NCBI GenBank assembly: GCA_028875245.1
Contig: JAPPEU010000048.1
Location: 1 to 64,000 of the forward strand
Length of the DNA: 64,000 nt
Direction: 5' to 3'
Source: Chloroflexota bacterium
GTDB taxonomy: Bacteria > Chloroflexota > Anaerolineae > Aggregatilineales > Phototrophicaceae
This document shows, piece by piece, positions 1 through 64,000 of this stretch. Position 1 is the stretch's first letter; each line of letters opens with the position of its first letter. Both the position numbers and the translations under genes were made by a program. The notes beneath the pieces are model-generated. The model saw only the letters and a list, made by a program, of their open reading frames with translations. It ran no database searches and was not told where the DNA came from.

Positions 1-454
1 TCTTGGCGCGCACTTTCAAGGTGTAGGCCGTATCGGCGGTCAAACCGGTGAATTCATAAGTGAGGGCGGCGCCGACGCTGTGCCAGGAAGTATGCGTGCC
101 GCCTTGGACTTCATAGCTGACTGCGCGAGCGGCTGCGCTCCAAGTCAGCGTGATGGCGCTTTGCGTGATGCCGCTGGTCGTCAAGCCAGCCGGCGCGGGT
201 GGAGCGTTGGGCAGCGTTCTAGGGCTGGGGCTGGTCGTGGCTTCAGCGGATACGCCACCGGTATTCTTGGCGCGCACTTTCAAGGTGTAGGCCGTATCGG
301 CGGTCAAACCGGTGAATTCATAAGTGAGGGCGGCGCCGACGCTGTGCCAGCTGGTATGCGTGCCGCCTTGAACTTCATAGCTGACTGCGCGAGCGGCTGC
401 GCTCCAAGTCAGCGTGATGGCGGTTTGCGTGATGCCGCTGGTCGTCAAGCCCGT
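1..454. repeat. Tandem 264-bp repeat encoding FN3 domains
   Basis: The stretch starting at 1 is repeated starting at 265, a period of 264 bp or 88 codons. The copies are almost identical for about 190 bp (1-190 against 265-454) and then diverge. This is recent duplication of one FN3 domain, or gene conversion between neighbours. The array may continue left of the window. Confidence 0.8.
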
Positions 455-1384
455 CGGGGCGGCTGGCGGATTAGGCAAGGTGCTGACCGCGGCCGCGCTG
501 GCGGGACAGGACGTGTTGGCGCTGGTTTTCGCCCGCGCGCGCAATCTGTAACGGGTATCGGGATCCAAACCGGTGAAGCTGTGTTCGAGGTCGCCCCCGG
601 AATCAACCCAGGCGCCGCCATTCGCGCTGACCTCATAGGAAGTGACCCCGCTGGTGGGGCTGGCGCCCCAGGTCAGCTTGATGCCGGACTGCGTAATTTC
701 AGAGGTTTGCAAATTAGTCGGCGGGTCGACATGCGCCGCCTGAGTCGTCACCGTCAGGCTGCTTTCGGCGCTGAGGGCTTCGAGCAAGCTGAAATTAGGA
801 TCAACAGGGATGAGCGCGCGAACGTGGAAAGTATAAGCCGTGTTGAGAGCGAGTTGGGAAAAGACGCGCGAGGTCGTCTTGCCCCGGGATTGCCAGACGC
901 CGCTGTCGATCTTTACTTCGTAAGCCGTCGCCCCGGACGAATCGTCCCAAACAAGCTGGGCGACTGTGCCGGCCACGCAGACGGCTCGCAGGTTTCTCGG
1001 CGCAATCGGGCTTGTATATTGACTCGCTACACCTGAACCGGTCGATTTCTGTCCGTTGACGATAGTGTGGACAATATAGCCATAGAGTTTACCGGGATCC
1101 AAACCGGTGAGTGTGACGGACCTCGTGCTGGCGTCCGTCTGTCCGCTTGGTTGTATTCTATCATCGGGCAATCGCCTAACCCACTCGTAGCCGGTCGCCC
1201 CGGCCACCGTCGCCCAGGTCATGGTCAGGCTGTTCGCGGTTACGGCGGTGAAGGTGGGCCTAGGCGGGTTCGCTATCTGCGCCTGCGCGCTGAATGGCAG
1301 GGCGAGCAGACTGAGGAGAATGACGATCAGCCATCCCGGGCGAGACGCCAGGGTGGAACGAATGGGCATTGGTAAGGCGCTCAT
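1..1384 (-). CDS. Secreted fibronectin type III repeat protein (partial, 3' end outside window)
   Basis: An open frame on the minus strand runs from ATG at 1384 through the left edge without a stop (461 codons seen). GGGAGAAG lies just upstream of the ATG. Residues 1-35 form a signal peptide: a basic start, a hydrophobic stretch (LIVILLSLLALPF), then SAQAQ. About five FN3 domains of 80-90 residues follow, each with the hallmark W near strand B, a 'SYEV' strand and a 'YTLKVRAK'-like strand; domains start near 38, 115, 195, 285 and 373. The last two are nearly identical. FN3 arrays usually serve as extracellular spacers or adhesion and carbohydrate-binding scaffolds; any catalytic or anchoring domain would lie outside the window. 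The protein family is clear, the function is not. Confidence 0.85.
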   Translation of the reverse strand, partial: MSALPMPIRSTLASRPGWLIVILLSLLALPFSAQAQIANPPRPTFTAVTANSLTMTWATVAGATGYEWVRRLPDDRIQPSGQTDASTRSVTLTGLDPGKLYGYIVHTIVNGQKSTGSGVASQYTSPIAPRNLRAVCVAGTVAQLVWDDSSGATAYEVKIDSGVWQSRGKTTSRVFSQLALNTAYTFHVRALIPVDPNFSLLEALSAESSLTVTTQAAHVDPPTNLQTSEITQSGIKLTWGASPTSGVTSYEVSANGGAWVDSGGDLEHSFTGLDPDTRYRLRARAKTSANTSCPASAAAVSTLPNPPAAPTGLTTSGITQTAITLTWSAAARAVSYEVQGGTHTSWHSVGAALTYEFTGLTADTAYTLKVRAKNTGGVSAEATTSPSPRTLPNAPPAPAGLTTSGITQSAITLTWSAAARAVSYEVQGGTHTSWHSVGAALTYEFTGLTADTAYTLKVRAK

Positions 1385-1667
1385 AATCTTCTCCCGGCAA
1401 TTGGGAATTTCCGAGGCAATGTTCTATGCTGCATTGTATTGAGAACCGCTTGTGGCGCATTCAAAATGACAAGCAGTTGCCCAGCAAGCTTTTTGCTTGC
1501 GCCAAAACAAGCGGATTTAACGCGACAAACTATGGCAATCTCAGCGCCAAGTGAGGATTGTGACGCAGCGAGGGTATGTGGCATGGCGGATCTTGCAAGC
1601 CGCCCCGGTTAACCGCATTTGGTCAAAGCCGCCGCTGCGATTACAATAAGGGCTGAGGAGGCGGCTT
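1385..1667. other. Divergent intergenic region between the FN3 gene and fdhA
   Basis: This 283-bp gap separates two divergent genes and should hold both promoters. A short perfect hairpin, GCAAGC-TTTTT-GCTTGC, sits near 1482-1499. It has no following T-run on either strand that would make a good terminator. A TACAAT-like box on the minus strand near 1433-1438 could serve the FN3 gene. The fdhA promoter is listed separately. Confidence 0.4.
1619..1647 (+). promoter_or_regulatory. Candidate sigma70-type promoter of fdhA
   Basis: TTGGTC (1619-1624) and TACAAT (1642-1647) are separated by exactly 17 bp. They lie 20 bp before the start codon, with an AGGAGG ribosome-binding site at 1656-1661 in between. 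This is a sequence match only. Confidence 0.45.
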
Positions 1668-3809
1668 ATGAACAAACTGCGACCCGATTCCACCGTGCGC
1701 ACGACCTGCCCCTACTGCGGCGTCGGCTGTCAGATGAACCTGCACATCAAAGACGAGCAGATTTACCGCGTCGAGGCGCCCTTCGACAGCGCGCCAAATT
1801 TCGGCAATCTCTGCGTCAAAGGGCGCTTTGGGCTGGATTTCGCCACGCATCCGCGCCGCTTGAAGAAGCCGCTGATCCGCGATGGCGCGCGCGGCGCATT
1901 CCGCGAGGCGAGCTGGGACGAGGCCCTCGATTTTATCTGCGAACGCCTGACAGCGATTGTGCGCGAATATGGCGGCGACAGCGTCGCCACTTACGCCTGC
2001 GCCAAAGCCACCAACGAAGACAATTACGTCTTTCAGAAATGGGTCCGCGCCGTGATGAAGACGAACAATGTCGACCACTGCGCGCGCCTCTGCCACGCCG
2101 GCAGCGTCACCGGCTTGCAGCTGGCCATCGGCTCCAGCGCCATGAGCAACAGCATCGCCGAGATGGAGCATCTCGATACCTTCATTGTCACCGGCAGCAA
2201 CACGACAGAGACGCACCCGGTCATCAGCCTTTTCCTGAAGAAGGCCGTGCGGGCTAATGGCGCCAAGTTGATCGTCATTGATCCGCGCCAGATCGAGCTG
2301 ACCGACTTCGCGACATTGTGGCTGCGCCAGAAACCGGGCACCGATGTCGCCGTCTTCCAGGCGATGGCCAATGTCATCGTCAGCGAAAACCTCTTCAATC
2401 CCGCGTTCATTGAGGCGCGCACCGAAGGCTTTGAGGATTACATCGAATCGCTGGAACATTGTACGCCGGAATGGGCGGAGACGATCAGCGGCGTGCCGGC
2501 CGACGATATCCGGGCGGCCGCGCGCATGTATGCCACCGCCGAGCGCGCCGCCTTCTACTGGGGCATGGGCATCAGCCAGAGCACGCATGGCACGGACAAC
2601 GCCCTTTCGCTGACCAACTTAGCCTTGATGTGCGGTCATGCGGGCAAGCCTGGCACCGGGCTCAACCCCCTGCGCGGCCAGAACAATGTGCAAGGCTGCT
2701 CCGACAGCGGCGGCTTGCCCAATGTTTACACGGCTTATCAATCGGTCGCTGATACTCAGATCCGGGCGAAGTTTGAAGCGGCCTGGCGCGCGGAGCTGAA
2801 TCCGCAGCCGGGCTTGACCGTCACCGAGATGGTCGACGGCGCGCTGACGGGGCGCATCAAAGCGATGATCGTCCTGGGCGAGAACCCGATGATGAGCGAG
2901 CCGAATCTCTCTCATGCGCAGCACGCGCTGGAAGAATTGGATCTGCTGGTCTGCATCGATATCTTCATGAACGAGACCGGCGAAATGGCCGATGTGATTC
3001 TGCCCTCAGCCAGTTTTGCCGAGAAAGAAGGCACTTTCACCAACAGCGATCGGCGCATTCAGCGCGTCAGACAGGCGCTGCCGGCCGTCGGCGAGGCGCT
3101 GCCGGATTGGCAGATCGTCTGCGCGCTGGCGAAACGGATGGAGGCTGCGCTCGGGGTCGAGGCAAGCGCCGGTTTTGATTATCGGGCGCCGGAAGAAATC
3201 TGGGAAGAAATGCGCGCCTTAACGCCGGACTTCTATGGCATCACTTATGCGCGGCTGGAGGAAGAAGGCGGCGTGCATTGGCCCTGCCCGACGCCCGACC
3301 ACCCCGGCACGCCTTATCTCTTTGAGGACGAATTTCCGCGTGGCAAAGGCAAATTCTGGGAGCTGGAATACGGCACGGACAGCGAGCTGCCAGATGAAGA
3401 CTATCCCTATCACCTCACGACCGGGCGCGTGCTTTTTCACTGGCATGGCGGCACGATGACCCGCAGCTCCCGCCTTGAAGAGGCCTTTCCCGTGCCCATT
3501 GTCGAAATGCATCCCGCGGACGCGGGCGCGCTGCAAGTCGTCTCGGGCGATTGGCTGCGCATCACATCGCGGCGAGGCTCGGTCGAATGCCAGGTGATGG
3601 TCACGGGTCGCTCGCCGGCGGGTACGCTGTTCCTGCCCTTCCATTTCGTCGAGGCGGCCGCCAACCTGCTGACGTTGGATAAGATTGACCCGCGCGCGAA
3701 AATCCCCGATTTCAAGATGGCGGCGGTCAAGCTGGAGAAGGTGGAGCGCGCGGCGACCGTTCTTGAGGAGCAAGGCGCGATCAAAGACCCTGTGCGCTAT
3801 GTGCATTGA
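1668..3809 (+). CDS. fdhA: Formate dehydrogenase catalytic subunit (molybdopterin oxidoreductase)
   Basis: A 713-residue bis-MGD enzyme that should oxidise formate to CO2 in the cytoplasm (no Tat signal). The N-terminus carries the [4Fe-4S] motif C14-x2-C17-x3-C21 and C49 in NLCVKGR. The active site reads VDHCARLCH at 135-143, so C142 takes the place of the selenocysteine found in some homologues and H143 is the conserved neighbour. The C-terminal third has the molybdopterin-dinucleotide-binding fold (HLTTGRVLFHWHGGTMTR). The protein lacks the ~230-residue ferredoxin-like N-terminal extension of FdsA; that part is encoded separately at 10045-10761. The start has AGGAGG six bases upstream. Neighbouring MobA, NuoEF, FdhD and MoeA genes support an NAD-linked formate dehydrogenase. 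Nitrate reductase or another DMSO-reductase-family member is less likely given fdhD. Confidence 0.9.
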   Translation: MNKLRPDSTVRTTCPYCGVGCQMNLHIKDEQIYRVEAPFDSAPNFGNLCVKGRFGLDFATHPRRLKKPLIRDGARGAFREASWDEALDFICERLTAIVREYGGDSVATYACAKATNEDNYVFQKWVRAVMKTNNVDHCARLCHAGSVTGLQLAIGSSAMSNSIAEMEHLDTFIVTGSNTTETHPVISLFLKKAVRANGAKLIVIDPRQIELTDFATLWLRQKPGTDVAVFQAMANVIVSENLFNPAFIEARTEGFEDYIESLEHCTPEWAETISGVPADDIRAAARMYATAERAAFYWGMGISQSTHGTDNALSLTNLALMCGHAGKPGTGLNPLRGQNNVQGCSDSGGLPNVYTAYQSVADTQIRAKFEAAWRAELNPQPGLTVTEMVDGALTGRIKAMIVLGENPMMSEPNLSHAQHALEELDLLVCIDIFMNETGEMADVILPSASFAEKEGTFTNSDRRIQRVRQALPAVGEALPDWQIVCALAKRMEAALGVEASAGFDYRAPEEIWEEMRALTPDFYGITYARLEEEGGVHWPCPTPDHPGTPYLFEDEFPRGKGKFWELEYGTDSELPDEDYPYHLTTGRVLFHWHGGTMTRSSRLEEAFPVPIVEMHPADAGALQVVSGDWLRITSRRGSVECQVMVTGRSPAGTLFLPFHFVEAAANLLTLDKIDPRAKIPDFKMAAVKLEKVERAATVLEEQGAIKDPVRYVH

Positions 3810-3864
3810 GCCGGGTATACACTAAAATGGCAAGCGTTTGTTTAGTTGATGGGTAGGGAAGATC

Positions 3865-4182
3865 ATGAGCGACTTAACCGCCGTCGCCTTGCCAGTCGAA
3901 GAAATCTGCGCTTACTGCCAGACGCAGGCAATTGCGCGGTTGTCACTGCTGGGATCAGACTTTGATGCCTGGTTGCGACCGGAAACGGAAACTGCCATGC
4001 TGGTAGAGTATCTACCTGATGCGTCGATATCATATATTGATATGGCGCGGCAAGAACGTGTTTTGAGCGAAATTATGGGCGGCGCAGTTGACTTGCGTAC
4101 GCCAAACGAGCTTGAACCAACTAGCAAGCAGCAGATACTTGCCGGAGCGACACTTGTCTTTGCCGAAGACGCTGGCGAATGA
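3865..4182 (+). CDS. mntA: MntA-like antitoxin with lost catalytic residues (module 1)
   Basis: A 105-residue minimal nucleotidyltransferase that aligns without gaps to the two copies downstream over its N-terminal half. Active MntA proteins carry a GSx10DxD motif and AMPylate (or polyadenylylate) a Tyr on the HepT toxin. Here G30 S31 remain, but the two metal-binding aspartates (D42 and D44 in copies 2 and 3) are E42 and A44, and the AAR after GS is DFD. The nucleotidyltransferase should be dead, while the 'LVEYLPDA' strand and the C-terminal 'VDLRTPNEL' region are kept. GGGAAG precedes the ATG. The 3' end overlaps hepT1 by about 20 bp. The family is clear; loss of activity is inferred from the residues. 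Confidence 0.8.
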   Translation: MSDLTAVALPVEEICAYCQTQAIARLSLLGSDFDAWLRPETETAMLVEYLPDASISYIDMARQERVLSEIMGGAVDLRTPNELEPTSKQQILAGATLVFAEDAGE

Positions 4183-4507
4183 TCCGACCCGTTTGCGCCA
4201 TATGATGGAATGGGCGCAAACTTCAGAGCTTCTTGTCGCACGTGAATCACGGTATTCCCTCGACGAAAATGTAGCCCTGCGTTTGGCGTTGACCAGAACA
4301 CTGCAAGTCATAGGCGAAGCGGCGAACAATGTCACGGCGGAATCGCGACGAGCGTACCCCGCTATTCCATGGGCTGATATCATCGGTATGCGTCACAAAC
4401 TGGTTCATGTCTACTATGCGGTAGATTTGAATATAGTCTGGACAACGGTCTCTGAGTATGTTCCACCGCTGCTTGCCCAATTGCAGCGCATACTTGAAGA
4501 TGAATAG
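4160..4507 (+). CDS. hepT: HepT-like toxin (HEPN ribonuclease, module 1)
   Basis: About 115 residues with the HEPN signature Rx4HxY in GMRHKLVHVYY; in HepT toxins this forms the RNase active site at a dimer interface. A TTG start at 4160 (LPKTLANDP) is chosen because it aligns with the start of module 2; TTG at 4154 is an alternative, and the upstream ATG at 4088 would only add residues that are mntA read in another frame. The reading frame is intact. Its partner MntA lacks catalytic aspartates, so neutralisation must be by binding alone, by an MntA from modules 2 or 3, or the toxin is itself harmless. Confidence 0.75.
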   Translation: MPKTLANDPTRLRHMMEWAQTSELLVARESRYSLDENVALRLALTRTLQVIGEAANNVTAESRRAYPAIPWADIIGMRHKLVHVYYAVDLNIVWTTVSEYVPPLLAQLQRILEDE

Positions 4508-4539
4508 CGCTGACACAAGTGATTGGAAAACCTGAAATC

Positions 4540-4884
4540 ATGAGCGAGCCCGTCGTTATTGACCTGCCGCTGGAAGCGATCCGCGCTTACTGCGAAGGCC
4601 AGCCAATTCTGCGCCTGTCGGTCTTTGGCTCGGCCGCGCGCAATGAGTTGACGCCGGAGAGCGATATTGATTTGCTGGTTGAATACGAGCCCGAAGCTCG
4701 AATCAGCTTGTTTGATTTAGGCGGGCATCTAATGGACTTTCAGGACATCGTCGGACGCAAAGTCGATCTGGTCACGCCGAAAGGTTTGTGCCCTTACATC
4801 CGCGACGATGTGTTGGATGAAGCGAGGCTTATCTATGCGAAGGAGTCCTGCGCGGGACCGAGTTCATCTGTTGCGCATGCGTGA
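4540..4884 (+). CDS. mntA: MntA antitoxin, minimal nucleotidyltransferase (module 2)
   Basis: A 114-residue nucleotidyltransferase with the complete active-site motif: G30 S31, then ten residues to D42-I-D44. In characterised MntA-HepT pairs this protein modifies the Tyr of the Rx4HxY motif of HepT with AMP and silences it. The ATG at 4540 is preferred over GTG at 4519 because it gives the same N-terminal length as copies 1 and 3. The gene runs 50 bp into hepT2, the usual translational coupling for these pairs. Its DNA is strongly similar to mntA3 around the motif, which points to local duplication. Confidence 0.85.
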   Translation: MSEPVVIDLPLEAIRAYCEGQPILRLSVFGSAARNELTPESDIDLLVEYEPEARISLFDLGGHLMDFQDIVGRKVDLVTPKGLCPYIRDDVLDEARLIYAKESCAGPSSSVAHA

Positions 4885-5200
4885 TGCAGCCCAATATGCA
4901 CAGCAATTCGCTGCTGGCCGCGAGATTGAAGGGCTGAACACCGATATCCAGTTTCGTATGGCTCTTGTAAAAGCAGTCGAGTTAGTCGGCGAATCTGCCA
5001 GCCACACCTCCGATGAGTTGCGCGCCCAGCAACCTCAATTACCATGGAAGAAAATGATTGGCATGCGAAACGTTCTCGTACATAACTATTGGGCGATTGA
5101 GCAGGAGGAGTTCTGGGATGCCGTGCAAATCCACATTCCGGCGCTCATTACCGAACTAGAACGCCTTATCAAACTGGAAGACGAGCGGCGCATGAAGTGA
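4835..5200 (+). CDS. hepT: HepT toxin (HEPN ribonuclease, module 2)
   Basis: A 121-residue HEPN-fold protein with Rx4HxY in GMRNVLVHNYW. The ATG at 4835 (MRRSPARDR) lies inside mntA2 in another frame. The all-helical body and length (about 115-140 residues) fit HepT. This is the only module of the three in which both partners look intact. It has no separate promoter and must be read with mntA2. Confidence 0.85.
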   Translation: MRRSPARDRVHLLRMRDAAQYAQQFAAGREIEGLNTDIQFRMALVKAVELVGESASHTSDELRAQQPQLPWKKMIGMRNVLVHNYWAIEQEEFWDAVQIHIPALITELERLIKLEDERRMK

Positions 5201-5217
5201 CGGCCAGCCACGAGTCA

Positions 5218-5239
5218 TTCTCCCTCGCCATCATCGCCG
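5218..5239 (+). repeat. 22-bp exact copy of the mobA 5' coding region
   Basis: Positions 5218-5239 are identical to 6063-6084, the part of mobA that encodes FSLAIIA just before the GTP-binding loop. The copy lies just after hepT2 and before module 3. It is best read as a leftover of an earlier junction in which mobA followed module 2 directly, before module 3 arose between them. The rest of 5201-5381 shows no gene. Confidence 0.7.
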
Positions 5240-5381
5240 ATACAAACTGTCGCTGCAAGGGAGTCCTGACGCCAGCCAAAAACCAAGTCGCTATGCGCAG
5301 TAGGGTCATTCCCGACCTATTCCCGTAGTATATCTATGCGCAAGCTCTCATGATATGATGATGGTAGAAGGAGCAACCGTC

Positions 5382-5819
5382 ATGACCGAGACAATCCTCG
5401 CAGAGATTCCACTGAAACAAATACGCGAATACTGTGAAAGGCAGCCGATACGGCGACTGTCCGTGTTCGGCTCGGCCGCGCGAGATGAATTGACGCCGGA
5501 GAGCGACATAGATCTGCTCGTAGAGTATCTGCCCGATGCGCCCGTCGGGTATTTCGCCATGGCGCGACATATGAGAGCGTTGAGCGAAATCGTGGGGCGT
5601 CCAGTTGACTTGTGCACTCGAAACGGACTAAAGTACTACATTCGCCAAGAAGTTGACGCTAACGCAAGACTCATTTATTGCGCAAGAGCCCACGGAATGA
5701 TCGGTCGCGTCTGCTTGATATGCTACACGCAGCGCGAATCGCGAATGCATTTGCTAAAGATACTGACCGACAAGCTGTCAAGAACCATTTGGTGCTGCAA
5801 TCTGGCTTGGCCAAGTTGA
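5382..5819 (+). CDS. mntA: MntA antitoxin with run-on C-terminus (module 3)
   Basis: A nucleotidyltransferase with the intact motif G30 S31 ... D42-I-D44. The ATG at 5382 is chosen because AAGGAG sits 8 bases upstream and it matches copies 1 and 2; an in-frame ATG at 5355 lacks this. The normal domain ends near 'ARLIY' (about residue 103), but the frame stays open for another ~43 residues that overlap hepT3 in another frame and resemble no MntA tail. The usual stop seems to have been lost. Overlap with hepT3 is about 140 bp against 50 bp in module 2. Confidence 0.75.
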   Translation: MTETILAEIPLKQIREYCERQPIRRLSVFGSAARDELTPESDIDLLVEYLPDAPVGYFAMARHMRALSEIVGRPVDLCTRNGLKYYIRQEVDANARLIYCARAHGMIGRVCLICYTQRESRMHLLKILTDKLSRTIWCCNLAWPS

Positions 5820-6029
5820 TTCAGGATGTCGGTGAAGCGGCCAACCGAGTTACATCAGAGTTTCAAGCGCGGCATTCCTGCATCCCTATGGAGAGACATG
5901 ATTGACATGCGTAATCATTTGGTGCATGTCTACACCGATATTGACTTCAATGTACTCTGGCAGACGGCAGTTGAGGATCTCCCACCACTAATCTCACAGC
6001 TCGAAGCGATTCTCGGAACTGAAGACTAG
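5678..6029 (+). pseudogene. hepT: hepT broken by a one-base insertion (module 3)
   Basis: Two frames together make one HepT. From TTG at 5678 the frame reads MRKSPRNDRS... to TSEFQARHSCIP and then stops shortly after 5889. One base later, the +1 frame resumes with WRDMIDMRNHLVHVY, including Rx4HxY, and ends at 6029. Removing a single base near A5888 restores an uninterrupted protein that aligns with copies 1 and 2 (IPW in copy 1, LPW in copy 2). The Rx4HxY catalytic part is therefore not translated. A sequencing or assembly error would give the same picture. Confidence 0.75.
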
Positions 6030-6032
6030 CAC

Positions 6033-6656
6033 ATGATGCCTGCCACTTCGTCAGGCTTAAGCTTCTCCCTCGCCATCATCGCCGGTGGGCAGAGCCGGCG
6101 CATGGGGCGCGACAAAGCCTTCGTTGAACTCGCCGGCAAGCCGCTGATTGAGCATGCGCTCGAGCGCAGCGCCGACCTGGGGCAGACCGAGACCATCATC
6201 ATCGCCAACAAACCGGCGCAGTATCGGCATCTTGGCTTGCCCATGTATCGCGATGTCCTGCCGGGCAAGGGTTCGCTCGGCGGGATCTACACCGCCCTCG
6301 TCAAGGCCAAGCGCCCTCATGCGCTCGTGCTGGCCTGTGATATGCCCTTCGTCAATGCTGACCTGCTGCGCTTCATGATCGCGCAAATGGACAACGAGCT
6401 GGACATCGTTGTGCCGACCGTCGACGCCTACCCGCAGGGATTGCACGCGATTTACAAGAAAACCTGCATCAAGCCGATTGCCGAGCAGCTTGCGGCGGAC
6501 CGGCTGAAGATCATCCGTTTCTACGATCAGATGCGGGTGCGATATCTCGACGAGACCGATTGCGCGCCATTTGACCCCGACGGGCGCTGTTTCACCAACC
6601 TCAATACGCCGGCGGAACTGGCGGAAGCGGAACGATTGCTCGGCGCGCCCCGCTAA
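6033..6656 (+). CDS. mobA: Molybdenum cofactor guanylyltransferase
   Basis: A 207-residue protein with the GTP-binding loop IAGGQSRRMGRDKAF near residues 14-28 and the metal-binding CDMPF near 107-111. MobA joins GMP to molybdopterin to make the MGD cofactor of DMSO-reductase-family enzymes. Length and fold fit the family. ATG at 6033 or 6036 is used; no good ribosome-binding site is seen, so coupling to upstream reading is possible. It serves the formate dehydrogenase encoded on both sides. It lies only 3 bp after the broken hepT3. Confidence 0.9.
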   Translation: MMPATSSGLSFSLAIIAGGQSRRMGRDKAFVELAGKPLIEHALERSADLGQTETIIIANKPAQYRHLGLPMYRDVLPGKGSLGGIYTALVKAKRPHALVLACDMPFVNADLLRFMIAQMDNELDIVVPTVDAYPQGLHAIYKKTCIKPIAEQLAADRLKIIRFYDQMRVRYLDETDCAPFDPDGRCFTNLNTPAELAEAERLLGAPR

Positions 6657-6695
6657 GCCCGCAGAATGCTCGCCACAATCTGATACAATGTGGCT

Positions 6696-8420
6696 ATGGC
6701 GATTCAAACTGAACTCGACGCGATTCTAGCAGGCTACGAAGGGCGCGGGCGCGAGGCGCTTCTGCCGGTGCTCTGGGAGGCGCAGGGCGCTTTCGGCAGC
6801 ATCAGCCCCGAACAGGTTCACCGCATTTCGCACGCGCTGCGCCTGCCCGAGGCCGATATCTTCGGCGTCATCGGCTTTTACACCCTCTTCCACGATGAAC
6901 CGACCGGCCGGCGCATCATCCGCGTCTGCACCGACCCGACTTGCGCGCTGGCCGGCGCGGACGATGTTTTGCATCACCTGTGCGAGCGGCTGGCCATCCA
7001 TGAAGGCGAGACGACGCCGGACGGCGAATACACGGTGGAGCACAGTCCTTGCCTGGGCCTGTGCGATTATGCGCCGGCTGCCCTGGCGAGCGCGCGCGCT
7101 GAAGCCGATGTGGCGCTGCCAACTGTGACGGCCGAGGGCCTGCTGAGCGAATGGAATGACGATTATTTCGATCCAGCGGGAGACGCTGATTCGGCGCTGC
7201 TCAAGCCGACGCTGAACGCCGCGCCGGAGACCCTGCCGCAATACGGCGACTACAAATCGCTGCGGCGGGCAATCGCGGAGATGAAGCCGGAAGAAGTGAT
7301 CGCCCAAGTGGAAGCCTCCGGCCTGATCGGACGTGGCGGCGCCGCCTTCCCCACCGGCTTGAAGTGGAAGTTCACCCGCGGCGCGGCCGGCGATATCAAG
7401 TATGTCGTCTGCAACGCCGACGAGAGCGAGCCGGGCACCTTCAAAGATCGCGTGCTGATGGAGCATCGGCCGCACCTGCTGCTCGAGGGCATCGCCCTGG
7501 CGGCCTATGCAGTGGGGGCGGACAAGGCATACATTTTCATTCGCGGCGAATATCCCAAGGCGACGGCGATATTGGCGGCGGCGATACAAGAAGCGGAAAG
7601 GGCGGGCCTCCTGGGCGGAGCGATCATGGGGGACGCATTCGCGCTCGATATCGAGCTGCGGCGCGGCGCCGGCGCCTATATCTGCGGTGAGGAGACCGCG
7701 CTCTTCGAGGCGATCGAGGGCAAGCGCGGCTTCCCGCGGATGAAACCGCCCTACCCCACCACCTTCGGCTTGTTTGGCAAACCAACCGCTGTGAACAATG
7801 TCGAGACGCTCTGCGCCGTGCCGAGCATCATTGAAAAGGGCGCGGACTGGTTCAAGGCGATCGGGACCGACGGCAGCGCTGGACCCAAGCTTGTGTCTGT
7901 AAGCGGGCATGTAGGACGGCCCGGCGTCTATGAGATTGAACCGGGCATCACCCTGCGTCATTTCCTGGACGAAGTCTGCGGCGGCGTCATCGGCGACTTG
8001 CAGACGGTGCTGATGGGCGGCGCGGCCGGCACGTTTTTGATGCCGGAGGACATAGACCTCAGGTTGACATTCGAGGACCTGCGCGCGGCCGGCAGCACCT
8101 TCGGCTCGGGCGCCATCATGGTCTTCAATCAGACGGTTGATCTGCGCGATGCGCTCAAGCGGCTGGGGCGTTTCTTCCAGCATGAAAGCTGCGGCAAATG
8201 CTTCCCCTGTCAGCTGGGCACGCAGCGCCAGGTCGAGATCCTCGAGCGGCTGGACGCGCCGCAAGCGGGCGACGCCGAGCGCCTGCTGGATATCGGCATG
8301 ACGATGACGGAGGCGTCCATCTGCGGCTTGGGGCACACGGCCGGCATCGCCGTCATGAGCGCGCTCGAGAAGTTTCCGGAGTTGTTTGCCCCCATCCCTC
8401 GGTCCCTTCCCCCAAAATGA
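6696..8420 (+). CDS. NuoE-NuoF fusion, diaphorase subunit of formate dehydrogenase
   Basis: A 574-residue fusion of a 24-kDa-type and a 51-kDa-type subunit. The NuoE part (1-155) has [2Fe-2S] ligands C78, C83, C119 and C123 (VCTDPTC and CLGLC). The NuoF part (from about 175) has the FMN/NADH-binding GRGGAAFPTG near 212-221, GAGAYICGEETAL, and [4Fe-4S] ligands in ESCGKCFPC near 497-503 plus SICGLG near 540. The pair corresponds to FdsG and FdsB of soluble NAD-dependent formate dehydrogenases. It should take electrons from the ferredoxin-like subunit at 10045 and reduce NAD+. ATG at 6696 is preferred to GTG at 6690. A TACAAT box ends only 8 bp before the ATG, so a leaderless transcript is possible. 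Because no other Nuo genes are present, a respiratory complex I role is unlikely. Confidence 0.88.
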   Translation: MAIQTELDAILAGYEGRGREALLPVLWEAQGAFGSISPEQVHRISHALRLPEADIFGVIGFYTLFHDEPTGRRIIRVCTDPTCALAGADDVLHHLCERLAIHEGETTPDGEYTVEHSPCLGLCDYAPAALASARAEADVALPTVTAEGLLSEWNDDYFDPAGDADSALLKPTLNAAPETLPQYGDYKSLRRAIAEMKPEEVIAQVEASGLIGRGGAAFPTGLKWKFTRGAAGDIKYVVCNADESEPGTFKDRVLMEHRPHLLLEGIALAAYAVGADKAYIFIRGEYPKATAILAAAIQEAERAGLLGGAIMGDAFALDIELRRGAGAYICGEETALFEAIEGKRGFPRMKPPYPTTFGLFGKPTAVNNVETLCAVPSIIEKGADWFKAIGTDGSAGPKLVSVSGHVGRPGVYEIEPGITLRHFLDEVCGGVIGDLQTVLMGGAAGTFLMPEDIDLRLTFEDLRAAGSTFGSGAIMVFNQTVDLRDALKRLGRFFQHESCGKCFPCQLGTQRQVEILERLDAPQAGDAERLLDIGMTMTEASICGLGHTAGIAVMSALEKFPELFAPIPRSLPPK

Positions 8421-8428
8421 GGGAAGGG
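8404..8428. repeat. Short palindromic element at the end of nuoEF
   Basis: CCCTTCCC (8404-8411) and GGGAAGGG (8421-8428) form an 8-bp stem with a 9-base loop that contains the nuoEF stop codon. A similar C-rich/G-rich hairpin with an 'aaagcataa'-like loop lies at 15900-15923. No T-run follows, so this is more likely a small dispersed repeat than a terminator. Confidence 0.5.
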
Positions 8429-8451
8429 TAGAAAGCTAAGGAGATTGAGGT

Positions 8452-9357
8452 ATGGCGTTTGCACAAACTTTGTGGGACAAAGCAAAATCAGAAGTGTCTT
8501 CTCCGCCTACAATTGAAAACTGCGATTGCCGTTTAGGGATGATGAGAATTGACGACAATCATGTTTCTCTTGTATTGACTGACCCTCCGTATTTTATAGA
8601 TGGAATGGACAATAACTGGAATTCACATAAGCTCAAGAAACGTGTGAAACCCGGAGTTGTCGGAGCTCTCCCTGCCGGGATGAAATTCTCTTCTGAACAA
8701 GGACGAAACCTGCAGAAATTTTTACAACCAATCGCAGAAGAATGGATGCGGATATTGCGCCCCGGAGGGTTCGCATTGGTCTTTAGCCAGAACCGGCTTG
8801 TTCATCGAACTGCACTCGCGCTGGAAGAATCGGGATTCGAGATTCGGGATATGCTGCTATGGAAATACGAGGGACAAGCTAAAGCATTCACGCAAGAACA
8901 CTTTGTGCGCAAAAGCAAACTGCAGGAGTCTGAAAAGGAACGGCTTATAAAGAAATTGGGCGGTCGCAAAACCCCACAACTGAAACCCCAAGGCGAATTG
9001 ATTGTGCTTGCGCAAGCTCCTAGAGAAGGTACATTTGTACAGAACTGGGATAAGTGGGAAACGGGACTAATTGACGTATCGAATCCATATATAGACAGAG
9101 GGCGATTTCCAGGAACGGTAATGGCCGTCTCCAAGCCCAAGAAACGATTTGGTCATATGACTGCAAAACCAGTAGATTTGTTGCGCCATTTAATCAGGAT
9201 ATTCTGCGCACCAGGATCGCTGGTGTTTGATCCGTTTGCTGGTTCAGGGTCTACCGGCGTGGCCGCATTGCTGGAACGGCGCGAGTTCCTAGGGTTCGAA
9301 ATTGAGACAGACATGGCAAGACGCGCCAATGAACGAATTGGAGAGCTGCATGTATGA
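8452..9357 (+). CDS. Site-specific DNA methyltransferase (N4/N6 amino type)
   Basis: A 301-residue beta-class methyltransferase: the catalytic TDPPY comes first (residues 43-47) and the SAM-binding FDPFAGSGSTG comes near 260-270. AAGGAG stands before the ATG at 8452. It should methylate an adenine or cytosine N in the recognition site of the endonuclease encoded directly downstream. It overlaps that gene by 8 bp. Base composition is visibly more AT-rich than the flanking formate dehydrogenase genes, and the pair sits between two subunits of one enzyme, which suggests insertion by transfer. The recognition sequence cannot be read from the gene. Confidence 0.88.
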   Translation: MAFAQTLWDKAKSEVSSPPTIENCDCRLGMMRIDDNHVSLVLTDPPYFIDGMDNNWNSHKLKKRVKPGVVGALPAGMKFSSEQGRNLQKFLQPIAEEWMRILRPGGFALVFSQNRLVHRTALALEESGFEIRDMLLWKYEGQAKAFTQEHFVRKSKLQESEKERLIKKLGGRKTPQLKPQGELIVLAQAPREGTFVQNWDKWETGLIDVSNPYIDRGRFPGTVMAVSKPKKRFGHMTAKPVDLLRHLIRIFCAPGSLVFDPFAGSGSTGVAALLERREFLGFEIETDMARRANERIGELHV

Positions 9358-10048
9358 TTTACCCTCTAGGTCCGCATTGCAAAAGGCTTGGGAAGACTTG
9401 CAAGAAATACACGCACAATATCTTGCAAAGTACCGCGTTAAACTTCCCCCAGCAATTCAATATGATGAACAAGCCAGGTCAATATGGCTCTCGGTACTGT
9501 TCCACTATCAGGATCAGGGGCAGGACGTCCACAAGAATTTCATAAGCGCAGTGTGCCAAAGAGATTACCCCGGTCTCGCTCCCGACCAACAGGTCCGCCA
9601 TTTGAAGCGAGATGGATGGAAGTTGCATAATGACGGAAAAGGCAACCATAGGCTAGACCCATTCCAACCATCATTAGAATACCTCAACACAGAATATCGG
9701 AAAGATGGGCTGCTTGCCGCTAAGTCATTTGACGATATCAAACGCACTTTCGGATATAGTTGCGCGACTTGTGGCGCGCGTGAAGGATGGCCCGACCCAC
9801 GTTATGGAGAAGACAAAGTTAGACTACAAAGAGGTCATCGAGACCCAGCCAAACCGGCTAACGATAAGCTAAACATTATACCGCAGTGTCAGTTTTGCAA
9901 TCGGGCGTACAGAGGGGATTTTGTCTTTGATGAAAAGGGGCGCGCATGGGCCGTCGCCGACATTGGGCCAGTCCAACGAGCTTCTACTGATGTGAAGAAG
10001 AAATTGTTGCAATTCCTTAGAGGCCTCTTCAACGGGGTAGGCAAATGA
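9350..10048 (+). CDS. HNH-type restriction endonuclease
   Basis: About 232 residues. The C-terminal half carries a zinc-supported HNH site: CATCG, then RGH, then NIIPQCQFCNRAY (pattern C-x2-C ... H ... N ... C-x2-C ... N). The ATG at 9350 (MYDLPSRSA) overlaps the methyltransferase stop as ATGTATGA and follows GGAG; ATG at 9329 is a possible alternative. Coupling to a DNA methyltransferase supports a type II restriction role. Its stop overlaps the next start (ATGA at 10045), so the downstream formate dehydrogenase subunit is translationally coupled to a restriction enzyme. The AT-rich composition matches the methyltransferase. Confidence 0.8.
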   Translation: MYDLPSRSALQKAWEDLQEIHAQYLAKYRVKLPPAIQYDEQARSIWLSVLFHYQDQGQDVHKNFISAVCQRDYPGLAPDQQVRHLKRDGWKLHNDGKGNHRLDPFQPSLEYLNTEYRKDGLLAAKSFDDIKRTFGYSCATCGAREGWPDPRYGEDKVRLQRGHRDPAKPANDKLNIIPQCQFCNRAYRGDFVFDEKGRAWAVADIGPVQRASTDVKKKLLQFLRGLFNGVGK

Positions 10049-10761
10049 TCAAAGACACAATCAAACTGACGCTCGACGGCGAAGAGATCGAAATCACAAA
10101 AGGCGCGACGCTCCTGGAGGCGGCCCAGCAAGCCGGCGTCGACATCCCCGTCATCTGCTACCACGAAGCGACCTCGCCCAACGGTCTCTGCCGCATCTGC
10201 GTCGTCGATGTGGACGGCGGGCGCGTCTTGCAGCCGGCTTGCGTTGCCGAGTGCCAGGCTGATTCCACTGTGGAAACGCGCAATGAACGGGTCGAGCGCA
10301 GCCGGCGGACGATCCTGGAGATGCTGAACGCCTCGGTCAACCTGGACGAAGCGCCCGAAATCCAGCAAATGATGGCTGATTACGCCGCCGACGATGCTCG
10401 CTTCCCGGACGCTCATTTACGTGAACATACGTTAATTGATGATAATCCCTTTTACGTGCGCGATTACGAGCAATGCGTCTTGTGCTGGCGCTGCGTGCAG
10501 GTCTGCGCCGAAGACGCGCAGTACACCTTCGCCTTGACACTGAAGAACCGCGGGCACGAGACCTCAGTCACTACCGCTTTTGACATTTCGATGACCGAGT
10601 CGCCCTGCGTATTCTGCGGCCAATGCATCGGCGTCTGCCCGACCGGCGCGCTCAAGCCGAAGCTGGAATGGGGATTGGAACAAGGCTGGAGCGCCGACGA
10701 GATCTGGCAAATGACACGGCGAGAGCGGAAGCGCGCGAGAGAAAACAGCGATGGCGAGTAA
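10045..10761 (+). CDS. Ferredoxin-type electron-transfer subunit (NuoG/FdsA N-terminal-like)
   Basis: A 238-residue iron-sulfur protein equal to the N-terminal region of FdsA or to HoxU/NuoG-N. It has a [2Fe-2S] domain with C38, C49, C52 and C66, then two [4Fe-4S] motifs: C144-x2-C147-x2-C150-x3-C154 and C188-x2-C191-x2-C194-x3-C198 (followed by P). The His-Cys3 cluster that normally lies between these parts (HxxxCxxC...C) is missing: residues 81-130 contain no Cys. It should bridge the catalytic subunit FdhA and the NuoEF fusion. It overlaps the endonuclease gene by 4 bp and fdhD by 11 bp. Confidence 0.85.
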
Positions 10762-11545
10762 ACCGCGGGAGAAAATACAGGGCGCAGCACCCTTCAGCTA
10801 TCAGGTCATTGAAGGCGACCGGGTTCGACAGGTCGACGGCGGCGTAATCGATGAGCAGCTGCTGTCGATCTATGTCAACGGCGAATCCCTGGCGACCATG
10901 ATGTGCAGCCCTGTGCAGCTGGAAGCGCTGACGGTCGGCTTCCTGTACAACGAAGCGGTCATCGACTCCGCTGACGAAATCGCCCTGCTGCAGCTCAACC
11001 GCACGCAGGCCGTCGCCGATGTGATCCTGACCCGCGACGAGGTTGCGCTGCCGCGGCGGATGATCCTGACGACGGGTTGCGGCGGCGGCGTGACCGGCCA
11101 GGAACTCTCCAAGGCCTTCCCCGCCATTGAATCCGGCTTTACGACAAAACCGGCGGTCATCCTGCGCTTGATGCGCGCGCTGCAGGGCGCCGCTCGGCTT
11201 TATAATGCTGTGCGCGGCGTGCACACGGCCGTACTCGGCGACGAAAGCGGATTGCTGGTCAGCGCGGAGGATGTCGGGCGGCACAACGCGGTCGACAAGG
11301 TCGCGGGCCAGACGCTGCTGGATGACATCGACACAGCCGACAAGCTGTTGTTGACGAGTGGGCGCATCAGCTCGGAGATGCTGGGCAAGGCGCGGCGCAT
11401 GGGGATTCCGCTGGTGGCGAGCCGCACCGCGCCCACAAGCGTCACGGTCGAGCTGGGGCAAACCTGGGGCGTCTGCGTGGTCGGCTACGTGCGGAGCGGC
11501 GGGATGCGCGTTTACACCAATGGCTGGCGGCTGGGGCTGGATTAG
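10751..11545 (+). CDS. fdhD: Formate dehydrogenase accessory sulfurtransferase
   Basis: A 264-residue FdhD/NarQ protein, which passes sulfur from a cysteine desulfurase to the Mo-bisMGD cofactor and so activates formate dehydrogenase. Family marks are the substrate loop TTGCGGG near residues 117-123, the block [14 protein letters not shown] and the block [12 protein letters not shown]. Only one Cys is seen in the loop, where the E. coli protein has a C-x2-C pair. The start overlaps the previous gene by 11 bp, so it is co-translated with the ferredoxin-type subunit. Confidence 0.9.
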
Positions 11546-11820
11546 TTGCTGCAATCCTGCAGACAGCGACAGTTGCTCGACAATCTCTTTGCCGCTTTCG
11601 TAATGAACATGCGAAATTCCATTTGCAATCAAAGCGAAAACTGTAGTGGCGACTTATCAAGTCGACTGAAACCACATCGTTGCGTTACGACGGGCGAGCA
11701 GGTTGGTCGCCTACACATTCTCGCTGTGTAGAGTTCGCTGCTTTGCGTGAGCCCAGTGATGACTCGCGAGGGCTGTGGTAAACTTTTTCTGCTGTTGCTT
11801 TGAATCGAAATCAGGATGAA
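11546..11820. other. Intergenic region with a partial dispersed repeat
   Basis: No gene is seen in this 275-bp gap. Positions 11747-11787 are a roughly 85% match to one end of the long repeat found at 38037-38133 and, inverted, at 35914-36011. The matching core is GTGAGCC...GACTCGCGAGGG.CTGTGGT. The promoter of moeA should lie after it. Confidence 0.6.
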
Positions 11821-13059
11821 ATGCCCGCGCCCGAATTCTTCCAGGTCACACCGGTCGCCGATGCGCTGAAGCTGCTTGCCGCGCATTGGCAGCCGCAGCC
11901 GCCTCAGGAGATCATTTCAACCGCCGACGCGCTGGGCCGCGTCCTCGCCGCTGACCTGCATTCGCCCGAGCAGGCGCCCGCCTTTCGCAAGAGCGCGGTT
12001 GATGGCTATGCCCTGCGCGCGGCCGACGCCTTCGGCGCGACGCAATCCTTGCCCGCTTTTCTGCAGGTTCGCGGCGAGCTGAAGATGGGCGAGGCGCCGC
12101 AAGCTGATATCGACGCGGGCGAAGCGCTGCTGATCCACACCGGCGGCATGCTGCCGGCGAGCGCGGACGCTGTTGTCATGGTGGAGCAGACCCAAGCCAT
12201 CGGAAAGCGGGATGTCGAAATCCTGCGCGCCGTCGCGCCAGGCGAGAATGTGATCCAGGCCGGCGAAGATGTCGCCCAGGGCGCCCTTGTCCTGCCCCGC
12301 TTGCATCGGCTGCGGCCACAGGATATCGGCGGCGCCCTCGCTGTGGGCATCGCGGAGGCGGCTGTGCTGCGGCGGCCGCGCGTCGGCATCCTCAGCTGCG
12401 GCGATGAACTGGCAGCGCCGGAGGCCGATTTGACGCCGGGCATGGTGCGCGATATCAACGCCTATACCTTGAGCGCGCTGACGGAAAAACATGGCGCCTT
12501 GCCAATGCGGCTCGGCATCGCCGCCGATAGCATCGCCGATTACCGAGGGCGGGCCGAAGCCGGTTTCGCCGCCAGCGACATCCTGCTATTGAGCGCCGGC
12601 AGTTCAGTCTCGGCGCGGGATTATACGCGCGATGTGATAAACGGGCTGGGCGCGCCCGGCGTCTTGCAGCATGGGCTGGCGACCAAGCCGGGGAAACCGA
12701 CGATCATCGCCGTCTGTGAGGGCAAGCCGGTCATCGGGCTGCCGGGCAATCCGGTATCGGCGCTGCTTGTCGCGCGGCAACTGCTGCCTCATCTCATCGC
12801 GCGCTTCCTGGGGCAGCCGCCGCCCGCGCCGGCCACGATCAAAGCCAGCCTGTCGCAGCGCGTCGCTTCCGTCAGCGGCCGCGAAGATTGGGTGCCGGTC
12901 AAATTAAGCGGAAGCGCCGACGGCAGGACGATGGCGGAGCCGATCTTCGGCAAGTCCAACCTGATCTTCACCCTGATTTATGCCGACGGCTTGCTTTCTG
13001 TGCCGCTGAATACGGGCGGTTATGACGCCGGCAGCCTGGTCGATGTAGAGCGCTTTTGA
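11821..13059 (+). CDS. moeA: Molybdopterin molybdenumtransferase
   Basis: A 412-residue MoeA, which inserts molybdate (or tungstate) into adenylylated molybdopterin. It shows the typical domain order with RKSAVDGYALRAAD near residues 56-69, LIHTGGMLPASADAVVMVE, the MoCF-binding fold with SAGSSVSARDYT, and GLPGNPVSALL near 307-317. ATG at 11821 follows GGAT; TTG at 11800 is an upstream alternative. It stands before a second, different MoeA. One could handle Mo and the other W, but nothing in the sequence proves this. Confidence 0.9.
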   Translation: MPAPEFFQVTPVADALKLLAAHWQPQPPQEIISTADALGRVLAADLHSPEQAPAFRKSAVDGYALRAADAFGATQSLPAFLQVRGELKMGEAPQADIDAGEALLIHTGGMLPASADAVVMVEQTQAIGKRDVEILRAVAPGENVIQAGEDVAQGALVLPRLHRLRPQDIGGALAVGIAEAAVLRRPRVGILSCGDELAAPEADLTPGMVRDINAYTLSALTEKHGALPMRLGIAADSIADYRGRAEAGFAASDILLLSAGSSVSARDYTRDVINGLGAPGVLQHGLATKPGKPTIIAVCEGKPVIGLPGNPVSALLVARQLLPHLIARFLGQPPPAPATIKASLSQRVASVSGREDWVPVKLSGSADGRTMAEPIFGKSNLIFTLIYADGLLSVPLNTGGYDAGSLVDVERF

Positions 13060-13126
13060 GGGTGTCTTTGGCGCTGAGCACACGGACGTTTCGACGAAAC
13101 GCCCCTACAATTGTGATGAAGGACTG

Positions 13127-15046
13127 ATGACAAAGCGGCATATCTACCTCGAAGACATCCCGCTGGCTGAGGCGCGCGCCAAACTGCAAGCGGCCTTGGA
13201 GAGGGCCGGCCTGGCCGCGCCACTGGCGGGCGAGCGCATTCTGCTGAGCGAGGCATTGGGCCGCGTGACGGCTGAACCGGTGCAGGCGGAACTGTCGTCG
13301 CCGCATTTTCACTGCGCCGCCATGGACGGTTACGCGGTCGCGGCAGCCGACACCGTGACTGCGCGGGAGACGCGGGCGCTGGCGCTGCGCCTCGGCCTTG
13401 ACGCCTTTCCGGTCAACACCGGCGATGCCCTGCCCGACGGCGCCAACGCGGTCATCATGATCGAAGCCACCAACCAGCCTGATGAATCGACAATTCTGAT
13501 TTATGCCGCCGCGGCGCCCTGGCAGCATGTGCGCTTGATGGGCGAAGACATGGTAGCGACCGAAACGATACTGCAGGTCAACCATCCACTGCGGCCCGTG
13601 GATTTGGGCGCGCTGGCCGGCTGCGGCCATCAGACTGTCAACGTGCGGCGCAAACCGCGCGTCATCATCATCCCTACCGGGGGCGAGCTCGTGCCTATCA
13701 ACGAGCGACCGGCGCGCGGTCAACTGATCGAATACAACAGCCTCATCCTCAGCAGCCAGATCCGCGAAGCCGGTGGCGAAGCGCGCGTGACCGAGATCGT
13801 CGGCGATGATGAAATTGCGCTGCGGGATGCCTTGGCCAAGGCGGCCGCGAGCAAGCCCGATCTGATCCTCGCCCTCTCCGGCTCGTCGGCCGGCAGCCAC
13901 GATTTCACCGCCGCTGCGATCAAGGCGCTGGGCGAAGTGCTGGCGCATGGCATCGCTGTGCGGCCGGGCCATCCGGTGATTATCGGCATGGCAGCTGGGA
14001 CCCCGGTCATCGGCGTGCCCGGTTATCCCGTCAGCGCCGCGCTCACCAGCGAGCTCTTCGTCCTGCCGCTGTTGCGACAATGGCTCGGTCTGGCGCCGCG
14101 AGAATTGCCGGCTGTCGAAGCCGTTGCGGCGCGCAAGATCAGCTCGCCGATCGGCGATGATGATTTCGTCCGCGTGGCGCTGGCGGAGCTCGATGATCGC
14201 GTCCGGGCGACGCCATTGCAGCGGGGCGCCGGCGTCATCACATCGCTGGTCCAGGCCGATGGGCTGGCGCATATCCCGCGCTTCCACGAGGGCGTCGATC
14301 GCGGCGGGGCGCTCAAGGTCTCGCTTTATCGGCCGCTTGCCCTCATCAAGCAGACCCTGATGATCATGGGCAGCCATGACCCGATGCTGGATTTGCTGGC
14401 GACGCATCTGCGCCTCGGCGGGTCGGAAGGGCGGATCGTGTCGGTCAATGTCGGGTCGCTCGCGGGATTGCTTGCGCTGCGGCGGGGCGAAGCGCACCTG
14501 GCCGGCTGCCATCTCTTCCACCCCGAAACAGAAACGTACAATGTCCCTTACCTCCAGCGTTATTTGCCCAAGGAGCCGGTCGAGCTGCATACCTTCGCTC
14601 GGCGCGAGCAGGGTTTGATCCTGCCGGCGGGCAACCCGCTGGGCATCACGTCCGTCGCCGATTTGCGCCGCGCGCGTTATGTCAATCGGCAGCGAGGCGC
14701 CGGCACGCGTGTGCTCTTCGATCATCTGCTGGCGCAGCATGAGATTTCGCCCGCTGAGATCGCCGGTTATGAGCATGAGGAATATACGCATCTGGCAGTG
14801 GCGGCGGCGGTGGCGGATGGCATCGGCGATTGTGGCATGGGCTTGCGCAGCGCCGCGGAGGCGATGGGCCTGGATTTCATCGGCATCACCTGGGAGCGCT
14901 TCGACCTGGCGATTCCGCGGCGGCGTCTGGAGGCTGACGCTGTACAAGCTCTGCTTGCTGTGCTGAATGACGACCGCTTCAAGCGCGATTTAGGAGCGCG
15001 GAGCGGTTATCGCAGCGATGAAACCGGAAACCTTGTCGGCCAGTGA
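13127..15046 (+). CDS. MoeA fused to a periplasmic-binding-protein-like domain
   Basis: A 639-residue protein. Residues 1 to about 405 are a MoeA-type molybdenumtransferase (HFHCAAMDGYAV, VNTGDALPDGANAVIMIE, LSGSSAGSHDFT, GVPGYPVSAAL). From about 410 to 630 follows a PBP-like domain (MIMGSHDPMLDLLATHL, GEAHLAGCHLFHPETE, RQRGAGTRVLFDHLL) of the type found in ModE-like and LysR-like sensors of oxyanions or ligands. The fusion is known in Mo-cofactor loci of several bacteria and archaea; the second domain may bind the metal oxyanion. A copy of the CGAAACGCCCCTACA repeat lies at 13094-13108, just upstream. GAAGGA precedes the ATG. Confidence 0.85.
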   Translation: MTKRHIYLEDIPLAEARAKLQAALERAGLAAPLAGERILLSEALGRVTAEPVQAELSSPHFHCAAMDGYAVAAADTVTARETRALALRLGLDAFPVNTGDALPDGANAVIMIEATNQPDESTILIYAAAAPWQHVRLMGEDMVATETILQVNHPLRPVDLGALAGCGHQTVNVRRKPRVIIIPTGGELVPINERPARGQLIEYNSLILSSQIREAGGEARVTEIVGDDEIALRDALAKAAASKPDLILALSGSSAGSHDFTAAAIKALGEVLAHGIAVRPGHPVIIGMAAGTPVIGVPGYPVSAALTSELFVLPLLRQWLGLAPRELPAVEAVAARKISSPIGDDDFVRVALAELDDRVRATPLQRGAGVITSLVQADGLAHIPRFHEGVDRGGALKVSLYRPLALIKQTLMIMGSHDPMLDLLATHLRLGGSEGRIVSVNVGSLAGLLALRRGEAHLAGCHLFHPETETYNVPYLQRYLPKEPVELHTFARREQGLILPAGNPLGITSVADLRRARYVNRQRGAGTRVLFDHLLAQHEISPAEIAGYEHEEYTHLAVAAAVADGIGDCGMGLRSAAEAMGLDFIGITWERFDLAIPRRRLEADAVQALLAVLNDDRFKRDLGARSGYRSDETGNLVGQ

Positions 15047-15062
15047 TTCAGCGCCCTGAATC
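15045..15062. terminator. Possible transcription-end hairpin
   Basis: GATTCAG (15045-15051) and CTGAATC (15056-15062) form a perfect 7-bp stem with a 4-base loop, starting inside the stop codon of the MoeA fusion. It lies between convergent genes. No T-run follows, so only a weak call can be made. Confidence 0.3.
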
Positions 15063-15086
15063 TGCCATTGTGCAACGGGCGGCTCA

Positions 15087-15881
15087 CTACAAATGATCGC
15101 TGTAATCGAAGCTGTAATCCACCGCCGGGCTGCGCAGCTGCGCGTCCATGCCGCCATCGACCACGATGCGCGAACCGGTGATATAGGCGGCGTCATCGGA
15201 AGCGAGGAAGGCGACGGCGGCGGCGATATCGGCCGGCCGACCCTGGCGCGGCAGCGGGATGACAGCCTCGGGCGGGATCGGCGAATCGCCGACGGAGGTG
15301 CCATGATCGACGCGCGTGCTGCCCGGCACGACCGCATTGACACGGATATTCAGTCCCGCCAGGTCAAGCGCCATCGCCCGCGTCGCCGCTTCGATGCCGC
15401 CTTTGCTGGTGTCGTAGCCGAACATGTGCCGGTGGGCGCGCGAGGCGCCGCCGCTGCTCATATTGATGATGACGCCGCCCTGCCCCCGCTTCGCCATCAG
15501 ACGGGCCGCCGCCTGCGAGCAATAGAACATGCCCGTCAGATTTACAGCGAGCGTACGCTGCCAGGCCTCGTCGCTGTACTCAAGGAAATTGGCGATGACG
15601 CCCGGCTTGTGTACGAAGGCGGCATTGTTGACCAGCACATCAACTGCGCCGAAGATTTCAACAGCTTGGGTGTAGAGCGCCTCGACCGACGCCTGTTGGC
15701 ACACATCGGTGCGGACGTAGATGACCGAATCGCCGAGTTCGGCCGCCAGCGCCGTCCCGCCCGCGTCGTCGATATCGGCGATGACGACATTGGCGCCTTC
15801 TTTGGCCAGACGGCGGACGCAGCCCGCGCCGATGCCATTCGCGCCGCCGGTGATGATGGCGGTTTTACCTGTTAGTTGCAT
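15087..15881 (-). CDS. SDR family oxidoreductase
   Basis: A 264-residue classical short-chain dehydrogenase: the cofactor loop TGGANGIGAG at 12-21, the D64-type 'VRTDV', NNAA, a catalytic Ser in 'NMSSGG' and YDTSK as the YxxxK site near 155-159. Asp at the end of strand beta-2 (ADID) suggests NAD+ rather than NADP+. The ATG at 15881 has GAGGGG upstream. Substrate unknown; nearby genes point to sugars or sugar acids. Confidence 0.85.
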   Translation of the reverse strand: MQLTGKTAIITGGANGIGAGCVRRLAKEGANVVIADIDDAGGTALAAELGDSVIYVRTDVCQQASVEALYTQAVEIFGAVDVLVNNAAFVHKPGVIANFLEYSDEAWQRTLAVNLTGMFYCSQAAARLMAKRGQGGVIINMSSGGASRAHRHMFGYDTSKGGIEAATRAMALDLAGLNIRVNAVVPGSTRVDHGTSVGDSPIPPEAVIPLPRQGRPADIAAAVAFLASDDAAYITGSRIVVDGGMDAQLRSPAVDYSFDYSDHL

Positions 15882-15899
15882 CTAACCCCTCCCCCGCCC

Positions 15900-15923
15900 C
15901 TCCCCAAAGCATAAGGAGGGGAG
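15900..15923. repeat. Short C-rich/G-rich palindromic element
   Basis: CTCCCC (15900-15905) pairs with GGGGAG (15918-15923) around a 12-base loop with 'aaagcataa'. It resembles the element at 8404-8428. It lies just upstream of the SDR gene start and downstream of the amine oxidase gene on the same strand. Confidence 0.4.
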
Positions 15924-16008
15924 CTAAGTGAACGCAAATGTCAAGTCAAGTCATAAATCTTTCAGTCTCGTCCGTCGGCAAAGTCTCCTCCATTGCGATG
16001 GGGGAGAT

Positions 16009-17187
16009 TTAGACGGGCTTGGTTAAGCGAGCCAGCCTAAAAGCCGAGATGTCAAAATCGCTTTCCCCGTCCAGCGCCATTTGCGCCAGGGTCTCGCCGA
16101 CGGCCGCCGAGTGTTTGAAGCCATGCCCGGAGCAGGGCGAGGCGATGACCACCCGCTCGGACTCCGGATGAAAGTCAATGAGAAAATGTTCATCAGGCGT
16201 GACCGTATACAAGCAGACCTCAGCCCGGATGAGATTATCGCGCAGGCCCTTGAGCCGCGGCTCGGTCAAGCGATAGAACATATCGGCGCGCTCCTCCGCC
16301 GCGACCGCGCGCTTGACGGCATCGGGATGCGTTGCGGTATGGTATTGCTCGGTTACGAGTTTGACGCCCGCTTCGCCATCGGGCGGCGCGGGAAAGGTGC
16401 TCCAGAATTCGTCCAGCGACTCGCCGATCCAGATGACCCAGGGAAAAACCCGCGGATCGAATTGGCTGATGTCTTCCGCTTCGAACCAGTAGATCACTTG
16501 ACGGCAGACGCGCAAAGCGGGACGGCAGGCCCCCGGCAGCAGATCGGCCATCCAGGCGCCCGCCGACAGAATCAGCTTATCGGCGCGGTAGCGGCCGCGC
16601 TCGCTGGTCACGGTCAGGCCATCGGCGGCTGCCTCATAGCCGGTGACTTTTTCCCCGAATTGGACGGTCGCGCCGGCTTGACGCGCCAGGTCGAGCTGTG
16701 CCTGGATGCAGCGTTCCGGGCGCAGGACGCCGGCTCCCGGTTCGTAGTAAGCGCGGTCGATGGAGCGCGGCTTTAGCAGCGGATGACGCCGGCGAATCTC
16801 CTCAGCGCCGATGACCTCATGCGCGATGCCATGGCGTTCCGCCACGCGCGCCGACGCTTCGACAAAATCGCCCGCGCCATGAAAGGTTGCGCTTGCGCTC
16901 GGCGGCGCGATGATGAGACCGCCGCTTTGCTCAAAGAGCCGTCGCCCGCTGAGCGATTCCAACTCACGCCAGATCTGGTCCGAGCGCCTTACCAGCGGCA
17001 CATAGAACTCGCCTTCGCCGATAGCCGCTCGCGTGATGCGTGTATCGCCGTGGCTTGAGCCCAGGGTATGCGGTGGTTGGAAGCGATCGATGCCGAGGGC
17101 CCTCGCGCCGCGTTTGCTCGCTTGATAAAGCGCCGCCGCGCCCATCGCGCCCAAGCCGACCACGATCACATCATAGCCTTGCGCCAT
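16009..17187 (-). CDS. solA: N-methyl amino acid oxidase (sarcosine / N-methyltryptophan oxidase type)
   Basis: A 392-residue FAD enzyme of the MSOX/MTOX family, which oxidises N-methyl amino acids to amino acid, formaldehyde and H2O2. It begins with the Rossmann motif VGLGAMGAAAL and the family block GSSHGDTRITR near residues 44-54. The Cys that covalently binds FAD is seen in the C-terminal PCSGHGFKHSAAVGE. Formaldehyde from this reaction could be oxidised to formate for the dehydrogenase nearby, which is inference. The start codon shares one base with the hyuB stop (TAATG), so the two are one operon. Confidence 0.85.
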   Translation of the reverse strand: MAQGYDVIVVGLGAMGAAALYQASKRGARALGIDRFQPPHTLGSSHGDTRITRAAIGEGEFYVPLVRRSDQIWRELESLSGRRLFEQSGGLIIAPPSASATFHGAGDFVEASARVAERHGIAHEVIGAEEIRRRHPLLKPRSIDRAYYEPGAGVLRPERCIQAQLDLARQAGATVQFGEKVTGYEAAADGLTVTSERGRYRADKLILSAGAWMADLLPGACRPALRVCRQVIYWFEAEDISQFDPRVFPWVIWIGESLDEFWSTFPAPPDGEAGVKLVTEQYHTATHPDAVKRAVAAEERADMFYRLTEPRLKGLRDNLIRAEVCLYTVTPDEHFLIDFHPESERVVIASPCSGHGFKHSAAVGETLAQMALDGESDFDISAFRLARLTKPV

Positions 17188-18884
17188 TATGACTCCCGTT
17201 CCTTTCGCAGCGCCAAGGTCGCCGCCTCGTCAATGGTCATGGTCGCCGGATCGATCGCCACGCCGTAGTCGCGGGCGGCCGCCTCAAGCGATATGTAACC
17301 CTCCCGCAGATCTTGCAGGACACGCTCGGGGGCGCGCTCGCAGGCTGGGCCAAAGCCGCCGCCGCCGGGCAATTCCAAAATCACGCGTTGACCGGGCTCC
17401 AGCAGGTAGTGGCTCTTGGGATGGGGACGCCCGCCATCGGAGAGTCGCACTTGGCCCGCCGCGCCTGCCTGCCCGCCCAGCAGCCCCAGCGCCGGATTGC
17501 CCGTGCGATCGTACATGCAGGAGTGGTTGGCTGGCGCGCCAGTGATGATTTCCAGCTCCATCACCTGGCCCAAGCCGCCGCGGAAGCGCCCGGGGCCGCC
17601 GGAATCGGGCCGCAGCTCGCGGCGATGCATCAACAGGGGCGCGGCCGTCTCGATCGCTTCGACCGGCACGCCCATGATGCCGCTGGGAAAAGCGGTCGCC
17701 GATAGTCCATCGCGATTGTGGGCGGCGCCCATGCCCCCGGCCGAGAAGAAGATATAGGCGAATTCTTCACCGGTCTCGTCCATGCCATCCATCATCGTAT
17801 TCCAAAGCCCGGCCGAGCCATTGGCGATCACTTGCTCCGGCACAACTTCCGCCAAAGCGGTCAGCAGCGGCTGGCTGACGAAGTGGCCGATGAGATGCCG
17901 AGCGCTGACCGGCGCGGGACGCCTGCAATTGAGGATCGAGCCGAGCGGCGCTTGCACATCGATGGGCCGGAAGGCGCCTTCGTTATTGGGGATGCCCGGC
18001 GCCAAAACTGCCATCAGCGTATAAGTCGTGTAGGCATGCGTGTAATTGAGCACAACATTGATGCCGCGGTCCACCTGCGGCGACGAACCGGCGTAATCGA
18101 CCGTCAAGCCGTCGCCGTCAACGGTGATGGCGCAGGCGATGGTCAGCGGCGCGTCAAAGCCGTCGATCGTGATGGTGTTTCGGTAGCTGCCATCGGGCAG
18201 GGCGCGCACCGCGTTGCGGACCGCCGTCTCCGTGCGGTCGAGGATCAGCGCGGAGACCGCCTCAATATCGGGCAAGCCATATTCATCCAGCATTTCGATC
18301 AACTTGCGCGCGCCCACTTGATTGCCGACTTCCTGGGCGTAGATATCGCCGATGACCTGATCGGGCACGCGGACGTTGGCGCGGATGATATCGAAGAGCT
18401 CGCGATTGGCCTCGCCCGCCTTGAAGAGCTTCATCAGCGGGATCGCCAGCCCCTCTTCATAGAGCGAGCGGGCATCGCCGCCCATGGTCGCGCCGCCGAT
18501 ATCGACCGCGTGGCAGGTGTTGGCGAACCAGGCGACGCCGCGTCCGCGATAAAAGACGGGCGATACGATGGTCAAATCGAAGAGGTGGCCCGACGCTTCC
18601 CAAGGGTCGTTGGTGATTAGCGTGTCGCCGGGTTCCAGGCTGTCGATGGGATAATTGGGCGCCACATATTTGCGCACGCAATTCGCCATCGTGTTGATAT
18701 GCCCCGGCGTGCCGGTAACGGATTGGGCGATCATATTGCCGTCCCGGTCGAAGACGCCGGCCGATAAATCACCCGCCTCGCGCACGACCGTGGTGAAAGA
18801 GGAGTGGATCAGCGCGGCTGCCTGCTCATCGACCACCGATATGAGCCGGCTCCAGATGACTTCGAGTGTGATGGGGTCGATCAT
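17187..18884 (-). CDS. hyuB: Hydantoinase B / oxoprolinase family protein
   Basis: A 565-residue HyuB-type subunit with TGTPGHINTM near residues 58-67, LITNDPWEASGHLFD near 88-102 and SGGPGRFRGGLGQVMELE in the second half. With HyuA it forms ATP-dependent N-methylhydantoinase or 5-oxoprolinase-like enzymes that open cyclic amides. Together with the SolA-type oxidase next to it, this fits a creatinine/N-methylhydantoin to sarcosine to glycine route. The partner hyuA (19709-21802) is on the same strand, but 0.8 kb away, with an opposite-strand gene between them. Confidence 0.88.
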   Translation of the reverse strand: MIDPITLEVIWSRLISVVDEQAAALIHSSFTTVVREAGDLSAGVFDRDGNMIAQSVTGTPGHINTMANCVRKYVAPNYPIDSLEPGDTLITNDPWEASGHLFDLTIVSPVFYRGRGVAWFANTCHAVDIGGATMGGDARSLYEEGLAIPLMKLFKAGEANRELFDIIRANVRVPDQVIGDIYAQEVGNQVGARKLIEMLDEYGLPDIEAVSALILDRTETAVRNAVRALPDGSYRNTITIDGFDAPLTIACAITVDGDGLTVDYAGSSPQVDRGINVVLNYTHAYTTYTLMAVLAPGIPNNEGAFRPIDVQAPLGSILNCRRPAPVSARHLIGHFVSQPLLTALAEVVPEQVIANGSAGLWNTMMDGMDETGEEFAYIFFSAGGMGAAHNRDGLSATAFPSGIMGVPVEAIETAAPLLMHRRELRPDSGGPGRFRGGLGQVMELEIITGAPANHSCMYDRTGNPALGLLGGQAGAAGQVRLSDGGRPHPKSHYLLEPGQRVILELPGGGGFGPACERAPERVLQDLREGYISLEAAARDYGVAIDPATMTIDEAATLALRKERES

Positions 18885-18942
18885 GGCCTGTGATCCTGGG
18901 CCAAGCCCACGCTGGCCCCTCGTCGGTTCCGGGATTACAAAT

Positions 18943-18974
18943 TTGACTTCGTGAATCGAAAAACTGGTATAATT
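18943..18974 (+). promoter_or_regulatory. Candidate promoter of the coiled-coil gene
   Basis: TATAAT at 18969-18974 is preceded by TGG, an extended -10 element. TTGACT at 18943-18948 is a perfect-looking -35, but the spacing is 20 bp, longer than the usual 16-18. AT-rich sequence surrounds it. The gene starts about 60 bp later. Confidence 0.45.
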
Positions 18975-19035
18975 TTGCCACTATGTTATGATAAATGAAC
19001 GATATGTCATAGTTACATGGCCAAGGAGAATCAAT

Positions 19036-19437
19036 ATGTCACAAGCAGCGCGGCACTATGACACGGATCCGCCGCGAAGCCCCAGACTGTCTTCGGATGA
19101 ACAGCGTATTGCTGATGCGGTAGTAGCCGCCCTCCAATCTGAATTGAAACCGATAAAAGACACGCAGGAGCAGCATACGAAAATACTCCAGCAGCATACA
19201 GAACTTCTCGAGCAGCATACGAAAATACTCCAGCAGCATACAGAACTTCTCGAGCAGCATACGAAAATACTCCAGCAGCATACAGAACTTCTCGAGCACC
19301 ATGCAGAACTTCTCGGGCAGCATGCGAAAACACTCCAGCAGCATACGAAAATACTCGAAAACATCCAACAAGAGATGCGCGGCGTCAACAGGATACTGGC
19401 TAGTGAGGGATTTATTCCAGACAATCCAGACCTCTAG
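19036..19437 (+). CDS. Small coiled-coil protein with tandem 14-residue repeats
   Basis: A 133-residue protein of unknown function. The ATG at 19036 has AAGGAG 8 bases upstream. Residues 1-45 are polar; then comes a long helix built of the unit QHTKILQQHTELLE, two heptads with I/L at the a and d positions. Three units are exact, with degenerate ones after. The tail is short (residues ~110-133: EMRGVNRILASEGF). It should form a parallel coiled-coil oligomer. It resembles trimeric spacer or phage-host-range proteins only in general form. It sits in opposite orientation between hyuA and hyuB. Confidence 0.7.
   Translation: MSQAARHYDTDPPRSPRLSSDEQRIADAVVAALQSELKPIKDTQEQHTKILQQHTELLEQHTKILQQHTELLEQHTKILQQHTELLEHHAELLGQHAKTLQQHTKILENIQQEMRGVNRILASEGFIPDNPDL
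19171..19296. repeat. Three perfect 42-bp tandem repeats
   Basis: Copies at 19171-19212, 19213-19254 and 19255-19296 are identical in sequence, followed by diverged copies to about 19365. The unit is 14 codons, so copy-number change keeps the frame. Identity without synonymous drift implies recent expansion. Confidence 0.9.
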
Positions 19438-19572
19438 GATTCGTTGACGATGCACCTCGGTTTGCGGTAGCATTCGATTGGGCGCAGGTAAGGTCCAGCA
19501 CTAACCTCTAGACCGCTCTGGACAGACGGGCTTAGGGGAAGACGAGGGAACCCGTTGGGAAATCCCGCGACT

Positions 19573-19613
19573 CCAAAGGGCTTGCGACTTATACGGCAAG
19601 CCCTTTGGCTTTT
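19573..19613 (+). terminator. Rho-independent terminator
   Basis: A 13-bp perfect stem, CCAAAGGGCTTGC (19573-19585) with GCAAGCCCTTTGG (19596-19608), a 10-base loop and CTTTT directly after. It is oriented for the + strand, 135 bp behind the coiled-coil gene. The rest of 19438-19708 shows no gene. Confidence 0.75.
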
Positions 19614-19708
19614 GCGCACTATCACACATGCGCGACCTGTTTGGGCGCCCCCCCGGATCGCACCCACATATCTGCATCGTTTTGCAATGAAAACCCTTAA
19701 CGCTTTCA

Positions 19709-21802
19709 TTATGATATCTGTCCCCGCGTCAAGAGCAGGCAGCCGCCTTCCGCTACCTGCGCGGACCAGCCCGGGGGCAAGACCGTGGTTGAAGCCGCCT
19801 CCTCAATAATCAGCGGGCCCGCCGCCGACCAAGCCCTGCCAAGCTGCTCGCGGCGATAGACCGGCGTCGCCTGCGGCGCTTGATCGGCGTCGAAACGGAC
19901 CGGCCGAAACGCGACCGGCTCATCGCAAGCATTCGGTGTCGCATCGGGCGGGGCGCTTTCGATAATCGGCGTCGGCCCGCTGATCAAGACGCGCCAATTC
20001 ACCGCTTCGATGGGGACGCCATCGGCCAACTGACCGTAAAACGCGCGATACTCGTCTTCAAAGACGCGCCGCATTTGGGCGATGTGCCGGTCGGTCAGCG
20101 TTTCCATCGGGAAGGGCACACGCACTTCATAACCCTGCCCCAGGTAGCGCATATCGATATTGAGCCGCACAGTGATGTCAGGCGACGGCACGCCGGCCGC
20201 CTCGACGATGCGCCTGCCTTCGCGCTCCAATTCCGCGAGGATGTCATTGAGTGCCGCCAAATCCAGCGCGTCCAACTTGGCGACATAGCTGCGCGTGAAG
20301 TCAAAGGCGATCGGCGCTGTCAGGAAGCCAAAGGCGGAACCGACGCCGGCCAGTGGCGGGATGATGATTTTGCGGATGCCCAGCCCGGCCGCCACGCCGC
20401 AGGCATGCGCCGGCCCAGCGCCACCGGTGGCGACCATGCAATAACGGCGGATCTCGAGCCCGCGTTCAGCCGCGTGGACGCGCGCCGCAGCCGCCATGTT
20501 CTCGTTGACCAGTTGATGCACGCCCCAGGCCATGCCTTCAAGGGACAGGGCCAGCGCCGCCGACAAGCCGGCAAATGATTGGCGCGCCGCCGCTGTGTCC
20601 AGGCGGATGTCCCCGCCGGCGAAATAATCGGGATTGAGATAACCGAGCAGCAGGTCGGCATCGGTGACCGTCGGCGCGCTCCCGCCGCGGCCATAGGCAG
20701 CGGGGCCGGGCGCGGAGCCGGCGCTCTCGGGCCCGACCGCGGGCAGGCCGAGCGGATTCAAATGGGCGATGCTGCCGCCGCCGGCGCCGATTTCGATCAT
20801 TTCGATCATCGGCACCATCAAGGGCAAGCCGCTGCCGCGCTTGAAGCGGTGCACATGCGCCACCTCCGACTGATGACTGATGGCCAGCTCGCCAGCCCGC
20901 GTCAAAGCCGCTTTCGCCGTCGTCCCGCCCATATCAAAAGCCAGCACATCCTTTTGGCCCAAGAGCCTCCCCCAGTAGAGGCCGGCCAGGGCGCCGCCGG
21001 CGGGACCGCTCTCCACCAGCCGCACGGGAAAAGCGCGCGCCGCTGCTACGGTGGTCGTCCCGCCGCTGCTCAACATGATGTTCAAGGGCGCGTCGATGCC
21101 GCTGGCCTTCAAACCGGAGGCGACCCGCTCCATATAACGCTCGGCAATCGGCTGGACGTAGGCGTTGGCGATGGTCGTCGAGGCGCGCGGGTATTCCCTC
21201 ATGCCGGGCGCCACTTGATGAGAAACGGATGTCGAGACCGCCGGCAATCTCTCGCGCAGGATCTCCAGCGCCGCCAATTCATGGGCCGGGTTGGTGTAGG
21301 CATGCAGGAAGCAGACGGCGACGGCTTCGATGCCATCGGCGAGCAGCTCGGCGCAGATTTCGCGCAGGCGAGCTTCATCCAGCGGGCGCCAGACGCGGCC
21401 ATCGGCGAGCATGCGTTCCGGCAGGTCATAGCGAAGTCGGCGCTCGGCCAGCGGCGGCGGTTTCTTCAGCGCCAGGTCATACATATCGTAGCGGCCCTCA
21501 TTGCCGATCTCGACCGCATCGCGGAAGCCGGCAGTCGCCAGCAGCGCTGTTTTCGCCCCCTTGCGCTCGATAAGCGTGTTGGTGATCAGCGTGGTTCCGT
21601 GCACGACGTAGCGGATGGACGCGGGCGCGAGGCGGGCTTTATCCAGCAAGTCCCGGACGCCGGCCAGCACAGCGCCAGAGGGATCGGGATAAGTGGTGAG
21701 CCGTTTTTCGACGATGACGCGCCCGCTCTCCAGGTCGAGGGCGACGAGGTCGGTGAAGGTGCCGCCGATGTCAACTGCCAACAGGATGGGCGGCGCTGTC
21801 AT
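19709..21802 (-). CDS. hyuA: Hydantoinase A / oxoprolinase family protein
   Basis: A 697-residue HyuA with the actin-like ATP-binding start LLAVDIGGTFTDLVALD, the block YVVHGTTLITNTLIERKG, the second phosphate loop FDMGGTTAKAAL near 300-311, and VATGGAGPAHACGVA. Together with HyuB it makes an ATP-dependent cyclic amidohydrolase. ATG at 21802 is chosen; the frame is open to a TTG at 21835. The domain order and length fit the family. Confidence 0.9.
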   Translation of the reverse strand: MTAPPILLAVDIGGTFTDLVALDLESGRVIVEKRLTTYPDPSGAVLAGVRDLLDKARLAPASIRYVVHGTTLITNTLIERKGAKTALLATAGFRDAVEIGNEGRYDMYDLALKKPPPLAERRLRYDLPERMLADGRVWRPLDEARLREICAELLADGIEAVAVCFLHAYTNPAHELAALEILRERLPAVSTSVSHQVAPGMREYPRASTTIANAYVQPIAERYMERVASGLKASGIDAPLNIMLSSGGTTTVAAARAFPVRLVESGPAGGALAGLYWGRLLGQKDVLAFDMGGTTAKAALTRAGELAISHQSEVAHVHRFKRGSGLPLMVPMIEMIEIGAGGGSIAHLNPLGLPAVGPESAGSAPGPAAYGRGGSAPTVTDADLLLGYLNPDYFAGGDIRLDTAAARQSFAGLSAALALSLEGMAWGVHQLVNENMAAAARVHAAERGLEIRRYCMVATGGAGPAHACGVAAGLGIRKIIIPPLAGVGSAFGFLTAPIAFDFTRSYVAKLDALDLAALNDILAELEREGRRIVEAAGVPSPDITVRLNIDMRYLGQGYEVRVPFPMETLTDRHIAQMRRVFEDEYRAFYGQLADGVPIEAVNWRVLISGPTPIIESAPPDATPNACDEPVAFRPVRFDADQAPQATPVYRREQLGRAWSAAGPLIIEEAASTTVLPPGWSAQVAEGGCLLLTRGQIS

Positions 21803-22144
21803 GGGCGAGTGAACCTCGGGCAGGCTGATGGACAAGGTCGCGCATCATCATAAGAGTTGCGACCGACGCTGTCAAGCAAAGGAGCCTGTAGGGGCGTTTG
21901 ACCCGCAGTGTCTACGCGCGGCGCCGAAAGGCCCTTGCTTGTGACAGCGCGCGCTTGTGGGCGAGCCGCCGTCTCGCCCCTACGGCATTCGCTAGGATTG
22001 AAGACGGAATTAAGAAGATTCACAAAAAATAGAAAGGGAGCGGAGGACCATGGCGGTCGCCTGGTTTTGCGTGGAAGCGCCGCGCTGTTAGAATCCGCCA
22101 AGAATTGCAGCCGAGAATTCGGGCAGCCAGAAGGGACCATCGAC
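21803..22144. other. Divergent intergenic region with dispersed GTAGGGGCG repeats
   Basis: A 342-bp gap without a gene between divergent hyuA and the Gfo/Idh gene. Positions 21886-21942 match 31548-31602 in inverted orientation at high identity (core: GTAGGGGCGTTTGACCC, then TGTCTACGCGCGGCGC). A second related piece with CTCGCCCCTACGGCATTCG lies at 21973-21991. The promoter of the next gene is at its right end. Confidence 0.6.
22067..22094 (+). promoter_or_regulatory. Candidate promoter of the Gfo/Idh/MocA gene
   Basis: TTGCGT (22067-22072), a 16-bp spacer and TAGAAT (22089-22094) with a TG one base before the -10. It is 50 bp upstream of the chosen start. Confidence 0.45.
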
Positions 22145-23158
22145 ATGAGAACGGACATCATCAAGGTCGGCGTCATCGGAACGGGCGCTATCGGGGGCCT
22201 GCACGCCAAAAATCTCATGCGGCGGACGCGGGGCGCGACCGTCGCCGCCGTCATGGATATCGACCAAGCGCGGGCGAACGCGGTTGCGGCCGCTTGTGAT
22301 GGCGCGCGCGTCTGCCGCGACGCGGGCGAGCTGATCGCCGACCCGGAGGTGGACGCGGTGCTGATCGCCTCGACAGACGCGACCCACGCCGAATTCACCA
22401 TCGCCTGCATCAAGGCGGGCAAACCCGTGCTTTGCGAGAAACCGCTGGCGACCACCGTGACCGATGCCGAGCGGATCGTCAATGCCGAGCTGGCGGCGGG
22501 CCGGCGTCTGGTGCAGGTCGGCTTCATGCGCGAGTATGATCACGCCCATCGGGATTTATACAGCCTGCTGCATCGCGGCGAAATCGGCGCGGCTTTGAAA
22601 TTCCGCAGCGTGCACATCAATCCCCGATTCATCCGCGAATTGTCGATTGAGTCGGTGATCACCAATTCCCTGATCCACGATATTCACTCGGCGCGCTGGA
22701 TCATGGGCGAGGAGATCAGCAGTGCATACACGCAGTGGGCGCGAGTTGACCCCACCCGCCCCGAAAACGCCCGCCTGGCGGATATACAGGTGCAATTCGC
22801 CAGCGGCGCGCTCGGCAGCCTGGAATACAACGGCGACTCCGGTTATGGCTACGAAGTGACGGTCGAAGTCACCGGCGAACTCGGCAGGTTGACAACAGCC
22901 GATCATCCCAGCCCGGCTTTGCGTAGAGCGGGAACAGTCTCGCGGACGATCAGTCCCAATTGGCCTGAGCGCTTCGCCCAAGCCTACATCAACGAAGTCC
23001 AGGACTGGATCAACCACGTAGCGCGCGGCGACGCGACCGGCCCTTCGGCTTGGGATGGCTATATGTCGCTGGTTGTCGCCGAGGCCGCCATTCGTTCAGC
23101 GGCGACGGGCATGCCTCAGTCGACGAATGCCGGCGAGCGGCCGTCCATGTACCAATGA
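22145..23158 (+). CDS. Gfo/Idh/MocA family oxidoreductase
   Basis: A 337-residue NAD(P)-dependent sugar or inositol dehydrogenase. The N-terminal Rossmann fold shows VGVIGTGAIGGLHAKNL at 8-24; the catalytic EKP motif is in VLCEKPLATT near 96-105. The C-terminal domain has the NSLIHDIHSARW motif with the conserved D-x2-H. Closest in pattern to inositol 2-dehydrogenase-like proteins. ATG at 22145 follows GGGAC; the frame stays open further upstream, but through the repeat-rich gap. Its last 43 bp overlap the end of the convergent GH4 gene. Confidence 0.85.
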   Translation: MRTDIIKVGVIGTGAIGGLHAKNLMRRTRGATVAAVMDIDQARANAVAAACDGARVCRDAGELIADPEVDAVLIASTDATHAEFTIACIKAGKPVLCEKPLATTVTDAERIVNAELAAGRRLVQVGFMREYDHAHRDLYSLLHRGEIGAALKFRSVHINPRFIRELSIESVITNSLIHDIHSARWIMGEEISSAYTQWARVDPTRPENARLADIQVQFASGALGSLEYNGDSGYGYEVTVEVTGELGRLTTADHPSPALRRAGTVSRTISPNWPERFAQAYINEVQDWINHVARGDATGPSAWDGYMSLVVAEAAIRSAATGMPQSTNAGERPSMYQ

Positions 23159-24525
23159 TCGGGCAGGGCATCGCGCTCGGCGGCCAGCAGCTCGCGCAGG
23201 ATGGCGTCGGCATCGGCGATTGAATTGGTCAGCGGGTCGGTCATCAGCGCGCGCCGCAGCAGCCCGTAATCGGCCTTAACGATGGCTTCCGCCGTCAGTT
23301 CGTGCGTATCGAGCACAACTTCCTGCAGTCCGCGCAAACCGCGGGGCATGTCGCCGGCCAGGCGCGGCTGCGGGCCATCCATATCCACATCGCAGAGCAG
23401 CTCCAGGAAAGCATCGTCCGCCATATTTCCGACGGCGCCGCGGTTCTGCGTGTTGATGTAGAAGGGCCGCCCCAGCCCGCCCACCATGTTTTCAATGACA
23501 TCCGTGGCATGATCAGGACCGAAGGCGGCCATGAATTCCGCCATCGGCCGCGCGCCGCTTATATATTCGTCAACCCCTTGCCACATGGCCTCATGGCGGG
23601 CATAGCGCGTCTCCGTCTCCCAGATTTTGAGCGGCGGAATCTCATCCGGCAGGACGCCATGACCCTGATAGAAGCGCAGGTATTCTTTGGTATGCGAAAC
23701 GCAGACGGGAACATAACCGAAGATCTGATACAGTTGCCCGGCGATGGCGTTGTTGTGCAAGGCTTTCGCGCCTTTGTCACCGTCCATGCCTTGATAGGCG
23801 GCGTCTTGACGCAAGGTTTCGGCGATTCGCTCTGTGACATCGCGCCCGCGGAACGCCGCCCGCAGCATCCAGGTGAAGTGATTGACGCCGGCGATGCGCA
23901 GGTCGAAGGCGGCGTCCAACGCCTCATTCCATTCCTCCGCCGCTTCGATGATGCCCGCGTGCTTCGCATAACGGGCTTTGACATGGGGCATGTGCAGCGA
24001 ATCGCAGAGGGCGAAGCTCTTGACCGCCGGCGCGTAACGGGCGATCGCCATGCCGTTGACCGCGCTGGGGTTGATGTAGTTGATGACCCAGGCGGCGGGG
24101 CAGAGGCGCTCGATATCGGCGACGCAATCCATGATCAGTGGCAGCTCGCGCATGGCGCGGAAGATGCCGCCGGGGCCGATGGTGTCGCCGCTGCACATGC
24201 GCACGCCGTGCTTCTCGCTGATTGCGCAGTCGATACCGCGGTAGCGCACCGTATCGACGGCGAAACTGAGCGCGACAAAATCAGCGCCGGGCAAGACAGC
24301 GCGCCAATCGGAGGCGGTTTCCAGGCGCAGCTTGACGCCGGCTTCCGCAACCGCCAGCTCCGCCAGCCGCCCCATTTTCTCCAGGCGCTGCGGATCTTTA
24401 TCGACCAGCGCCAGCGTCCCGCTGTTGAGATGCGGCGAGTGGACCATCTGCCAGATGGCTTGCCGGCCGAAGAAAAGGCTGCCCGCGCCGATCACGACAA
24501 GTTTCGGCTTCTGAATATCGCTCAT
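23116..24525 (-). CDS. Glycoside hydrolase family 4 (alpha-galactosidase/alpha-glucosidase/glucuronidase type)
   Basis: A 469-residue GH4 enzyme. These use NAD+ and a divalent metal in a redox-assisted hydrolysis. Seen: the NAD-binding VIGAGSLFFG at 11-20, SGDTIGPGG, VINYINPSAVNG, the metal ligand Cys in ALCDSLHMPHV and AGVNHFTWML with the metal-binding His. AAGGAG stands before the ATG. The substrate sugar cannot be decided; pairing with a Gfo/Idh/MocA dehydrogenase fits uronic acid or inositol-type glycosides. The 3' ends of the two genes overlap by 43 bp. Confidence 0.85.
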   Translation of the reverse strand: MSDIQKPKLVVIGAGSLFFGRQAIWQMVHSPHLNSGTLALVDKDPQRLEKMGRLAELAVAEAGVKLRLETASDWRAVLPGADFVALSFAVDTVRYRGIDCAISEKHGVRMCSGDTIGPGGIFRAMRELPLIMDCVADIERLCPAAWVINYINPSAVNGMAIARYAPAVKSFALCDSLHMPHVKARYAKHAGIIEAAEEWNEALDAAFDLRIAGVNHFTWMLRAAFRGRDVTERIAETLRQDAAYQGMDGDKGAKALHNNAIAGQLYQIFGYVPVCVSHTKEYLRFYQGHGVLPDEIPPLKIWETETRYARHEAMWQGVDEYISGARPMAEFMAAFGPDHATDVIENMVGGLGRPFYINTQNRGAVGNMADDAFLELLCDVDMDGPQPRLAGDMPRGLRGLQEVVLDTHELTAEAIVKADYGLLRRALMTDPLTNSIADADAILRELLAAERDALPDHWYMDGRSPAFVD

Positions 24526-24563
24526 AGGCCACTCCTTACTGCCAGCCCCAAGCCGACAGCGCC

Positions 24564-24569
24564 ATTATA
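24564..24569 (-). promoter_or_regulatory. Possible -10 box for the GH4 gene
   Basis: TATAAT on the minus strand, about 40 bp before the GH4 start. No clear -35 at the right distance. Confidence 0.3.
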
Positions 24570-24695
24570 CACGGGTCTGCCGATCCGCCAGCGCGCCGCC
24601 ATAGGCAACGGGCGGGGCGTCCTGTCAAATATCGGGGGCGGGCCTCAGAAGCAGCGCTCGGCAATGTCGACGGGCTTATGGTTCGGAGCGGCAGC

Positions 24696-25934
24696 CTATG
24701 CGGAATGCGTTTGCCGACGTCCCCTGAAACGCCGCGGGCGTCTGCGCCGTCTGCGTCCTTTGCCGTTCGGCGGCGCACTCGCAGTGGCTGCCGGGACAGG
24801 CGCTTCGATGGCAGAGACATAGGGATGCTCGCTGACAACCGCGATTGGTTTGCGTATCAGCGCTTCGATATCGTGCAGGTACTTCCGTTCAGTGACATCG
24901 CAAAATGAATAGGCGATGCCGGATGCGCCCGCCCGCGCCGTCCGCCCGATGCGATGCACATAACTTTCCGGGATGTTCGGCAAATCAAAATTGATGACAT
25001 GGGTCACGGCGTCAATATCCAGGCCGCGCGCGGCGATATCAGTTGCCACGAGGACAGCCGTGCGGCCGGATTTGAACTGGGCCAGCGCGCGCGTTCGCGC
25101 AGTCTGCGATTTATTGCCGTGAATGGCTTCAGCCGGGATGCGGGCGCGGTTCAATTGCTTTGCCAGATTGTTGGCGCGGTGCTTCGTGCGGGTGAATACC
25201 AATACGCGCTCCGACGCGGGATCACGGAGAATATGTTTCAGCAGCGCGCGTTTATCGCCGCTTTCAACAAAATAGATTGATTGCGCGATGCTCTCCACAG
25301 TTGTCGCTTGCGGATTCGCCTCCACCTTGACCGGATCCATCAATATGCTCCGGCTCAATTCTTGAACCTCGGGCGGCATAGTCGCCGAAAACAGCATCGT
25401 CTGACGAACCTCGGGCAAGCGCTTTATGACGCGCTTGACATCGTGGATGAAGCCCATATCCAGCATTCGGTCGGCTTCATCCAGGACAAAGAATTCAATC
25501 TGATTCAAGTGGACAAACTGCTGGTTCATGAGGTCCAGCAACCGCCCCGGCGTCGCCACCAGAATATCGACGCCGCGCTTAAGGGCCGCGACTTGGGGCT
25601 GCTGGCTGACACCGCCGTAGATCGCCGCGTTCCTGAGCGAACTGTCACGGCTGAATTTGCCAAATTCCTCATCAATCTGCGCCGCCAGTTCGCGCGTTGG
25701 CGCCAGCACGAGCGCGCGGATAGGCCGCCGGCCAGGGATGGAATCCAGCATTTGCAGGATGGGCAAGGCAAAGGCGGCTGTTTTGCCGCTGCCGGTTTGG
25801 GCGCAGCCGATTAAATCCCGGCCCTTCAGAATATGAGGGATGGCGCGCTTCTGTATAGGCGTCGGCTCGGTATAGCCAGCCCGCTCGACCGCGCCGAGCA
25901 TGGCGCTGTTCAATTCTAGGTTGTGAAATGACAT
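24696..25934 (-). CDS. rhlE: DEAD-box RNA helicase, RhlE type
   Basis: A 412-residue helicase with all DEAD-box motifs: the Q motif (PTPIQ), AQTGSGKT near 45-52, [45 protein letters not shown] and [10 protein letters not shown]. The C-terminal tail is short and strongly basic ([17 protein letters not shown]), as in RhlE and cold-shock helicases that bind structured RNA. It unwinds rRNA or mRNA structure in the cytoplasm. The start has no strong ribosome-binding site. Confidence 0.92.
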
Positions 25935-26099
25935 AGAGTTTAGTGTTTTCTCGATGGTTTACAAATTGGGGGGAATTCCTAATATAGGACATCTTCGTGA
26001 ATAATACTAGGTCGGCCAACTATTGGATACGAATCCGCAAGCGCATCGTGTATCATGCGCAGGAATAGCTACCCAACGGAGCGCATACACGGGGCAGAC

Positions 26100-27485
26100 A
26101 TGAGCAACCCATACCAATACGCCAAGGCAAACCAGGAACGCTTCCTCGAGGAGTACCAAGAGTTGCTGCGCATCCGCACGATCAGCACGCAGCCGCAGCA
26201 CGCGGGCGACGTGGCGCGGGCCGCCGAGTGGCTGAAGGCGATGATGCTGCGGATCGGCATGAAGCGAGCCGAAGTCATCCTGATGCCGCAGGGGCGCTGC
26301 CCGCTCGTGCTGGGCGAATGGGATGGCGCGGGAGAAAACGCGCCCACGCTCTTGATCTACTGCCATTATGATGTGCAGCCGGCCGCGGTCGCTGACGGCT
26401 GGGACAGCGAGCCATTCGAGCCCATGATAAAAGACGGCCGACTTTATTGCCGCGGGGCGGTCGATAGCAAGCTGCATGTCATGGCCAATTTGAAAGCGAT
26501 CGAATCCTGGTTGGCGGCCGACGACGAGCCCAAGGTCAACATCAAAGTTGTGCTGGAAGGCGAGGAAGAATCCGGCTCGGAGAATATCAACGCCTTCATC
26601 ACCGCGCATCCCGAGCGCCTGGCCGCCGACATCGCCATGATCTCCGACGGCGCGATTCTGGCGCCCGATCAGCCGAGCTTGACCTATGGCTTGCGCGGGA
26701 TCGCCGCTTTGGAGCTGCATGTTGCCGCGCCAATCAGCGATTTGCACAGCGGGCATTGGGGCGGCTCGGTGCACAATCCGATACAGGCGCTCTGCGAAAT
26801 CATCGAGCAGCTGCACGACGAGAACGGGACGGTGACCGTGCCCGGCTTCTACGATGATGTGGCGGCGGTGACCGAGCAAGATCGCGCCCTGTTGGAGAAG
26901 ATCGCGCCCTACCTGCAAGCCGAGTGGGATGATGTGGTAGCGGCGCCAGCACTCTGGGGCGAAGCCGAATACAACCTGCCGGAGCGCCTGGGCGCCCGCC
27001 CCACGCTGGAAATCAACGGCATCCAGGGCGGTTACACCGGCGCTGGCATGAAGACGGTGCTGCCGGCCGGCGCCTTCGCCAAGATCACCTGCCGCCTGGC
27101 GCCGCGTCAAAACCCGGCGCGCGTGCTCCAATGCGTCATGGAGCATATTCACGACATCGCGCCGGAGACGGTCACGGTCGACATTCGGCCGAGCGAACCG
27201 GGCGCAGAAGCCGTCCTGCTGGATGTCGATGGCCGAGCTATGTCCGCGGCCGCCCAAGCTTACACACATGCCTGGGGCGTCGAGCCGGTCTACGAGCGCT
27301 CCGGCGGCAGTGTGCCCATCTGCGTTGAATGCGCCAAAGTGGCGGGCGAGGTGGTGATCATGAGCTACGGGCTGAAGAGCGGCCGCGCCCATGGCCCCAA
27401 CGAGAATATCTACCTGCGGAACTTCGCCAACGGCATCCAGGCGACGATCAAGTTCATTGACGTGCTGGGGGAGGGTCAAGGCTAG
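26100..27485 (+). CDS. M20 family dipeptidase / metallohydrolase
   Basis: A 461-residue zinc hydrolase of the M20/CNDP-like group. Metal-binding and catalytic blocks: YCHYDVQPA near 85-93, RGAVDSK near 120-126 (DDK is usual; here VDS), the catalytic EGEEESGS near 151-158, ISDGAI near 182, and the C-terminal GRAHGPNENI His. The central lid domain has HSGHWGG. It should hydrolyse dipeptides or N-acyl amino acids. ATG at 26100 is chosen by fit to family length. Its end overlaps the convergent membrane protein gene by 32 bp. Confidence 0.88.
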   Translation: MSNPYQYAKANQERFLEEYQELLRIRTISTQPQHAGDVARAAEWLKAMMLRIGMKRAEVILMPQGRCPLVLGEWDGAGENAPTLLIYCHYDVQPAAVADGWDSEPFEPMIKDGRLYCRGAVDSKLHVMANLKAIESWLAADDEPKVNIKVVLEGEEESGSENINAFITAHPERLAADIAMISDGAILAPDQPSLTYGLRGIAALELHVAAPISDLHSGHWGGSVHNPIQALCEIIEQLHDENGTVTVPGFYDDVAAVTEQDRALLEKIAPYLQAEWDDVVAAPALWGEAEYNLPERLGARPTLEINGIQGGYTGAGMKTVLPAGAFAKITCRLAPRQNPARVLQCVMEHIHDIAPETVTVDIRPSEPGAEAVLLDVDGRAMSAAAQAYTHAWGVEPVYERSGGSVPICVECAKVAGEVVIMSYGLKSGRAHGPNENIYLRNFANGIQATIKFIDVLGEGQG

Positions 27486-28743
27486 CGGCGGCGGACCCGC
27501 CCAATTCGCCCAGGATGACGCGCGCATCATCAAGCAGCGGCTGGTCGCTGGCCAGCGCCTTCTGCCGCGCGAATCCAGCGCCGTCTTCACGCCAGAGCGC
27601 CAGTACGATCCAATGCGCGCCGTTTTCCCGCGCCCCATCGGGGACAGCGAGCGTCAGCGATTGCGGGTAAATCGGCGATGCGCCGGGCCTGAGCATCCAG
27701 TAACGGTTATGCGCCGCCGCCCGCGTCCTTTGGCTGGCGACCGTTTCGCCGCTGTCCGCGTCCACCAGACTGAGCGTATAGCCAAGCCCGCTGTATCGGC
27801 CGCGCTTGGAAGCGGTGTATAGCCGCAGATGGATGGCCTCCGCCTCGCTGCTGTCGATGCGATAGCCGCGCAGCTGCACATTCCGCTCAAACTCAACCGC
27901 GGCTGGCTGGGCGAGAAATCGCAGTTCGAGATACGGAAGTTGGGCGTTGGCATATAGCGGGGCGAGCCAGACGAGGGGAAGCGCGTAAAGAAGGCGCGCG
28001 AAATGGGCTTTCGGCGCGGGCAGCGCCTCGCAGAATTGGCCCGCGGCAGCCAGCAGCGCCAGCCATACGCCGAGAAACTCAGTGATCTCCTCCCAGAGGC
28101 TAAAATCCAGCGATCCCTCAAGTCGCAAGATGCCCAGGTCGACATCCCCAACCGCGAGGAACTCATAAAACACCGCCCCGCCGCCAGCCAGCGCCAGACC
28201 GATGAGGAAGCAGACATGCCATGCCCTGGCAGGCCGCGGCGAGCGCAAAGCCAGGACCAGGGTGGCCAAAGCCAGCGCCGCGCCTACAGCGACATAATAA
28301 CGCTTCCAATGCAGAAATTCTTCGTGCAAGGCGTAATACTCGTCCGCAGCCATGAACAGGAAAACCAAGCCCAGCGCGCAGAGGTAGAGGCTTCGCAGGC
28401 CGGCGCGGGAGCGAAACAGCCAGGCGGCCGCCAAAGCCAGGCAGGCAACCAGCGCCAGTTGCGTCGATGCCAGGGTGCTGGAGATATTGAATTCCCGGTT
28501 CAAATCCCAGAGCCAGTGCCAGAGGTCCGCGGCTGGCAGCAGAATAGCGACGGCGATCGCCAGCGCCTGCGCCAGCAGCATCCCGCTTAACAGGCGCTGC
28601 GCGGCAAGGGACAGGCGCGGAATCAGCTTCCTGTAACAGACCAGGCAGGCAGGCAGGTACAGCAAAAGAATATAGACAATGTTCAAAGAATGGGCGGGAA
28701 TGACAAAGTCAAAGTCAAACATACACGGTGTTGCCTTTGACAT
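27454..28743 (-). CDS. Membrane protein of a three-copy local family (short form)
   Basis: A 429-residue protein of unknown function. The N-terminal ~230 residues hold about seven hydrophobic helices. Two motifs with charged residues lie in or beside helices: DEYYALHEEF and EEITEFLGVWLAL. The C-terminal ~180 residues look like a beta-sandwich outside the membrane (LRGYRIDSSEAEAIHLRLYTAS, RYSGLGYTLSLVDADSG, HWIVLALW). The same plan occurs at 29771-31417 and 31728-33359. This copy lacks the second beta module of the other two. ATG at 28743 is used; ATG at 28722 is possible. Confidence 0.7.
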   Translation of the reverse strand: MSKATPCMFDFDFVIPAHSLNIVYILLLYLPACLVCYRKLIPRLSLAAQRLLSGMLLAQALAIAVAILLPAADLWHWLWDLNREFNISSTLASTQLALVACLALAAAWLFRSRAGLRSLYLCALGLVFLFMAADEYYALHEEFLHWKRYYVAVGAALALATLVLALRSPRPARAWHVCFLIGLALAGGGAVFYEFLAVGDVDLGILRLEGSLDFSLWEEITEFLGVWLALLAAAGQFCEALPAPKAHFARLLYALPLVWLAPLYANAQLPYLELRFLAQPAAVEFERNVQLRGYRIDSSEAEAIHLRLYTASKRGRYSGLGYTLSLVDADSGETVASQRTRAAAHNRYWMLRPGASPIYPQSLTLAVPDGARENGAHWIVLALWREDGAGFARQKALASDQPLLDDARVILGELGGSAAASLDPPPARQ

Positions 28744-28925
28744 TGAGCAGGCACAAGTGAATCAGGCGAGTGATGACATGCGCGCGGACGCCGCGCAGAC
28801 TCGCTTGATTTTACAATCATTTTGCAGGCAGCCAAAACATTGGCAACAACCCGACGGGACAATGCGGATTAGCACTGGGCGAATTCTAGCGCTCACTGGT
28901 CAAAAGCCATAAGGAGCAATGCAAA

Positions 28926-29711
28926 ATGAGTATCAAACGATTCACCCTAGTGTTTATGCTGCTCACGCTGCTGACGGCTGGCGCGAGCGCCGGCGATGAC
29001 CCGGCCCCGAAAGGCTACGCGGTCGCCGGTTATTGGCATAGCGGTCCCGGTGTCTTGCTGGCCGACCCCATCGTCCAGGAAGCGACCGGCCTGGAAGGCG
29101 AGGGCCTGCGCGCGGCATTGCTGGACGGCAAGACGCTAAGCGAACTGATTGAAGCGAATGGCGGCGATGTCGAGGGCCTCAGCGCGGAATTGGCGGCGCA
29201 AGCGGCCGAGTCGATCCAGGCGCAGGCTGCGGCCGCCATTGATAGCCTGGAAGCGAACTTCAACAAGGCGCTGGAGGAAAGTCACCGCCGGCGGTTCCCC
29301 TGGTGGCGGCGGCGCAATCCAGTGCGCGAACACTTTGGCGCCTGGGGCATGGACGCGACCATAACGCAAGCGACCGGACTGAATGCGAGAGAATTGAACC
29401 GAGCGCTGCTGGAAGGTTCGACGATCGCCGGCCTGATCCAAGCCAACGACGGTGATGTATCCGCGGTCGTTTCCACACTCGTGGAGCAGGCGACGGACGG
29501 CATCAACGAGGCGGCGGCGGCCCGCATAACGCGCTACGAAGACGCGGTGACCGAAGCCTTCGAGGCCGACTTCAGCGACAGCTCGCGACGCTGGCGGCAT
29601 TGGCGCCCGGGTCATGGCGCTTTCTTCAGCTTCCGCGGCGTCTATGACAGCGGCCAGCCTGAGACCGAAATCAGCAGCCAACAAACGCCCGGCGAACCCG
29701 AAGACGCTTAG
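28926..29711 (+). CDS. Secreted protein with two copies of a short helical domain
   Basis: A 261-residue protein. Residues 1-22 are a signal peptide (LVFMLLTLLTAGASAG). Two homologous blocks follow: about 48-115 (EATGLEGEGLRAALLDGKTL...NGGDVEGL) and about 145-210 (QATGLNARELNRALLEGSTI...NDGDVSAV). The unit, a 'GL....LR.ALL.GKTL..LI.ANGGDV' helix pair, resembles short calcium- or self-assembly-type repeats seen in secreted proteins of actinobacteria and Chloroflexota (for example the YckD/DUF2680-like pattern). Each is followed by a basic W/R-rich stretch (RRRFPWWRRRN; RRWRHWRP). AAGGAG precedes the ATG. Function unknown. Confidence 0.7.
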   Translation: MSIKRFTLVFMLLTLLTAGASAGDDPAPKGYAVAGYWHSGPGVLLADPIVQEATGLEGEGLRAALLDGKTLSELIEANGGDVEGLSAELAAQAAESIQAQAAAAIDSLEANFNKALEESHRRRFPWWRRRNPVREHFGAWGMDATITQATGLNARELNRALLEGSTIAGLIQANDGDVSAVVSTLVEQATDGINEAAAARITRYEDAVTEAFEADFSDSSRRWRHWRPGHGAFFSFRGVYDSGQPETEISSQQTPGEPEDA

Positions 29712-29770
29712 GTCTTTCGGCTGCGGGAAGCGTGGGCGCGACGCCTGCGCTTCTCGTCCGCTGCCATTTC

Positions 29771-31417
29771 TCACTCAATCACCAGCTCCCCCAGCATTAC
29801 GCGGGCATCGGGCAAGGCGTTCCCGTCCGCGCCGGCAGCCGGCAGCCGCGCTTGATCGCGCGCGCGATACAAACCGGTGGAGACGCGGTAGCGCCCGGTC
29901 CTCAGGTCGGGCGGCAGCGGCACGAGCCAGGTTTCGCTGTCGGCCAGGCCGCTGTACCACAGACGCGTCGGCAAGCGGCGTCCCAGCGGCGGCTGGTCAT
30001 GGGCCCACCATTCGTCGCGCTCCACGTGATTAAGATGCAGAAACTGCGTGAGCTCCTCGACGCCTGCTTCTTCCGCGCGCCAGCTGAACTTGATGGCAAG
30101 CGTCTCACCCGCCCGGGCCCTCGCCGGCATTTCCGCGGCATCAAGCGCGAAACCATTGTCAAATGCAGCCAGGGAATCGGAGCGCTGGACGGCAGGCGTC
30201 TTAGCCCGCAGGACCAGCTCGCCCAGGACAAGCTGCGAATCATTGAGCAATTGACGGTCGCTGGTCAGGATCCGCTGGCGCTGGTAGTCATCCCCGTCAG
30301 CCCGCCAGAGCGACAGCACAATCCAATAAGCGCGGTTTGGCGGCAGCTCGCGCGTCGCCCCGATATCCAGCCACTGCCGATAGACCGGCACATAATCGGG
30401 CGCGAGCTGGAAGAAGCGGCGATGGGTGTAGGCATCGCGGCCCAAGACGCTGCTGCCGCTGGCTTGATCCACGAGTTGAATGGAATAACCCAGCCCGGCC
30501 AGCCCCTGCCCGAAATAATCCCAGCGGCCCGCCGATATGAAGAGATGCAAATGCCGCTGGTTTTTTTCCAAGAGATAGCCGTGCAGGCGGACGTCCGCCT
30601 CATACTCAACGGCGGCGGTTTTTGCGCCAACGTTGAATACATCAATGGGGCTGATGGCGGGGCTCAACACAAGCAGCAAAAGCCAGAGCGCGGGAACGGC
30701 ATAGATGGCGCGGCGCATAACAACGCCGGGCATGGGCGAAAACTCCGTGAAACAGCCCATCATAGCGGCCAGCGCAAGCCAGATGCCGAGGAACTCGAGC
30801 GATTCCTCCAGCAGATGTTTCTGCGCGCAGTTGCCGATGGCTGCGAAGACCGGGTCGGCGCAGCGGAATTCAAAGAGGATGCCGCCGCTCGCGCTCAGCG
30901 CCAGCCCGGACACGAGCAGCGCATACCACATGATGCGTCCTTTGGGCGACGTCGACGCCATCGCCAGCGTCGCCAGGACGACCGCCGCCCCCAGCTCGAC
31001 ATAAAGCCGGCTCCAATGCGTAATGTATTCATGAATCAAGGCGTATTCGTCAAAAGCCAGATAAAGAAACACCAGGCCAACGCCGGCAAAATACAGGCGA
31101 TTCCGCAGCGGCCCGGCCCCGCCTGACACAGCGGTGAACAGCGCGATGACGCCGACCAGCGCCAACTGGATCGAAGCCAGCGTGGCCGGGATATTCCATT
31201 CATTGTCCAGGTTCCAAAGCCATTCTTGAAAGCTGGTCGAGGGGACGACGAAAAACGTTATGCCAATCACCGTCGCCTGCGCCGCCAGCAGCAGCCAGGC
31301 CAGCCGCCGGAAACTCGGTGACAAGCGGGGGAGCGGGCGGCGGATGGCGAACAGGCCAACACAGAAATACAGCGAGATGACGATGGCGCCGCTCAGGGCT
31401 TTGGCTGAAATCTCCAT
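29771..31417 (-). CDS. Membrane protein of a three-copy local family (long form A)
   Basis: A 548-residue paralogue of the genes at 27454 and 31728. About seven N-terminal helices carry DEYALIHEYI and LEESLEFLGIWLAL. The first beta module (about 280-405) begins RLHGYLLEKNQRHLHLF and includes GLGYSIQLVDQ and YWIVLSLW. The second module (about 415-548) has DNGFALDAAEMP, FSWRAEEAG, a WYSGLADSETW block and a GRYRVSTGLYRA strand; similar modules occur at the ends of Chloroflexota membrane glycosyltransferases. No signal for catalysis is certain. Parts of its DNA match the third copy almost exactly. Confidence 0.7.
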   Translation of the reverse strand: MEISAKALSGAIVISLYFCVGLFAIRRPLPRLSPSFRRLAWLLLAAQATVIGITFFVVPSTSFQEWLWNLDNEWNIPATLASIQLALVGVIALFTAVSGGAGPLRNRLYFAGVGLVFLYLAFDEYALIHEYITHWSRLYVELGAAVVLATLAMASTSPKGRIMWYALLVSGLALSASGGILFEFRCADPVFAAIGNCAQKHLLEESLEFLGIWLALAAMMGCFTEFSPMPGVVMRRAIYAVPALWLLLLVLSPAISPIDVFNVGAKTAAVEYEADVRLHGYLLEKNQRHLHLFISAGRWDYFGQGLAGLGYSIQLVDQASGSSVLGRDAYTHRRFFQLAPDYVPVYRQWLDIGATRELPPNRAYWIVLSLWRADGDDYQRQRILTSDRQLLNDSQLVLGELVLRAKTPAVQRSDSLAAFDNGFALDAAEMPARARAGETLAIKFSWRAEEAGVEELTQFLHLNHVERDEWWAHDQPPLGRRLPTRLWYSGLADSETWLVPLPPDLRTGRYRVSTGLYRARDQARLPAAGADGNALPDARVMLGELVIE

Positions 31418-31727
31418 CCGCGCGCTGGCTCCTTAGGCTTGCGCTTCAAGCGATTAAGAAAGTGTAAATTGTTAGCAAGTGCGGGCGAGCCAAGGCTTGC
31501 CCGTAGGCACAGCAAATATGGAACATAGCTTGCTGGCCTTCAACCTTGCAAGCGGGCGTTTCAGCGCCGCGCGTAGACACTGTGGGTCAAACGCCCCTAC
31601 AGTATTCGTTGAGAGCAAGTTCATCAATACAAGAGGTCAGAGTCCTCCGCGCAAACACAGACCACCGGGCCAGAATTGATTTTTCCGGTTAAGCGATACA
31701 TCCGCCGCCACAGAATTCAGCGCTCCT
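31418..31727. other. Intergenic region with a dispersed inverted repeat
   Basis: A 310-bp gap between two paralogous genes on the minus strand. No gene is seen. 31548-31602 is the inverted partner of 21886-21942 (core ends TCAAACGCCCCTACAG). It may hold the promoter for the gene at 29771-31417. Confidence 0.6.
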
Positions 31728-33359
31728 TCATTCGATCACCAGGCTCCCGAGCGGCACACGGGCATCAAGGAAGGCGCCCCCGTCCGCGTCGGACGCCGGT
31801 ACGCGCTCCCGGTCCCGCGCCCGATAGAGCCCGGTAAAGACCGTGTAGCGCCCGGGCGCCAGGTCGGGTGGCAGCGGCGCCTGCCATAATTCGCTGTCGG
31901 CCAGCCCACTGTACCACAAGCGGGTGGGCAAGCGCGGCCCGAGTGGCTGCTGGTCGTAGACCCACCATTCGCCGCTCTCGGCGTGGCCCAAGTGCAGGAA
32001 TTGCGCATGATCTTCGTCCCCGTCAACCTCGCTGCGCCAGAAAAATTGGATGGGCAAGGCCTCTCCCGCGCGGACGAGCGAGGGCATTTCGACCGCGTAA
32101 AGGGCAAAGCCATTGTCGAAGCGCGCCACTGGCTCCCGGGCGGGCGGCGCTGTCGGCGAATCCGCAGGCACAAGCAATTCGCCCAGGATGGCTTGATCCT
32201 CGCTGAGCAATTCGAGGTCGCCCCCCAAAATGCCGAGGCGCGCGTAGCCCTCATTGTCATCCCGCCACAATGTGAGGACGAGCCAATAGGCGCGGTTAAC
32301 CGGCAAATGCTCGAGCTGCCCGATGTCGATCCACTGCCGATAAACCGGCGCGTAAGCGGGAGCGAGCAGAAAGAAGCGGCGATGGCTGTAGGCATCGCGG
32401 CCCAGGACGCTCTCGCCAGAGACCTGGTCAACGAGTTGAATGGAATAACCCAGGCCGTCCAGCCCCTGCCCGAAGAATTCCCAGCGGCCCGCCGATACAA
32501 AGAGATGCAAATGCCGCTGGTTATTTTCCAAACGATAGCCGTGCAGGCGGACATCCGTCTCGTATTTTACGCCCGCGGGCGTAGAGTGGCCCCCGTAGGC
32601 TGAAATCGGAAGGATCGCGCCGCTGAGCGCAAGCAGCAGAAGCCAAAACAGGGACATGGCTGTGCAGGCTGGCCGCCAAAAGCGGGGCAGTGGCGCTAAA
32701 GCCGACAGATGCCCCAGGACGGCAACAAGCGCCAGCCAGATGCCCAGGAACTCCAGCGATTCTTCCAGCCAATGGCGATAGCCGCCATAAGCGATGAATG
32801 TGATATTGTATTTGGAAGGCGCTTCGACAACAAAAGCGCCAAACGCGCTTAATCCCAAGCCCGCCAGAAAAGCAACATGCCAAGGCCATGCGCGCCGCGG
32901 CGACCGGGCGGCGACCGCCAGCGTTAAAAGGGCAAGGACCGCGCCGAGCATTATGTAATTCTCTTGCCAGCCGACTATGAATTCATGCCCCAAGGCATAT
33001 TCATCATAAGACAGGAAGAGAAAGACCAAGCCGACGCCGGCGAAATAGAGACGTCGCCATGCCGAGCGCGAGCGGATAAAGAAGGCTGTCAACAGGGCGG
33101 CGAAACCGACCAGCGACAGCTGCAGCGCAGCCAGCGACGAGGGGATATTCCATTCGCGATCCAGATGCCAGAGCCAGGTTTCGAAGCTGGTGAGCGGCTG
33201 GTTGAGCAGCGCCACGCCGATTACAAAGGTCTGCGCCGCCAACATCAAGCTTGCCAGGCGCTTGCCCGCCGTTAGACGGGGAATCAACCCGCGGTACGCT
33301 GTTAATGCAATCGGCGCAAACAGCAAGATGTAAACGGCGCTTGCTGATTCTCGTTCCAT
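31728..33359 (-). CDS. Membrane protein of a three-copy local family (long form B)
   Basis: A 543-residue paralogue with the same order: about seven helices with DEYALGHEFIVGW and LEESLEFLGIWLAL, a first beta module (RLHGYRLENNQRHLHLF, GLGYSIQLVDQVSG, YWLVLTLW) and a second one (DNGFALYAVEMPSL, FFWRSEVDG, WYSGLADSELW, GRYTVFTGLYRARD). Long stretches of DNA are nearly identical to the copy at 29771, for example around 32488-32567 against 30524-30603, so the duplication is fairly recent or maintained by gene conversion. Function unknown. Confidence 0.7.
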   Translation of the reverse strand: MERESASAVYILLFAPIALTAYRGLIPRLTAGKRLASLMLAAQTFVIGVALLNQPLTSFETWLWHLDREWNIPSSLAALQLSLVGFAALLTAFFIRSRSAWRRLYFAGVGLVFLFLSYDEYALGHEFIVGWQENYIMLGAVLALLTLAVAARSPRRAWPWHVAFLAGLGLSAFGAFVVEAPSKYNITFIAYGGYRHWLEESLEFLGIWLALVAVLGHLSALAPLPRFWRPACTAMSLFWLLLLALSGAILPISAYGGHSTPAGVKYETDVRLHGYRLENNQRHLHLFVSAGRWEFFGQGLDGLGYSIQLVDQVSGESVLGRDAYSHRRFFLLAPAYAPVYRQWIDIGQLEHLPVNRAYWLVLTLWRDDNEGYARLGILGGDLELLSEDQAILGELLVPADSPTAPPAREPVARFDNGFALYAVEMPSLVRAGEALPIQFFWRSEVDGDEDHAQFLHLGHAESGEWWVYDQQPLGPRLPTRLWYSGLADSELWQAPLPPDLAPGRYTVFTGLYRARDRERVPASDADGGAFLDARVPLGSLVIE

Positions 33360-33439
33360 CTGCTGATCGTCTTCGCTAGCCTCGCTGCATGATTGGCGCC
33401 GGCGCTCTCATTTCCCGCGAGCAAGCATGGGTTGAGTCT

Positions 33440-33838
33440 TTATTCTTGCTGCCAATCCCAACAGCCGGCAGCCAACAGGACCGCCTCATCCTCGCCGGGC
33501 CAGGGCGGCGTCGTGGCGATGATGAATTCAAGCGGCGCAGCGCCCGTATTGCGGAACTGAAAAGCGGCGCCCAGCGGGATCGTCAAGCTGAGGCCGGGCG
33601 CAACATCCAGCACCGTCTCCCGCTCGCCCTGCTTGCGCCAGACCTGCCCCGCCCCGCTCAGAAAATACCAGACTTCCTCCACCGTGCGATGCCGCACTGG
33701 AATCGAGACGCCGCCGACCGGCAGCGCGCAATGCACCAGGCTCGCGCCGTCCAGGCTGTGCAGCAGCCGAATCTCGGAGCCATCCGGCGCCAGCACATCG
33801 TATGCCGCTTTGACGCGGCTGGATTCATAAGCGGGCAT
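33440..33838 (-). CDS. Cupin domain protein
   Basis: A 132-residue single-domain cupin. The conserved barrel motifs are seen as VRHRTVEEVWYFLSGAGQVW (metal-binding H, E) and LTIPLGAAFQFRNTG (the usual His near here is replaced, FQF). Small cupins in such clusters act as sugar isomerases, sensors or binding proteins. ATG at 33838 is chosen. It follows the dehydrogenase gene by 6 bp on the same strand. Confidence 0.8.
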   Translation of the reverse strand: MPAYESSRVKAAYDVLAPDGSEIRLLHSLDGASLVHCALPVGGVSIPVRHRTVEEVWYFLSGAGQVWRKQGERETVLDVAPGLSLTIPLGAAFQFRNTGAAPLEFIIATTPPWPGEDEAVLLAAGCWDWQQE

Positions 33839-33844
33839 CAACCG

Positions 33845-34849
33845 TCACCCTTGCATCCCTTCCCAGCGCGCTCGCACCGTATCCCAGACCTCTGGATTCA
33901 GCAAATGCGGCGGACGCTCCCCGCGCAGGGCCTGCACAATCTGCTCCAGCGCATGCGTGGTCAGGCGCGGCCGGCCGGCGACCGTGGAGCTGGCGATATG
34001 CGGCGTGACGACGACGTTGTCGCGGCCGAGCAAAGGACTGCCGGCCAGGGGCGGCTCCGGATCGGTCACATCCAGGCCGGCGCCGAAGAGATGCCCGCTA
34101 TCAAGGGCGGCTGTCAGGGCCGCTTCGTCGACATGCCCGCCGCGCGCGACGTTGATGAAGACGGCCCCCGCTTTCATCTGGGCGAAGCGCTCGGCGTTCA
34201 TCAGCTTGGTGGTCTCTTCATTGAGCGGCAGATGCAGCGTCAGGAAATCCGAGCCGGCCAGCAGCGCCTCCAGCGAGCCCGCCTTTTCCACGCCCAGCGC
34301 CGCGAAGCGCTCATCGGCTATATAGGGATCATAGGCGGCCACCTTCATGCCGATAGCTTTGGCGATGCCGCTGACATGCCCGCCGATCCGCCCCAAGCCG
34401 ATGATGCCAAGCTGGGTGTGCTGCATTTCCCAAGCCACATATTCGCGCGCGAGGCTTCTCCGCGTCCCGCTTTCCAGCATGCGATTCAACTCATTTTCGA
34501 TTTGCTTGACAGCCCGCGCCACCGTCATCATCAGCGTGACCGCCAGTTCAGCGGTTGATACCGTCGGCGCGTCCGGCGCATTGACGCAAGCGATGCCCCG
34601 CTCTGTCGCCGCATCCACATCAAGCGTATCATAGCCGACGCCGGTGCGGGCGATGATCAGGAGATTGGGCGCCCGGTCCATAATGGCGCCGTCGAATGCC
34701 CGCCCGCCCGCCAGGACCCCATGAGCGCCCTCCAGCTTGTGATAGAGGTCCTTCTGGCGCTGCTCGCCCGGGCAGATGCCTTCGGCGATCTGCTCAAACA
34801 TGCCTCGGTATTGATCCGGGACCGTGGATTCAAACCAGATTTTGTACAT
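33845..34849 (-). CDS. D-2-hydroxyacid dehydrogenase (phosphoglycerate dehydrogenase-like)
   Basis: A 334-residue NAD-dependent dehydrogenase. The NAD loop GIIGLGRIGGHVSG is near 148-161, with AYDPY as the acidic end of the second strand. Catalytic Arg in INVARGGHVDE, Glu in LDVTDPEPP and His in VVTPHIASST are all present. It should interconvert a 2-hydroxy acid and a 2-keto acid. It forms an operon with the cupin and lies behind the HpcH/HpaI aldolase, which fits breakdown of sugar acids through 2-keto-3-deoxy acids. Confidence 0.88.
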   Translation of the reverse strand: MYKIWFESTVPDQYRGMFEQIAEGICPGEQRQKDLYHKLEGAHGVLAGGRAFDGAIMDRAPNLLIIARTGVGYDTLDVDAATERGIACVNAPDAPTVSTAELAVTLMMTVARAVKQIENELNRMLESGTRRSLAREYVAWEMQHTQLGIIGLGRIGGHVSGIAKAIGMKVAAYDPYIADERFAALGVEKAGSLEALLAGSDFLTLHLPLNEETTKLMNAERFAQMKAGAVFINVARGGHVDEAALTAALDSGHLFGAGLDVTDPEPPLAGSPLLGRDNVVVTPHIASSTVAGRPRLTTHALEQIVQALRGERPPHLLNPEVWDTVRARWEGMQG

Positions 34850-34967
34850 AGGGTCCGCTTCCTCTCAGTGTAGAAGTAATCGTAGGGGCGAGGCTCGTCC
34901 CGCCCTCCCCGCCGGTGTGCCAGATTAGGGCGACGCAAGTGTCGCCCCTAGGCCTAGAATTAGCAAC
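34850..34967. repeat. GTAGGGGCG-type intergenic repeat
   Basis: Positions 34883-34950 hold GTAGGGGCGAGGCTCGTCCC and, further on, GGGCGAC...GTCGCCCCTA, giving an imperfect palindromic unit of the family also seen at 13094, 21886, 31548, 35983, 37949, 38041 and 44400. Confidence 0.6.
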
Positions 34968-35777
34968 TTAGAAGTGGACGTTTTCGTCGACGATCTGGCC
35001 GACATCGTCCGTCTCTTGGCGGATGCGTTTGAATTCGGCCGTCAGCGCGCGATTGAAGGATGAGATATCGGAGCTGTGCATGACAAGATTGGCGCCCGCT
35101 TTCACCCATTCGATCTCATGGTGGGTGAAGTTGTGATGGATGCCGATGCCGACGCCGGCCGCGCGCGACTTGCTGATGATCGTGCGAATCGCCTCATCAA
35201 AGACGGGATGGTCGTATTGCTCCGGCAGGCCGAGGCTGCAAGACAGATCATGCGGGCCGACCAGCACACAGTCGATCCAGGGCGAGCGCAGAATTTCATC
35301 CAGCCGCTCCAATGCGGGTACGCTCTCGATATTGATGAAGAGCGCCTTGTTGGCGTTGCGCGCCGCCAGGTAATCCGCCAGCGCCGGCTCCAGATCAGCC
35401 TCGCCATCCAGCGCCGCCCGCAGCTTTTCGCCTTTGAGCGGACCGAACTTAACCGCGCCGCCGAGTTCCTTGACCTGCTCCGGACGCTCAATGTAGGGCG
35501 CGATGATGCCGTGCGCCCCGCCATCCACCGTCATCTGCGCCAGGTACGGATCGGGTTCCGGGATGCGCACCACCGGCGCCAGACCCAGCGCGGCGAAGGC
35601 GTTGCACATCCAGGAAATCATGCTGCGATCCTGCGGCGTGTGCTCGGTGTCGATGAAGACCATATCGAGATCAAGGTTCTGTACGACGCGCGGCCAGATC
35701 GGCGAGGGCGAGTATATCGCCGTGCCGTAAACGCGCTGCCCGGCGCGCAATGCTTGTATCAGTTCTTTTCCATTCAT
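34968..35777 (-). CDS. HpcH/HpaI family aldolase (2-keto-3-deoxy sugar acid aldolase type)
   Basis: A 269-residue class II aldolase. Seen: DMVFIDTEHTPQD near 38-50 with the catalytic region, VVRIPEPDP, GAHGIIAPYIE, the metal ligands in FINIESVPALE (Glu) and VGPHDLSCSLG (Asp). Enzymes of this family split 4-hydroxy-2-oxoheptanedioate or 2-keto-3-deoxy-L-rhamnonate into pyruvate and an aldehyde. A rhamnonate-dehydratase-like enolase at 50695-51888 could supply such a substrate, which is inference. Confidence 0.85.
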   Translation of the reverse strand: MNGKELIQALRAGQRVYGTAIYSPSPIWPRVVQNLDLDMVFIDTEHTPQDRSMISWMCNAFAALGLAPVVRIPEPDPYLAQMTVDGGAHGIIAPYIERPEQVKELGGAVKFGPLKGEKLRAALDGEADLEPALADYLAARNANKALFINIESVPALERLDEILRSPWIDCVLVGPHDLSCSLGLPEQYDHPVFDEAIRTIISKSRAAGVGIGIHHNFTHHEIEWVKAGANLVMHSSDISSFNRALTAEFKRIRQETDDVGQIVDENVHF

Positions 35778-36208
35778 CCTGTCTTCTCTTGTCTATCGCG
35801 CTTGCCAGTCAGTAGCGGATATTAGCTTTAGCGCGGGGATAAGTCAAAGGCGCTGCCTGATTGGACCGCAATGAATTTCGCGCGTTTCCGCCTGGGCCGG
35901 ATGTTTTACAGATTTTTTTCACCACAGTCCCTCGGGAGTGACAACTCGGCCCACACAAAATTACGAACCCGCAAAATAGGAATCTGTAGGGGCGTTTAGG
36001 CGAAACGCCCGTCCATGCGATAGCGCGAGCTCGTAGGGCGAGACAAGGGTCGCCTAGACACTGACCGTCTCTCGCCCCTACAGATGCCGATATGATCGCA
36101 GATTTGACCATGTCGCCAACCCTTCAAGCCGCCAGCTTGGGCCTGCTCTAGCTTAGTTTAGACATTCAGTTACAATCGCGCTGGCGTCGGTTCATCCCTT
36201 CGGCGATT
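35778..36208. other. Intergenic region carrying the left copy of a long dispersed repeat
   Basis: 431 bp without a credible gene between divergent genes. Positions 35914-36011 are the inverted partner of 38037-38133. Next to it, 36033-36095 holds more of the GTAGGGCGAGAC...CTCGCCCCTACAG family. A TACAAT box near 36172 may serve the VanZ-like gene. Confidence 0.65.
35914..36011 (-). repeat. Long dispersed repeat, left copy (inverted)
   Basis: Reverse complement is about 90% identical over ~98 bp to 38037-38133. Shared blocks include CAGATTCCTATTTTGCGGGT, GCCGAGT, and CGAGGGACTGTGGTGAAAAA. The two copies face each other around the VanZ-like and LLM genes. Confidence 0.8.
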
Positions 36209-36784
36209 ATGAATTCCTACTTCACATCCAGGCGGGAGCGGCGGCTCTGGGGCGCGCTGGCCATCGTCCTGGCGGCGATTTATGCCACACTGGGGCAAGC
36301 GCCGGCGATCGTGGCCGCGCTCGGCGAACAGATCCTGAACAGCGCCGGCAACAACCTCGTCTTCGCCATCATCGTCCTGCTGGTCCTGATTCCCGTTTTC
36401 TTCATAGACAAGCGGCTTGACCGCGCTGAGATCGCCGTTGGGCTGGGCATCCTCACCGTTTATCTGCTGGCCTGGCTGCGGCTGGGTTCATGGGAGGAGC
36501 GCAGCCACCTGTTCGAATACGCGCTGGTGGCCGCCCTCGTGCATGAAGCGCTGCTGGAGCGGCGCGACAACGGCCGCCCCGTGCCCGCGCCCGCCCTGCT
36601 CGCGCTAATCATTTCGCTCAGTCTGGGCTGGATTGATGAGGGCATACAATCGCTGCTGCCCAACCGCGTCTTTGAGCTCATCGATGTCGCCTTCAATTCT
36701 ATCGCCGCGACCATGATAATTGGGGCGCGATGGGCGGTGGCGCGGGCCCGGGCCTGGCTGGAGCGATGGCGGACACGCAAATAG
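36209..36784 (+). CDS. VanZ-like membrane protein
   Basis: A 191-residue protein with about five membrane helices. The signature of the family is the E-x2-Q helix LGWIDEGIQSLLPNR followed by ELIDVAFNSIAA near 137-160. VanZ proteins confer low-level teicoplanin tolerance in enterococci; in most bacteria the role is unknown, perhaps in envelope stress. The gene lies inside the segment bounded by the inverted ~98-bp repeats. No strong ribosome-binding site is seen. Confidence 0.8.
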   Translation: MNSYFTSRRERRLWGALAIVLAAIYATLGQAPAIVAALGEQILNSAGNNLVFAIIVLLVLIPVFFIDKRLDRAEIAVGLGILTVYLLAWLRLGSWEERSHLFEYALVAALVHEALLERRDNGRPVPAPALLALIISLSLGWIDEGIQSLLPNRVFELIDVAFNSIAATMIIGARWAVARARAWLERWRTRK

Positions 36785-36837
36785 GCATTGCCTGGGCGCG
36801 TCAAACAGACGGATGAGTTGGAAAGTGGAGGCCCGCC

Positions 36838-37869
36838 ATGCGCTTGGGACTGAACATCGGCTACTCGGGGGCGCGCTTTGAACTGCCGCTGGATCTGATT
36901 CAGGAGGCGGACCGCCTCGGTTGTCACGCCGTCTGGACCGCGGAAGCCTACGGCTCGGATTGCGTCAGTCCGCTGGCTTGGATCGGCGCATTAACGACGA
37001 AGATCAAGCTCGGCAGCGGCATCATGCAGATGCCGGCGCGCAGCCCGGCGATGACCGCCATGACCGCCATCACGCTCGATCAGCTCTCCGGCGGCCGCGC
37101 ATTGCTTGGGCTGGGCTTGTCCGGGCCGCAAGTCGTCGAAGGCTGGCACGGGCAGCCCTATGGCAAGCCGCTGGCGAAGACGCGTGAATACGTAGCCATC
37201 ATGCGCAAAATCCTGGCGCGGGAAGCGCCACTCGTTCACAAAGGCGAGCATTACCAGATTCCCTACAGCGGGGACGACGCCACCGGGCTGGGCAAGCCGC
37301 TGAAGAGCATCATCCACGGACGCCCTGACATGCCTATCTACCTGGCGGCGATCGGGCCCAGGAATGTTGAACTCAGCGCCGAGATCGCTGATGGCTGGCT
37401 GCCTATGCTCTTCTCGCCCGCGCACTATCAGGAGACATACGGGGCGGCAGTCGAAGCCGGCTTCGCCAAAGCGGGTAACGGCAAGGGCGCGGCAGACTTC
37501 GACATCGCGCCATCAGTCACGGTGGTGATCGACGATGAGCTGGAGGCGGCGCGCAATCAGATTAAACCCGTACTCGCGCTTTACATTGGCGGGATGGGCG
37601 CCCGGGGCAAGAACTTTTACTACGACCTGGCTTGCCGCTACGGCTTCAGGGATGCGGCAGACGCGATTCAGGATTGCTATCTGCAGGGCCACAAGGGCGA
37701 GGCGGTCATGGCCGTCCCCGATGCGCTAGTGGACGCGGTCGCCTTGGTCGGCTCGAAAGCGCGCATCCGCGATCGCTTGCAAATCTGGCGTGATTCGCCG
37801 ATAACGACGCTCAACGCGTCAGTCTTTTCGCGCGACGCCCTCCGCTTTCTGGCGGAAGCCATCCTGTAG
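36838..37869 (+). CDS. LLM class flavin-dependent oxidoreductase (F420-type)
   Basis: A 343-residue TIM-barrel enzyme of the luciferase-like monooxygenase superfamily. Typical blocks: [22 protein letters not shown] near 21-42, [37 protein letters not shown] and [22 protein letters not shown]. The pattern is that of F420-dependent members (methylene-H4MPT reductase-like) found widely in Chloroflexota and Actinobacteria. Substrate unknown. GGAGGCC lies before the ATG. Confidence 0.88.
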
Positions 37870-38139
37870 TCGCTTGAAACGCAGCGATGCATTCAGGATG
37901 CTTTTCTCTGTGCCCTCTTATTTAATGAACCCGGCCCGGGAAGTCGTCTGTAGGGGCGGCTCGGTGAGTCGCGCAAAAAATGACTACAGAGAACGCAGAG
38001 AGCGCGGAGAAAGCCAAATAAGGTGTTTCCATTTTTCGGGCGTTTCAGCGAAACGCCCCTACAGATTCCTATTTTGCGGGTTCATAATGTTGTGTGAGCC
38101 GAGTCGTGACTCGCGAGGGACTGTGGTGAAAAATACTGT
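37870..38139. other. Intergenic region with the right copy of the long repeat
   Basis: No credible gene. A GTAGGGGCGGCTCGGTGAGTCG unit is at 37949 onward, and the long repeat at 38037-38133 ends only 6 bp before the dusB start. The dusB promoter must therefore lie within or before the repeat. Confidence 0.6.
38037..38133 (+). repeat. Long dispersed repeat, right copy
   Basis: Inverted partner of 35914-36011. A third, partial copy lies at 11747-11787. The start is itself a small palindrome, GGGCGTTTC-AGC-GAAACGCCC. Confidence 0.8.
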
Positions 38140-39174
38140 ATGGTGTTCGTTCAGACGCTAAGCGCGCTAAAACCCCTGCATATCGGCGATATCACGATAA
38201 GGACGCCGCTGGCATTGGCGCCGATGGCCGGGCATAGCAATTACGCCCTGCGCCGTCTCTGCCGCGAGATGGGCGGCTGCGGGCTGGTCTGCACCGAGTT
38301 GATCAGCAGCAGCATCGTCAAGAACTCGCGGGAGCGCGCGCTGCAGCGTTTCGATTGGCGGCGCGACGAGCGCCCGATTGCGGTGCAGCTCTTCGGCGTC
38401 GACCCGCGGATTGTCGCCGAGGCGGCGCGCGTCGTGGTCGATCATGGCGCCGACATCGTCGATATCAACATGGGCTGCTGGGTGCCCAAGATCGCCAAGA
38501 AAGGCGGTGGCGCCGCTCTCTTGCGCGATGTCAAGGCTGCGACCGCCGTGGTCGAGGCGGTGGTCAAAGCGGTGGATGTGCCGGTGACGGTCAAGGTGCG
38601 CAGCGGCTTTGAAGATGGCGTTGTGACGGCAATACCCTTTGCTGCCGCCGCGGAAGCTGTCGGCGCGCAAGCCGTGGCGGTGCATGCCCGCTTCGCCGGG
38701 CAAGGGCATGGCGGCGCGGCCGATTGGGACGTGATCGGCGCCGTCAAAGACGCGGTGCGCCACATGCCCATCATCGGCAATGGCGATGTGCATTCAGGCG
38801 CGGACGCCCGCCGCATGCTCGACAGCACGAGCTGCGACGGCGTGATGATCGGGCGCGCGGCGCTCGGCCAACCCTGGCGCTTCCGTCAGATCGCCCATTA
38901 TCTGGAAACGGGCATCACGCTGGACGAACCGACGCGGGCGGAACGGGCGCGGATCGCCCTGCGGCAGGCGCAACTGACGCTGGAGAGCGCGCGCTTGCCT
39001 GAAAGAGTCGCCGTGCTTGAGATGCGCGGGCAGATCAGCAAATACAAGCTGGACGAGCCGGGGTCAGCGCGCATCCGCAACCGGCTGGTGCGCATCGAGA
39101 CTTACGCTGAGCTGGAGTCGATCTTGCTTGAATTGGCGGAAAGTAATGAGCCAAGCCACGCGTGTATAATCTAA
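38140..39174 (+). CDS. dusB: tRNA-dihydrouridine synthase
   Basis: A 344-residue FMN enzyme that reduces uridine in the D-loop of tRNA. Seen: LALAPMAGHSNYALRRLC near 26-43, the catalytic Cys in DINMGCWVPKIAKKGGGAALL (usual NMGCPxxK; here CWVPK), VKVRSGFED, VHARFAGQGHGG, IIGNGDVHSGADA and VMIGRAALGQPW. Length and order fit DusB. The start is directly behind the repeat. Confidence 0.9.
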   Translation: MVFVQTLSALKPLHIGDITIRTPLALAPMAGHSNYALRRLCREMGGCGLVCTELISSSIVKNSRERALQRFDWRRDERPIAVQLFGVDPRIVAEAARVVVDHGADIVDINMGCWVPKIAKKGGGAALLRDVKAATAVVEAVVKAVDVPVTVKVRSGFEDGVVTAIPFAAAAEAVGAQAVAVHARFAGQGHGGAADWDVIGAVKDAVRHMPIIGNGDVHSGADARRMLDSTSCDGVMIGRAALGQPWRFRQIAHYLETGITLDEPTRAERARIALRQAQLTLESARLPERVAVLEMRGQISKYKLDEPGSARIRNRLVRIETYAELESILLELAESNEPSHACII

Positions 39175-39210
39175 GTGGGTTGAGCCAAGCGTGGGCAAAG
39201 GAAGGATGTG

Positions 39211-40164
39211 ATGACCTATCTCGTAACCGGCGGCGCCGGCTTCATTGGGCATCATGTCGCCGAAGCCTTGCTCAAGCGCGGCGGCGATGTCGTCATCCTC
39301 GACAACTTCAACGACTACTACGACCCCGCCATCAAAGTCCGCAATGCCGAAGCCCTCGGCCAACACAGCAACTGTACAGTCATCAAGGGCGACATCCGCG
39401 ACGTCGATCTGCTGAATCGCATTTTTAGCGAACGGCGCATCAGGCGCGTGGCGCATTTGGCGGCCATGGCCGGTGTACGCGAGAGCGTCGGCCAGACGCC
39501 CCTGTACATGGACGTCAACCTGACCGGCGCCCTGAATCTGCTTGAGGCGGGGGCGCGGGCTGATATCGAACAGTTCGTGCTCGCTTCAACATCGTCCGTC
39601 TATGGCAAAACAGAGACATTGCCCTTCGTCGAGACTGACAGCGCCGATCGTCCCCTGGCGGCTTACCCGGCGAGCAAACGCGCCGCCGAGCTGCTCGCAT
39701 ACAGCTACCACAATCTTGTCGGCATGCAGGTGACCGCCCTGCGCTTCTTCAATGTTTACGGCCCCGCAGGCCGCCCCGACATGATGCCCTGGCGCCTGAT
39801 GGAAGCGACGCAGTCCGGCGAAACCATCAAACTCTTCAACGGCGGCGATATCCACCGCGACTGGACCTATATCGCCGACACGGTGCAGGGCGTGCTGACC
39901 GCGCTCGACAAAGCTCTGGGCTACGAGATCATCAATCTCGGCTGCGGCGCGCCCATCTCGCTAACGGAATTTATCGAGATCATCGAGCAATATTCCGGCA
40001 AACGTATCAATACAGTACGTGTAGCCACGCCAGCGAGCGACCCGCCCATCACCTTCTGCGACAACAGCAAGGCGCGCGAACTGTTGGGCTTCGCGCCAGC
40101 GGTACCCATCCGCGAGGGCTTGAGAGAGACCTGGGATTGGTATCGGGAGTTTCGCGGAATCTAG
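39211..40164 (+). CDS. NAD-dependent nucleotide-sugar epimerase (UDP-glucuronate 4-epimerase-like)
   Basis: A 317-residue extended SDR. The NAD loop is TGGAGFIGHHV near 6-16; catalytic residues are STSSVYG (Ser/Thr) and YPASKRAAE near 148-156. The block RFFNVYGPAGRPDMM and the C-terminal IREGLRETWDWY fit UDP-glucuronate or UDP-glucose 4-epimerases. It provides sugars for envelope polysaccharide. GGAAGG stands before ATG 39211; the stop of dusB is 36 bp upstream. Confidence 0.88.
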   Translation: MTYLVTGGAGFIGHHVAEALLKRGGDVVILDNFNDYYDPAIKVRNAEALGQHSNCTVIKGDIRDVDLLNRIFSERRIRRVAHLAAMAGVRESVGQTPLYMDVNLTGALNLLEAGARADIEQFVLASTSSVYGKTETLPFVETDSADRPLAAYPASKRAAELLAYSYHNLVGMQVTALRFFNVYGPAGRPDMMPWRLMEATQSGETIKLFNGGDIHRDWTYIADTVQGVLTALDKALGYEIINLGCGAPISLTEFIEIIEQYSGKRINTVRVATPASDPPITFCDNSKARELLGFAPAVPIREGLRETWDWYREFRGI

Positions 40165-40176
40165 CGAAATCGGCGT

Positions 40177-40923
40177 TCAGCCGCCGATGATGCCCGGCTG
40201 ATGACGCAGCCCGCTCATCAGTTGCCGCAGCATCTCTGACGGATTCTCCACCTTCGCCAGCTGCGCCAGCATGTCTTCCTGCGTCAGGAAGAAGGGACGG
40301 GTGTACATGCCCAGCAGAGCGCTGCGGGCTTTGTCGCTGCGGTTGGGCCGCGCCGTATGCCATAGCGCGCCATGAAATACCAGCGCGCTGCCGCGGACGC
40401 CGGTCAGGATTTGGGCGCCGGCGGGCCAGGCGTCGTTCCACTCCTTCGGCGGCGGATGCCCCTTAAGATGGCTGCCGGGCATATAACCGGTGCCGCCGTT
40501 CTCCTCAGTGAAGTCGTCGAGCAGCCATATAGTCTGCCCGCAGACCTTGTCCAGCGGCCAGGGCTGGTTGATCCACCAGTAGGGATAATCGGGATGCCAG
40601 CCATAATTGGCGTAACCCGCATAAGCCGTGTTGGCCGACCAGGTCGAACAGATTACAGCGTCGTCATGCAGGTAAGTCTGCCAGATCGCCACGATGAGCG
40701 GATGGGCCAGCAATTCGGCGAATATCGGATCTTTGTAAGCGATGCCGCCGACGCGCTGCGTCTTCGCCGCGCGGATCTCCTCAGTCGCTTCATCCGCCAG
40801 CAGCCGCTCCAGCTTGAGGCGCGCTTCATCCGCCTTTTGCGCGCTGATGACTGAGGGGATGAAACAATAGCCGCGCTCGCTGACTTCGGCGGCGATCTCC
40901 GCTGCATCATGCTTGTTATCCAT
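40177..40923 (-). CDS. Phytanoyl-CoA dioxygenase (PhyH) family protein
   Basis: A 248-residue Fe(II)/2-oxoglutarate dioxygenase. The facial triad is visible as the HxD in NYGWHPDYPYW near 111-121 and the distal His in LWHTARPNRSDKAR, where the Arg should bind 2-oxoglutarate. GGTGYMPGSHLKGH is the usual family block. The true substrate of bacterial members is mostly unknown (small-molecule hydroxylation). ATG 40923 has GGGAG upstream. Divergent from the ABC transporter operon. Confidence 0.85.
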   Translation of the reverse strand: MDNKHDAAEIAAEVSERGYCFIPSVISAQKADEARLKLERLLADEATEEIRAAKTQRVGGIAYKDPIFAELLAHPLIVAIWQTYLHDDAVICSTWSANTAYAGYANYGWHPDYPYWWINQPWPLDKVCGQTIWLLDDFTEENGGTGYMPGSHLKGHPPPKEWNDAWPAGAQILTGVRGSALVFHGALWHTARPNRSDKARSALLGMYTRPFFLTQEDMLAQLAKVENPSEMLRQLMSGLRHQPGIIGG

Positions 40924-41120
40924 AGCTGGCTCTCCCTTTGGTTCAGCGCGCGCTTTCAAGGACCGACTTTCGGCGCCGATATAGACTGGCCGCCATTGGC
41001 GCGGTTGTTTGGTTTATCCCCTGCCATGCGCTACACTTCACATCATAGTGCGTTTACCGTCAATGTATGCGCGCTTTTTGTGCCGAATATCCTCAATTTA
41101 TTCCCGAAGGAGAAAATCCC

Positions 41121-42404
41121 ATGAAGAAGGCACTGTTGCTTTTGGCGCTATTTGCGCTTGTTTTGCCAGCGGCCGCGCAGGATATGGCCGGCTGCATGAT
41201 CGAGCCGCCGGAGTCCGCCGCGCAGGTCAACATGATCGGCTGGACCTACCCCATCATCGATTTCTACGCCGACGAACTCGAAGCATGCAATGATGTGGAC
41301 AATATCGACGTCAACACCCAGCTGTTGGATTCTGGCGCGGCCCATGATCAGTTGCGATTGGCATTGGGCGCCGGCGGCACGTCGCCCTACGACATCATCA
41401 TGGTAACGCAGGGCGATATCAAATCCTATGTCGCCGAGGGCTGGATGATGCCGCTCAACGATCTCATCGCCAAATACGAAGATGAATACCAGATTTCCGA
41501 TATCCTCGGGCTGGGCGATATGTCGGTCGATGGCCAGGTTTACGGCTTGCCCATGGAGCAGAACACGCGCCACATGTTTTACCGTCCGGACCTGCTTGAC
41601 AAGCATGGCATCGCCGTGCCGGAGACCTGGGATGACGTGATCGCCGCTTGTGGCGTGCTGCAGGCTGAAGACAGCATCGTCATCCCCTTCACGACGCAGC
41701 TGCACGCCGGCTGGGCCTGGCGCATTGAGTTCGGTGATATGCTGCTCGCTTTTGGCGGCCAGCCGCTCAATGAGGACATGACCCCCGCCTTCAACGGCGA
41801 CGCGGGCGTGATGGCGCTCGAGAAGCTGGTTGAGATCGCCGACGCCTGCATGGGCGAAGAAGGCTTGACCTACAGCATTGATGACAGTCAAATCGGCATC
41901 GCCACCGGTGAACTGGCGATGGCTTTCACCTGGGCCAGCCGGGCCGCGGCGATGGATGATCCGGACTTCTCGGATTATGTCGGCGGCATCGAATTCGCCC
42001 CCGCCCCCAGGGCAACGGCCGACGGCCTCTATGGCGCCACCGGCGGCACCGGCGCCGGGCTGGGCATTCCAGCCAATATCGATGACGACCCTGACCTTGT
42101 GTTCCAGGTCATCCTGGAAGCGCTGGACGAGGAGAGCCAATTGCGCGGCGCCAACTACGGCGTGATCACCCGCCAGGCTGTCGCGGCCAATGCTGATGCG
42201 CGTTACCTGCCGGCTGTCTTCGCTACCATCAGTGGCGGCGTCGAGGGGACCCCGGTGCCCGCCATCGGCGCAGTTTTGAACCCGGTTTGGGATCAGTGGC
42301 TGCCGCAGATCATCAGGGGCGAAATGTCCGCTCAGGAATTGCTGGACGCCGCCGCCGCCGCTTACACGACAGAAGCGACCGCCCAGGGTTTCATCGAGGG
42401 TTAG
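41121..42404 (+). CDS. ABC transporter sugar-binding protein
   Basis: A 427-residue family 1 extracellular solute-binding protein. Residues 1-19 are a signal peptide (MKKALLLLALFALVLPAAAQ), with no lipobox Cys at the cleavage site. The mature part shows VDGQVYGLPMEQNTRHMFYR and WDDVIAACGVL, typical of sugar-binding proteins. AAGGAG precedes the ATG at 41121. The two permease genes follow. The C-terminus (ELLDAAAAAYTTEATAQGF) fits the family. Confidence 0.88.
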   Translation: MKKALLLLALFALVLPAAAQDMAGCMIEPPESAAQVNMIGWTYPIIDFYADELEACNDVDNIDVNTQLLDSGAAHDQLRLALGAGGTSPYDIIMVTQGDIKSYVAEGWMMPLNDLIAKYEDEYQISDILGLGDMSVDGQVYGLPMEQNTRHMFYRPDLLDKHGIAVPETWDDVIAACGVLQAEDSIVIPFTTQLHAGWAWRIEFGDMLLAFGGQPLNEDMTPAFNGDAGVMALEKLVEIADACMGEEGLTYSIDDSQIGIATGELAMAFTWASRAAAMDDPDFSDYVGGIEFAPAPRATADGLYGATGGTGAGLGIPANIDDDPDLVFQVILEALDEESQLRGANYGVITRQAVAANADARYLPAVFATISGGVEGTPVPAIGAVLNPVWDQWLPQIIRGEMSAQELLDAAAAAYTTEATAQGFIEG

Positions 42405-42421
42405 CCTGCAAAACATGTCTT

Positions 42422-42456
42422 GACCCCTTCTTTCCGCGCGGGAGGAGGGGTCTTTT
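42422..42456 (+). terminator. Terminator or attenuator hairpin inside the ABC operon
   Basis: GACCCCTTC and GGAGGGGTC form a 9-bp stem (one G-T pair) followed by TTTTG. It lies 18 bp behind the binding-protein gene and 60 bp before the first permease, the usual position for a hairpin that lowers permease expression relative to the binding protein. Confidence 0.65.
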
Positions 42457-42516
42457 GTATACGCATTCGGGCATTCCACTGTCGCCGGTCCGCGCAATAA
42501 TATTTGGAGACTGCTT

Positions 42517-43377
42517 ATGACCAAAGGAACCTTCACTTTTTTTGTTGCTCCCAGCGTATTCATCATGCTGGCGCTGATGACGCTTCCGCTGTTGGCCTCC
42601 ATCATTCTGGGAATGCACTACATCACCTTCCGCAATCTCGACGAGCCGCTTTGGGTCGGCTTTCAGAACTACCAGCAAGTATTAGAAGATCCAGAATTTT
42701 GGGATTCGCTGGAATTCACGCTGCTTTTCATCGCCGCCACTGTGCCGCTGCGGATCGCGCTTGGCCTGATGTTCGCCTTGCTGCTGGATCAGATCCGCCG
42801 CTTCCGCGGGGTCTTCATCGCCGCCGCCCTGGTGCCCTTTGTCATGACGCCGGTGGTGGGCACGCTCATCTTCCGCGATATGTTTGACCGCGGCGGGCCC
42901 TACTGGTACTGGATGCAGCAGCTCTTTGAATACCGCCTCTTTATGAACAGCACGACGGTGCCTTTGCTGATCATCTTCCACAGCATTTGGACGGCGACGC
43001 CCTTCGCCATGATCGTCCTCTTCGCCGGCTTGCAGACGCTGCCGCAGGAATCGCTGGAGGCGGCCCGCGTCGATGGCGCCAGCTGGCTGCGCCAACTTTG
43101 GCACATCGCCATTCCCCATCTGCGCTCGCTCTTCGTCTTCATCGCCTTGATATCGATCATGGACGCCTACCGCGTTTTCGACAGCGTCTTCGTGCTGACG
43201 CGGCAGAACCCCATTTTCGACGCCGAGACCATCATGTATTACAACTTTCAGGTCGCTATGAATTTCGGCCGCCTGGGCAAAGCCAACGCCATGAGTGTGC
43301 TCACGGTCATCGGCATCTTCGTCGTCCTGATCCCCTTCCTCGCCATGACCTATCGCGAGCAAATGGAGGAAGCCTGA
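42517..43377 (+). CDS. ABC transporter permease (MalF-like)
   Basis: A 286-residue inner-membrane permease with six helices. The EAA motif that contacts the ATPase is EAARVDGASWLRQLWHIAIP near 188-207. The start has GGAG upstream (ATATTTGGAGACTGCTTATG). Its stop overlaps the start of the second permease by one base (TGATG). No ATPase gene is in the cluster, so a shared MsmX/UgpC-type ATPase is expected elsewhere. Confidence 0.9.
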   Translation: MTKGTFTFFVAPSVFIMLALMTLPLLASIILGMHYITFRNLDEPLWVGFQNYQQVLEDPEFWDSLEFTLLFIAATVPLRIALGLMFALLLDQIRRFRGVFIAAALVPFVMTPVVGTLIFRDMFDRGGPYWYWMQQLFEYRLFMNSTTVPLLIIFHSIWTATPFAMIVLFAGLQTLPQESLEAARVDGASWLRQLWHIAIPHLRSLFVFIALISIMDAYRVFDSVFVLTRQNPIFDAETIMYYNFQVAMNFGRLGKANAMSVLTVIGIFVVLIPFLAMTYREQMEEA

Positions 43378-44381
43378 TGACGCGGACAGAGAATCCACTG
43401 GCTCGTTTCCTGATTTATATCGCGCTGGCGCTCTTCACCGTCTATAACATTCTGCCCTTCGCCTGGACCATCATGAGTTCCATCAAACTGCCGAAGGACG
43501 CCAACGCCAGAATCCCGCGCTTCACCTTTAGCCCCACGGGGGAGAATTACGCGGAACTCTGGCTGAACATGCGGCCGGAGGACTTCGCGCCCTACGGGCT
43601 GGCGCTGGTCGTCTTCATATTCCTGCTGGGCGTGGTCGGCTTCTCCGCCAACCGCATCCCGGCGCCCAACTCCTTGATTTACATGGGCTGCATCCTCGCG
43701 GGCGTGCTGGTCGCGGTGGCGCTGCCGGAGGTGGTCAATACGGCGGAATTCTACGATTATCTGATCAACAGCGTGATCGTAACGATAGGCACTCTGTGCG
43801 TATCTTTGACGATTGGCGCCCTGGCCGGTTATGGGCTGGCGCGCTTCCGCCATGTGGTCTCGGTGTACATCCTGGTGATCGCGCTGGCTTTTCGCTCGCT
43901 GCCGAGCCTGGCGCTGGTCCTGCCTTTTTACTACCTGGGGCAGCTTTCCGGCCTCTACGACACGCATATTCTCCTGATCTTCTGTCTGGTGGCGGTCAAC
44001 CAACCCTTCACCATTTGGATGCTGCGCAGCTTCTTCATGGAGATCCCGATCGAGATCGAAGAAGCGGCCATGATAGACGGCGCCGGGCGGCTGCGCTCCT
44101 TTATATCGGTGATCGTGCCCATCATGTGGCCGGGCATCATCACGACCGGTTTGTTCACGCTGCTGCTGGCATATAACGACTTCCTGCTGGCGCGCATCCT
44201 GACGCAGATCAACTGGACGCTGCCGGTTGGCATCGCGCAATGGACCGGCGGCGAAGACCCCGGTCATGTCACGCTGGCGGCGGCCGCCTCCGTTTCTACG
44301 ACGCTGCCCATCCTGGTTGTGATCATCTTCTTCCAGAAGTATCTGATTCGCGGCCTGGCTTCCGGCGCGGTGAAGGGCTAG
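43377..44381 (+). CDS. ABC transporter permease (MalG-like) with two extra helices
   Basis: A 334-residue permease. The EAA motif reads EEAAMIDGAGRLRSFISVIVP near 221-241 (two adjacent stretches). Members are usually about 280 residues; here an insertion near 70-120 adds two hydrophobic segments (LALVVFIFLLGVVGF and LIYMGCILAGVLVAVALP) between the first helix and the core. ATG at 43377 overlaps the MalF-like stop; the upstream extension of this frame is only the first permease gene in another frame. Confidence 0.88.
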   Translation: MTRTENPLARFLIYIALALFTVYNILPFAWTIMSSIKLPKDANARIPRFTFSPTGENYAELWLNMRPEDFAPYGLALVVFIFLLGVVGFSANRIPAPNSLIYMGCILAGVLVAVALPEVVNTAEFYDYLINSVIVTIGTLCVSLTIGALAGYGLARFRHVVSVYILVIALAFRSLPSLALVLPFYYLGQLSGLYDTHILLIFCLVAVNQPFTIWMLRSFFMEIPIEIEEAAMIDGAGRLRSFISVIVPIMWPGIITTGLFTLLLAYNDFLLARILTQINWTLPVGIAQWTGGEDPGHVTLAAAASVSTTLPILVVIIFFQKYLIRGLASGAVKG

Positions 44382-44397
44382 CCAGATATAAAATCGT

Positions 44398-44485
44398 TTG
44401 CAGGGGCGAGCCATTGAGTCGCCCGTTATAGCAAATAAGCGTGATTTCGGGCGACTTGATAAGCCGCCCCGACACATTTTGCGTG
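44398..44485. repeat. GTAGGGGCG-family intergenic repeat
   Basis: GCAGGGGCGAGCCATTGAGTCGCCC and, 30 bp on, GGGCGACTTGATAAGCCGCCCC make an imperfect palindrome in the gap between the permease and sulfatase genes. Confidence 0.5.
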
Positions 44486-44535
44486 AAACGAGCAAAGCCA
44501 TATATGCAAATGTGACCATGAGGAGAACTTAAGAT

Positions 44536-45903
44536 ATGAACATCATCTGCGTGGTCACCGACACGCTGCGAGCGGACTACCTGCCCACCTATGGCAATCA
44601 GCAAGTGATCGCGCCCAATCTGACGGCGTTCGCGGCTGAGTCCCTCGTCTTTGAAGATTGCCACGCCGCCTCCTTCCCCACCGTGCCGACGCGCGCCGAT
44701 ATCGCCACCGGGCGCTTCACCTTCACTTACCTGACCTGGGGACCGCTGCCGCAGGATGAAATCACGCTGGCGGGCTTGCTGACCAAGGCCGGTTACACGA
44801 CGATGGGCGTGGCGGATACGCCCTTCCTCATCCGCAATGGCTACGGCTATGACCGCGGCTTCGATGATTTCATCTGGATCCGCGGCCAGCGCGAGGCGGC
44901 CGGGCGGCCGGATGTCACCCGCCTCTGGAAAGAAGAAGATGACCGCTTCGCGCCCAAGACCTTCAAAGCGGCGATGGACTGGCTTGAGCGGCACTATGAA
45001 GAGAAGTTCTTCCTCTACATCGACGCCTGGGACCCGCATGAACCCTGGGATCCGCCGGCCCATTACGTCAAACCCTACCTGCCGGATTATCAAGGCGAGC
45101 AGGTCTACCCGGCTTATTGGGATTGGGAAGACGCCGGTTACAGCGCGCGCGATTTGGAGATCGGCAAAGCGACCTACATGGGCGAAATCACCATGGTCGA
45201 TCGTTGGTTTGGCTTGCTGATCGACCGGTTGAAATCGCTTGGAATCTACGACAGCACGGCTATCCTGTTCGTCTCCGACCACGGCTTTTATTTCGGCGAA
45301 TTCGGCATTTTCGGCAAGAGCCGCTTCCGCTGGCCCGATAACACGATCCCGGTGATGGAAGCGATGGCGCGTTTCAAACAGGGCGCGATCGCCTATCGGA
45401 CGCCCAAGCATAATGAAATCTCGCATGTGCCGCTCTTCGCCAGAATCCCCGGCTATGGGCATCGACGCGTTTCCGGCCTGGCGAGCATCCCCGACATCAT
45501 GCCGACCATGCTGGAGCTTGCGGGCATCGAGCAGCCCTCGCGCGTTCAGTCGCGGTCGCTGCTGCCGCTGGCGCGCGGCGAGGTCGACCGGCTGCATGAC
45601 ATCGTGGTCACATCGCAATCGCTGGCTGACACCGCCGGCAACACCACCCTCATCGTTGACGACAGCGAACGCGTCGTGGTCGAGGTCTCGCCCAGCACCA
45701 TCCGCGACGGCCTATGGGATTTTCTCTATGCCCTGGAAGGCGAGCCGGTTGAGCTCTATGACGCGGCGCATGACCCGGCGCATCAACACAATCTGGCGGC
45801 CGCGCGGCCCGATATCTGCCAAGCGATGCACGCCAAGTTCGTCCACTGGATGGACAAAATGGACACGCCCGAAGCATACGCGGCGCCAAGGCGGCGGCTA
45901 TGA
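44536..45903 (+). CDS. Sulfatase-fold hydrolase with Thr at the nucleophile position
   Basis: A 455-residue alkaline-phosphatase-superfamily protein. Metal-binding parts are seen: VVTDTLRADYL at 6-16 and VSDHGFYFGEFG near 254-265. In sulfatases the formylglycine comes from the C (or S) of C-x-P-x-R; the aligned part here is T49-V-P-T-R53 followed by ADIATGR. With Thr it cannot make formylglycine and would act more like phosphodiesterases or phosphatases of the same superfamily. AGGAGA stands before the ATG. Its place behind an ABC sugar importer suggests a substrate delivered by that importer, for example a phosphorylated or sulfated glycan. Confidence 0.8.
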   Translation: MNIICVVTDTLRADYLPTYGNQQVIAPNLTAFAAESLVFEDCHAASFPTVPTRADIATGRFTFTYLTWGPLPQDEITLAGLLTKAGYTTMGVADTPFLIRNGYGYDRGFDDFIWIRGQREAAGRPDVTRLWKEEDDRFAPKTFKAAMDWLERHYEEKFFLYIDAWDPHEPWDPPAHYVKPYLPDYQGEQVYPAYWDWEDAGYSARDLEIGKATYMGEITMVDRWFGLLIDRLKSLGIYDSTAILFVSDHGFYFGEFGIFGKSRFRWPDNTIPVMEAMARFKQGAIAYRTPKHNEISHVPLFARIPGYGHRRVSGLASIPDIMPTMLELAGIEQPSRVQSRSLLPLARGEVDRLHDIVVTSQSLADTAGNTTLIVDDSERVVVEVSPSTIRDGLWDFLYALEGEPVELYDAAHDPAHQHNLAAARPDICQAMHAKFVHWMDKMDTPEAYAAPRRRL

Positions 45904-46016
45904 TCTGCTTGCCTCGGAACCTATTGAGCGAAGTTTGCAATTGAAATGCTTGCTTTGGAATTCCGATTGCTGTCGACTATAATGCGCAGTAACAGATTCG
46001 GAAAGGAAGGGCGAAG

Positions 46017-46589
46017 ATGATCGTCCGAGACCGAGTTTACACCATTGACGACATTTGGAGGCTGTCACAATTGCCGGAGAACGAGCACCGGTTCATTTAT
46101 CTCATCGACGGAGAACTCCTTTTCATGTCAAGACCTGGTGGTTTGCACGGTCTAATAGCCTCATTAATTGCGCATTTTCTTTGGGCCTACGTACTAGAGC
46201 GGGAGTTGGGGCGAGTAACCACAGAATCCGGCTACCACCCGCCGGATTCCCGAACTACACTGCTTGGACCGGATGTCGGTTTTGTTCATAGCGAAAGGGC
46301 GCCGAAACCTTTTCCAGCGCGATTGGTGCCCGTGATGCCGGATATAGCTGTCGAAGTCTTGTCGCCGAGCAACACATTGCCTGAATTGCGGCGCAAAGCC
46401 GAAGTTTATCTGCGGCATGGCACGACGCTCGTTTGGCTCGTGAACCCGGACGAGAAGACAGTAGAGATTTGGCGTATGGATGACAAGAAGACGACCAGCG
46501 AAACAGTCGGCCAAGGCGGCGCTCTTGATGGACAACCCGTCTTGCCCGGATTCAGGCTGGAGCTTGATACGCTGTTCTCGCTGGATTAA
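46017..46589 (+). CDS. Uma2 family endonuclease (PD-(D/E)XK fold)
   Basis: A 190-residue member of the Uma2/DUF820 family, frequent in cyanobacteria and Chloroflexota. The nuclease core is seen as LLGPDVGFV (Asp), DIAVEVLSPSN (Glu) and LRRKAEVYLRHG (Lys), then VWLVNPDEKTVEIW. The biological role is not settled. GGAAGGG stands before the ATG. Composition is slightly more AT-rich than the neighbours. Confidence 0.85.
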   Translation: MIVRDRVYTIDDIWRLSQLPENEHRFIYLIDGELLFMSRPGGLHGLIASLIAHFLWAYVLERELGRVTTESGYHPPDSRTTLLGPDVGFVHSERAPKPFPARLVPVMPDIAVEVLSPSNTLPELRRKAEVYLRHGTTLVWLVNPDEKTVEIWRMDDKKTTSETVGQGGALDGQPVLPGFRLELDTLFSLD

Positions 46590-46710
46590 GCGCCATCCCG
46601 CAAAGGCTTCTGCAAAACAATCCGCCGGTGCAAAACTCTGCCCATGACAGGGATTAAGCACAACCTGTATACTCCCTCTCTGTTTGCCAATTCACACGGG
46701 AAAGCTTCAT

Positions 46711-47637
46711 TTGAATATTGCCGCCCTGCCCTATGTCATGCTGCTCGCTTTCTTCTTCGGCTCCTCATTGGTTGTGTCCCGCTTCAGCATCGGCCAATTT
46801 GAACCGACCACCTACATCGGCATCCGCATGATCCTCTCCAGCGTGCTTGCGCTGCTGGTCTACGCGGTCGCCACGGGCCGCCGCCTGCCGCGCGATCCTG
46901 AGCTTTGGAAACGCGCCGGCCTGCTGGGCATATTTGGCACGGCCCTGCCCATGACCTGCGCCGTCAGCTCGCTGCAATACCAATCGAGCGGCGTTACATC
47001 GCTGCTGCTGGCGACCGGGCCGCCGCTGACCGTGCTCTTGGCTCATTTCCTGCTGCCAGACGAAGTGCTGAATCGACGGCAGGTCTTCGGCGTGGCATTG
47101 GCGCTCAGCGGCGCTCTGGTGCTCGCTTTGAGCGGCGAGAATGGCTTGCCCGATGTCTCCGAGGCGTCGCCGACCGGTTACCTGCTCGCCATCAGCGCGA
47201 CAGTCTGCGGCGCGGTCATGGTCATTTATGCGCGCAAACACCTGCGCGCTTATGATTCCTACGATGTCGGCAGCATCCGCATCATGACGACAGCCGCGAC
47301 GGTGATGCCCCTGTCCGTCTTGACGGTCGGCTTCGACCTGAGCGAGGTTGACGGCGCCGGCCTCATCGCCTTGCTCTATTCGGCGCTTGTCGGCACCTTT
47401 CTCGGCCTCTTGCTGTCTTTCTACAATGTCAAGCGTTTCGGCGCGACGCCGGCGATGATGACCACCTATATCATCCCGATTGTGGCCGGTGTCGGCGGCG
47501 TGCTGTTCCTGGGGGAGGAGATCACCTCGGCGATGCTCATTGGCATGGTCGTCATCATCGGGGGGATCGCGCTGCTGCAGGAATTCCGCAAACCGACGGG
47601 TTTGCTGCGCCGCTTCCCGCATAGGGGCTCGTATTGA
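46711..47637 (+). CDS. DMT superfamily transporter (EamA)
   Basis: About 308 residues with ten membrane helices in two EamA halves; the second half ends with the characteristic GVLFLGEEITSAMLIGMVVIIGGI. Such proteins export amino acids or metabolites. No ATG is available; TTG at 46711 with GGGAAAG six bases upstream is chosen, TTG at 46684 is possible. It ends 3 bp before the convergent sugar isomerase. Confidence 0.82.
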   Translation: MNIAALPYVMLLAFFFGSSLVVSRFSIGQFEPTTYIGIRMILSSVLALLVYAVATGRRLPRDPELWKRAGLLGIFGTALPMTCAVSSLQYQSSGVTSLLLATGPPLTVLLAHFLLPDEVLNRRQVFGVALALSGALVLALSGENGLPDVSEASPTGYLLAISATVCGAVMVIYARKHLRAYDSYDVGSIRIMTTAATVMPLSVLTVGFDLSEVDGAGLIALLYSALVGTFLGLLLSFYNVKRFGATPAMMTTYIIPIVAGVGGVLFLGEEITSAMLIGMVVIIGGIALLQEFRKPTGLLRRFPHRGSY

Positions 47638-47640
47638 CCC

Positions 47641-48402
47641 TCAGCCCACCTGGCAAGCATCATAAGCCTGTTTCAGCGCCGCCTTCCAATCGCCCAGCGG
47701 CACGAACTCCTGCCCGACATAGCCGGTGAAGCCGGTGTCGGCGATCGCCCGGCAAATGGCCGGATAATACAGTTCTTGCGTCTCGTCAATTTCATTGCGC
47801 CCGGGCACGCCCGCCGTGTGATAATGGGCGAACCACTGATGATTGTCGCGTATGGTTTGGATGACATCGCCCTCCATCACCTGCATGTGATAGATATCAT
47901 AAAGCAGGCGCGCATGGGCTGAATTCACCGCCGAGACGACTTGTACGCCCCAGGCCGTGGAATCGCACATATAGTCGGGGTGGTTGACCTTGCTGTTCAG
48001 CAATTCCAGGATCAGGACCACCCCGGCCGATTCGGCGTCGCGCGCCAGCAGCTCCAGATGTTTGATGGCGTTTTCGGCGCCGCGCGCGTCATCCATGCCG
48101 TCGCGGTTGCCGCTGAATGCGATGAGGAAGGGGATATCCCATTCGACAGCCAGTTTGAGGTTGGCATCCGATTGACGCTTGATATCGTCCCAATTCCGCG
48201 GGTCGTTGATGCCGACAGGTATGCCCCAGTGCAATTGATGAGTCGCGATCTTCATGCCCTGATCGCGCACCAACTGGAACTGCTCCACGGGCACAAGCTC
48301 CATCGCCGTGTAGCCGATCGCTTTGCATGTCTGCAGCATATCGACCAGGTCGGTATTATCCCTTGCGATGCACCACCATGATACTGATTGTTCAAAGGCC
48401 AT
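47641..48402 (-). CDS. Sugar phosphate isomerase/epimerase (hydroxypyruvate isomerase-like)
   Basis: A 253-residue TIM-barrel of the xylose-isomerase-like group. Metal-binding residues fit ILELLNSKVNHPDY (Glu), LLYDIYHMQVMEGD (Asp/His) and GYVGQEFVP (Glu). Similar to Hyi/OtnI enzymes that isomerise hydroxypyruvate or 2-oxo-tetronate. Follows recJ by 4 bp in the same direction, so it is probably co-transcribed. Confidence 0.82.
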   Translation of the reverse strand: MAFEQSVSWWCIARDNTDLVDMLQTCKAIGYTAMELVPVEQFQLVRDQGMKIATHQLHWGIPVGINDPRNWDDIKRQSDANLKLAVEWDIPFLIAFSGNRDGMDDARGAENAIKHLELLARDAESAGVVLILELLNSKVNHPDYMCDSTAWGVQVVSAVNSAHARLLYDIYHMQVMEGDVIQTIRDNHQWFAHYHTAGVPGRNEIDETQELYYPAICRAIADTGFTGYVGQEFVPLGDWKAALKQAYDACQVG

Positions 48403-48406
48403 ATCG

Positions 48407-50695
48407 TCATTCCTGAATCTTCATCTTGAGCCAATAATTGCGGTAGGCGCGCGTCTCCCGCAGGAGCAGGCCCAGCCGCTTTTGCAGCGCGTCCAGTTGA
48501 TCGCGCGGCGCGCCATCCGCCAGTGCCAGCCGATAGTCGCCGCTGGCGCCCACTTGATAATCCAGTTTACCCAGCGCGCGCAAGACTTGCAAACCGACAG
48601 CAACGCTGCGCTCGCGATCAGCCATGGCCGCCGCCAATGTCTCCAGCCCGGCCAAGCCATCCTTGCGCTTGACCGCGTATTTGACCAGCGCGGCCAAACG
48701 CGCCAGGAAGCCCGTCAGTGTCTCGGTCGAGGGGCGTAGGCCAAAGAGAACAAGACGGCTTGGATTGACAGTCGCCAAAGCCGCCGACCAAAGCGCGTCC
48801 GCCGGCGGGACCGTCCAGACGATCAGCGTTTCGCTCGGCGTCAACTGAAGCCGATCGACTGCGCCGTCGGTCTCTTCCACTTCCGCCCAGATTGTCGCCG
48901 TCGGATAGGCTTCCCGCGCTTGCGCCAGCATTTTCAGCGGCTCAGCGCATTGACGGAAGTCTTGCAGCTCATAGACGGGCGCCGGCGCCTCGGCATCGAT
49001 TGAAGCGGCGTCGAGCTGACGAAAGTCCAGCCATTCGACGAGCGCTTCCCGTTCGCCCTTGTAGCGGCTGGTACGGAGGGTATAAGCCAGGTCGAAGCGC
49101 CCGCTCGGCAAGTTGGCTTTCGCGCCGCGCCACCAGATGGCCCGCTGCCGCCGGCCGCCCGCATCCTCGACTTCAACTTGCAGATGCTCCCCGCGGCGGC
49201 CCAGCCCTTTGCCGCTCGCCACTTTCAGGTTTCGCGTCGCCATGGTCAATGCCGGGTTGCCATTGCCAAAGGGCGCCAGGCGCTCGATATCGGCCGTCAG
49301 CGCCAGCGAGATATCAGACAGCTCAAGATAGCCGTCAATCGCCAGTGAAGGCGCGACCGGCGGCGTCTCGCGCACGCTGCGCGACAGAGCGCGCCGGAAT
49401 TGGAAGATTTTATCGGCGGGCAAGCTGAACCCGGCCGCCATGCTGTGGCCGCCATAGCGAATGAGCTGTTCGGAGGCGCGCCCCAGGGCGGCTGTGATAT
49501 CGACCCCCTCCAGCGAGCGGGCCGAGCCGCGCCCCGTCTCATCGGGCGCCGCGATAAGCGCGGCAGGCAGGCCGAATTCTTCAACCAGCCGACTTGCTAC
49601 GATGCCGATGACGCCGCTGTGCCAATCTTCATGGCTCAGCACGAGGGCGGCGTAATCCAGCAGCCAGGGTTCATTCTCGATCTGGGCGATGGCCGATTCA
49701 TAAACCTGATTCGACAGAAACTTCCGGCGCGCGTTGAAGCTCTCCAGCGAATTGGCCAATATGCGCGCCCGCGCCCAATCGCTCGTGGTCAGCAATTCGA
49801 CCGCCGGGTTGGCGTCGTCGAGCCGCCCCAAGGCGTTCAGGCGCGGCGCAAGCGCAAAGCCGATATGGCCCTCGTTGAGCTCAGCCGCCGGAATATCCGC
49901 CCGTTCCAGGATCGCCTTCAGGCCCAGCCGCCGGTTCTCCCGCAGTAGCGCCAGGCCGCGCTGCAAGAGATAACGCGCGTCGTCCACCTGCGGCATGACA
50001 TCGGCGACGATGCCGAGCGCCACCAGGTCAAGCAGGTTGTCGCTCGCCGCCCGCCCGGTCAGCGCTTCCATGAGCTTATAGGCGACGCCGACGCCGGGCA
50101 GCTCGAGCAAGGGATGACCGGCCGGCAATCGGCGCGGGTTGACGACAGCTTCGGCCGCCGGCAAAGCCTCCGGCAGCGAGTGATGATCGGTGATGACTGT
50201 ATCGACCCCGCGGCTCGCGGCATAATCAACGGCATCATGGGCGCTCACGCCGGTGTCGCAAGTAAGGAGGAGCTCGACGCCGCCATCAAGGTGGCGCTTG
50301 AGAGTCGGCAGGTGGATGCCGTGGCCCTCTCGGAAACGATTCGGCACGTGGTAGCGCACAAGCGCGCCACGCTGGCTCAAGGCGGCATACAGCAGCGCGG
50401 TCGATGTCTGCCCGTCAACATCAAAGTCGCCCCATATCAGGATGCGTTCTTTATCACGCAGCGCGCGCTCCAGCCGGTCGACAGCGCGGTCGATATCCGG
50501 CAGGTCGGAGGGTAAGGCCGGGCTGTACTTCTCCGGCGAAAGGAAGCGCTCGGCCGCCGTCGCCGATGTGATGCCCTTGCGCGCCAAATACTGCCCAACC
50601 AGCGCATGCCCGCCGACGAGATCAGCGAGCGGCCCCGGCACGTCAACGGGCGCCGGCTCCCGCCATTCGCGGCGCGCGCGTCCCATTCGGGCCAT
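48407..50695 (-). CDS. recJ: Single-stranded-DNA-specific exonuclease RecJ
   Basis: A 762-residue 5'-3' ssDNA exonuclease. DHH phosphoesterase motifs: ILIWGDFDVDGQTSTALL near 85-102, CDTGVSAHDA, the DHH block VITDHHSLPEA and VGVAYKL. The DHHA1 part shows LSHEDWHSGVIGIVASRLVEEF (read as two adjoining blocks) and RYGGHSMAAGFSL. The C-terminal ~200 residues beyond the OB domain are an extension also seen in Gram-positive and Chloroflexota RecJ. Its start shares bases with the stop of the enolase gene (TGATG). It acts in recombination and mismatch repair. Confidence 0.92.
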   Translation of the reverse strand: MARMGRARREWREPAPVDVPGPLADLVGGHALVGQYLARKGITSATAAERFLSPEKYSPALPSDLPDIDRAVDRLERALRDKERILIWGDFDVDGQTSTALLYAALSQRGALVRYHVPNRFREGHGIHLPTLKRHLDGGVELLLTCDTGVSAHDAVDYAASRGVDTVITDHHSLPEALPAAEAVVNPRRLPAGHPLLELPGVGVAYKLMEALTGRAASDNLLDLVALGIVADVMPQVDDARYLLQRGLALLRENRRLGLKAILERADIPAAELNEGHIGFALAPRLNALGRLDDANPAVELLTTSDWARARILANSLESFNARRKFLSNQVYESAIAQIENEPWLLDYAALVLSHEDWHSGVIGIVASRLVEEFGLPAALIAAPDETGRGSARSLEGVDITAALGRASEQLIRYGGHSMAAGFSLPADKIFQFRRALSRSVRETPPVAPSLAIDGYLELSDISLALTADIERLAPFGNGNPALTMATRNLKVASGKGLGRRGEHLQVEVEDAGGRRQRAIWWRGAKANLPSGRFDLAYTLRTSRYKGEREALVEWLDFRQLDAASIDAEAPAPVYELQDFRQCAEPLKMLAQAREAYPTATIWAEVEETDGAVDRLQLTPSETLIVWTVPPADALWSAALATVNPSRLVLFGLRPSTETLTGFLARLAALVKYAVKRKDGLAGLETLAAAMADRERSVAVGLQVLRALGKLDYQVGASGDYRLALADGAPRDQLDALQKRLGLLLRETRAYRNYWLKMKIQE

Positions 50696-51888
50696 CAGCC
50701 GGTCAGCGTCCGTTCCTCGACGACGGTCAAACCGTCTTGCGCCAGATCCATATTCAGGCCGGGCGCATCCGGCAGGTCGATATGTCCATCAACCGGCACG
50801 AGCTTGTGCTGGTAAAAGACGTTCGTCAGGCGGCCGATTTGGAAGAGCCATTCTTGCATCGGGCAGGTCGTCAGCGTCTGCGAAGCGATGAGATGGGTCG
50901 AGGGCCAGCCGCCGTGATGCGGGATCACCGGGATGTCATAAGCCGAGGCCAAAGCGCAGATCTTCGTCATTTCGCTCAAGCCGCCGGCCCAGGTCACATC
51001 GGCTTGCAAGACATCCACCGCGCGCGCATCAAGCAGAGCCTTGATGCCCCAGCGGGTATATTCATGTTCGCCGCCGGAGATGAAGACGCCGCGGGCGCTC
51101 TTTCTCAGTTCGGCGTATTGCGGAATGAGGTCCGCCAGCACCGCCTCTTCAAACCAGTAGGGGCGATACTCGCGCGAAAGTTCAATCATGCGCAGCGTGT
51201 AAGGCACGTTCCAGCTGCTCCAGGCGTCGAACATCAGATCGCAATCGGGGCCGGCCGCCTCGCGCGCCGCCCGGATGACCGCCAGATTCTTCCGGATGCC
51301 CGCTTCGCCGTCTTTAGGCGCGCAAGGCAGGAACCACTTGAAGGCGGTGAAGCCCTGCGCCAGGAAGTGCCGCGTCCGCTCGACAACCTTGTTCGGCTCG
51401 ACCGAGTAACCCAGCATCGAAGCATAGGCGCGGATTCGGCTGCGCGTGGGCCCGCCGAGCAGTTGGTAGACCGGCGCATCCAGGAGCTTGCCCTTGAGGT
51501 CCCAAAGCGCCAGGTCGACCTTGCTCAGCGCCATCATCGGGGTACCCTTGCGCCCGTGGATCGAATGCCGGTACATCTTGTCCCAGATGCGTTCGACCGC
51601 CTGCGGATCTTCGCCCAGGAGGATGTCGACGAAATATCGATTGATGATGGCGATGTCTTCGTCACTGACGGGACCGCAAACGCCGGTCGCGCCTTCATCG
51701 GTATCGATAAGCAAGAAGTGGGCGTCGACCGGGTAAGGCGGCCCCTTGGATACGTCGACGGGCCAGGGCGGGTCGGCCGCCAGTTCCGGGTAGATGCTCG
51801 CCGGGCGCGAGAGGTGGGCTTCGCCAAGGGGCTCGTGATAATCCCACTCGGCGCTGACATGCAGGCTGCGTACGCGGTCGATTTTCAT
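50695..51888 (-). CDS. Enolase superfamily dehydratase (L-rhamnonate dehydratase-like)
   Basis: A 397-residue mandelate-racemase-type enzyme. Metal ligands follow the superfamily pattern: MFDAWSSWN (Asp), YWFEEAV (Glu) and SGGEHEYTRWG (Glu), and the catalytic His lies in VIPHHGGWPS. The SGGEHE...RWG and PHHGG parts and the N-terminal Trp/Pro-rich cap resemble L-rhamnonate dehydratase. It would produce a 2-keto-3-deoxy sugar acid for the aldolase encoded at 34968. It is sandwiched between a nuclease gene (16 bp gap) and recJ (1 bp overlap). Confidence 0.82.
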   Translation of the reverse strand: MKIDRVRSLHVSAEWDYHEPLGEAHLSRPASIYPELAADPPWPVDVSKGPPYPVDAHFLLIDTDEGATGVCGPVSDEDIAIINRYFVDILLGEDPQAVERIWDKMYRHSIHGRKGTPMMALSKVDLALWDLKGKLLDAPVYQLLGGPTRSRIRAYASMLGYSVEPNKVVERTRHFLAQGFTAFKWFLPCAPKDGEAGIRKNLAVIRAAREAAGPDCDLMFDAWSSWNVPYTLRMIELSREYRPYWFEEAVLADLIPQYAELRKSARGVFISGGEHEYTRWGIKALLDARAVDVLQADVTWAGGLSEMTKICALASAYDIPVIPHHGGWPSTHLIASQTLTTCPMQEWLFQIGRLTNVFYQHKLVPVDGHIDLPDAPGLNMDLAQDGLTVVEERTLTG

Positions 51889-51904
51889 ATCTGCTGCCTT
51901 TCAA

Positions 51905-52735
51905 CTAAAACTCTATCTCGGCGATCTGATCAAAATCCAGCGAGAAGGCGTCTTCTTCTTCGACGCCCTCGAATTCATCAAAGTCGATATCTTCCAGGCG
52001 CCCGGCCCCGCCCCGGTCACAATGCGAGCGGTAGCTGCAGAAGCGGCAGCGGCTCTCCTCGTCGGTCAGCGGGAAGGCGTCGGCGCGGTCAATGGCGGCG
52101 ATCATATCGGAGAGCAGCGCTTCGTCTTCGCGCATTTGCGCCGCCGAATAATCGACGCTCAGGCGCTCGCCACCCAGGGCTACGTAGACATAATCCATGC
52201 GGATGCGCTCCGGCGCGATGGTCTCGCCGGCGAGCAAGTGGGCGCCGGCCTGCGCCAGCACGTAACGATAGACGATCGTCTGCATGCGCCCGCGCAAGTA
52301 AGACAATGACGGGATGCGCGGTCCCGTCTTCCAGTCGACAATGACCGCCGGCCCGCCCGGCTCCAGCGCCAGCAGGTCATATTTTGCCAGCAAACGGCGG
52401 CCAGCCAAATGAGTCTGCAATGTGATCTCGCCGTATCGACGCGCCGGCAAATCAGTCAAGCCGCGCTCCAGATAATTCGACCACCAGCGGGCCAGCTCCG
52501 CGTCATCGGAGAGCGAAGCCGCCAGCGCCTCAGCCGGTACGCCGAGCAGATGCTGCTGCACCAGTTTGTGGAAGCGCGCTCCTTGCCGCAGCCGCGCCTC
52601 AAATTGCAGCGGATCTTGCGCTTCCAGGGCCGGGTAGCGCATCCGCTTGATATAGCGCAATTCAAAGCGGCGGGCGCAATCGGCATAATCGCCCAGGCTG
52701 CCTTGCGTGAAGGCGAAATCAGCGTTGAGCGTCAC
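51905..52735 (-). CDS. PD-(D/E)XK nuclease with Fe-S cluster motif (AddB/Cas4-like)
   Basis: About 276 residues. A RecB-type nuclease core is seen: HKLVQQHL (the early His), the Asp and DWKTG block of VIVDWKTG, and a later QTIVYRYVL with conserved Q/Y. One Cys (C20) near the N-terminus and C230-x2-C233-x5-C239 near the C-terminus match the [4Fe-4S] clamp of AddB and Cas4. The last 40 residues are very acidic. GTG at 52735 is chosen, giving 17 bp overlap with the helicase gene; an ATG at 52783 would overlap by 65 bp. Confidence 0.8.
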   Translation of the reverse strand: MTLNADFAFTQGSLGDYADCARRFELRYIKRMRYPALEAQDPLQFEARLRQGARFHKLVQQHLLGVPAEALAASLSDDAELARWWSNYLERGLTDLPARRYGEITLQTHLAGRRLLAKYDLLALEPGGPAVIVDWKTGPRIPSLSYLRGRMQTIVYRYVLAQAGAHLLAGETIAPERIRMDYVYVALGGERLSVDYSAAQMREDEALLSDMIAAIDRADAFPLTDEESRCRFCSYRSHCDRGGAGRLEDIDFDEFEGVEEEDAFSLDFDQIAEIEF

Positions 52736-54959
52736 GAACCGCCTCTTTCTCTCGCTCGCCTTCCCAAAAACTGCGCAGCGCAATCAAGGGCGTGGCTTCA
52801 GTCGCCGTGCCGCGGCCCGTGTTCCAGGTGATGGTCAGGGCTTTGCGCGCGCGTGTGATGCCGACGTATAGCAGGCGCAATCGCTCGGCGGCGTAATCAA
52901 TGCGCGCGTCCAGGCTGGCGAAGCCTTCCTGGTAGGCTTTGCCGTCTTGCAATGCCGCCAACTGGGCCAGAGCTTCGGCGGACATATTGAGATCGTCGCG
53001 AATGAACCATTTCTCGCCGATGAAGCTGTCGTTCGGCTCGGCCGAAGGAAAGTCATAATTGTTGACCGAGATCAGATAAACGCGGTCCCATTCCAAGCCC
53101 TTGGCTTTGTGCAGCGTTGTCACGGTCACGACACCCTTGCGCGCGTCCGGGTCGAATTGTCCTTCGTCGTCGCCCAAGCCCGTGAAGCGTCGTTTGTTGT
53201 CGGCGATGTCGTAAAGCTCGGCCGCGAATTCGGGCAGGCGCATCAGCGGATGGGCCTCAGCCAAGCGCGACAGGTGCAGGGCCACCATGTGCGCCGTGGC
53301 GATCTCCCCCACATCGCGAAACAGCTCGCCCGCGATCGTCAAGATCAACTGATCGATGGGCATCTCCGCCGCCCGCAGCCAGCTGCCAACGCGCTCGCGA
53401 AAGGCTTCCAGCGTTTGAAAATGCGAGCCCCGCTCCTCGTCGGCGACGGCGTCTTCAAGCCAGTCTATCAGCCGCGGCGCGACCAAATCCTCCACATGCT
53501 TGACCCGCTTCAGCGCGCGGATGACCGTCTTGATCCCCGCGACCGCCGCCGGATCATCGCGCTCGTCGCGCCGCCATACGCGATACACCTCCGCCAGCTT
53601 GCCGGCGCTCTTGGGGTCCGCCAGATAAGCCAGCGTCCGCGCCAGCGCGCCAACCACCGCCCGCGTCGATGAGCTGCTGTTGAGGTTCTCAACGTAGGGC
53701 ACCGCCTTCTGCCGCAAGAATTTCACGATTTCCGAGCCGCGGGAATTGCGCGCCACCAGGATAGCCGCCGTCCCTTCCGGGTTTGCCGCCAGCCAGCGCT
53801 TACAGGATTCTGTCACAATCATGGCTTCTTTGGTCGCGCTGTACGCTTCGCCAAACAAGACGACGGCTTCCGGATCGTCGGCCGGGTTCGGTTGGGGATC
53901 GCCCGCCGGCGTGGGCTGAATATGGGGTGTGCTCAAGGGGCTGCGCTCGCGAATCTTCCGGTGGGGATGCGCCAGGGACCAGTCGATCAAATGATTCGCC
54001 AAGCGCTGGATGCTGCGCGTGCTGCGTCCGGAATTCGGCAGCTCGCGCCCGTCGACCCGTTCATCGGCGATGAAAGCGCGCAGATATTTGGGGTCGGCAG
54101 TGGTGAAGGTCTCGAAGATCGCTTGATTGGGATCGCCCACCCGCGCCCAATTGCCGCCTTCGCCGGCCAGCAGCCGCAGGATGTCTTCCTGCAGGCGCGA
54201 GCTGTCCTGCGCTTCATCCTCGAGGATGTAGACCCACTTGCGCTGGAGCGCCGCGAGATAATCGGGCTCCTCCCGCAGCACTTTCAAAGCCAGGCGGATC
54301 AAGTCTTGAAAGTCAACGGCGCCGCGATAAGTCAGCGCGCGTTCATAATCCGTATAGATTTCAGCGCAGGTCTCGGCCAGAGCCAGTTCGCCGCGGTAAG
54401 CCTCGAGTTTTTCCCGCAGGTCGGAGGGCGTCAGCAGGTCGTCCTTGGCCTGGCGGATGAAGCTGCGCGCCGTCTCGCTCAGGATTTCCGCCCATTTCTG
54501 GGTTCGATAGTGGGCGTTGTCGACATATTTGGGCGCCAGATAGAGGTCGGCCGCTTCCGGATGGCGGCGCGCCCAGGCGTCGACGGCTTCCGCCAGGATC
54601 TCGTTGCTCTCGCGTTCATCGACAATGGTGAATTGATCGTCCAGGCCAGCGGCGCTCGGTTTGCCGCGCACAATGTCATTCGCCAGGCTGTGCAAGGTGC
54701 GCACGCGGTAGCCATAACCCGGCAGAAGCCCGTCGCTCTTGACATATTCGTTCACCTGGCGCGCAAAGTTCGACACGGCCGAATTCACCAACGTGACGAT
54801 GAGGATTTCCTGCCCCTCTTCCAGCTCGGTTTCCGCCAGCAAGGCCGCCGTCAGATAGGACAGCGTGGCCGTCTTCCCGCTGCCGGGCACGGCCGCTACG
54901 CCCATGCAGCCGCGGCGATAATCCAGCACCTCTTGCTGTTTTGGCCGCGGCCTAAACAT
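52719..54959 (-). CDS. UvrD/PcrA-family ATP-dependent DNA helicase
   Basis: A 746-residue superfamily 1A helicase. Motifs: PKQQEVL (Q), GVAAVPGSGKTATL near 20-33 (Walker A), RVRTLHSLAND (Ia region), ILEDEAQDSS (motif II, DExQ intact), GDPNQAIF (III), VTTLHKAKGLEWDRV (V) and RLLYVGITRARKAL (VI). It should be the active 3'-5' motor. It overlaps the nuclease gene downstream and the second helicase gene upstream by 8 bp, so the three are translated together. Confidence 0.9.
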   Translation of the reverse strand: MFRPRPKQQEVLDYRRGCMGVAAVPGSGKTATLSYLTAALLAETELEEGQEILIVTLVNSAVSNFARQVNEYVKSDGLLPGYGYRVRTLHSLANDIVRGKPSAAGLDDQFTIVDERESNEILAEAVDAWARRHPEAADLYLAPKYVDNAHYRTQKWAEILSETARSFIRQAKDDLLTPSDLREKLEAYRGELALAETCAEIYTDYERALTYRGAVDFQDLIRLALKVLREEPDYLAALQRKWVYILEDEAQDSSRLQEDILRLLAGEGGNWARVGDPNQAIFETFTTADPKYLRAFIADERVDGRELPNSGRSTRSIQRLANHLIDWSLAHPHRKIRERSPLSTPHIQPTPAGDPQPNPADDPEAVVLFGEAYSATKEAMIVTESCKRWLAANPEGTAAILVARNSRGSEIVKFLRQKAVPYVENLNSSSSTRAVVGALARTLAYLADPKSAGKLAEVYRVWRRDERDDPAAVAGIKTVIRALKRVKHVEDLVAPRLIDWLEDAVADEERGSHFQTLEAFRERVGSWLRAAEMPIDQLILTIAGELFRDVGEIATAHMVALHLSRLAEAHPLMRLPEFAAELYDIADNKRRFTGLGDDEGQFDPDARKGVVTVTTLHKAKGLEWDRVYLISVNNYDFPSAEPNDSFIGEKWFIRDDLNMSAEALAQLAALQDGKAYQEGFASLDARIDYAAERLRLLYVGITRARKALTITWNTGRGTATEATPLIALRSFWEGEREKEAVRDAQR

Positions 54960-57105
54960 CCTGCGCCTCCCGCATCAGCCGACGCAGCAGGCTCTGCATC
55001 GTCTCCAGCAGCAGGCCGCGCCCTTCATAGCCGCTTTCGCTGAGCTCGCTGTGGCCCAGATAAATCGCTTTGCGGCAGCGGCGCGTCAAAGCCAGCATCA
55101 GCCGGCGCAGCGACTGCCGGTTCAATTCCCGCTCGTCTTCGTCGGTCCAGACCGCGCCCGGCGCCCAGCCCCGGCTCAGGACGTAGGGATGGGTCAAAGG
55201 CTGATACAAACGGCGCGCCCAGCCCTCACTGCCGATGTTCAGCCAGAATTGATAATCAACCGCGCGATTGCTGAGCAGGAACGTATAGGCCGGCGCAATC
55301 AGCACACCCGCTTCGGCATCGGCGATCCAATCGCGCAGATAAAAGTTGGCGATGACGCCGCGGTCCACCATCTTCACATAATCCAGGCCCAGATCGATAT
55401 TGGCGTCATAGCGGCTCATAAAATCGAGGGCCCAACGGAAGCTGCGGGCGGAATCCACCAGATTCTGGGCGGTATTGCCGGCGTCGACATCAGCATGAAA
55501 GCCGAAGCCTGCGCGCGCGAGCAAACCGCCGTATATCCGCCGGAAGAAGATATCAATGGCGTCCACCGGCTCGCCGTCGATGTAGCGGTTCAGCCAGGCC
55601 GCCAGCCGGTCGTAACGTTCCCCCAGATCATAGGTGATGCGATCCTGCATCGCCGGCGAGCGAACCTCGGCAAAGGGGGACAGACGGCCATTCCGGTAAA
55701 GCATTTCGGTCAAGAGCTTGGCGCGCACCAAATCGAGATCCTGGATCGCTGTCATCAAGGCGCAGACCACATCGAAATTGGTGGGCGGCAGCTCCCAGTT
55801 CGGATGCGCGATGCGCGCCAGGGTCAACAGGGTGCGAGCGGCCGGCTCATCGCGCAGGGCCCGCGACGGCCGATGCGAACGCAGCGGGATCCCGAACCCG
55901 GCCAAACCCTCCGCCAGGCCGAAGCGCAGCGCGTCGGAAAGAAAGGGCGCCAGGATCACGATTTCAGCGGGCGGCACATCCTCCTCGTCAACCAGCCGAT
56001 GCACCTCCCGCGCCACCCAGTCCACCATCTGCGGATGATAGCGATGCGTTTCCGCTCTTAATGCCGGCCGCGGATCGGCGCCATTCTGAAGCGCAGCGGG
56101 CGCGCCCAACTGCCCCGCCAATTGCAGGCCTAACGCCGCCACCTCCTGGCTCATCACGAAGCTTTTGTCGAAGCTCACGCTTCTATCGCAAAGGTCGCGC
56201 AGGCGCCGCGCCTCGGCTGGATCCGCGCCCAAGAAACGGCGGAAACCGGCATCGCTGTCAACTATGATCAGCGCCGACAAACTGCTCTCCAGCAATTCGC
56301 GCAAGAATCCGTGCGTGACGGGATTGTCCTCTTCCACATTGTCCGCGATGACATGCTTGTAGCGAGCGCGCAGATAATCCTGCGCCTGCGTCGTCGGCCA
56401 GACGAAATCGCGGAATACTTCCAGCTGCAGGGAAAAGTCAAGCAAGTTATGTGACAGGCAGTATTGGCGAAAAGCCAGGGCGCAAGTCTGCGCGTCATCA
56501 AATATATGCGCCTGCTCGACGCCGCCGGCCAGCGCCGTTTTCAAGCGCGAGCCGATCTCGCTGATGGGGAAGCCCACCATGGCCGCTTTATTCATGTTGT
56601 CGACAATCTGGCTGTAGAGCCGCTGCCGATCGATGCGCACACTGTTGAAGTAATCCCGTTCGTCAATCAATGGCTCAATGACGCGCGCCATGAAGTATTG
56701 CGCCAGTTCCAAGCCGATGAAATTAGGCAGATCGCGCGGATGCCAAAAACCAGCCGCCTCGGCGATGAGGAACCAAAAGGTCTCAACCATTTGCAATGAC
56801 AGGCTGCCGATGGTGTGCACGGACACCTGACCGCCGCGATGCTCCGTCCAGCCGCGCAGCGCTCGGATATAGGGCTGGGCCAAGGAACGCTGCGGCGCCA
56901 TGATCAGGATCGACTCGGCCGGCACGCCAGCCTCAATCAGGCGCAGCGCGCGCCCAACGCCGACGCTGGTCTTGCCGCTTCCCGCCATGCCTTCCAGCCA
57001 GATCTTGCGCCGGACTGGCTCGTCGATCAACTCGGCCTGCGCCGCGCTCAGGCGGATCCCCTCTCGCTCGCTCAGGTTAGGCCGTCCTTTCACAATGGAA
57101 AACAT
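54952..57105 (-). CDS. UvrD-like helicase with altered motif II
   Basis: A 717-residue superfamily 1 helicase relative. Walker A is intact (LEGMAGSGKTSVG, near 38-50). Where motif II (V-D-E-x-Q-D) is expected, it reads I-A-D-N-V-E-E-D-N-P, so the Glu that activates water is Asn. The C-terminal motif VI is kept (RRLMLALTRRCRKAIYLG). This suggests an ATP-binding but weak or inactive motor that partners with the active helicase, much as AddB partners with AddA. ATG at 57105 (MFSIVKGRP) is preferred over 57126. First gene of the long minus-strand unit. Confidence 0.75.
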   Translation of the reverse strand: MFSIVKGRPNLSEREGIRLSAAQAELIDEPVRRKIWLEGMAGSGKTSVGVGRALRLIEAGVPAESILIMAPQRSLAQPYIRALRGWTEHRGGQVSVHTIGSLSLQMVETFWFLIAEAAGFWHPRDLPNFIGLELAQYFMARVIEPLIDERDYFNSVRIDRQRLYSQIVDNMNKAAMVGFPISEIGSRLKTALAGGVEQAHIFDDAQTCALAFRQYCLSHNLLDFSLQLEVFRDFVWPTTQAQDYLRARYKHVIADNVEEDNPVTHGFLRELLESSLSALIIVDSDAGFRRFLGADPAEARRLRDLCDRSVSFDKSFVMSQEVAALGLQLAGQLGAPAALQNGADPRPALRAETHRYHPQMVDWVAREVHRLVDEEDVPPAEIVILAPFLSDALRFGLAEGLAGFGIPLRSHRPSRALRDEPAARTLLTLARIAHPNWELPPTNFDVVCALMTAIQDLDLVRAKLLTEMLYRNGRLSPFAEVRSPAMQDRITYDLGERYDRLAAWLNRYIDGEPVDAIDIFFRRIYGGLLARAGFGFHADVDAGNTAQNLVDSARSFRWALDFMSRYDANIDLGLDYVKMVDRGVIANFYLRDWIADAEAGVLIAPAYTFLLSNRAVDYQFWLNIGSEGWARRLYQPLTHPYVLSRGWAPGAVWTDEDERELNRQSLRRLMLALTRRCRKAIYLGHSELSESGYEGRGLLLETMQSLLRRLMREAQDV

Positions 57106-57285
57106 GCACCGATTATATGGCGACACAGGAGCGACTGCGATATGCTCTCGGCAGTCTCTTCAGTCGGGCAGCAAACAGCTAGAACGTCTGTACTATCCCC
57201 CGAGCCTGCTCCTGGCGGCTCAATTAGGAAGCTCGCGCCTGCAATACCCCGTCATATTCTTTTCGATCATTTTTCAACTTGACTC

Positions 57286-57314
57286 TTGCGCAAACGGTGA
57301 AAACGCGCTACAGT
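57286..57314 (+). promoter_or_regulatory. Candidate promoter of the winged-helix/parAB operon
   Basis: TTGCGC (57286-57291), 17 bp, TACAGT (57309-57314), about 40 bp before the first gene. The surrounding 57270-57340 is AT-rich, with further TATA-like boxes. Confidence 0.4.
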
Positions 57315-57356
57315 TATATTGTATCTATACTGTCTAATGGCGGAGCCAATCTCCTT

Positions 57357-57602
57357 ATGGTCCAAGACCACCGTCCTCGTTCCGAAACGCGACAGTTAAT
57401 GATCGACATCGTCGCGCGCAGCGAGCGCCCTCTCACGCGAACAGAAATCGTCAACCGGCTCAATCGGAAGAAAACACCGCACCTCATCAACATGATGGAT
57501 GTGCTGGTGGACGAAGGCGTCTTTCTCCGCAGTATCCATACCTTCAATAATGGCGTCACCGGTTACGTTTATTCCGTAGCTCAAGCTTACGCGAAAGAAT
57601 AG
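57357..57602 (+). CDS. Small winged-helix DNA-binding protein
   Basis: An 81-residue protein. The sequence [20 protein letters not shown] followed by [25 protein letters not shown] and a beta wing ([14 protein letters not shown]) is a MarR-like or BlaI-like winged helix-turn-helix. It probably represses its own operon. It lies 10 bp before parA on the same strand. ATG at 57357 is chosen by position behind the promoter; the frame is open upstream to 57279. Confidence 0.7.
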
Positions 57603-57612
57603 GTTAATCGCC

Positions 57613-58410
57613 ATGAAAATTATTACGCTCCTGAACGAAAAAGGCGGCGTCGGCAAGACGACCCTGGCGACGCACCTGGCCGCCGGTTTAGCCATACGCG
57701 GCAAGCGCGTCATTCTGGTCGACGCCGACCCCCAGGGACATGCCACCATCGCTTTCGGCCTGTCGAAGGAGCCGGGCTTCTACGACCTCATCGTGCGCAG
57801 CGCCCCCTTCCGCCAGGTGCTGCGGCCGGTCCCGCCCGAGCGCTTCAACGTGCCGGACGAGGCGGACGCGACATCCGGCCAGTTGCTGATCGTCCCCTCA
57901 AACATTGAGACGCGCAGCATCGCCGGTAATATATCCGATGCCTTCACCGTTTTGAAGCGATTCAATCAATTGCGCAATGCAATTGATTTTGTTTTTTTCG
58001 ACACATCGCCGACCCCGTCGCTGCTGCATTCTTCCATTTATATGGCAACCGACGGGATCATTTATCCGACAAAATGCGAAGCCTGGAGCTTCGACGGCCT
58101 GCGCGAGAGCCTGACGCATAAAGACCAATTCAGCCCCATTCGTCAGCAATACAATTTGAACGATATCAAGGTCCTTGGGGTCGTGCCAACGATGTACCGC
58201 GGCCGCACCCTGGAACACCAGGACAACCTCCGCCGTTTGCAGGACACCTTCGGCAGTCTCGTCTGGAAGCCGCTTCCCGTCCGCACCATTTGGACGGAAG
58301 TGGCCAGCGCCCGCCGCACGGTCTTTTCGCTGGCGCCCGGCAGCAGCACGGCCGAAGACGCCTGGCGGCTGGTTGAGCAGCTTGAGGAGCGGATCTATGA
58401 GCAGTCGTGA
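57613..58410 (+). CDS. parA: ParA family ATPase
   Basis: A 265-residue deviant Walker ATPase: [15 protein letters not shown] at 9-23, [15 protein letters not shown] near 36-50 and [14 protein letters not shown] near 129-142. It should move DNA cargo over the nucleoid in step with the ParB-like protein downstream. No N-terminal HTH is present (type Ib or chromosomal type). Overlaps the parB-like gene by 14 bp. Confidence 0.9.
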
Positions 58411-59605
58411 ACGCCGGCGCAAAATTCAAGACGAAGAAAATCTGCTCTTTGCCAATCCGAATACGCTTGATCCCAAGACTGCCGACGCCATCGGCTTCGG
58501 CCTAGGAGAATTGGCGCTTGATATCGCCGCCGCCGACAGCGAGTTTCAGCCGATTGAAGCGGTCAGCATCCACGAGATTCATCCCAACTCCATCCAGCCG
58601 CGTTACAGCATTCCCCACGATCTCGCCGAGATCTTCGTCCTCCATCCCAAGAATATCGTCGACATTTTCGAGCGTTGGATTGTTGAAGTGCAGCTCGAAC
58701 GTGGGCAAAAAGATTATGATATTCTCAATTACCTTTTAGGGACTGTTACCGACCGCGGCGAACGCGCCGAATCCGAAGACGGCGACGCCGGTCATGGTGA
58801 GCAGCCGCCTTCCACCAAAGAGCTGGCTCTGATGAAACTCATTGACCTGGCCGCCAGCATCCGGCGCGACGGCCTGTCGAACCCCATCAGCCTGGTGCAG
58901 CGCGACGACGGTTATGAGATCGAGACCGGCGAACGCCGCTGGCTCGCTTATCACATCCTCTATTGGAAGTTCGGCGATGGCGACAAGCGCGGCGATGGCA
59001 GCATCGTCAATTGGTCGCGCATTCCAGCGCGGAGCGTGAAGCAGGTCGATGTCTGGCGGCAAGCCAGCGAAAACAACGCCCGCGACAACCTCAACGCCAT
59101 CAGCCGCGCGCGGCAGCTTGCGCTCCTGCTGATGGACCTGCACGGCTGGCAGCATTTCAGCCAGATCGGAGCTTGCGCAAATGAACAAGCCTTCTACGCG
59201 CAAGTGGCCGATGGCAAGGCTTGGCGTATACCGCGCGGCCAAGGCGAGCGTCTCGTCAATGCCATGGGGCTTTCCGACGCCGGGCAGCTCCGTCAATATC
59301 GCGCCCTGTTGCGGCTGCCGGGCGATCTTTGGCGCAAGGGCGATGATGAAGATCTCAGCGAGGGCGAGCTGCGCCGAATGAAGGCTTCGCTCGATAGCGT
59401 TACACGTGTAACGGTACCGCGAGAGAAGCGCAAAAAAGACGCCCTGGCCCGCCTCGCCACCGATGCCACCCTCTGGCGCAACAAACTCCGCAAAGAGATC
59501 AATGCCGTCGACTCGGGCAATCGGCCCAGGATTCGCAAACTGATTGAAGCCGAGATTCGCCAACTCCTCCGGCTCATGGCCGATATCGACGAATCCGAAA
59601 GCTAG
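58397..59605 (+). CDS. Divergent ParB-like partition protein
   Basis: A 402-residue protein. The CTP-binding ParB core is recognisable: 'NSIQPRYSI' near 56-64, [14 protein letters not shown] then [14 protein letters not shown] (GERR box) and [20 protein letters not shown] (the EN.xR.dLN.i..A box). Compared with usual ParB (about 280-300 residues) there is an insertion of roughly 75 residues, acidic in part ([15 protein letters not shown]), between the first two boxes. A helical DNA-binding region and a basic C-terminus follow. ATG at 58397 is used because it overlaps the parA end. A perfect 16-bp palindrome lies inside its coding region. Confidence 0.78.
59398..59413. promoter_or_regulatory. 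Perfect 16-bp palindrome, candidate partition site
   Basis: CGTTACACGTGTAACG is a perfect inverted repeat inside the parB-like gene. With flanking bases it shares 22 positions with the site at 59782 (in inverse orientation, allowing one central base difference). The form resembles parS (classic TGTTTCACGTGAAACA) with the same CACGTG centre. Confidence 0.55.
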
Positions 59606-59830
59606 CGCGCTCTCCCCAAACCTGCTCAGCAATTGCCTCGTGACGGGCGACTGATTTCTCCCGCCGCTCTTCAGGCGCCTTGCCTGCGGCCAGTCACTGT
59701 GGACAGCCATCCACCCCCGCCCCTCGAGCAAACAAAAAAGACACATCCGCCGATGTGCCTTCCTTTCTCGCCGACCGCTACCGTTACACCTGTAACGCTA
59801 ATCCCTGTCCGCCGCCGCCCCCGAAAGCCA
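59606..59830. other. Short intergenic region between convergent parB-like and primase genes
   Basis: 225 bp, no gene seen. It contains the second palindrome at 59782-59797 and a few A-rich tracts near 59730. No clear iterons. Confidence 0.5.
59782..59797. promoter_or_regulatory. Near-perfect 16-bp palindrome, candidate partition site
   Basis: CGTTACACCTGTAACG differs from the site at 59398-59413 only at one central base. The flanks TAC on the left and CTA on the right also match the inverted first site. It lies in non-coding DNA 177 bp behind the parB-like gene. Confidence 0.55.
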
Positions 59831-61855
59831 TCAAGCTGTCGAGCGCGCAAGCAGATCCAAACTCTGATTCGCATCACCCGCCTGCAGCGCATGGCGCGCC
59901 AGCGACTGCATCACTTCCTTGTATGAGCTCCGCAGCGCCAAATACACATTGCCGTCTCCGAATTCCTTCAGCATCCGGTAGGCGATACCCCGTTTCGCCG
60001 GACGCCGCACCTCGGCGCCGCCAACGTCCAGCGCAAACAAATAGCCATTGATGGACTCCGCCACTTTGTCATCCGCAACCCGCCGGCTCACATTCCCGAA
60101 GAACAGTTGGATCTTCTCATAGCGAATCGCCCGCGCGCGATCCCGAGCCGCTTCAATCGCGCCTCCCAAACGCTTCAGCACGCCACCCGTGCCGGCTCGA
60201 TGCCCCCGCAACTGAATCAGCCGCGCAAATTCTGCCAGGCTCAAGCTCTCGAATTGGGCCGCCGGCCGCAGCTCCGGCCTGAGACTGAATACAGACGACA
60301 GCCGAACGCATACCCGGCCGCCACCGCCTTCGCTCAACAGCCTGCTCCCGATATGCCGCCAGGCGGGCATTCGGCTTCCGTCCGCCGCCTCAAGCCAGAA
60401 ACCCTTGGTCGCATTGCTCCCCGCCCGCCAACTGCGCCTGGGCAAGGATCGAACCACCTCGCGCGTCAATCTCAAACGCCCGACACAAGCGCTAAGTTTC
60501 ACATCCAGCGCCCGGTTGTATCGCCGAATGGTCCGTTCATTCACACCGACCCGCGCGGCCAAAACGGCCAGGGACGAACGTGGCGACAGTCTCGCAATGT
60601 ATTCCCGATGCAATGCCAAACGATACGCTTTTGCCGAACGCAGGTCCTCTTCCCGCAGCGGATCACAAGGCGCCCACAAGACGTTCAGCAGCCTAAGCAA
60701 GCGTGATACCGCTGGCACCTGAAACACCAGCTCCACCGGACGCCCGCGCTTGCGCGGATTAAATCCCCTAATGTCCAGGTATTCTACATATCTTCTACTG
60801 ATAATATGTCGCCCGTCGAAACTGCATAGCTCCCCAGTCAAAGCCTGCAGCACGCTCTTCCTATTCAGCCCGAAGCGCCGCCCTAAAGCGATCGCTTCCG
60901 ACAATGTGAAGTAAGCATCCGCTTCCCAGCCTGCCAATGCGAAGGCATCCAACAAGCGGGGGACTATTGTCGACCCTTGCGCCTGCAGGAGACGCTCGCG
61001 CACCGAGTTTGGCATCCCGCCTTTGACAGACCGGCCCACCCGTCCTGATCGGTAGGCGCTTCTTATCGTCCGCACGCCTTCCTCATTACGCTCTCGCAGG
61101 CTCTCCAGCTTATGACCCGGTCGCCCGGCCATCGACTCATGCACCGGAAGCAGCTTGGATTCCAGTACTGATCGCGCCAAGCCGGCTTCCCGCGCGACGG
61201 ATGCGGCGCGGTACAACGCATTGTTCCGTCCAATCCTTGGCGCCAAACGCCGATACAAGCGCTGCAAATCCACATCCTTAGCCTCGCGAATGCGCTTTCC
61301 CGCGACAACGTGCACTGAGGCCTGGACATGAAAATAATTCAGCAGGCGATCGACATCATCCTTGTCCAGCTCCAGTTCCGCGACCTTCTTTGTGCAGTGA
61401 TATGTGAAGTTGCCTATCCTCGATGGCGGCGCGATGATGTAGGACTTCTCCCCTTTGATATCGCCGCCGTCAAACTGGTGACTTGGCACCTTCTCAGCTG
61501 TTCTGAAATAAAGATGAAATCCCCGCCGCGTTTTCACGGTATAGGTCTCGCTGTACTGCGGCAGGTGGCGACAGAAGCGTTGATAGCGAAGCAGATCGTC
61601 AAAGTCAATCACCAGCAGCTTCGAGACGCGCCCGCAGACGATGCCCAGCGCGCTGGCTCGCTCGCCGAATATTGTTTCAAGTTCGTTTTCCGAAGCGATC
61701 TGGCGCTGATACTTTTTCCAGATGACTGCCGGTCGTTTCGGCTCCGTCGGCGAGCTGTTGCCCTGTACCGGTATCGGTGAGTAGCCGGAGCGCGCCAGAC
61801 GTTTTGCTCGCTTGAGGAGCTCTTTACGTAAAGGATTCACTCTGTTTTTCCTCAT
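59831..61855 (-). CDS. Bifunctional primase-polymerase (prim-pol) replication protein
   Basis: A 674-residue protein. Residues ~18-170 match the N-terminal prim-pol (archaeo-eukaryotic primase) domain: GYSPIPVQG, LGIVCGRVSKLLVIDFDD (metal-binding D-x-D), TVKTRRGFHLYFRT (with the conserved His) and FDGGDIKGEKSYIIAPPS. The remainder is basic and carries at least one helix-turn-helix (SLAVLAARVGVNERTIRRYN near 430-450). Proteins of this kind initiate replication of plasmids and phages. No ring helicase domain is recognised. A -35/-10 pair TTATTG-17-TATAGC on the minus strand may lie upstream. Convergent with parAB. Confidence 0.8.
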   Translation of the reverse strand: MRKNRVNPLRKELLKRAKRLARSGYSPIPVQGNSSPTEPKRPAVIWKKYQRQIASENELETIFGERASALGIVCGRVSKLLVIDFDDLLRYQRFCRHLPQYSETYTVKTRRGFHLYFRTAEKVPSHQFDGGDIKGEKSYIIAPPSRIGNFTYHCTKKVAELELDKDDVDRLLNYFHVQASVHVVAGKRIREAKDVDLQRLYRRLAPRIGRNNALYRAASVAREAGLARSVLESKLLPVHESMAGRPGHKLESLRERNEEGVRTIRSAYRSGRVGRSVKGGMPNSVRERLLQAQGSTIVPRLLDAFALAGWEADAYFTLSEAIALGRRFGLNRKSVLQALTGELCSFDGRHIISRRYVEYLDIRGFNPRKRGRPVELVFQVPAVSRLLRLLNVLWAPCDPLREEDLRSAKAYRLALHREYIARLSPRSSLAVLAARVGVNERTIRRYNRALDVKLSACVGRLRLTREVVRSLPRRSWRAGSNATKGFWLEAADGSRMPAWRHIGSRLLSEGGGGRVCVRLSSVFSLRPELRPAAQFESLSLAEFARLIQLRGHRAGTGGVLKRLGGAIEAARDRARAIRYEKIQLFFGNVSRRVADDKVAESINGYLFALDVGGAEVRRPAKRGIAYRMLKEFGDGNVYLALRSSYKEVMQSLARHALQAGDANQSLDLLARSTA

Positions 61856-62325
61856 ATTCTGCTTAGTTTTCGGAGAAATTCTTGCTATACCTTGCTCTTA
61901 CAGTTACAATAAAACGCGAAGCAGACTGCTCCACAGTGGGCAGATGCGGACCTAGATGGATCGGCTGCTGCGCAACCACCGGCCGATCCTCTTCTTGAGT
62001 GCAGCAAACCTAACGGGGATTTTCAGGGGCGATCTTCGCCGCTCTTCTTCGTCTTGCCTTTAGTTAACTGTCACGGCGCAAAAATGCCTGGGTCTGATGC
62101 GAATATGACAGAATGTTACCGTCAGGATTTTAATGATCCAGACTTCACTGCTGGCGCAGGGAAATTGATCCAAAGCGAGCTTCGCGCTCGTTTCTTTGCT
62201 GTACTCGATTCATTTATACAGTATACACGCAGTCAGGGAGCTTGGCAATAGATCCCTCATATTAATCGACTCGCCCGCCATGGTCAGCTTGGGGCATTAT
62301 TAGAACGATTGTTCAGCGGTCGGAA
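61856..62325. other. 470-bp region behind the primase gene, possible origin or junction
   Basis: No certain gene. It holds the upstream region of the primase gene, an AGTTAACT palindrome near 62063, a small open frame (next entry) and TATAC-A-GTATA near 62215. It is more AT-rich than its surroundings. No iterons or att-like direct repeats could be recognised by eye. Confidence 0.35.
62084..62251 (+). CDS. Possible small protein of unknown function
   Basis: A 55-codon frame from ATG 62084 (MPGSDANMTECYRQDF...) to the stop at 62251; ATG 62105 is an alternative. The composition is protein-like (FAVLDSFIQYTRSQ), but no ribosome-binding site and no known family are recognised. It could be a remnant of a larger gene. 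Confidence 0.25.
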   Translation: MPGSDANMTECYRQDFNDPDFTAGAGKLIQSELRARFFAVLDSFIQYTRSQGAWQ

Positions 62326-63126
62326 TCAGAGGAGGTTCTCGTAAACGGCGAGAGGCGTAGCCGCTAGCAGGCCGGCATCCACGGGCAAAACAACGCCCGA
62401 TATCCAACGCGCTTCGTCGCTTCCCAGGAAAAGCGCGGCCCAAGCGACATCCCAGGCTGTGCCTTCGGTGCCGAGCGGGGCGACTTTACTACGCAAGCTG
62501 CGTTTTTCTTGAGATATATCCCGCACAAATGGCGCATAGATATGCCCGGGCGCGATGCAATTGGCGCGGATGTTGTCGCGTCCGTGATGCACCGCCATGA
62601 CGCGGGCCAGGTGGGCGGCGCCGGCTTTGGTTACCGAGTAGGGCACATTGTGAGACATGCCGGTCCTTAAGCCGTCGATTGAAGAGATGATGATTATGGA
62701 ACCGCCGCCACTTGCTTTCATCAGGGGTATGCCGTATTTGCAAGCCAGCATGATGCTTCGCAGGTTGATAGCGAAAACTTGATCCAGGTCATCGCTGCTG
62801 ACATCGGTCACCTTGCCCGAGCCCTGCGTAGCCACATTGTTGACCAGAATGTCTAAGCGGCCATAACGATCCTTGCAGGCGGCCACCATGGCTTGGCAGT
62901 CGTCTTCGCGGGTGACATCCGCTATGAAGTGTGAAGCGCGGCCGCCATCTTCGAGGATCTCGCGCTCGGTGACTTCGGCGCGCCCGCGATTGTTGTCCAC
63001 CAGGAGGACAGTTGCGCCGTGCCGGGCGAAGAGGGTCGCCGTCGCGTAGCCGGTGCCAGCCGGTTCGCCGCGTGATCCGGCGCCAACCACGAGGGCGACC
63101 TTGTCTTGCAAGCGCGCTTTATTCAT
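62326..63126 (-). CDS. SDR family oxidoreductase
   Basis: A 266-residue short-chain dehydrogenase. The cofactor loop is VVGAGSRGEPAGTGYATA, a slightly longer glycine loop than the usual TGxxxGIG. Others: VDNN after strand 2, NNVATQG, the catalytic Ser in IIISSIDG and YSVTK near 155-159. ATG at 63126 (MNKARLQDK) follows GGACC; the frame is open up to 63183, which would overlap the upstream gene. Substrate unknown. Confidence 0.83.
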   Translation of the reverse strand: MNKARLQDKVALVVGAGSRGEPAGTGYATATLFARHGATVLLVDNNRGRAEVTEREILEDGGRASHFIADVTREDDCQAMVAACKDRYGRLDILVNNVATQGSGKVTDVSSDDLDQVFAINLRSIMLACKYGIPLMKASGGGSIIIISSIDGLRTGMSHNVPYSVTKAGAAHLARVMAVHHGRDNIRANCIAPGHIYAPFVRDISQEKRSLRSKVAPLGTEGTAWDVAWAALFLGSDEARWISGVVLPVDAGLLAATPLAVYENLL

Positions 63127-63160
63127 AAACGGTCCTTTGCATTGGTTTGAATTGATGACG

Positions 63161-63982
63161 CTATTCCATGTGAATGCCGCCATCGACGATCAGTGAGGCG
63201 CCTGTCATGAAGTCCGACTGATCAGAGGCGAGAAAGGCGGCCACCTTGGCGATCTCTTCCTGCCCGGTCATGCGCCCCAAGGGCGAATTGCGGATTGCCG
63301 TGGCGATCATCTGTTCTCGATAGTCGGCGGCATCCACGCCGGCCGGCGCCAGGACTGCCGCCATATCGTCGATTCTTTCGCTTTCTATCAAACCAGGGCA
63401 TATTGCGTACACGGTGATGCCCTGCGGGCCGAGCTCGCGAGCCAGCGACTGGGTGAAGCCGCGCACGGCGAATTTGGAGGCGCAATAGGCGGCGAAGCGA
63501 GGGACGCCCTGCTTGCCCGATGTCGACGAGATATTGATGATCGTCCCGCCACCGCCGCGCTGCAGCATGTGCCGCGCCACCGCCCGACAACAGAGAAAAG
63601 TGCCTTTTACATTGACTCGCTGCACAAAGTCGAAGGCTTCTTCTTCCAGCTCGACCACCGGTACGCGATCCCGCCCGGCCGGCGCGCCCGCATTATTGAC
63701 CAGGATGTCGATTCTGCCGAAGCGATCCAGCGTCCGCTCAACCATGTCCTGCACTTGACGCGCGTCTGATACATCGGCATAGACCGCGATGGCGCTTTTG
63801 CCCAAGGCTTCGATCTCCTTGACGACATCGGGCAGGCCGGAACGCGGTCCCGCGTCTTCGCGGAGATCGTTGACTGCCAGATCCGCGCCGTCAGCCGCCA
63901 GGCGCAGCGCGATTGCGCGACCCAAACCAGCGGCGCCGGCCGCCCCCGTCACCAGCGCAACCTTGCCTCTCAAGTCATACAT
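63161..63982 (-). CDS. SDR family oxidoreductase
   Basis: A 273-residue short-chain dehydrogenase of the 3-oxoacyl-ACP-reductase/glucose-dehydrogenase pattern: VTGAAGAAGLGRAIA near 11-25, NNAGAPAG, the Ser in NISSTSG, YCASK as YxxxK and a C-terminal LIVDGGIHME. It is followed by a second SDR 34 bp downstream, so the pair is probably one operon that begins to the right of the window. Confidence 0.85.
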   Translation of the reverse strand: MYDLRGKVALVTGAAGAAGLGRAIALRLAADGADLAVNDLREDAGPRSGLPDVVKEIEALGKSAIAVYADVSDARQVQDMVERTLDRFGRIDILVNNAGAPAGRDRVPVVELEEEAFDFVQRVNVKGTFLCCRAVARHMLQRGGGGTIINISSTSGKQGVPRFAAYCASKFAVRGFTQSLARELGPQGITVYAICPGLIESERIDDMAAVLAPAGVDAADYREQMIATAIRNSPLGRMTGQEEIAKVAAFLASDQSDFMTGASLIVDGGIHME

Positions 63983-64000
63983 TGTCCGCTCCCGTGGCTT

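Follow-up and report, generated by a model that had tools for sequence, protein, structure and literature searches.

The closest described counterparts of the locus considered here are the minimal mobile elements of Neisseria, which passages of three reports present as whole-gene cassettes between two conserved genes and attribute to homologous recombination (PMC3082526, PMC3898611, PMC7973814). According to passages in two of these, restriction-modification systems are frequently found at such sites, and one site of this kind is pheS/pheT (PMC3082526; PMC7973814). There are also the integrase-free hotspots, for which the relevant passages of PMC5635113 propose recombination at flanking core genes, the mechanism also proposed below, and list defence among the overrepresented functions; as described there, those are intervals between core genes generally, whereas the site described here is a junction internal to an operon and of few bases when empty. 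It lies in a formate dehydrogenase operon, between nuoEF and the gene for a ferredoxin-type subunit (fd), and appears to work like a Neisseria minimal mobile element compared between species.

As at pheS/pheT, a conserved gene pair for two subunits of one enzyme accommodates varying cassettes, often of restriction-modification type; the flanks are conserved, the cassettes differ (between species) and there are no mobility genes. The departures from the Neisseria elements are that the variation here spans the species of one genus of uncultured Chloroflexota together with a further genus, that every intact cassette overlaps the start of the next gene, that two unrelated restriction-type modules are involved, that there is a second site in a transporter operon, and that MNT-HepT pairs sit in another junction of the same cluster. 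A limited literature search by title and abstract found no paper describing the nuoEF-fd site.

The methyltransferase-HNH pair at the centre of this analysis is quite probably a type II-like restriction-modification cassette in an exchange site between nuoEF and fd, and the junction makes better sense as a place inside the operon where restriction modules are exchanged than as the seat of a locked-in pair. If so, integrase-free exchange of defence genes is possible even inside a tightly coupled metabolic operon, with unrelated modules using the same few bases, and it occurs outside the Neisseria-type bacteria in which such sites were defined. The natural series of empty, full, nuclease-deleted and replaced junctions would offer a test of defence genes riding on host expression, and a probe of which part of an inserted gene is indispensable to the host. 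There is also a warning in it: that a defence gene has a stop/start overlap with a core gene is no evidence of its being locked in.

Anatomy of the locus

The window (the whole stretch of DNA analysed, 64,000 nucleotides) holds the following features around the junction.

1668 to 3809, forward strand: fdhA, molybdopterin catalytic subunit (PF00384, PF01568, PF04879)
3853 to 6029, forward strand: three tandem MNT-HepT pairs in the fdhA-mobA junction (NTP_transf_2 plus HepT-like; positions by tblastn, the first MNT placed by similarity alone)
6033 to 6656, forward strand: mobA-like gene (PF12804)
6690 to 8420, forward strand: nuoEF fusion, left conserved flank of the proposed exchange site (PF01257, PF01512, PF10589; 2Fe-2S_thioredx, Complex1_51K and NADH_4Fe-4S domains)
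8404 to 8428, no strand assigned: palindromic stretch across the nuoEF stop
8452 to 9357, forward strand: DNA N6/N4 methyltransferase, DPPY then FAGSG (PF01555, E 6e-32; motifs)
9350 to 10048, forward strand: HNH-type nuclease, putative restriction endonuclease (invariant Cys/His/Asn set, structure model, weak Foldseek match to Cap5)
10034 to 10041, forward strand: Shine-Dalgarno-like GGGGTAGG for fd, in the last nuclease codons
10045 to 10048, forward strand: ATGA, 4-bp overlap of nuclease stop and fd start
10045 to 10761, forward strand: fd, HoxU/NuoG-N-like ferredoxin-type subunit, right conserved flank (PF13510 and others)
10751 to 11545, forward strand: fdhD (PF02634)

The initial annotation had described an AT-richer restriction-type pair, wedged between two subunits of one enzyme and overlapping the ferredoxin-type subunit by 4 bp, and in this it was right. 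Open reading frames and domains place the pair at 8452-10048, abutting both neighbours, GC is 0.47-0.50 across it, lower than in fd (0.58-0.60) and in the nuoEF windows (0.62-0.66), and the nuclease stop and fd start share ATGA. An assembly accident is excluded by the same gene order in two other genomes of the genus, with 78-80% HNH identity. The formate dehydrogenase label is reasonable because the catalytic fdhA lies upstream; for fd itself the NCBIfam match is HoxU-like and below cut-off. The best start for the HNH gene is the ATG at 9350, with a Shine-Dalgarno-like stretch of -6.4 kcal/mol and an 8 bp overlap with the methyltransferase gene. Owing to the palindrome at the nuoEF stop, the C-terminus of NuoEF is unusual (..FAPIPRSLPPK), and in G067 a similar but different palindromic stretch lies at the same place. 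Between 8300 and 10150 there are only two repeats, both of chance length.

Occupancy of the junction in relatives

What lies between nuoEF and fd in other species? One genome was taken per species, and the comparison is accordingly between species; the genus sample comprises 34 genomes, 30 of them with fd, giving 31 operon copies. The methyltransferase with its HNH partner is present in three copies (G000, the window's own genome, G062 and G064), the methyltransferase with most of the HNH gene deleted in two (G086, G083), and the methyltransferase with an unrelated GmrSD_N-HNH gene in one (G091). GmrSD_N-HNH alone fills the junction in eight (G085, G073, G087, G075, G069, G084, G092, G080), short non-coding stretches in five (G067, G078, G065, G077, G079), and 12 are empty (G094, G068, G088, G071, G072, G090, G074, G066, G089, G070, G093 and a second copy in G086), the empty form measuring 52 bases between NuoEF codon 555 and the start of fd. 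Two unrelated modules thus use the one junction: the methyltransferase, whether or not HNH accompanies it, in 6/31 and GmrSD_N-HNH in 9/31, one copy holding both; the series shows different, unrelated defence-type genes that have apparently been gained, lost and replaced repeatedly at one spot.

Outside the genus the junction can be read at 13 loci, of which G048 and G049 carry GmrSD_N-HNH, ten are empty and G033 has a 371-base stretch; a few further genomes cannot be read here because the contig ends. A gene order that is ancient and shared by many distant genomes was not found, the methyltransferase-HNH pair being present in 3/31 genus copies and at none of the 13 other-genus loci. In all these copies and loci nuoEF and fd are either adjacent or separated by an insert only, and the inserts hold only restriction-type ORFs, flush with both neighbours, without mobility genes. 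GmrSD_N-HNH occurs in 11 of 154 genomes of the order, in two genera, at the nuoEF-fd junction every time (11/11), and 400 genomes of the phylum yielded one more, from another family (G297), at a locus where reading found no nuoEF or fd ORFs.

As to scars, G065 (L088) retains a probable 5' remnant of the methyltransferase gene, matching in register, and L071, L082, L093 and L094 gave no convincing cassette remnant (best p 0.005-0.11, 14 references each, no register support). An apparent in-frame TGA inside fd of G047-G049 was discarded; the alignment had run past the stop. The two formate dehydrogenase operon copies of G086 (L068, L095), one with the methyltransferase and one empty, may reflect contamination (4%).

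Other junctions of the cluster and a transporter operon

The cluster has a second occupied junction. At least one MNT-HepT pair lies between fdhA and mobA in 23 of the 24 genus loci with mobA upstream, G064 being empty; the count leaves out 7 of the 31 loci, where mobA is absent from the stretch or a contig end intervenes. Such pairs are there in G048 and G049 also, and no more than about 125 bp separates fdhA from mobA in G042, G025, G016, G017, G033 and G057. PADLOC matches the MNT proteins to PDC-S09. The number and alleles of these toxin-antitoxin pairs vary among relatives. The fd-fdhD junction holds no insert above 300 bp in any of the 31 copies, and the inserts of more than 1.3 kb between fdhD and moeA1 in G088 and G094 were set aside: by reading, they are small genes of other kinds, with no restriction genes among them.

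Restriction-type modules recur away from formate metabolism. In 33/34 genus genomes a gene for an ABC ATPase (PF00005) neighbours one for a PnrA/Bmp-type substrate-binding protein (PF02608), and the methyltransferase-HNH family of the window lies upstream of the ATPase gene in four. In eight, among them the window's own genome (G000:C53, L210), the place in this bmp-ABC junction is taken by another type II methyltransferase, paired with an uncharacterised protein of 368 residues; a third methyltransferase is found in three and a fourth in two, an aspartyl-protease-like pair without methyltransferase in ten, only a small gene in one and short gaps in five. For G066 and G085 the gene upstream of the ATPase lies beyond the contig end. 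Across the genus this junction hosts four kinds of methyltransferase module; it is a looser one than nuoEF-fd, and co-transcription of its gene pair is assumed.

Might the tying of defence expression to formate metabolism itself have been selected, the modules being kept because co-regulation is useful? Defence-type modules do occupy two junctions of one cluster, MNT-HepT pairs at fdhA-mobA and restriction genes at nuoEF-fd, and stop/start overlaps are universal among intact copies, but with 12/31 genus copies empty, a nuclease that decays and an unrelated transporter operon hosting similar modules, we regard this as unlikely while still allowing it some chance.

Replacement in place

Inserts and flanks part company in identity. 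G048 and G049 have 93% amino-acid identity in nuoEF and 96% in fd (93-96% over NuoEF, Fd and FdhD) but 46% in the insert, while G085 and G075 have 93% in nuoEF, 95% in fdhD and 50% in the insert; G069 and G073 have the reverse pattern, 79% in nuoEF and 93% in the insert, although the rise in identity is not carried over into the flanks, a point against the exchange reading. Along the region, DNA identity shifts near the ORF ends; for G075 and G085 the first fd windows are also low, and the breakpoint may there lie inside fd. At synonymous sites G062 and G064 differ by a dS of 0.47 in nuoEF and 0.40 in fd as against 1.50 in the methyltransferase and 1.85 in HNH, values of about 1.5 and above being rough and the cassette differing in base composition. 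Nor is the methyltransferase simply fast at such sites, since in the control comparison of G064 with G091 its dS is 0.40 and that of nuoEF 0.42. Judged by these identity and dS patterns, cassettes have been replaced in place.

The trees are less uniform. That of GmrSD_N-HNH departs from the operon tree. The methyltransferases of the junction group together in a clade of their own (92/92), as do the transporter-operon copies (100/99), which suggests one founding entry per site; part of the methyltransferase data can also be explained by one founding insertion that was then inherited and to some extent transferred. A stricter version, in which each module was inserted once in antiquity, inherited vertically and repeatedly lost with no exchange at all, draws on that single junction clade and on the commonness of scars and deletions; it is improbable, given near-identical flanks around inserts that are 46-50% identical in G048/G049 and G085/G075, the reverse in G069/G073, a dS for G062/G064 that is 3-4 fold higher in cassette than in flanks, and a GmrSD_N-HNH tree that does not match that of the operon.

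For an exchange site, the most likely way in for new cassettes would be homologous recombination through the conserved flanking genes, with DNA taken up from related species. The mosaic identity and dS patterns fit recombination in the flanks. A ComEC-family gene is present in 34/34 genus genomes (control matches in 10 of 14 well-known genomes), which permits DNA uptake without proving competence, ComEC being present also in bacteria not known as competent.

The join with fd

All 14 intact last genes, 3 HNH and 11 GmrSD_N-HNH, overlap the fd start, seven by 4 bp and seven by 11 bp. At the empty sites inspected nuoEF and fd overlap by 8 bp or lie 3-4 bp apart, with one overlapping by 4 bp. In the transporter operon HNH ends about 30 bp before the next gene (6 bp in G078, the exception). 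The junction form of HNH has extra C-terminal residues (NGVGK and similar) that are absent from the transporter-site copies, and the extra codons hold a Shine-Dalgarno-like stretch for fd, of -6.6 to -8.6 kcal/mol at five loci including both nuclease-deleted ones. Medians are -3.4 kcal/mol for GmrSD_N-HNH loci and -4.6 for empty sites, random 15-mers of the window having a mean of -2.1. It had been claimed that the restriction gene must be read to make the enzyme; in the translational sense this is not supported, as fd in the window has a Shine-Dalgarno-like stretch of its own, of -6.6 kcal/mol, inside the 3' end of the nuclease gene.

The two deletions are informative about what is kept. They spare the last 15-31 HNH codons beside fd; G083 keeps, in addition, about 22 codons from the beginning of the gene, and in G086 the methyltransferase frame is extended and stops 12 nt short of fd. 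Both tails retain the Shine-Dalgarno-like stretch, and therefore the nuclease has been lost but the fd ribosome site spared: apparently the nuclease is dispensable and the junction sequence is not.

Inside the pair a promoter scan found one site as against 1.9 expected by chance, and promoter and terminator scans gave nothing above shuffles. A separate fd promoter within the insert, which would have told against the initial annotation, was not found, and because no promoter-like site there exceeds chance, transcription of the pair with the operon is likely. The operon is apparently also translationally coupled at the junction. Stop/start overlap alone is no proof of that, and PMC2997769 reports overlapping restriction genes as translationally independent. 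A 15-nt inverted repeat (9917-9931 / 10048-10062), linking HNH codons with the fd start, was entertained as a coupling hairpin and then taken as chance because, by eye, its fd-start arm is absent in G062 and partial in G064.

Does this make the cassette a selfish one whose loss would break the operon, as first supposed? It abuts both neighbours tightly and the nuclease deletions keep the tail beside fd, but loss does not look costly: besides the 12 empty junctions there are the five with short non-coding stretches, and among the six methyltransferase-bearing copies two have the nuclease deleted and a third has a different nuclease, with the flanking genes still found. We consider such a lock quite improbable. 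The exchange-site reading would have it that the site accepts cassettes of whole genes in which the last one overlaps the fd start, by which, it is proposed, fd expression is preserved; a resident cassette would be transcribed with the operon, its nuclease could decay and other modules could replace it.

The methyltransferase and nuclease proteins

The methyltransferase has the features of type II restriction-modification, PF01555 with DPPY and FAGSG motifs, and the pair resembles type II systems with HNH endonucleases in having such a methyltransferase followed by an HNH nuclease gene. It differs in that its HNH family is without matches in Pfam (E<=10), NCBIfam (E<=0.01) or PADLOC (E<=1). 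An alignment of 24 sequences has C138, C141, H163, N175, C180, C183 and N184 invariant. The HNH structure model is fairly confident (mean pLDDT 84.9) and its Foldseek matches are weak, the most telling being Cap5 (probability 0.90 but E 0.18), a protein with an HNH nuclease domain; a PDB search gave HNH a chance-level match only (E 0.71) and GmrSD_N-HNH none. From motif and gene pairing, with no characterised homologue found, the HNH protein is the probable endonuclease of the pair, which would then be expected to restrict DNA. In favour of the cassette reading, dN/dS is 0.04-0.08 in the methyltransferase and, where HNH is full length, 0.05-0.10 in HNH. There are HNH relatives at 43-57% identity in unrelated phyla, and the module therefore moves widely.

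The GmrSD_N-HNH protein shares the N-terminal GmrSD_N domain (PF03235) with GmrSD restriction enzymes and differs in its C-terminal HNH domain (PF01844); no match to the GmrSD C-terminal domain is reported in these proteins, and on its domains the protein is filed only as GmrSD_N-HNH. A common origin of methyltransferase and GmrSD_N-HNH, suggested by a shared MAF start, was dropped; the GmrSD_N-HNH of the other family starts MAFNP.

In the order the methyltransferase family (E<=1e-60) occurs in 13/154 genomes, six times at the nuoEF-fd junction, four times in the transporter operon and three times elsewhere, with a linked HNH gene in ten (split in G094), HNH remnants in two (G086, G083) and none in one (G091). 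Free-standing intergenic homing endonucleases are the comparison for a reading in which the HNH nucleases cut the empty junction and so drive their own insertion. This is very unlikely, for although both junction modules end in an HNH nuclease, GmrSD_N-HNH keeps to one site in the order and inserts are flush with both neighbours, the HNH gene travels with a methyltransferase, the pair lies at other places in 7/13 genomes, the second-site modules include a partner without HNH match, and the GmrSD_N-HNH of G297 lies away from nuoEF and fd. It would be just as surprising if both modules' nucleases homed into the empty nuoEF-fd junction as part of a general colonisation of coupled operon junctions by restriction genes with operon-dependent expression.

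One of the relatives with a named record is Chloroflexi bin20 (L114), and the other named bins are presumably also from sponges. According to passages of PMC5649159, bin20 is one of the bins that come from the sponge Aplysina aerophoba, and restriction-modification genes are enriched in sponge symbionts. In L099 (G094) the HNH gene is broken into two frames beside what reads as a transposase-like ORF. In L125 and L126 a methyltransferase-HNH pair of this family precedes what reads as a gene for a CoxL/xanthine dehydrogenase-type molybdenum hydroxylase, by about 70 bp in L125.

Follow-up and report, generated by a model that had tools for sequence, protein, structure and literature searches.

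Bacterial double-strand-break resection is taught as the work of RecBCD, AddAB or AdnAB, and RecBCD also degrades foreign DNA as a by-product of repair. The mycobacterial AdnAB (PDB 6ppr, 9np6, 7sjr) combines SF1A motors with an Fe-S RecB-like nuclease, AdnA and AdnB each being a fusion of motor and nuclease. AddAB of Bacillus (PDB 4cej, 3u4q) pairs a live SF1A helicase with an inactivated one and carries an AddB-type Fe-S nuclease. The inactivated helicase domain of AddB, like that of RecC, lies on the path of the single-stranded DNA and serves as a scanner (PMC4824097). A pair made of UvrD and a Cas4-like protein (PF12705), fused or in operon, found mostly in Clostridiales and in a non-defence context, is presented with a guessed role in repair in those passages of Hudaiberdiev et al. 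(2017, PMC5704561) that deal with it. In Synechococcus elongatus, which is without recC and recD (PMC5101192), the loss of ago, cas4, uvrD (non-PcrA), recJcy (a RecJ paralogue) or 0992 (PD-(D/E)XK) raises natural transformation and the maintenance of RSF1010 (PMC10653904).

We have analyzed a stretch of 64,000 nucleotides from a member of the Chloroflexota (the window, from here on) that contains a unit of four genes, coding for a helicase (HelA), a second helicase that appears to be dead (HelD), a predicted Fe-S nuclease (Nuc) and a second RecJ (RecJ2). Like AdnAB, the unit has SF1A motors and an Fe-S RecB-like nuclease, but there is one free nuclease for two free helicases, plus the RecJ, and, unlike in the fused AdnAB subunits, helicases and nuclease have a gene each, both in the window and at the other loci inspected. 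With AddAB it shares one live and one (judging by motifs) inactivated SF1A helicase and a nuclease of the AddB type; in contrast to AddAB it has no fusions, no AddA nuclease and no significant AddB_N match in the window HelD. It differs from RecBCD in that no RecC or RecD gene was found in the window operon, and from Gabija in that no GajA (OLD-family ATPase-TOPRIM nuclease) turned up in the scan of the genes surrounding the window unit, the partners being HelD, Nuc and RecJ2. The Clostridiales pair is like the unit in gene arrangement, a comparison made by description only, and the passages on it describe no dead helicase or RecJ. The uvrD/recJcy/0992/cas4 set of Synechococcus consists of the same kinds of protein as HelA, RecJ2 and Nuc, a striking likeness drawn by description only, and no equivalent of HelD has been named in it. 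Overall, the unit would resemble AddAB and AdnAB in working principle and falls in neither family by the tests run. No description of the four genes as a unit was found in the literature searched (subscription papers were outside the search).

Layout of the locus

The genes lie as follows:

54952-57105, minus strand: helD, 717 aa from ATG, with a GTG at 57126
52719-54959, minus strand: helA, 746 aa
51905-52735, minus strand: nuc, 276 aa from GTG, the open frame extending to 52783
50695-51888, minus strand: enolase/mandelate-racemase family gene (Pfam MR_MLE), between nuc and recJ2
48407-50695, minus strand: recJ2, coding for the second RecJ (about 760 aa), the fourth gene of the unit

The two UvrD-like genes overlap by 8 bp (54952-54959) and the one for the active helicase overlaps that of the Fe-S PD-(D/E)XK nuclease by 17 bp (52719-52735), in agreement with the original prediction, which had given 8 and about 17 bp. 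The recJ2 gene was missing from that prediction; it is set apart from nuc by the enolase-family gene. The latter is an insertion that stands outside the four-gene unit, confined to close relatives of the window; in L121, L065 and other loci nuc and recJ2 have no such gene between them. In five other loci the genes directly next to the unit were ordinary ones, and the flanking genes differ between loci. Upstream in the window, a ParA/ParB/prim-pol block resembled an integrated plasmid; a mobile or defence island was considered here and rejected, the block being common to more than 20 close relatives and not found at other loci.

An active helicase and its inactive partner

In the Pfam scan HelA matched UvrD-helicase (3.6e-45) and UvrD_C (7.5e-21), and none of 36 sequences departed from the key residues in SF1 motifs I, II, III, V and VI.

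54204-54224, minus strand: HelA motif II, LEDEAQD, intact

By these motifs HelA is an active UvrD/PcrA-like SF1A helicase. Its nearest solved proteins were, in order, UvrD/PcrA/Rep, AdnB and AddA, then RecB and GajB. The profile match to AddA had a probability of 99.7%, although the curated AddA models were hit well below their cut-offs (68.5 against 707.65 bits for TIGR02785, 75.9 against 860.75 for TIGR02784). HelA also scores against GajB models, yet UvrD/PcrA are closer.

HelD is annotated as "hypothetical protein" in Salinibacter. It matched UvrD-helicase at E 1.3e-9, with no UvrD_C, in the Pfam scan, and a single-sequence search against the PDB returned matches at chance level only. The AlphaFold2 model (pLDDT 88.8) has a complete SF1A (UvrD-type) helicase fold, matching UvrD, PcrA and Rep with Z of about 29, AdnB with Z 25 (619 residues, rmsd 3.9 A) and both AddA and AddB with Z 22. 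In profile comparisons the probability was 97.5% for HelA versus 18% for AddB, the AddB profile consisting of four sequences only. The following motifs were located:

56968-56991, minus strand: HelD Walker A, GMAGSGKT, retained (K in 54/55 and T in 54/55 orthologues)
56326-56349, minus strand: HelD motif II, IADNVEED; the catalytic Glu position is N in 52, G in 3 and E in 0 (n=55), and the next E-E is present in 55/55
55177-55251, minus strand: HelD-specific signature QFWLNxGS..GW..R..QPLTHPYVL, which replaces motif V in the alignments

The signature, also written QFWLDxGSxGWxxRxxQPLTHPYVL, was seen in Salinibacter too. Alignments indicated further that motif III has Gly in place of Gln and that motif V (TxHxxKGLE) is gone, while the motif VI arginines are retained. 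The D-N in place of D-E that had been noticed in one of the two helicases proved to be a property of the family, and it is no sequencing accident because the catalytic Glu is absent in 55/55 orthologues. SF1 enzymes require the first Glu of motif II. Judging by its conserved motifs, HelD is a full-length SF1A pseudo-helicase, dead as a motor. It could be argued that HelD is alive, the Glu-Glu two residues on replacing the catalytic base, which would give the unit two motors, as AdnAB might have. Such activity would fit with the invariance of these residues and with Walker A and motif VI having kept their Lys and Arg, respectively; the changes in motifs III and V and the general need for the first Glu weigh against it, and we find it quite unlikely.

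The free nuclease

Nuc matched PF12705 (PDDEXK_1) with E 3.5e-23, and the same Pfam scan found no PD-(D/E)XK domain in HelA or HelD, which bears out the prediction that the nuclease is here a separate gene. Numbering from a translation that starts at 52768, the catalytic residues D131, D145 (Glu in 2), K147 and Q163 are invariant or nearly so (n=46). The cysteines C31, C241 and C244 were found in 46/46 sequences and C250 in 45/46.

52019-52048, plus a Cys at 52676-52678, minus strand: Nuc C-terminal cysteine cluster CRFCSYRSHC, predicted Fe-S ligands

Sequence searches found no significant solved relative of Nuc, the relatives coming from fold comparison only. The model (pLDDT 86.7, low from about residue 255 onward) matched the AdnA nuclease domain with Z 19.5 (232 residues, rmsd 3.5), followed by AddB with Z 15.6 and the Argonaute-associated Cas4 with Z 15.2. 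The profile match to the AddB nuclease had a probability of 93%. Against the curated Cas4 model the score was 26.4 bits, for a cut-off of 65, and no cas genes were present among the neighbours scanned around the window unit. From its conserved residues, Nuc is a stand-alone Fe-S PD-(D/E)XK (RecB/Cas4-like) nuclease with a predicted intact active site.

51908-51940, minus strand: Nuc C-terminal peptide LDFDQIAEIEF, conserved, following an acidic, low-confidence linker

In Salinibacter this tail reads DLDDVEEIEF, and it is variable or absent in some families. Its sequence makes a docking tail possible. The SSB of the window's genome ends in DDIPF, and the C-terminal domain of RecJ is known to bind the SSB tail (PMC4846377). 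By analogy, one might guess that the Nuc tail docks RecJ2 as the tail of SSB docks RecJ.

The second RecJ

Proteins of the RecJ family are 5'-3' single-stranded DNA exonucleases. RecJ2 passes the NCBIfam model TIGR00644 (482.9 bits, cut-off 396.9) and forms its own clade, longer than canonical RecJ, with a tree support of 100/100. Its gene adjoins nuc in many genomes. An ordinary RecJ is present in nearly all the genomes scanned, including nearly all that have RecJ2. The RecF pathway includes RecJ (PMC4846377); RecJ2 is of the same family, but it is a separate, longer clade that exists beside the ordinary RecJ and occurs with HelD.

That a RecJ is part of the unit argues for end resection. Against this, repair of gaps or processing of forks predicts much the same set of genes. 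The unit might be a device of the UvrD plus RecJ type for single-strand gaps or stalled forks, not acting on double-strand ends, in which Nuc would remove flaps. The place of RecJ in the RecF pathway fits this, and so does the fact that HelA is nearest to UvrD/PcrA/Rep in sequence. A dead helicase partner and an Fe-S nuclease of the AdnA/AddB type are, on the other hand, hallmarks of break-resection complexes (PMC4824097), and nearly all genomes with RecJ2 have the ordinary RecJ too. A gap or fork device seems to us improbable.

Distribution and joint inheritance

Within the order Aggregatilineales, the HelD search gave strong matches in 54/61 genomes, with a chance-level match in one more. 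Conservation of the triad across Chloroflexota had been proposed as a check, and it turned out to be class-wide: over 301 genomes of the phylum, the HelD profile was matched in 31/38 of the class Anaerolineae and in 0/263 outside it. Nearly all of the 80 named HelD relatives kept were labelled Anaerolineae or Chloroflexota, examples being Thermoflexus and Anaerolinea thermolimosa. A single record under the label Fraserbacteria possibly stems from a contig that was binned wrongly. Since the HelD tree broadly tracks the taxonomic families, inheritance has been mainly vertical.

The gene order helD-helA-nuc, often followed by recJ, recurs over 40 loci of the class and 80 further loci, mostly with overlaps or tiny gaps (medians of -6.5 bp for helD-helA and -18 bp for helA-nuc). 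The partners also follow HelD from genome to genome. Counting genomes with both, HelD only, the other only and neither, we obtained 48/1/0/4 for HelA (Fisher 1.7e-5), 47/2/0/4 for Nuc (5e-5) and 44/5/0/9 for RecJ2 (1.9e-7), p values that ignore kinship and are weakened by the non-independence of related genomes. Put differently, RecJ2 is missing from 5/49 HelD genomes, Nuc from 2/49 and HelA from one. Four HelD-negative genomes, of four genera in three families, were tested for all four genes and are also without HelA, Nuc and RecJ2. Two of them (G058 and G034) come from the same family as the window, in which the unit is present in most members. Nuc and RecJ2 are retained even where they are far from helD-helA. 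A loss of Nuc in the large family f9 was ruled out, as nuc was found elsewhere in the genome, relocated and unlinked. HelD, HelA, Nuc and RecJ2 are one conserved four-gene unit, observed directly in its genes, motifs, conservation, operon and joint loss.

Outside the phylum, plasmid pSR56 of Salinibacter ruber carries the complete four-gene operon, with profile scores of 816, 906, 319 and 876 bits. In Ilyobacter polytropus there is a full-length but distant HelD, whose motif reads DNLEN and which scores 223 bits across most of the profile; the other genes are not beside it, so members of the HelD family can also occur outside the operon. In phage records we found no copies of the unit, and the viral contigs, scanned with single proteins and with profiles, yielded one short helicase match of 27% and no other. 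A viral origin was rejected on these scans.

These data bear on the possibility that the unit is a barrier to incoming DNA. Foreign DNA that enters by transformation, conjugation or phage infection, in linear or single-stranded form, would be unwound and degraded, and this could be the chief function of the unit or a side effect of its work in repair. The effects of losing uvrD, recJcy, 0992, cas4 and ago on transformation and on RSF1010 in Synechococcus elongatus (PMC10653904) offer a lead to such a function, the kinship with the unit being one of description only, and the plasmid location in Salinibacter and the scores of HelA against GajB models point in the same direction. The distribution, in contrast, is near-universal and follows taxonomy, unlike that of most defence systems, the flanking genes are ordinary and varying, and the phages and viral contigs scanned hold no copies. 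A barrier function is therefore unlikely in our judgement, and the "defence complex" of the original prediction fares poorly, with vertical, class-wide distribution, ordinary neighbours and none in phages.

AddAB in the same genomes

Contig C44 of the window's genome codes for an AddB (AddB_N + PDDEXK_1) that overlaps AddA (UvrD N/C + PDDEXK_1) by 4 bp. This AddB matches AddB_N (PF21445) at 1.6e-20, whereas the same model had no match in the window HelD and matched 3/55 of its relatives at E 0.001 or weaker. With a complete AddAB on this contig, the triad is an additional system in the genome, and its interpretation as the organism's own split AddAB was rejected. The original prediction had seen in the triad a three-piece version of AddAB/RecBCD, to be abandoned if the genome held a complete AddAB and the genes belonged to a known unrelated system. 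The genome search did reveal the AddAB, and HelD is nearer to HelA than to AddB. What stands is that the two helicases, one live and one dead, form a conserved unit with a free Fe-S nuclease whose fold is nearest AdnA/AddB, and that no known system claims these genes.

We scanned 53 genomes for PDDEXK_1 proteins and with the organism's own AddB. AddAB and the HelD unit occur together in 26/49 HelD genomes, so the unit is no simple replacement of AddAB. In the other 23, no AddB-length protein was among the matches listed, individual absences being possibly wrong; one of them, G088, has an AddA-length match. AddAB is present in 3 of 4 HelD-negative genomes, and the association between HelD and AddB was not significant (p 0.62). 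In many Anaerolineae without a listed AddAB, the unit may be the only machine of the AddAB/AdnAB type.

The same results allow us to judge whether the unit is an AddAB broken up by gene fission, HelA being the AddA motor, HelD the helicase domain of AddB and Nuc its nuclease. The list of parts does equal AddB plus a motor, and the profile matches of Nuc to the AddB nuclease and of HelA to AddA are high. HelD, however, is far closer to HelA than to AddB, HelA stays below the AddA cut-offs and closer to UvrD, and true AddAB is found alongside the unit within single genomes. We give fission hardly any credence.

A model for the unit

We favour, as the probable if far from certain reading, a four-protein machine for DNA-end processing (resection), working like AddAB or AdnAB with separate subunits and a dedicated RecJ. 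HelA would be the 3'-5' motor that opens the DNA end. HelD would bind ATP and DNA and act as scaffold and as guide or scanner of the single strand, as AddB and RecC do. Nuc, docked on the HelA-HelD pair, would cut the emerging strand, and RecJ2, probably recruited via the C-terminal tail of Nuc, would continue the trimming of the 5' end, so that RecA finds a 3' overhang. This division of labour, with HelA driving, HelD guiding or scanning, Nuc cutting and RecJ2 extending the resection of the 5' strand, is drawn by analogy with AddB and RecC; complex formation, strand polarity, substrate and the role of the Nuc tail are what we infer from it.

More tentatively, and with rather less confidence than in the model itself, the unit might represent a further class of break-resection machine beside RecBCD, AddAB and AdnAB, extending across Chloroflexota, Rhodothermota and possibly Cyanobacteria (UvrD/0992/RecJcy), in which nuclease and dead helicase stay separate subunits and an SSB-like tail tethers RecJ; it might also limit the uptake of foreign DNA. 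Since motor, dead helicase and nuclease are separate polypeptides, the role of the pseudo-helicase becomes testable by leave-one-out reconstitution. The unit also provides a genetic link between a helicase-nuclease and a paralogue of RecJ. Most of the sampled Anaerolineae thus carry a conserved four-gene unit that is apparently unnamed and uncharacterised.

AddAB of the source genome and variants of the unit

The source genome also carries an ordinary, complete AddAB pair on another of its contigs:

L004 (G000:C44:107000-114200): addB and addA, with a 4-bp overlap between the two genes.

In the class member G188, neither the four-gene unit nor an AddAB-length nuclease was found among the matches listed, of which the sole PD-(D/E)XK match was weak.

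The composition of the unit varies. In family f2 a second PD-(D/E)XK gene lies upstream of helD and overlaps it (L194:5173-6168; L195:3457-4479), giving the order nuc2-helD-helA-nuc, with two nucleases per two helicases as in AddAB and AdnAB. Among close relatives of the window, helA is not the next gene after helD at five loci, four of which (L109, L110, L111 and L112) keep the flanking sequence while L120 keeps little of it; here helA may have been relocated. HelD, Nuc and RecJ2 are all present in G044 (L082), a genome 96% complete, without any HelA match.

G016 encodes a fusion that is followed by more large genes:

L193:362-3316: UvrD-PD-(D/E)XK (Cas4-like) fusion, 984 aa.

It resembles the defence-associated UvrD-Cas4 fusions described in PMC5704561.

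Other genes in the window

3865-5819: several copies of a small nucleotidyltransferase-like gene (motif GSxARxELTPESDIDLLVEY), with partner ORFs.
8452-10048: DNA methyltransferase-like gene (DPPY motif) and partner gene.
57333-61855: wHTH, ParA, ParB and prim-pol genes, upstream of the triad.

The nucleotidyltransferase-like repeats, perhaps forming MNT/HEPN-like toxin-antitoxin pairs with their partners, sit within a dehydrogenase gene region. The methyltransferase-like gene and its partner, with low third-position GC (0.45-0.49), interrupt a run of dehydrogenase subunit genes and are probably an acquired restriction-modification pair. ParA identity stands at 92-99% for the majority of over 20 close relatives, whereas HelD of the same relatives reaches only about 64-89%, which makes this an unusually constrained partition block.
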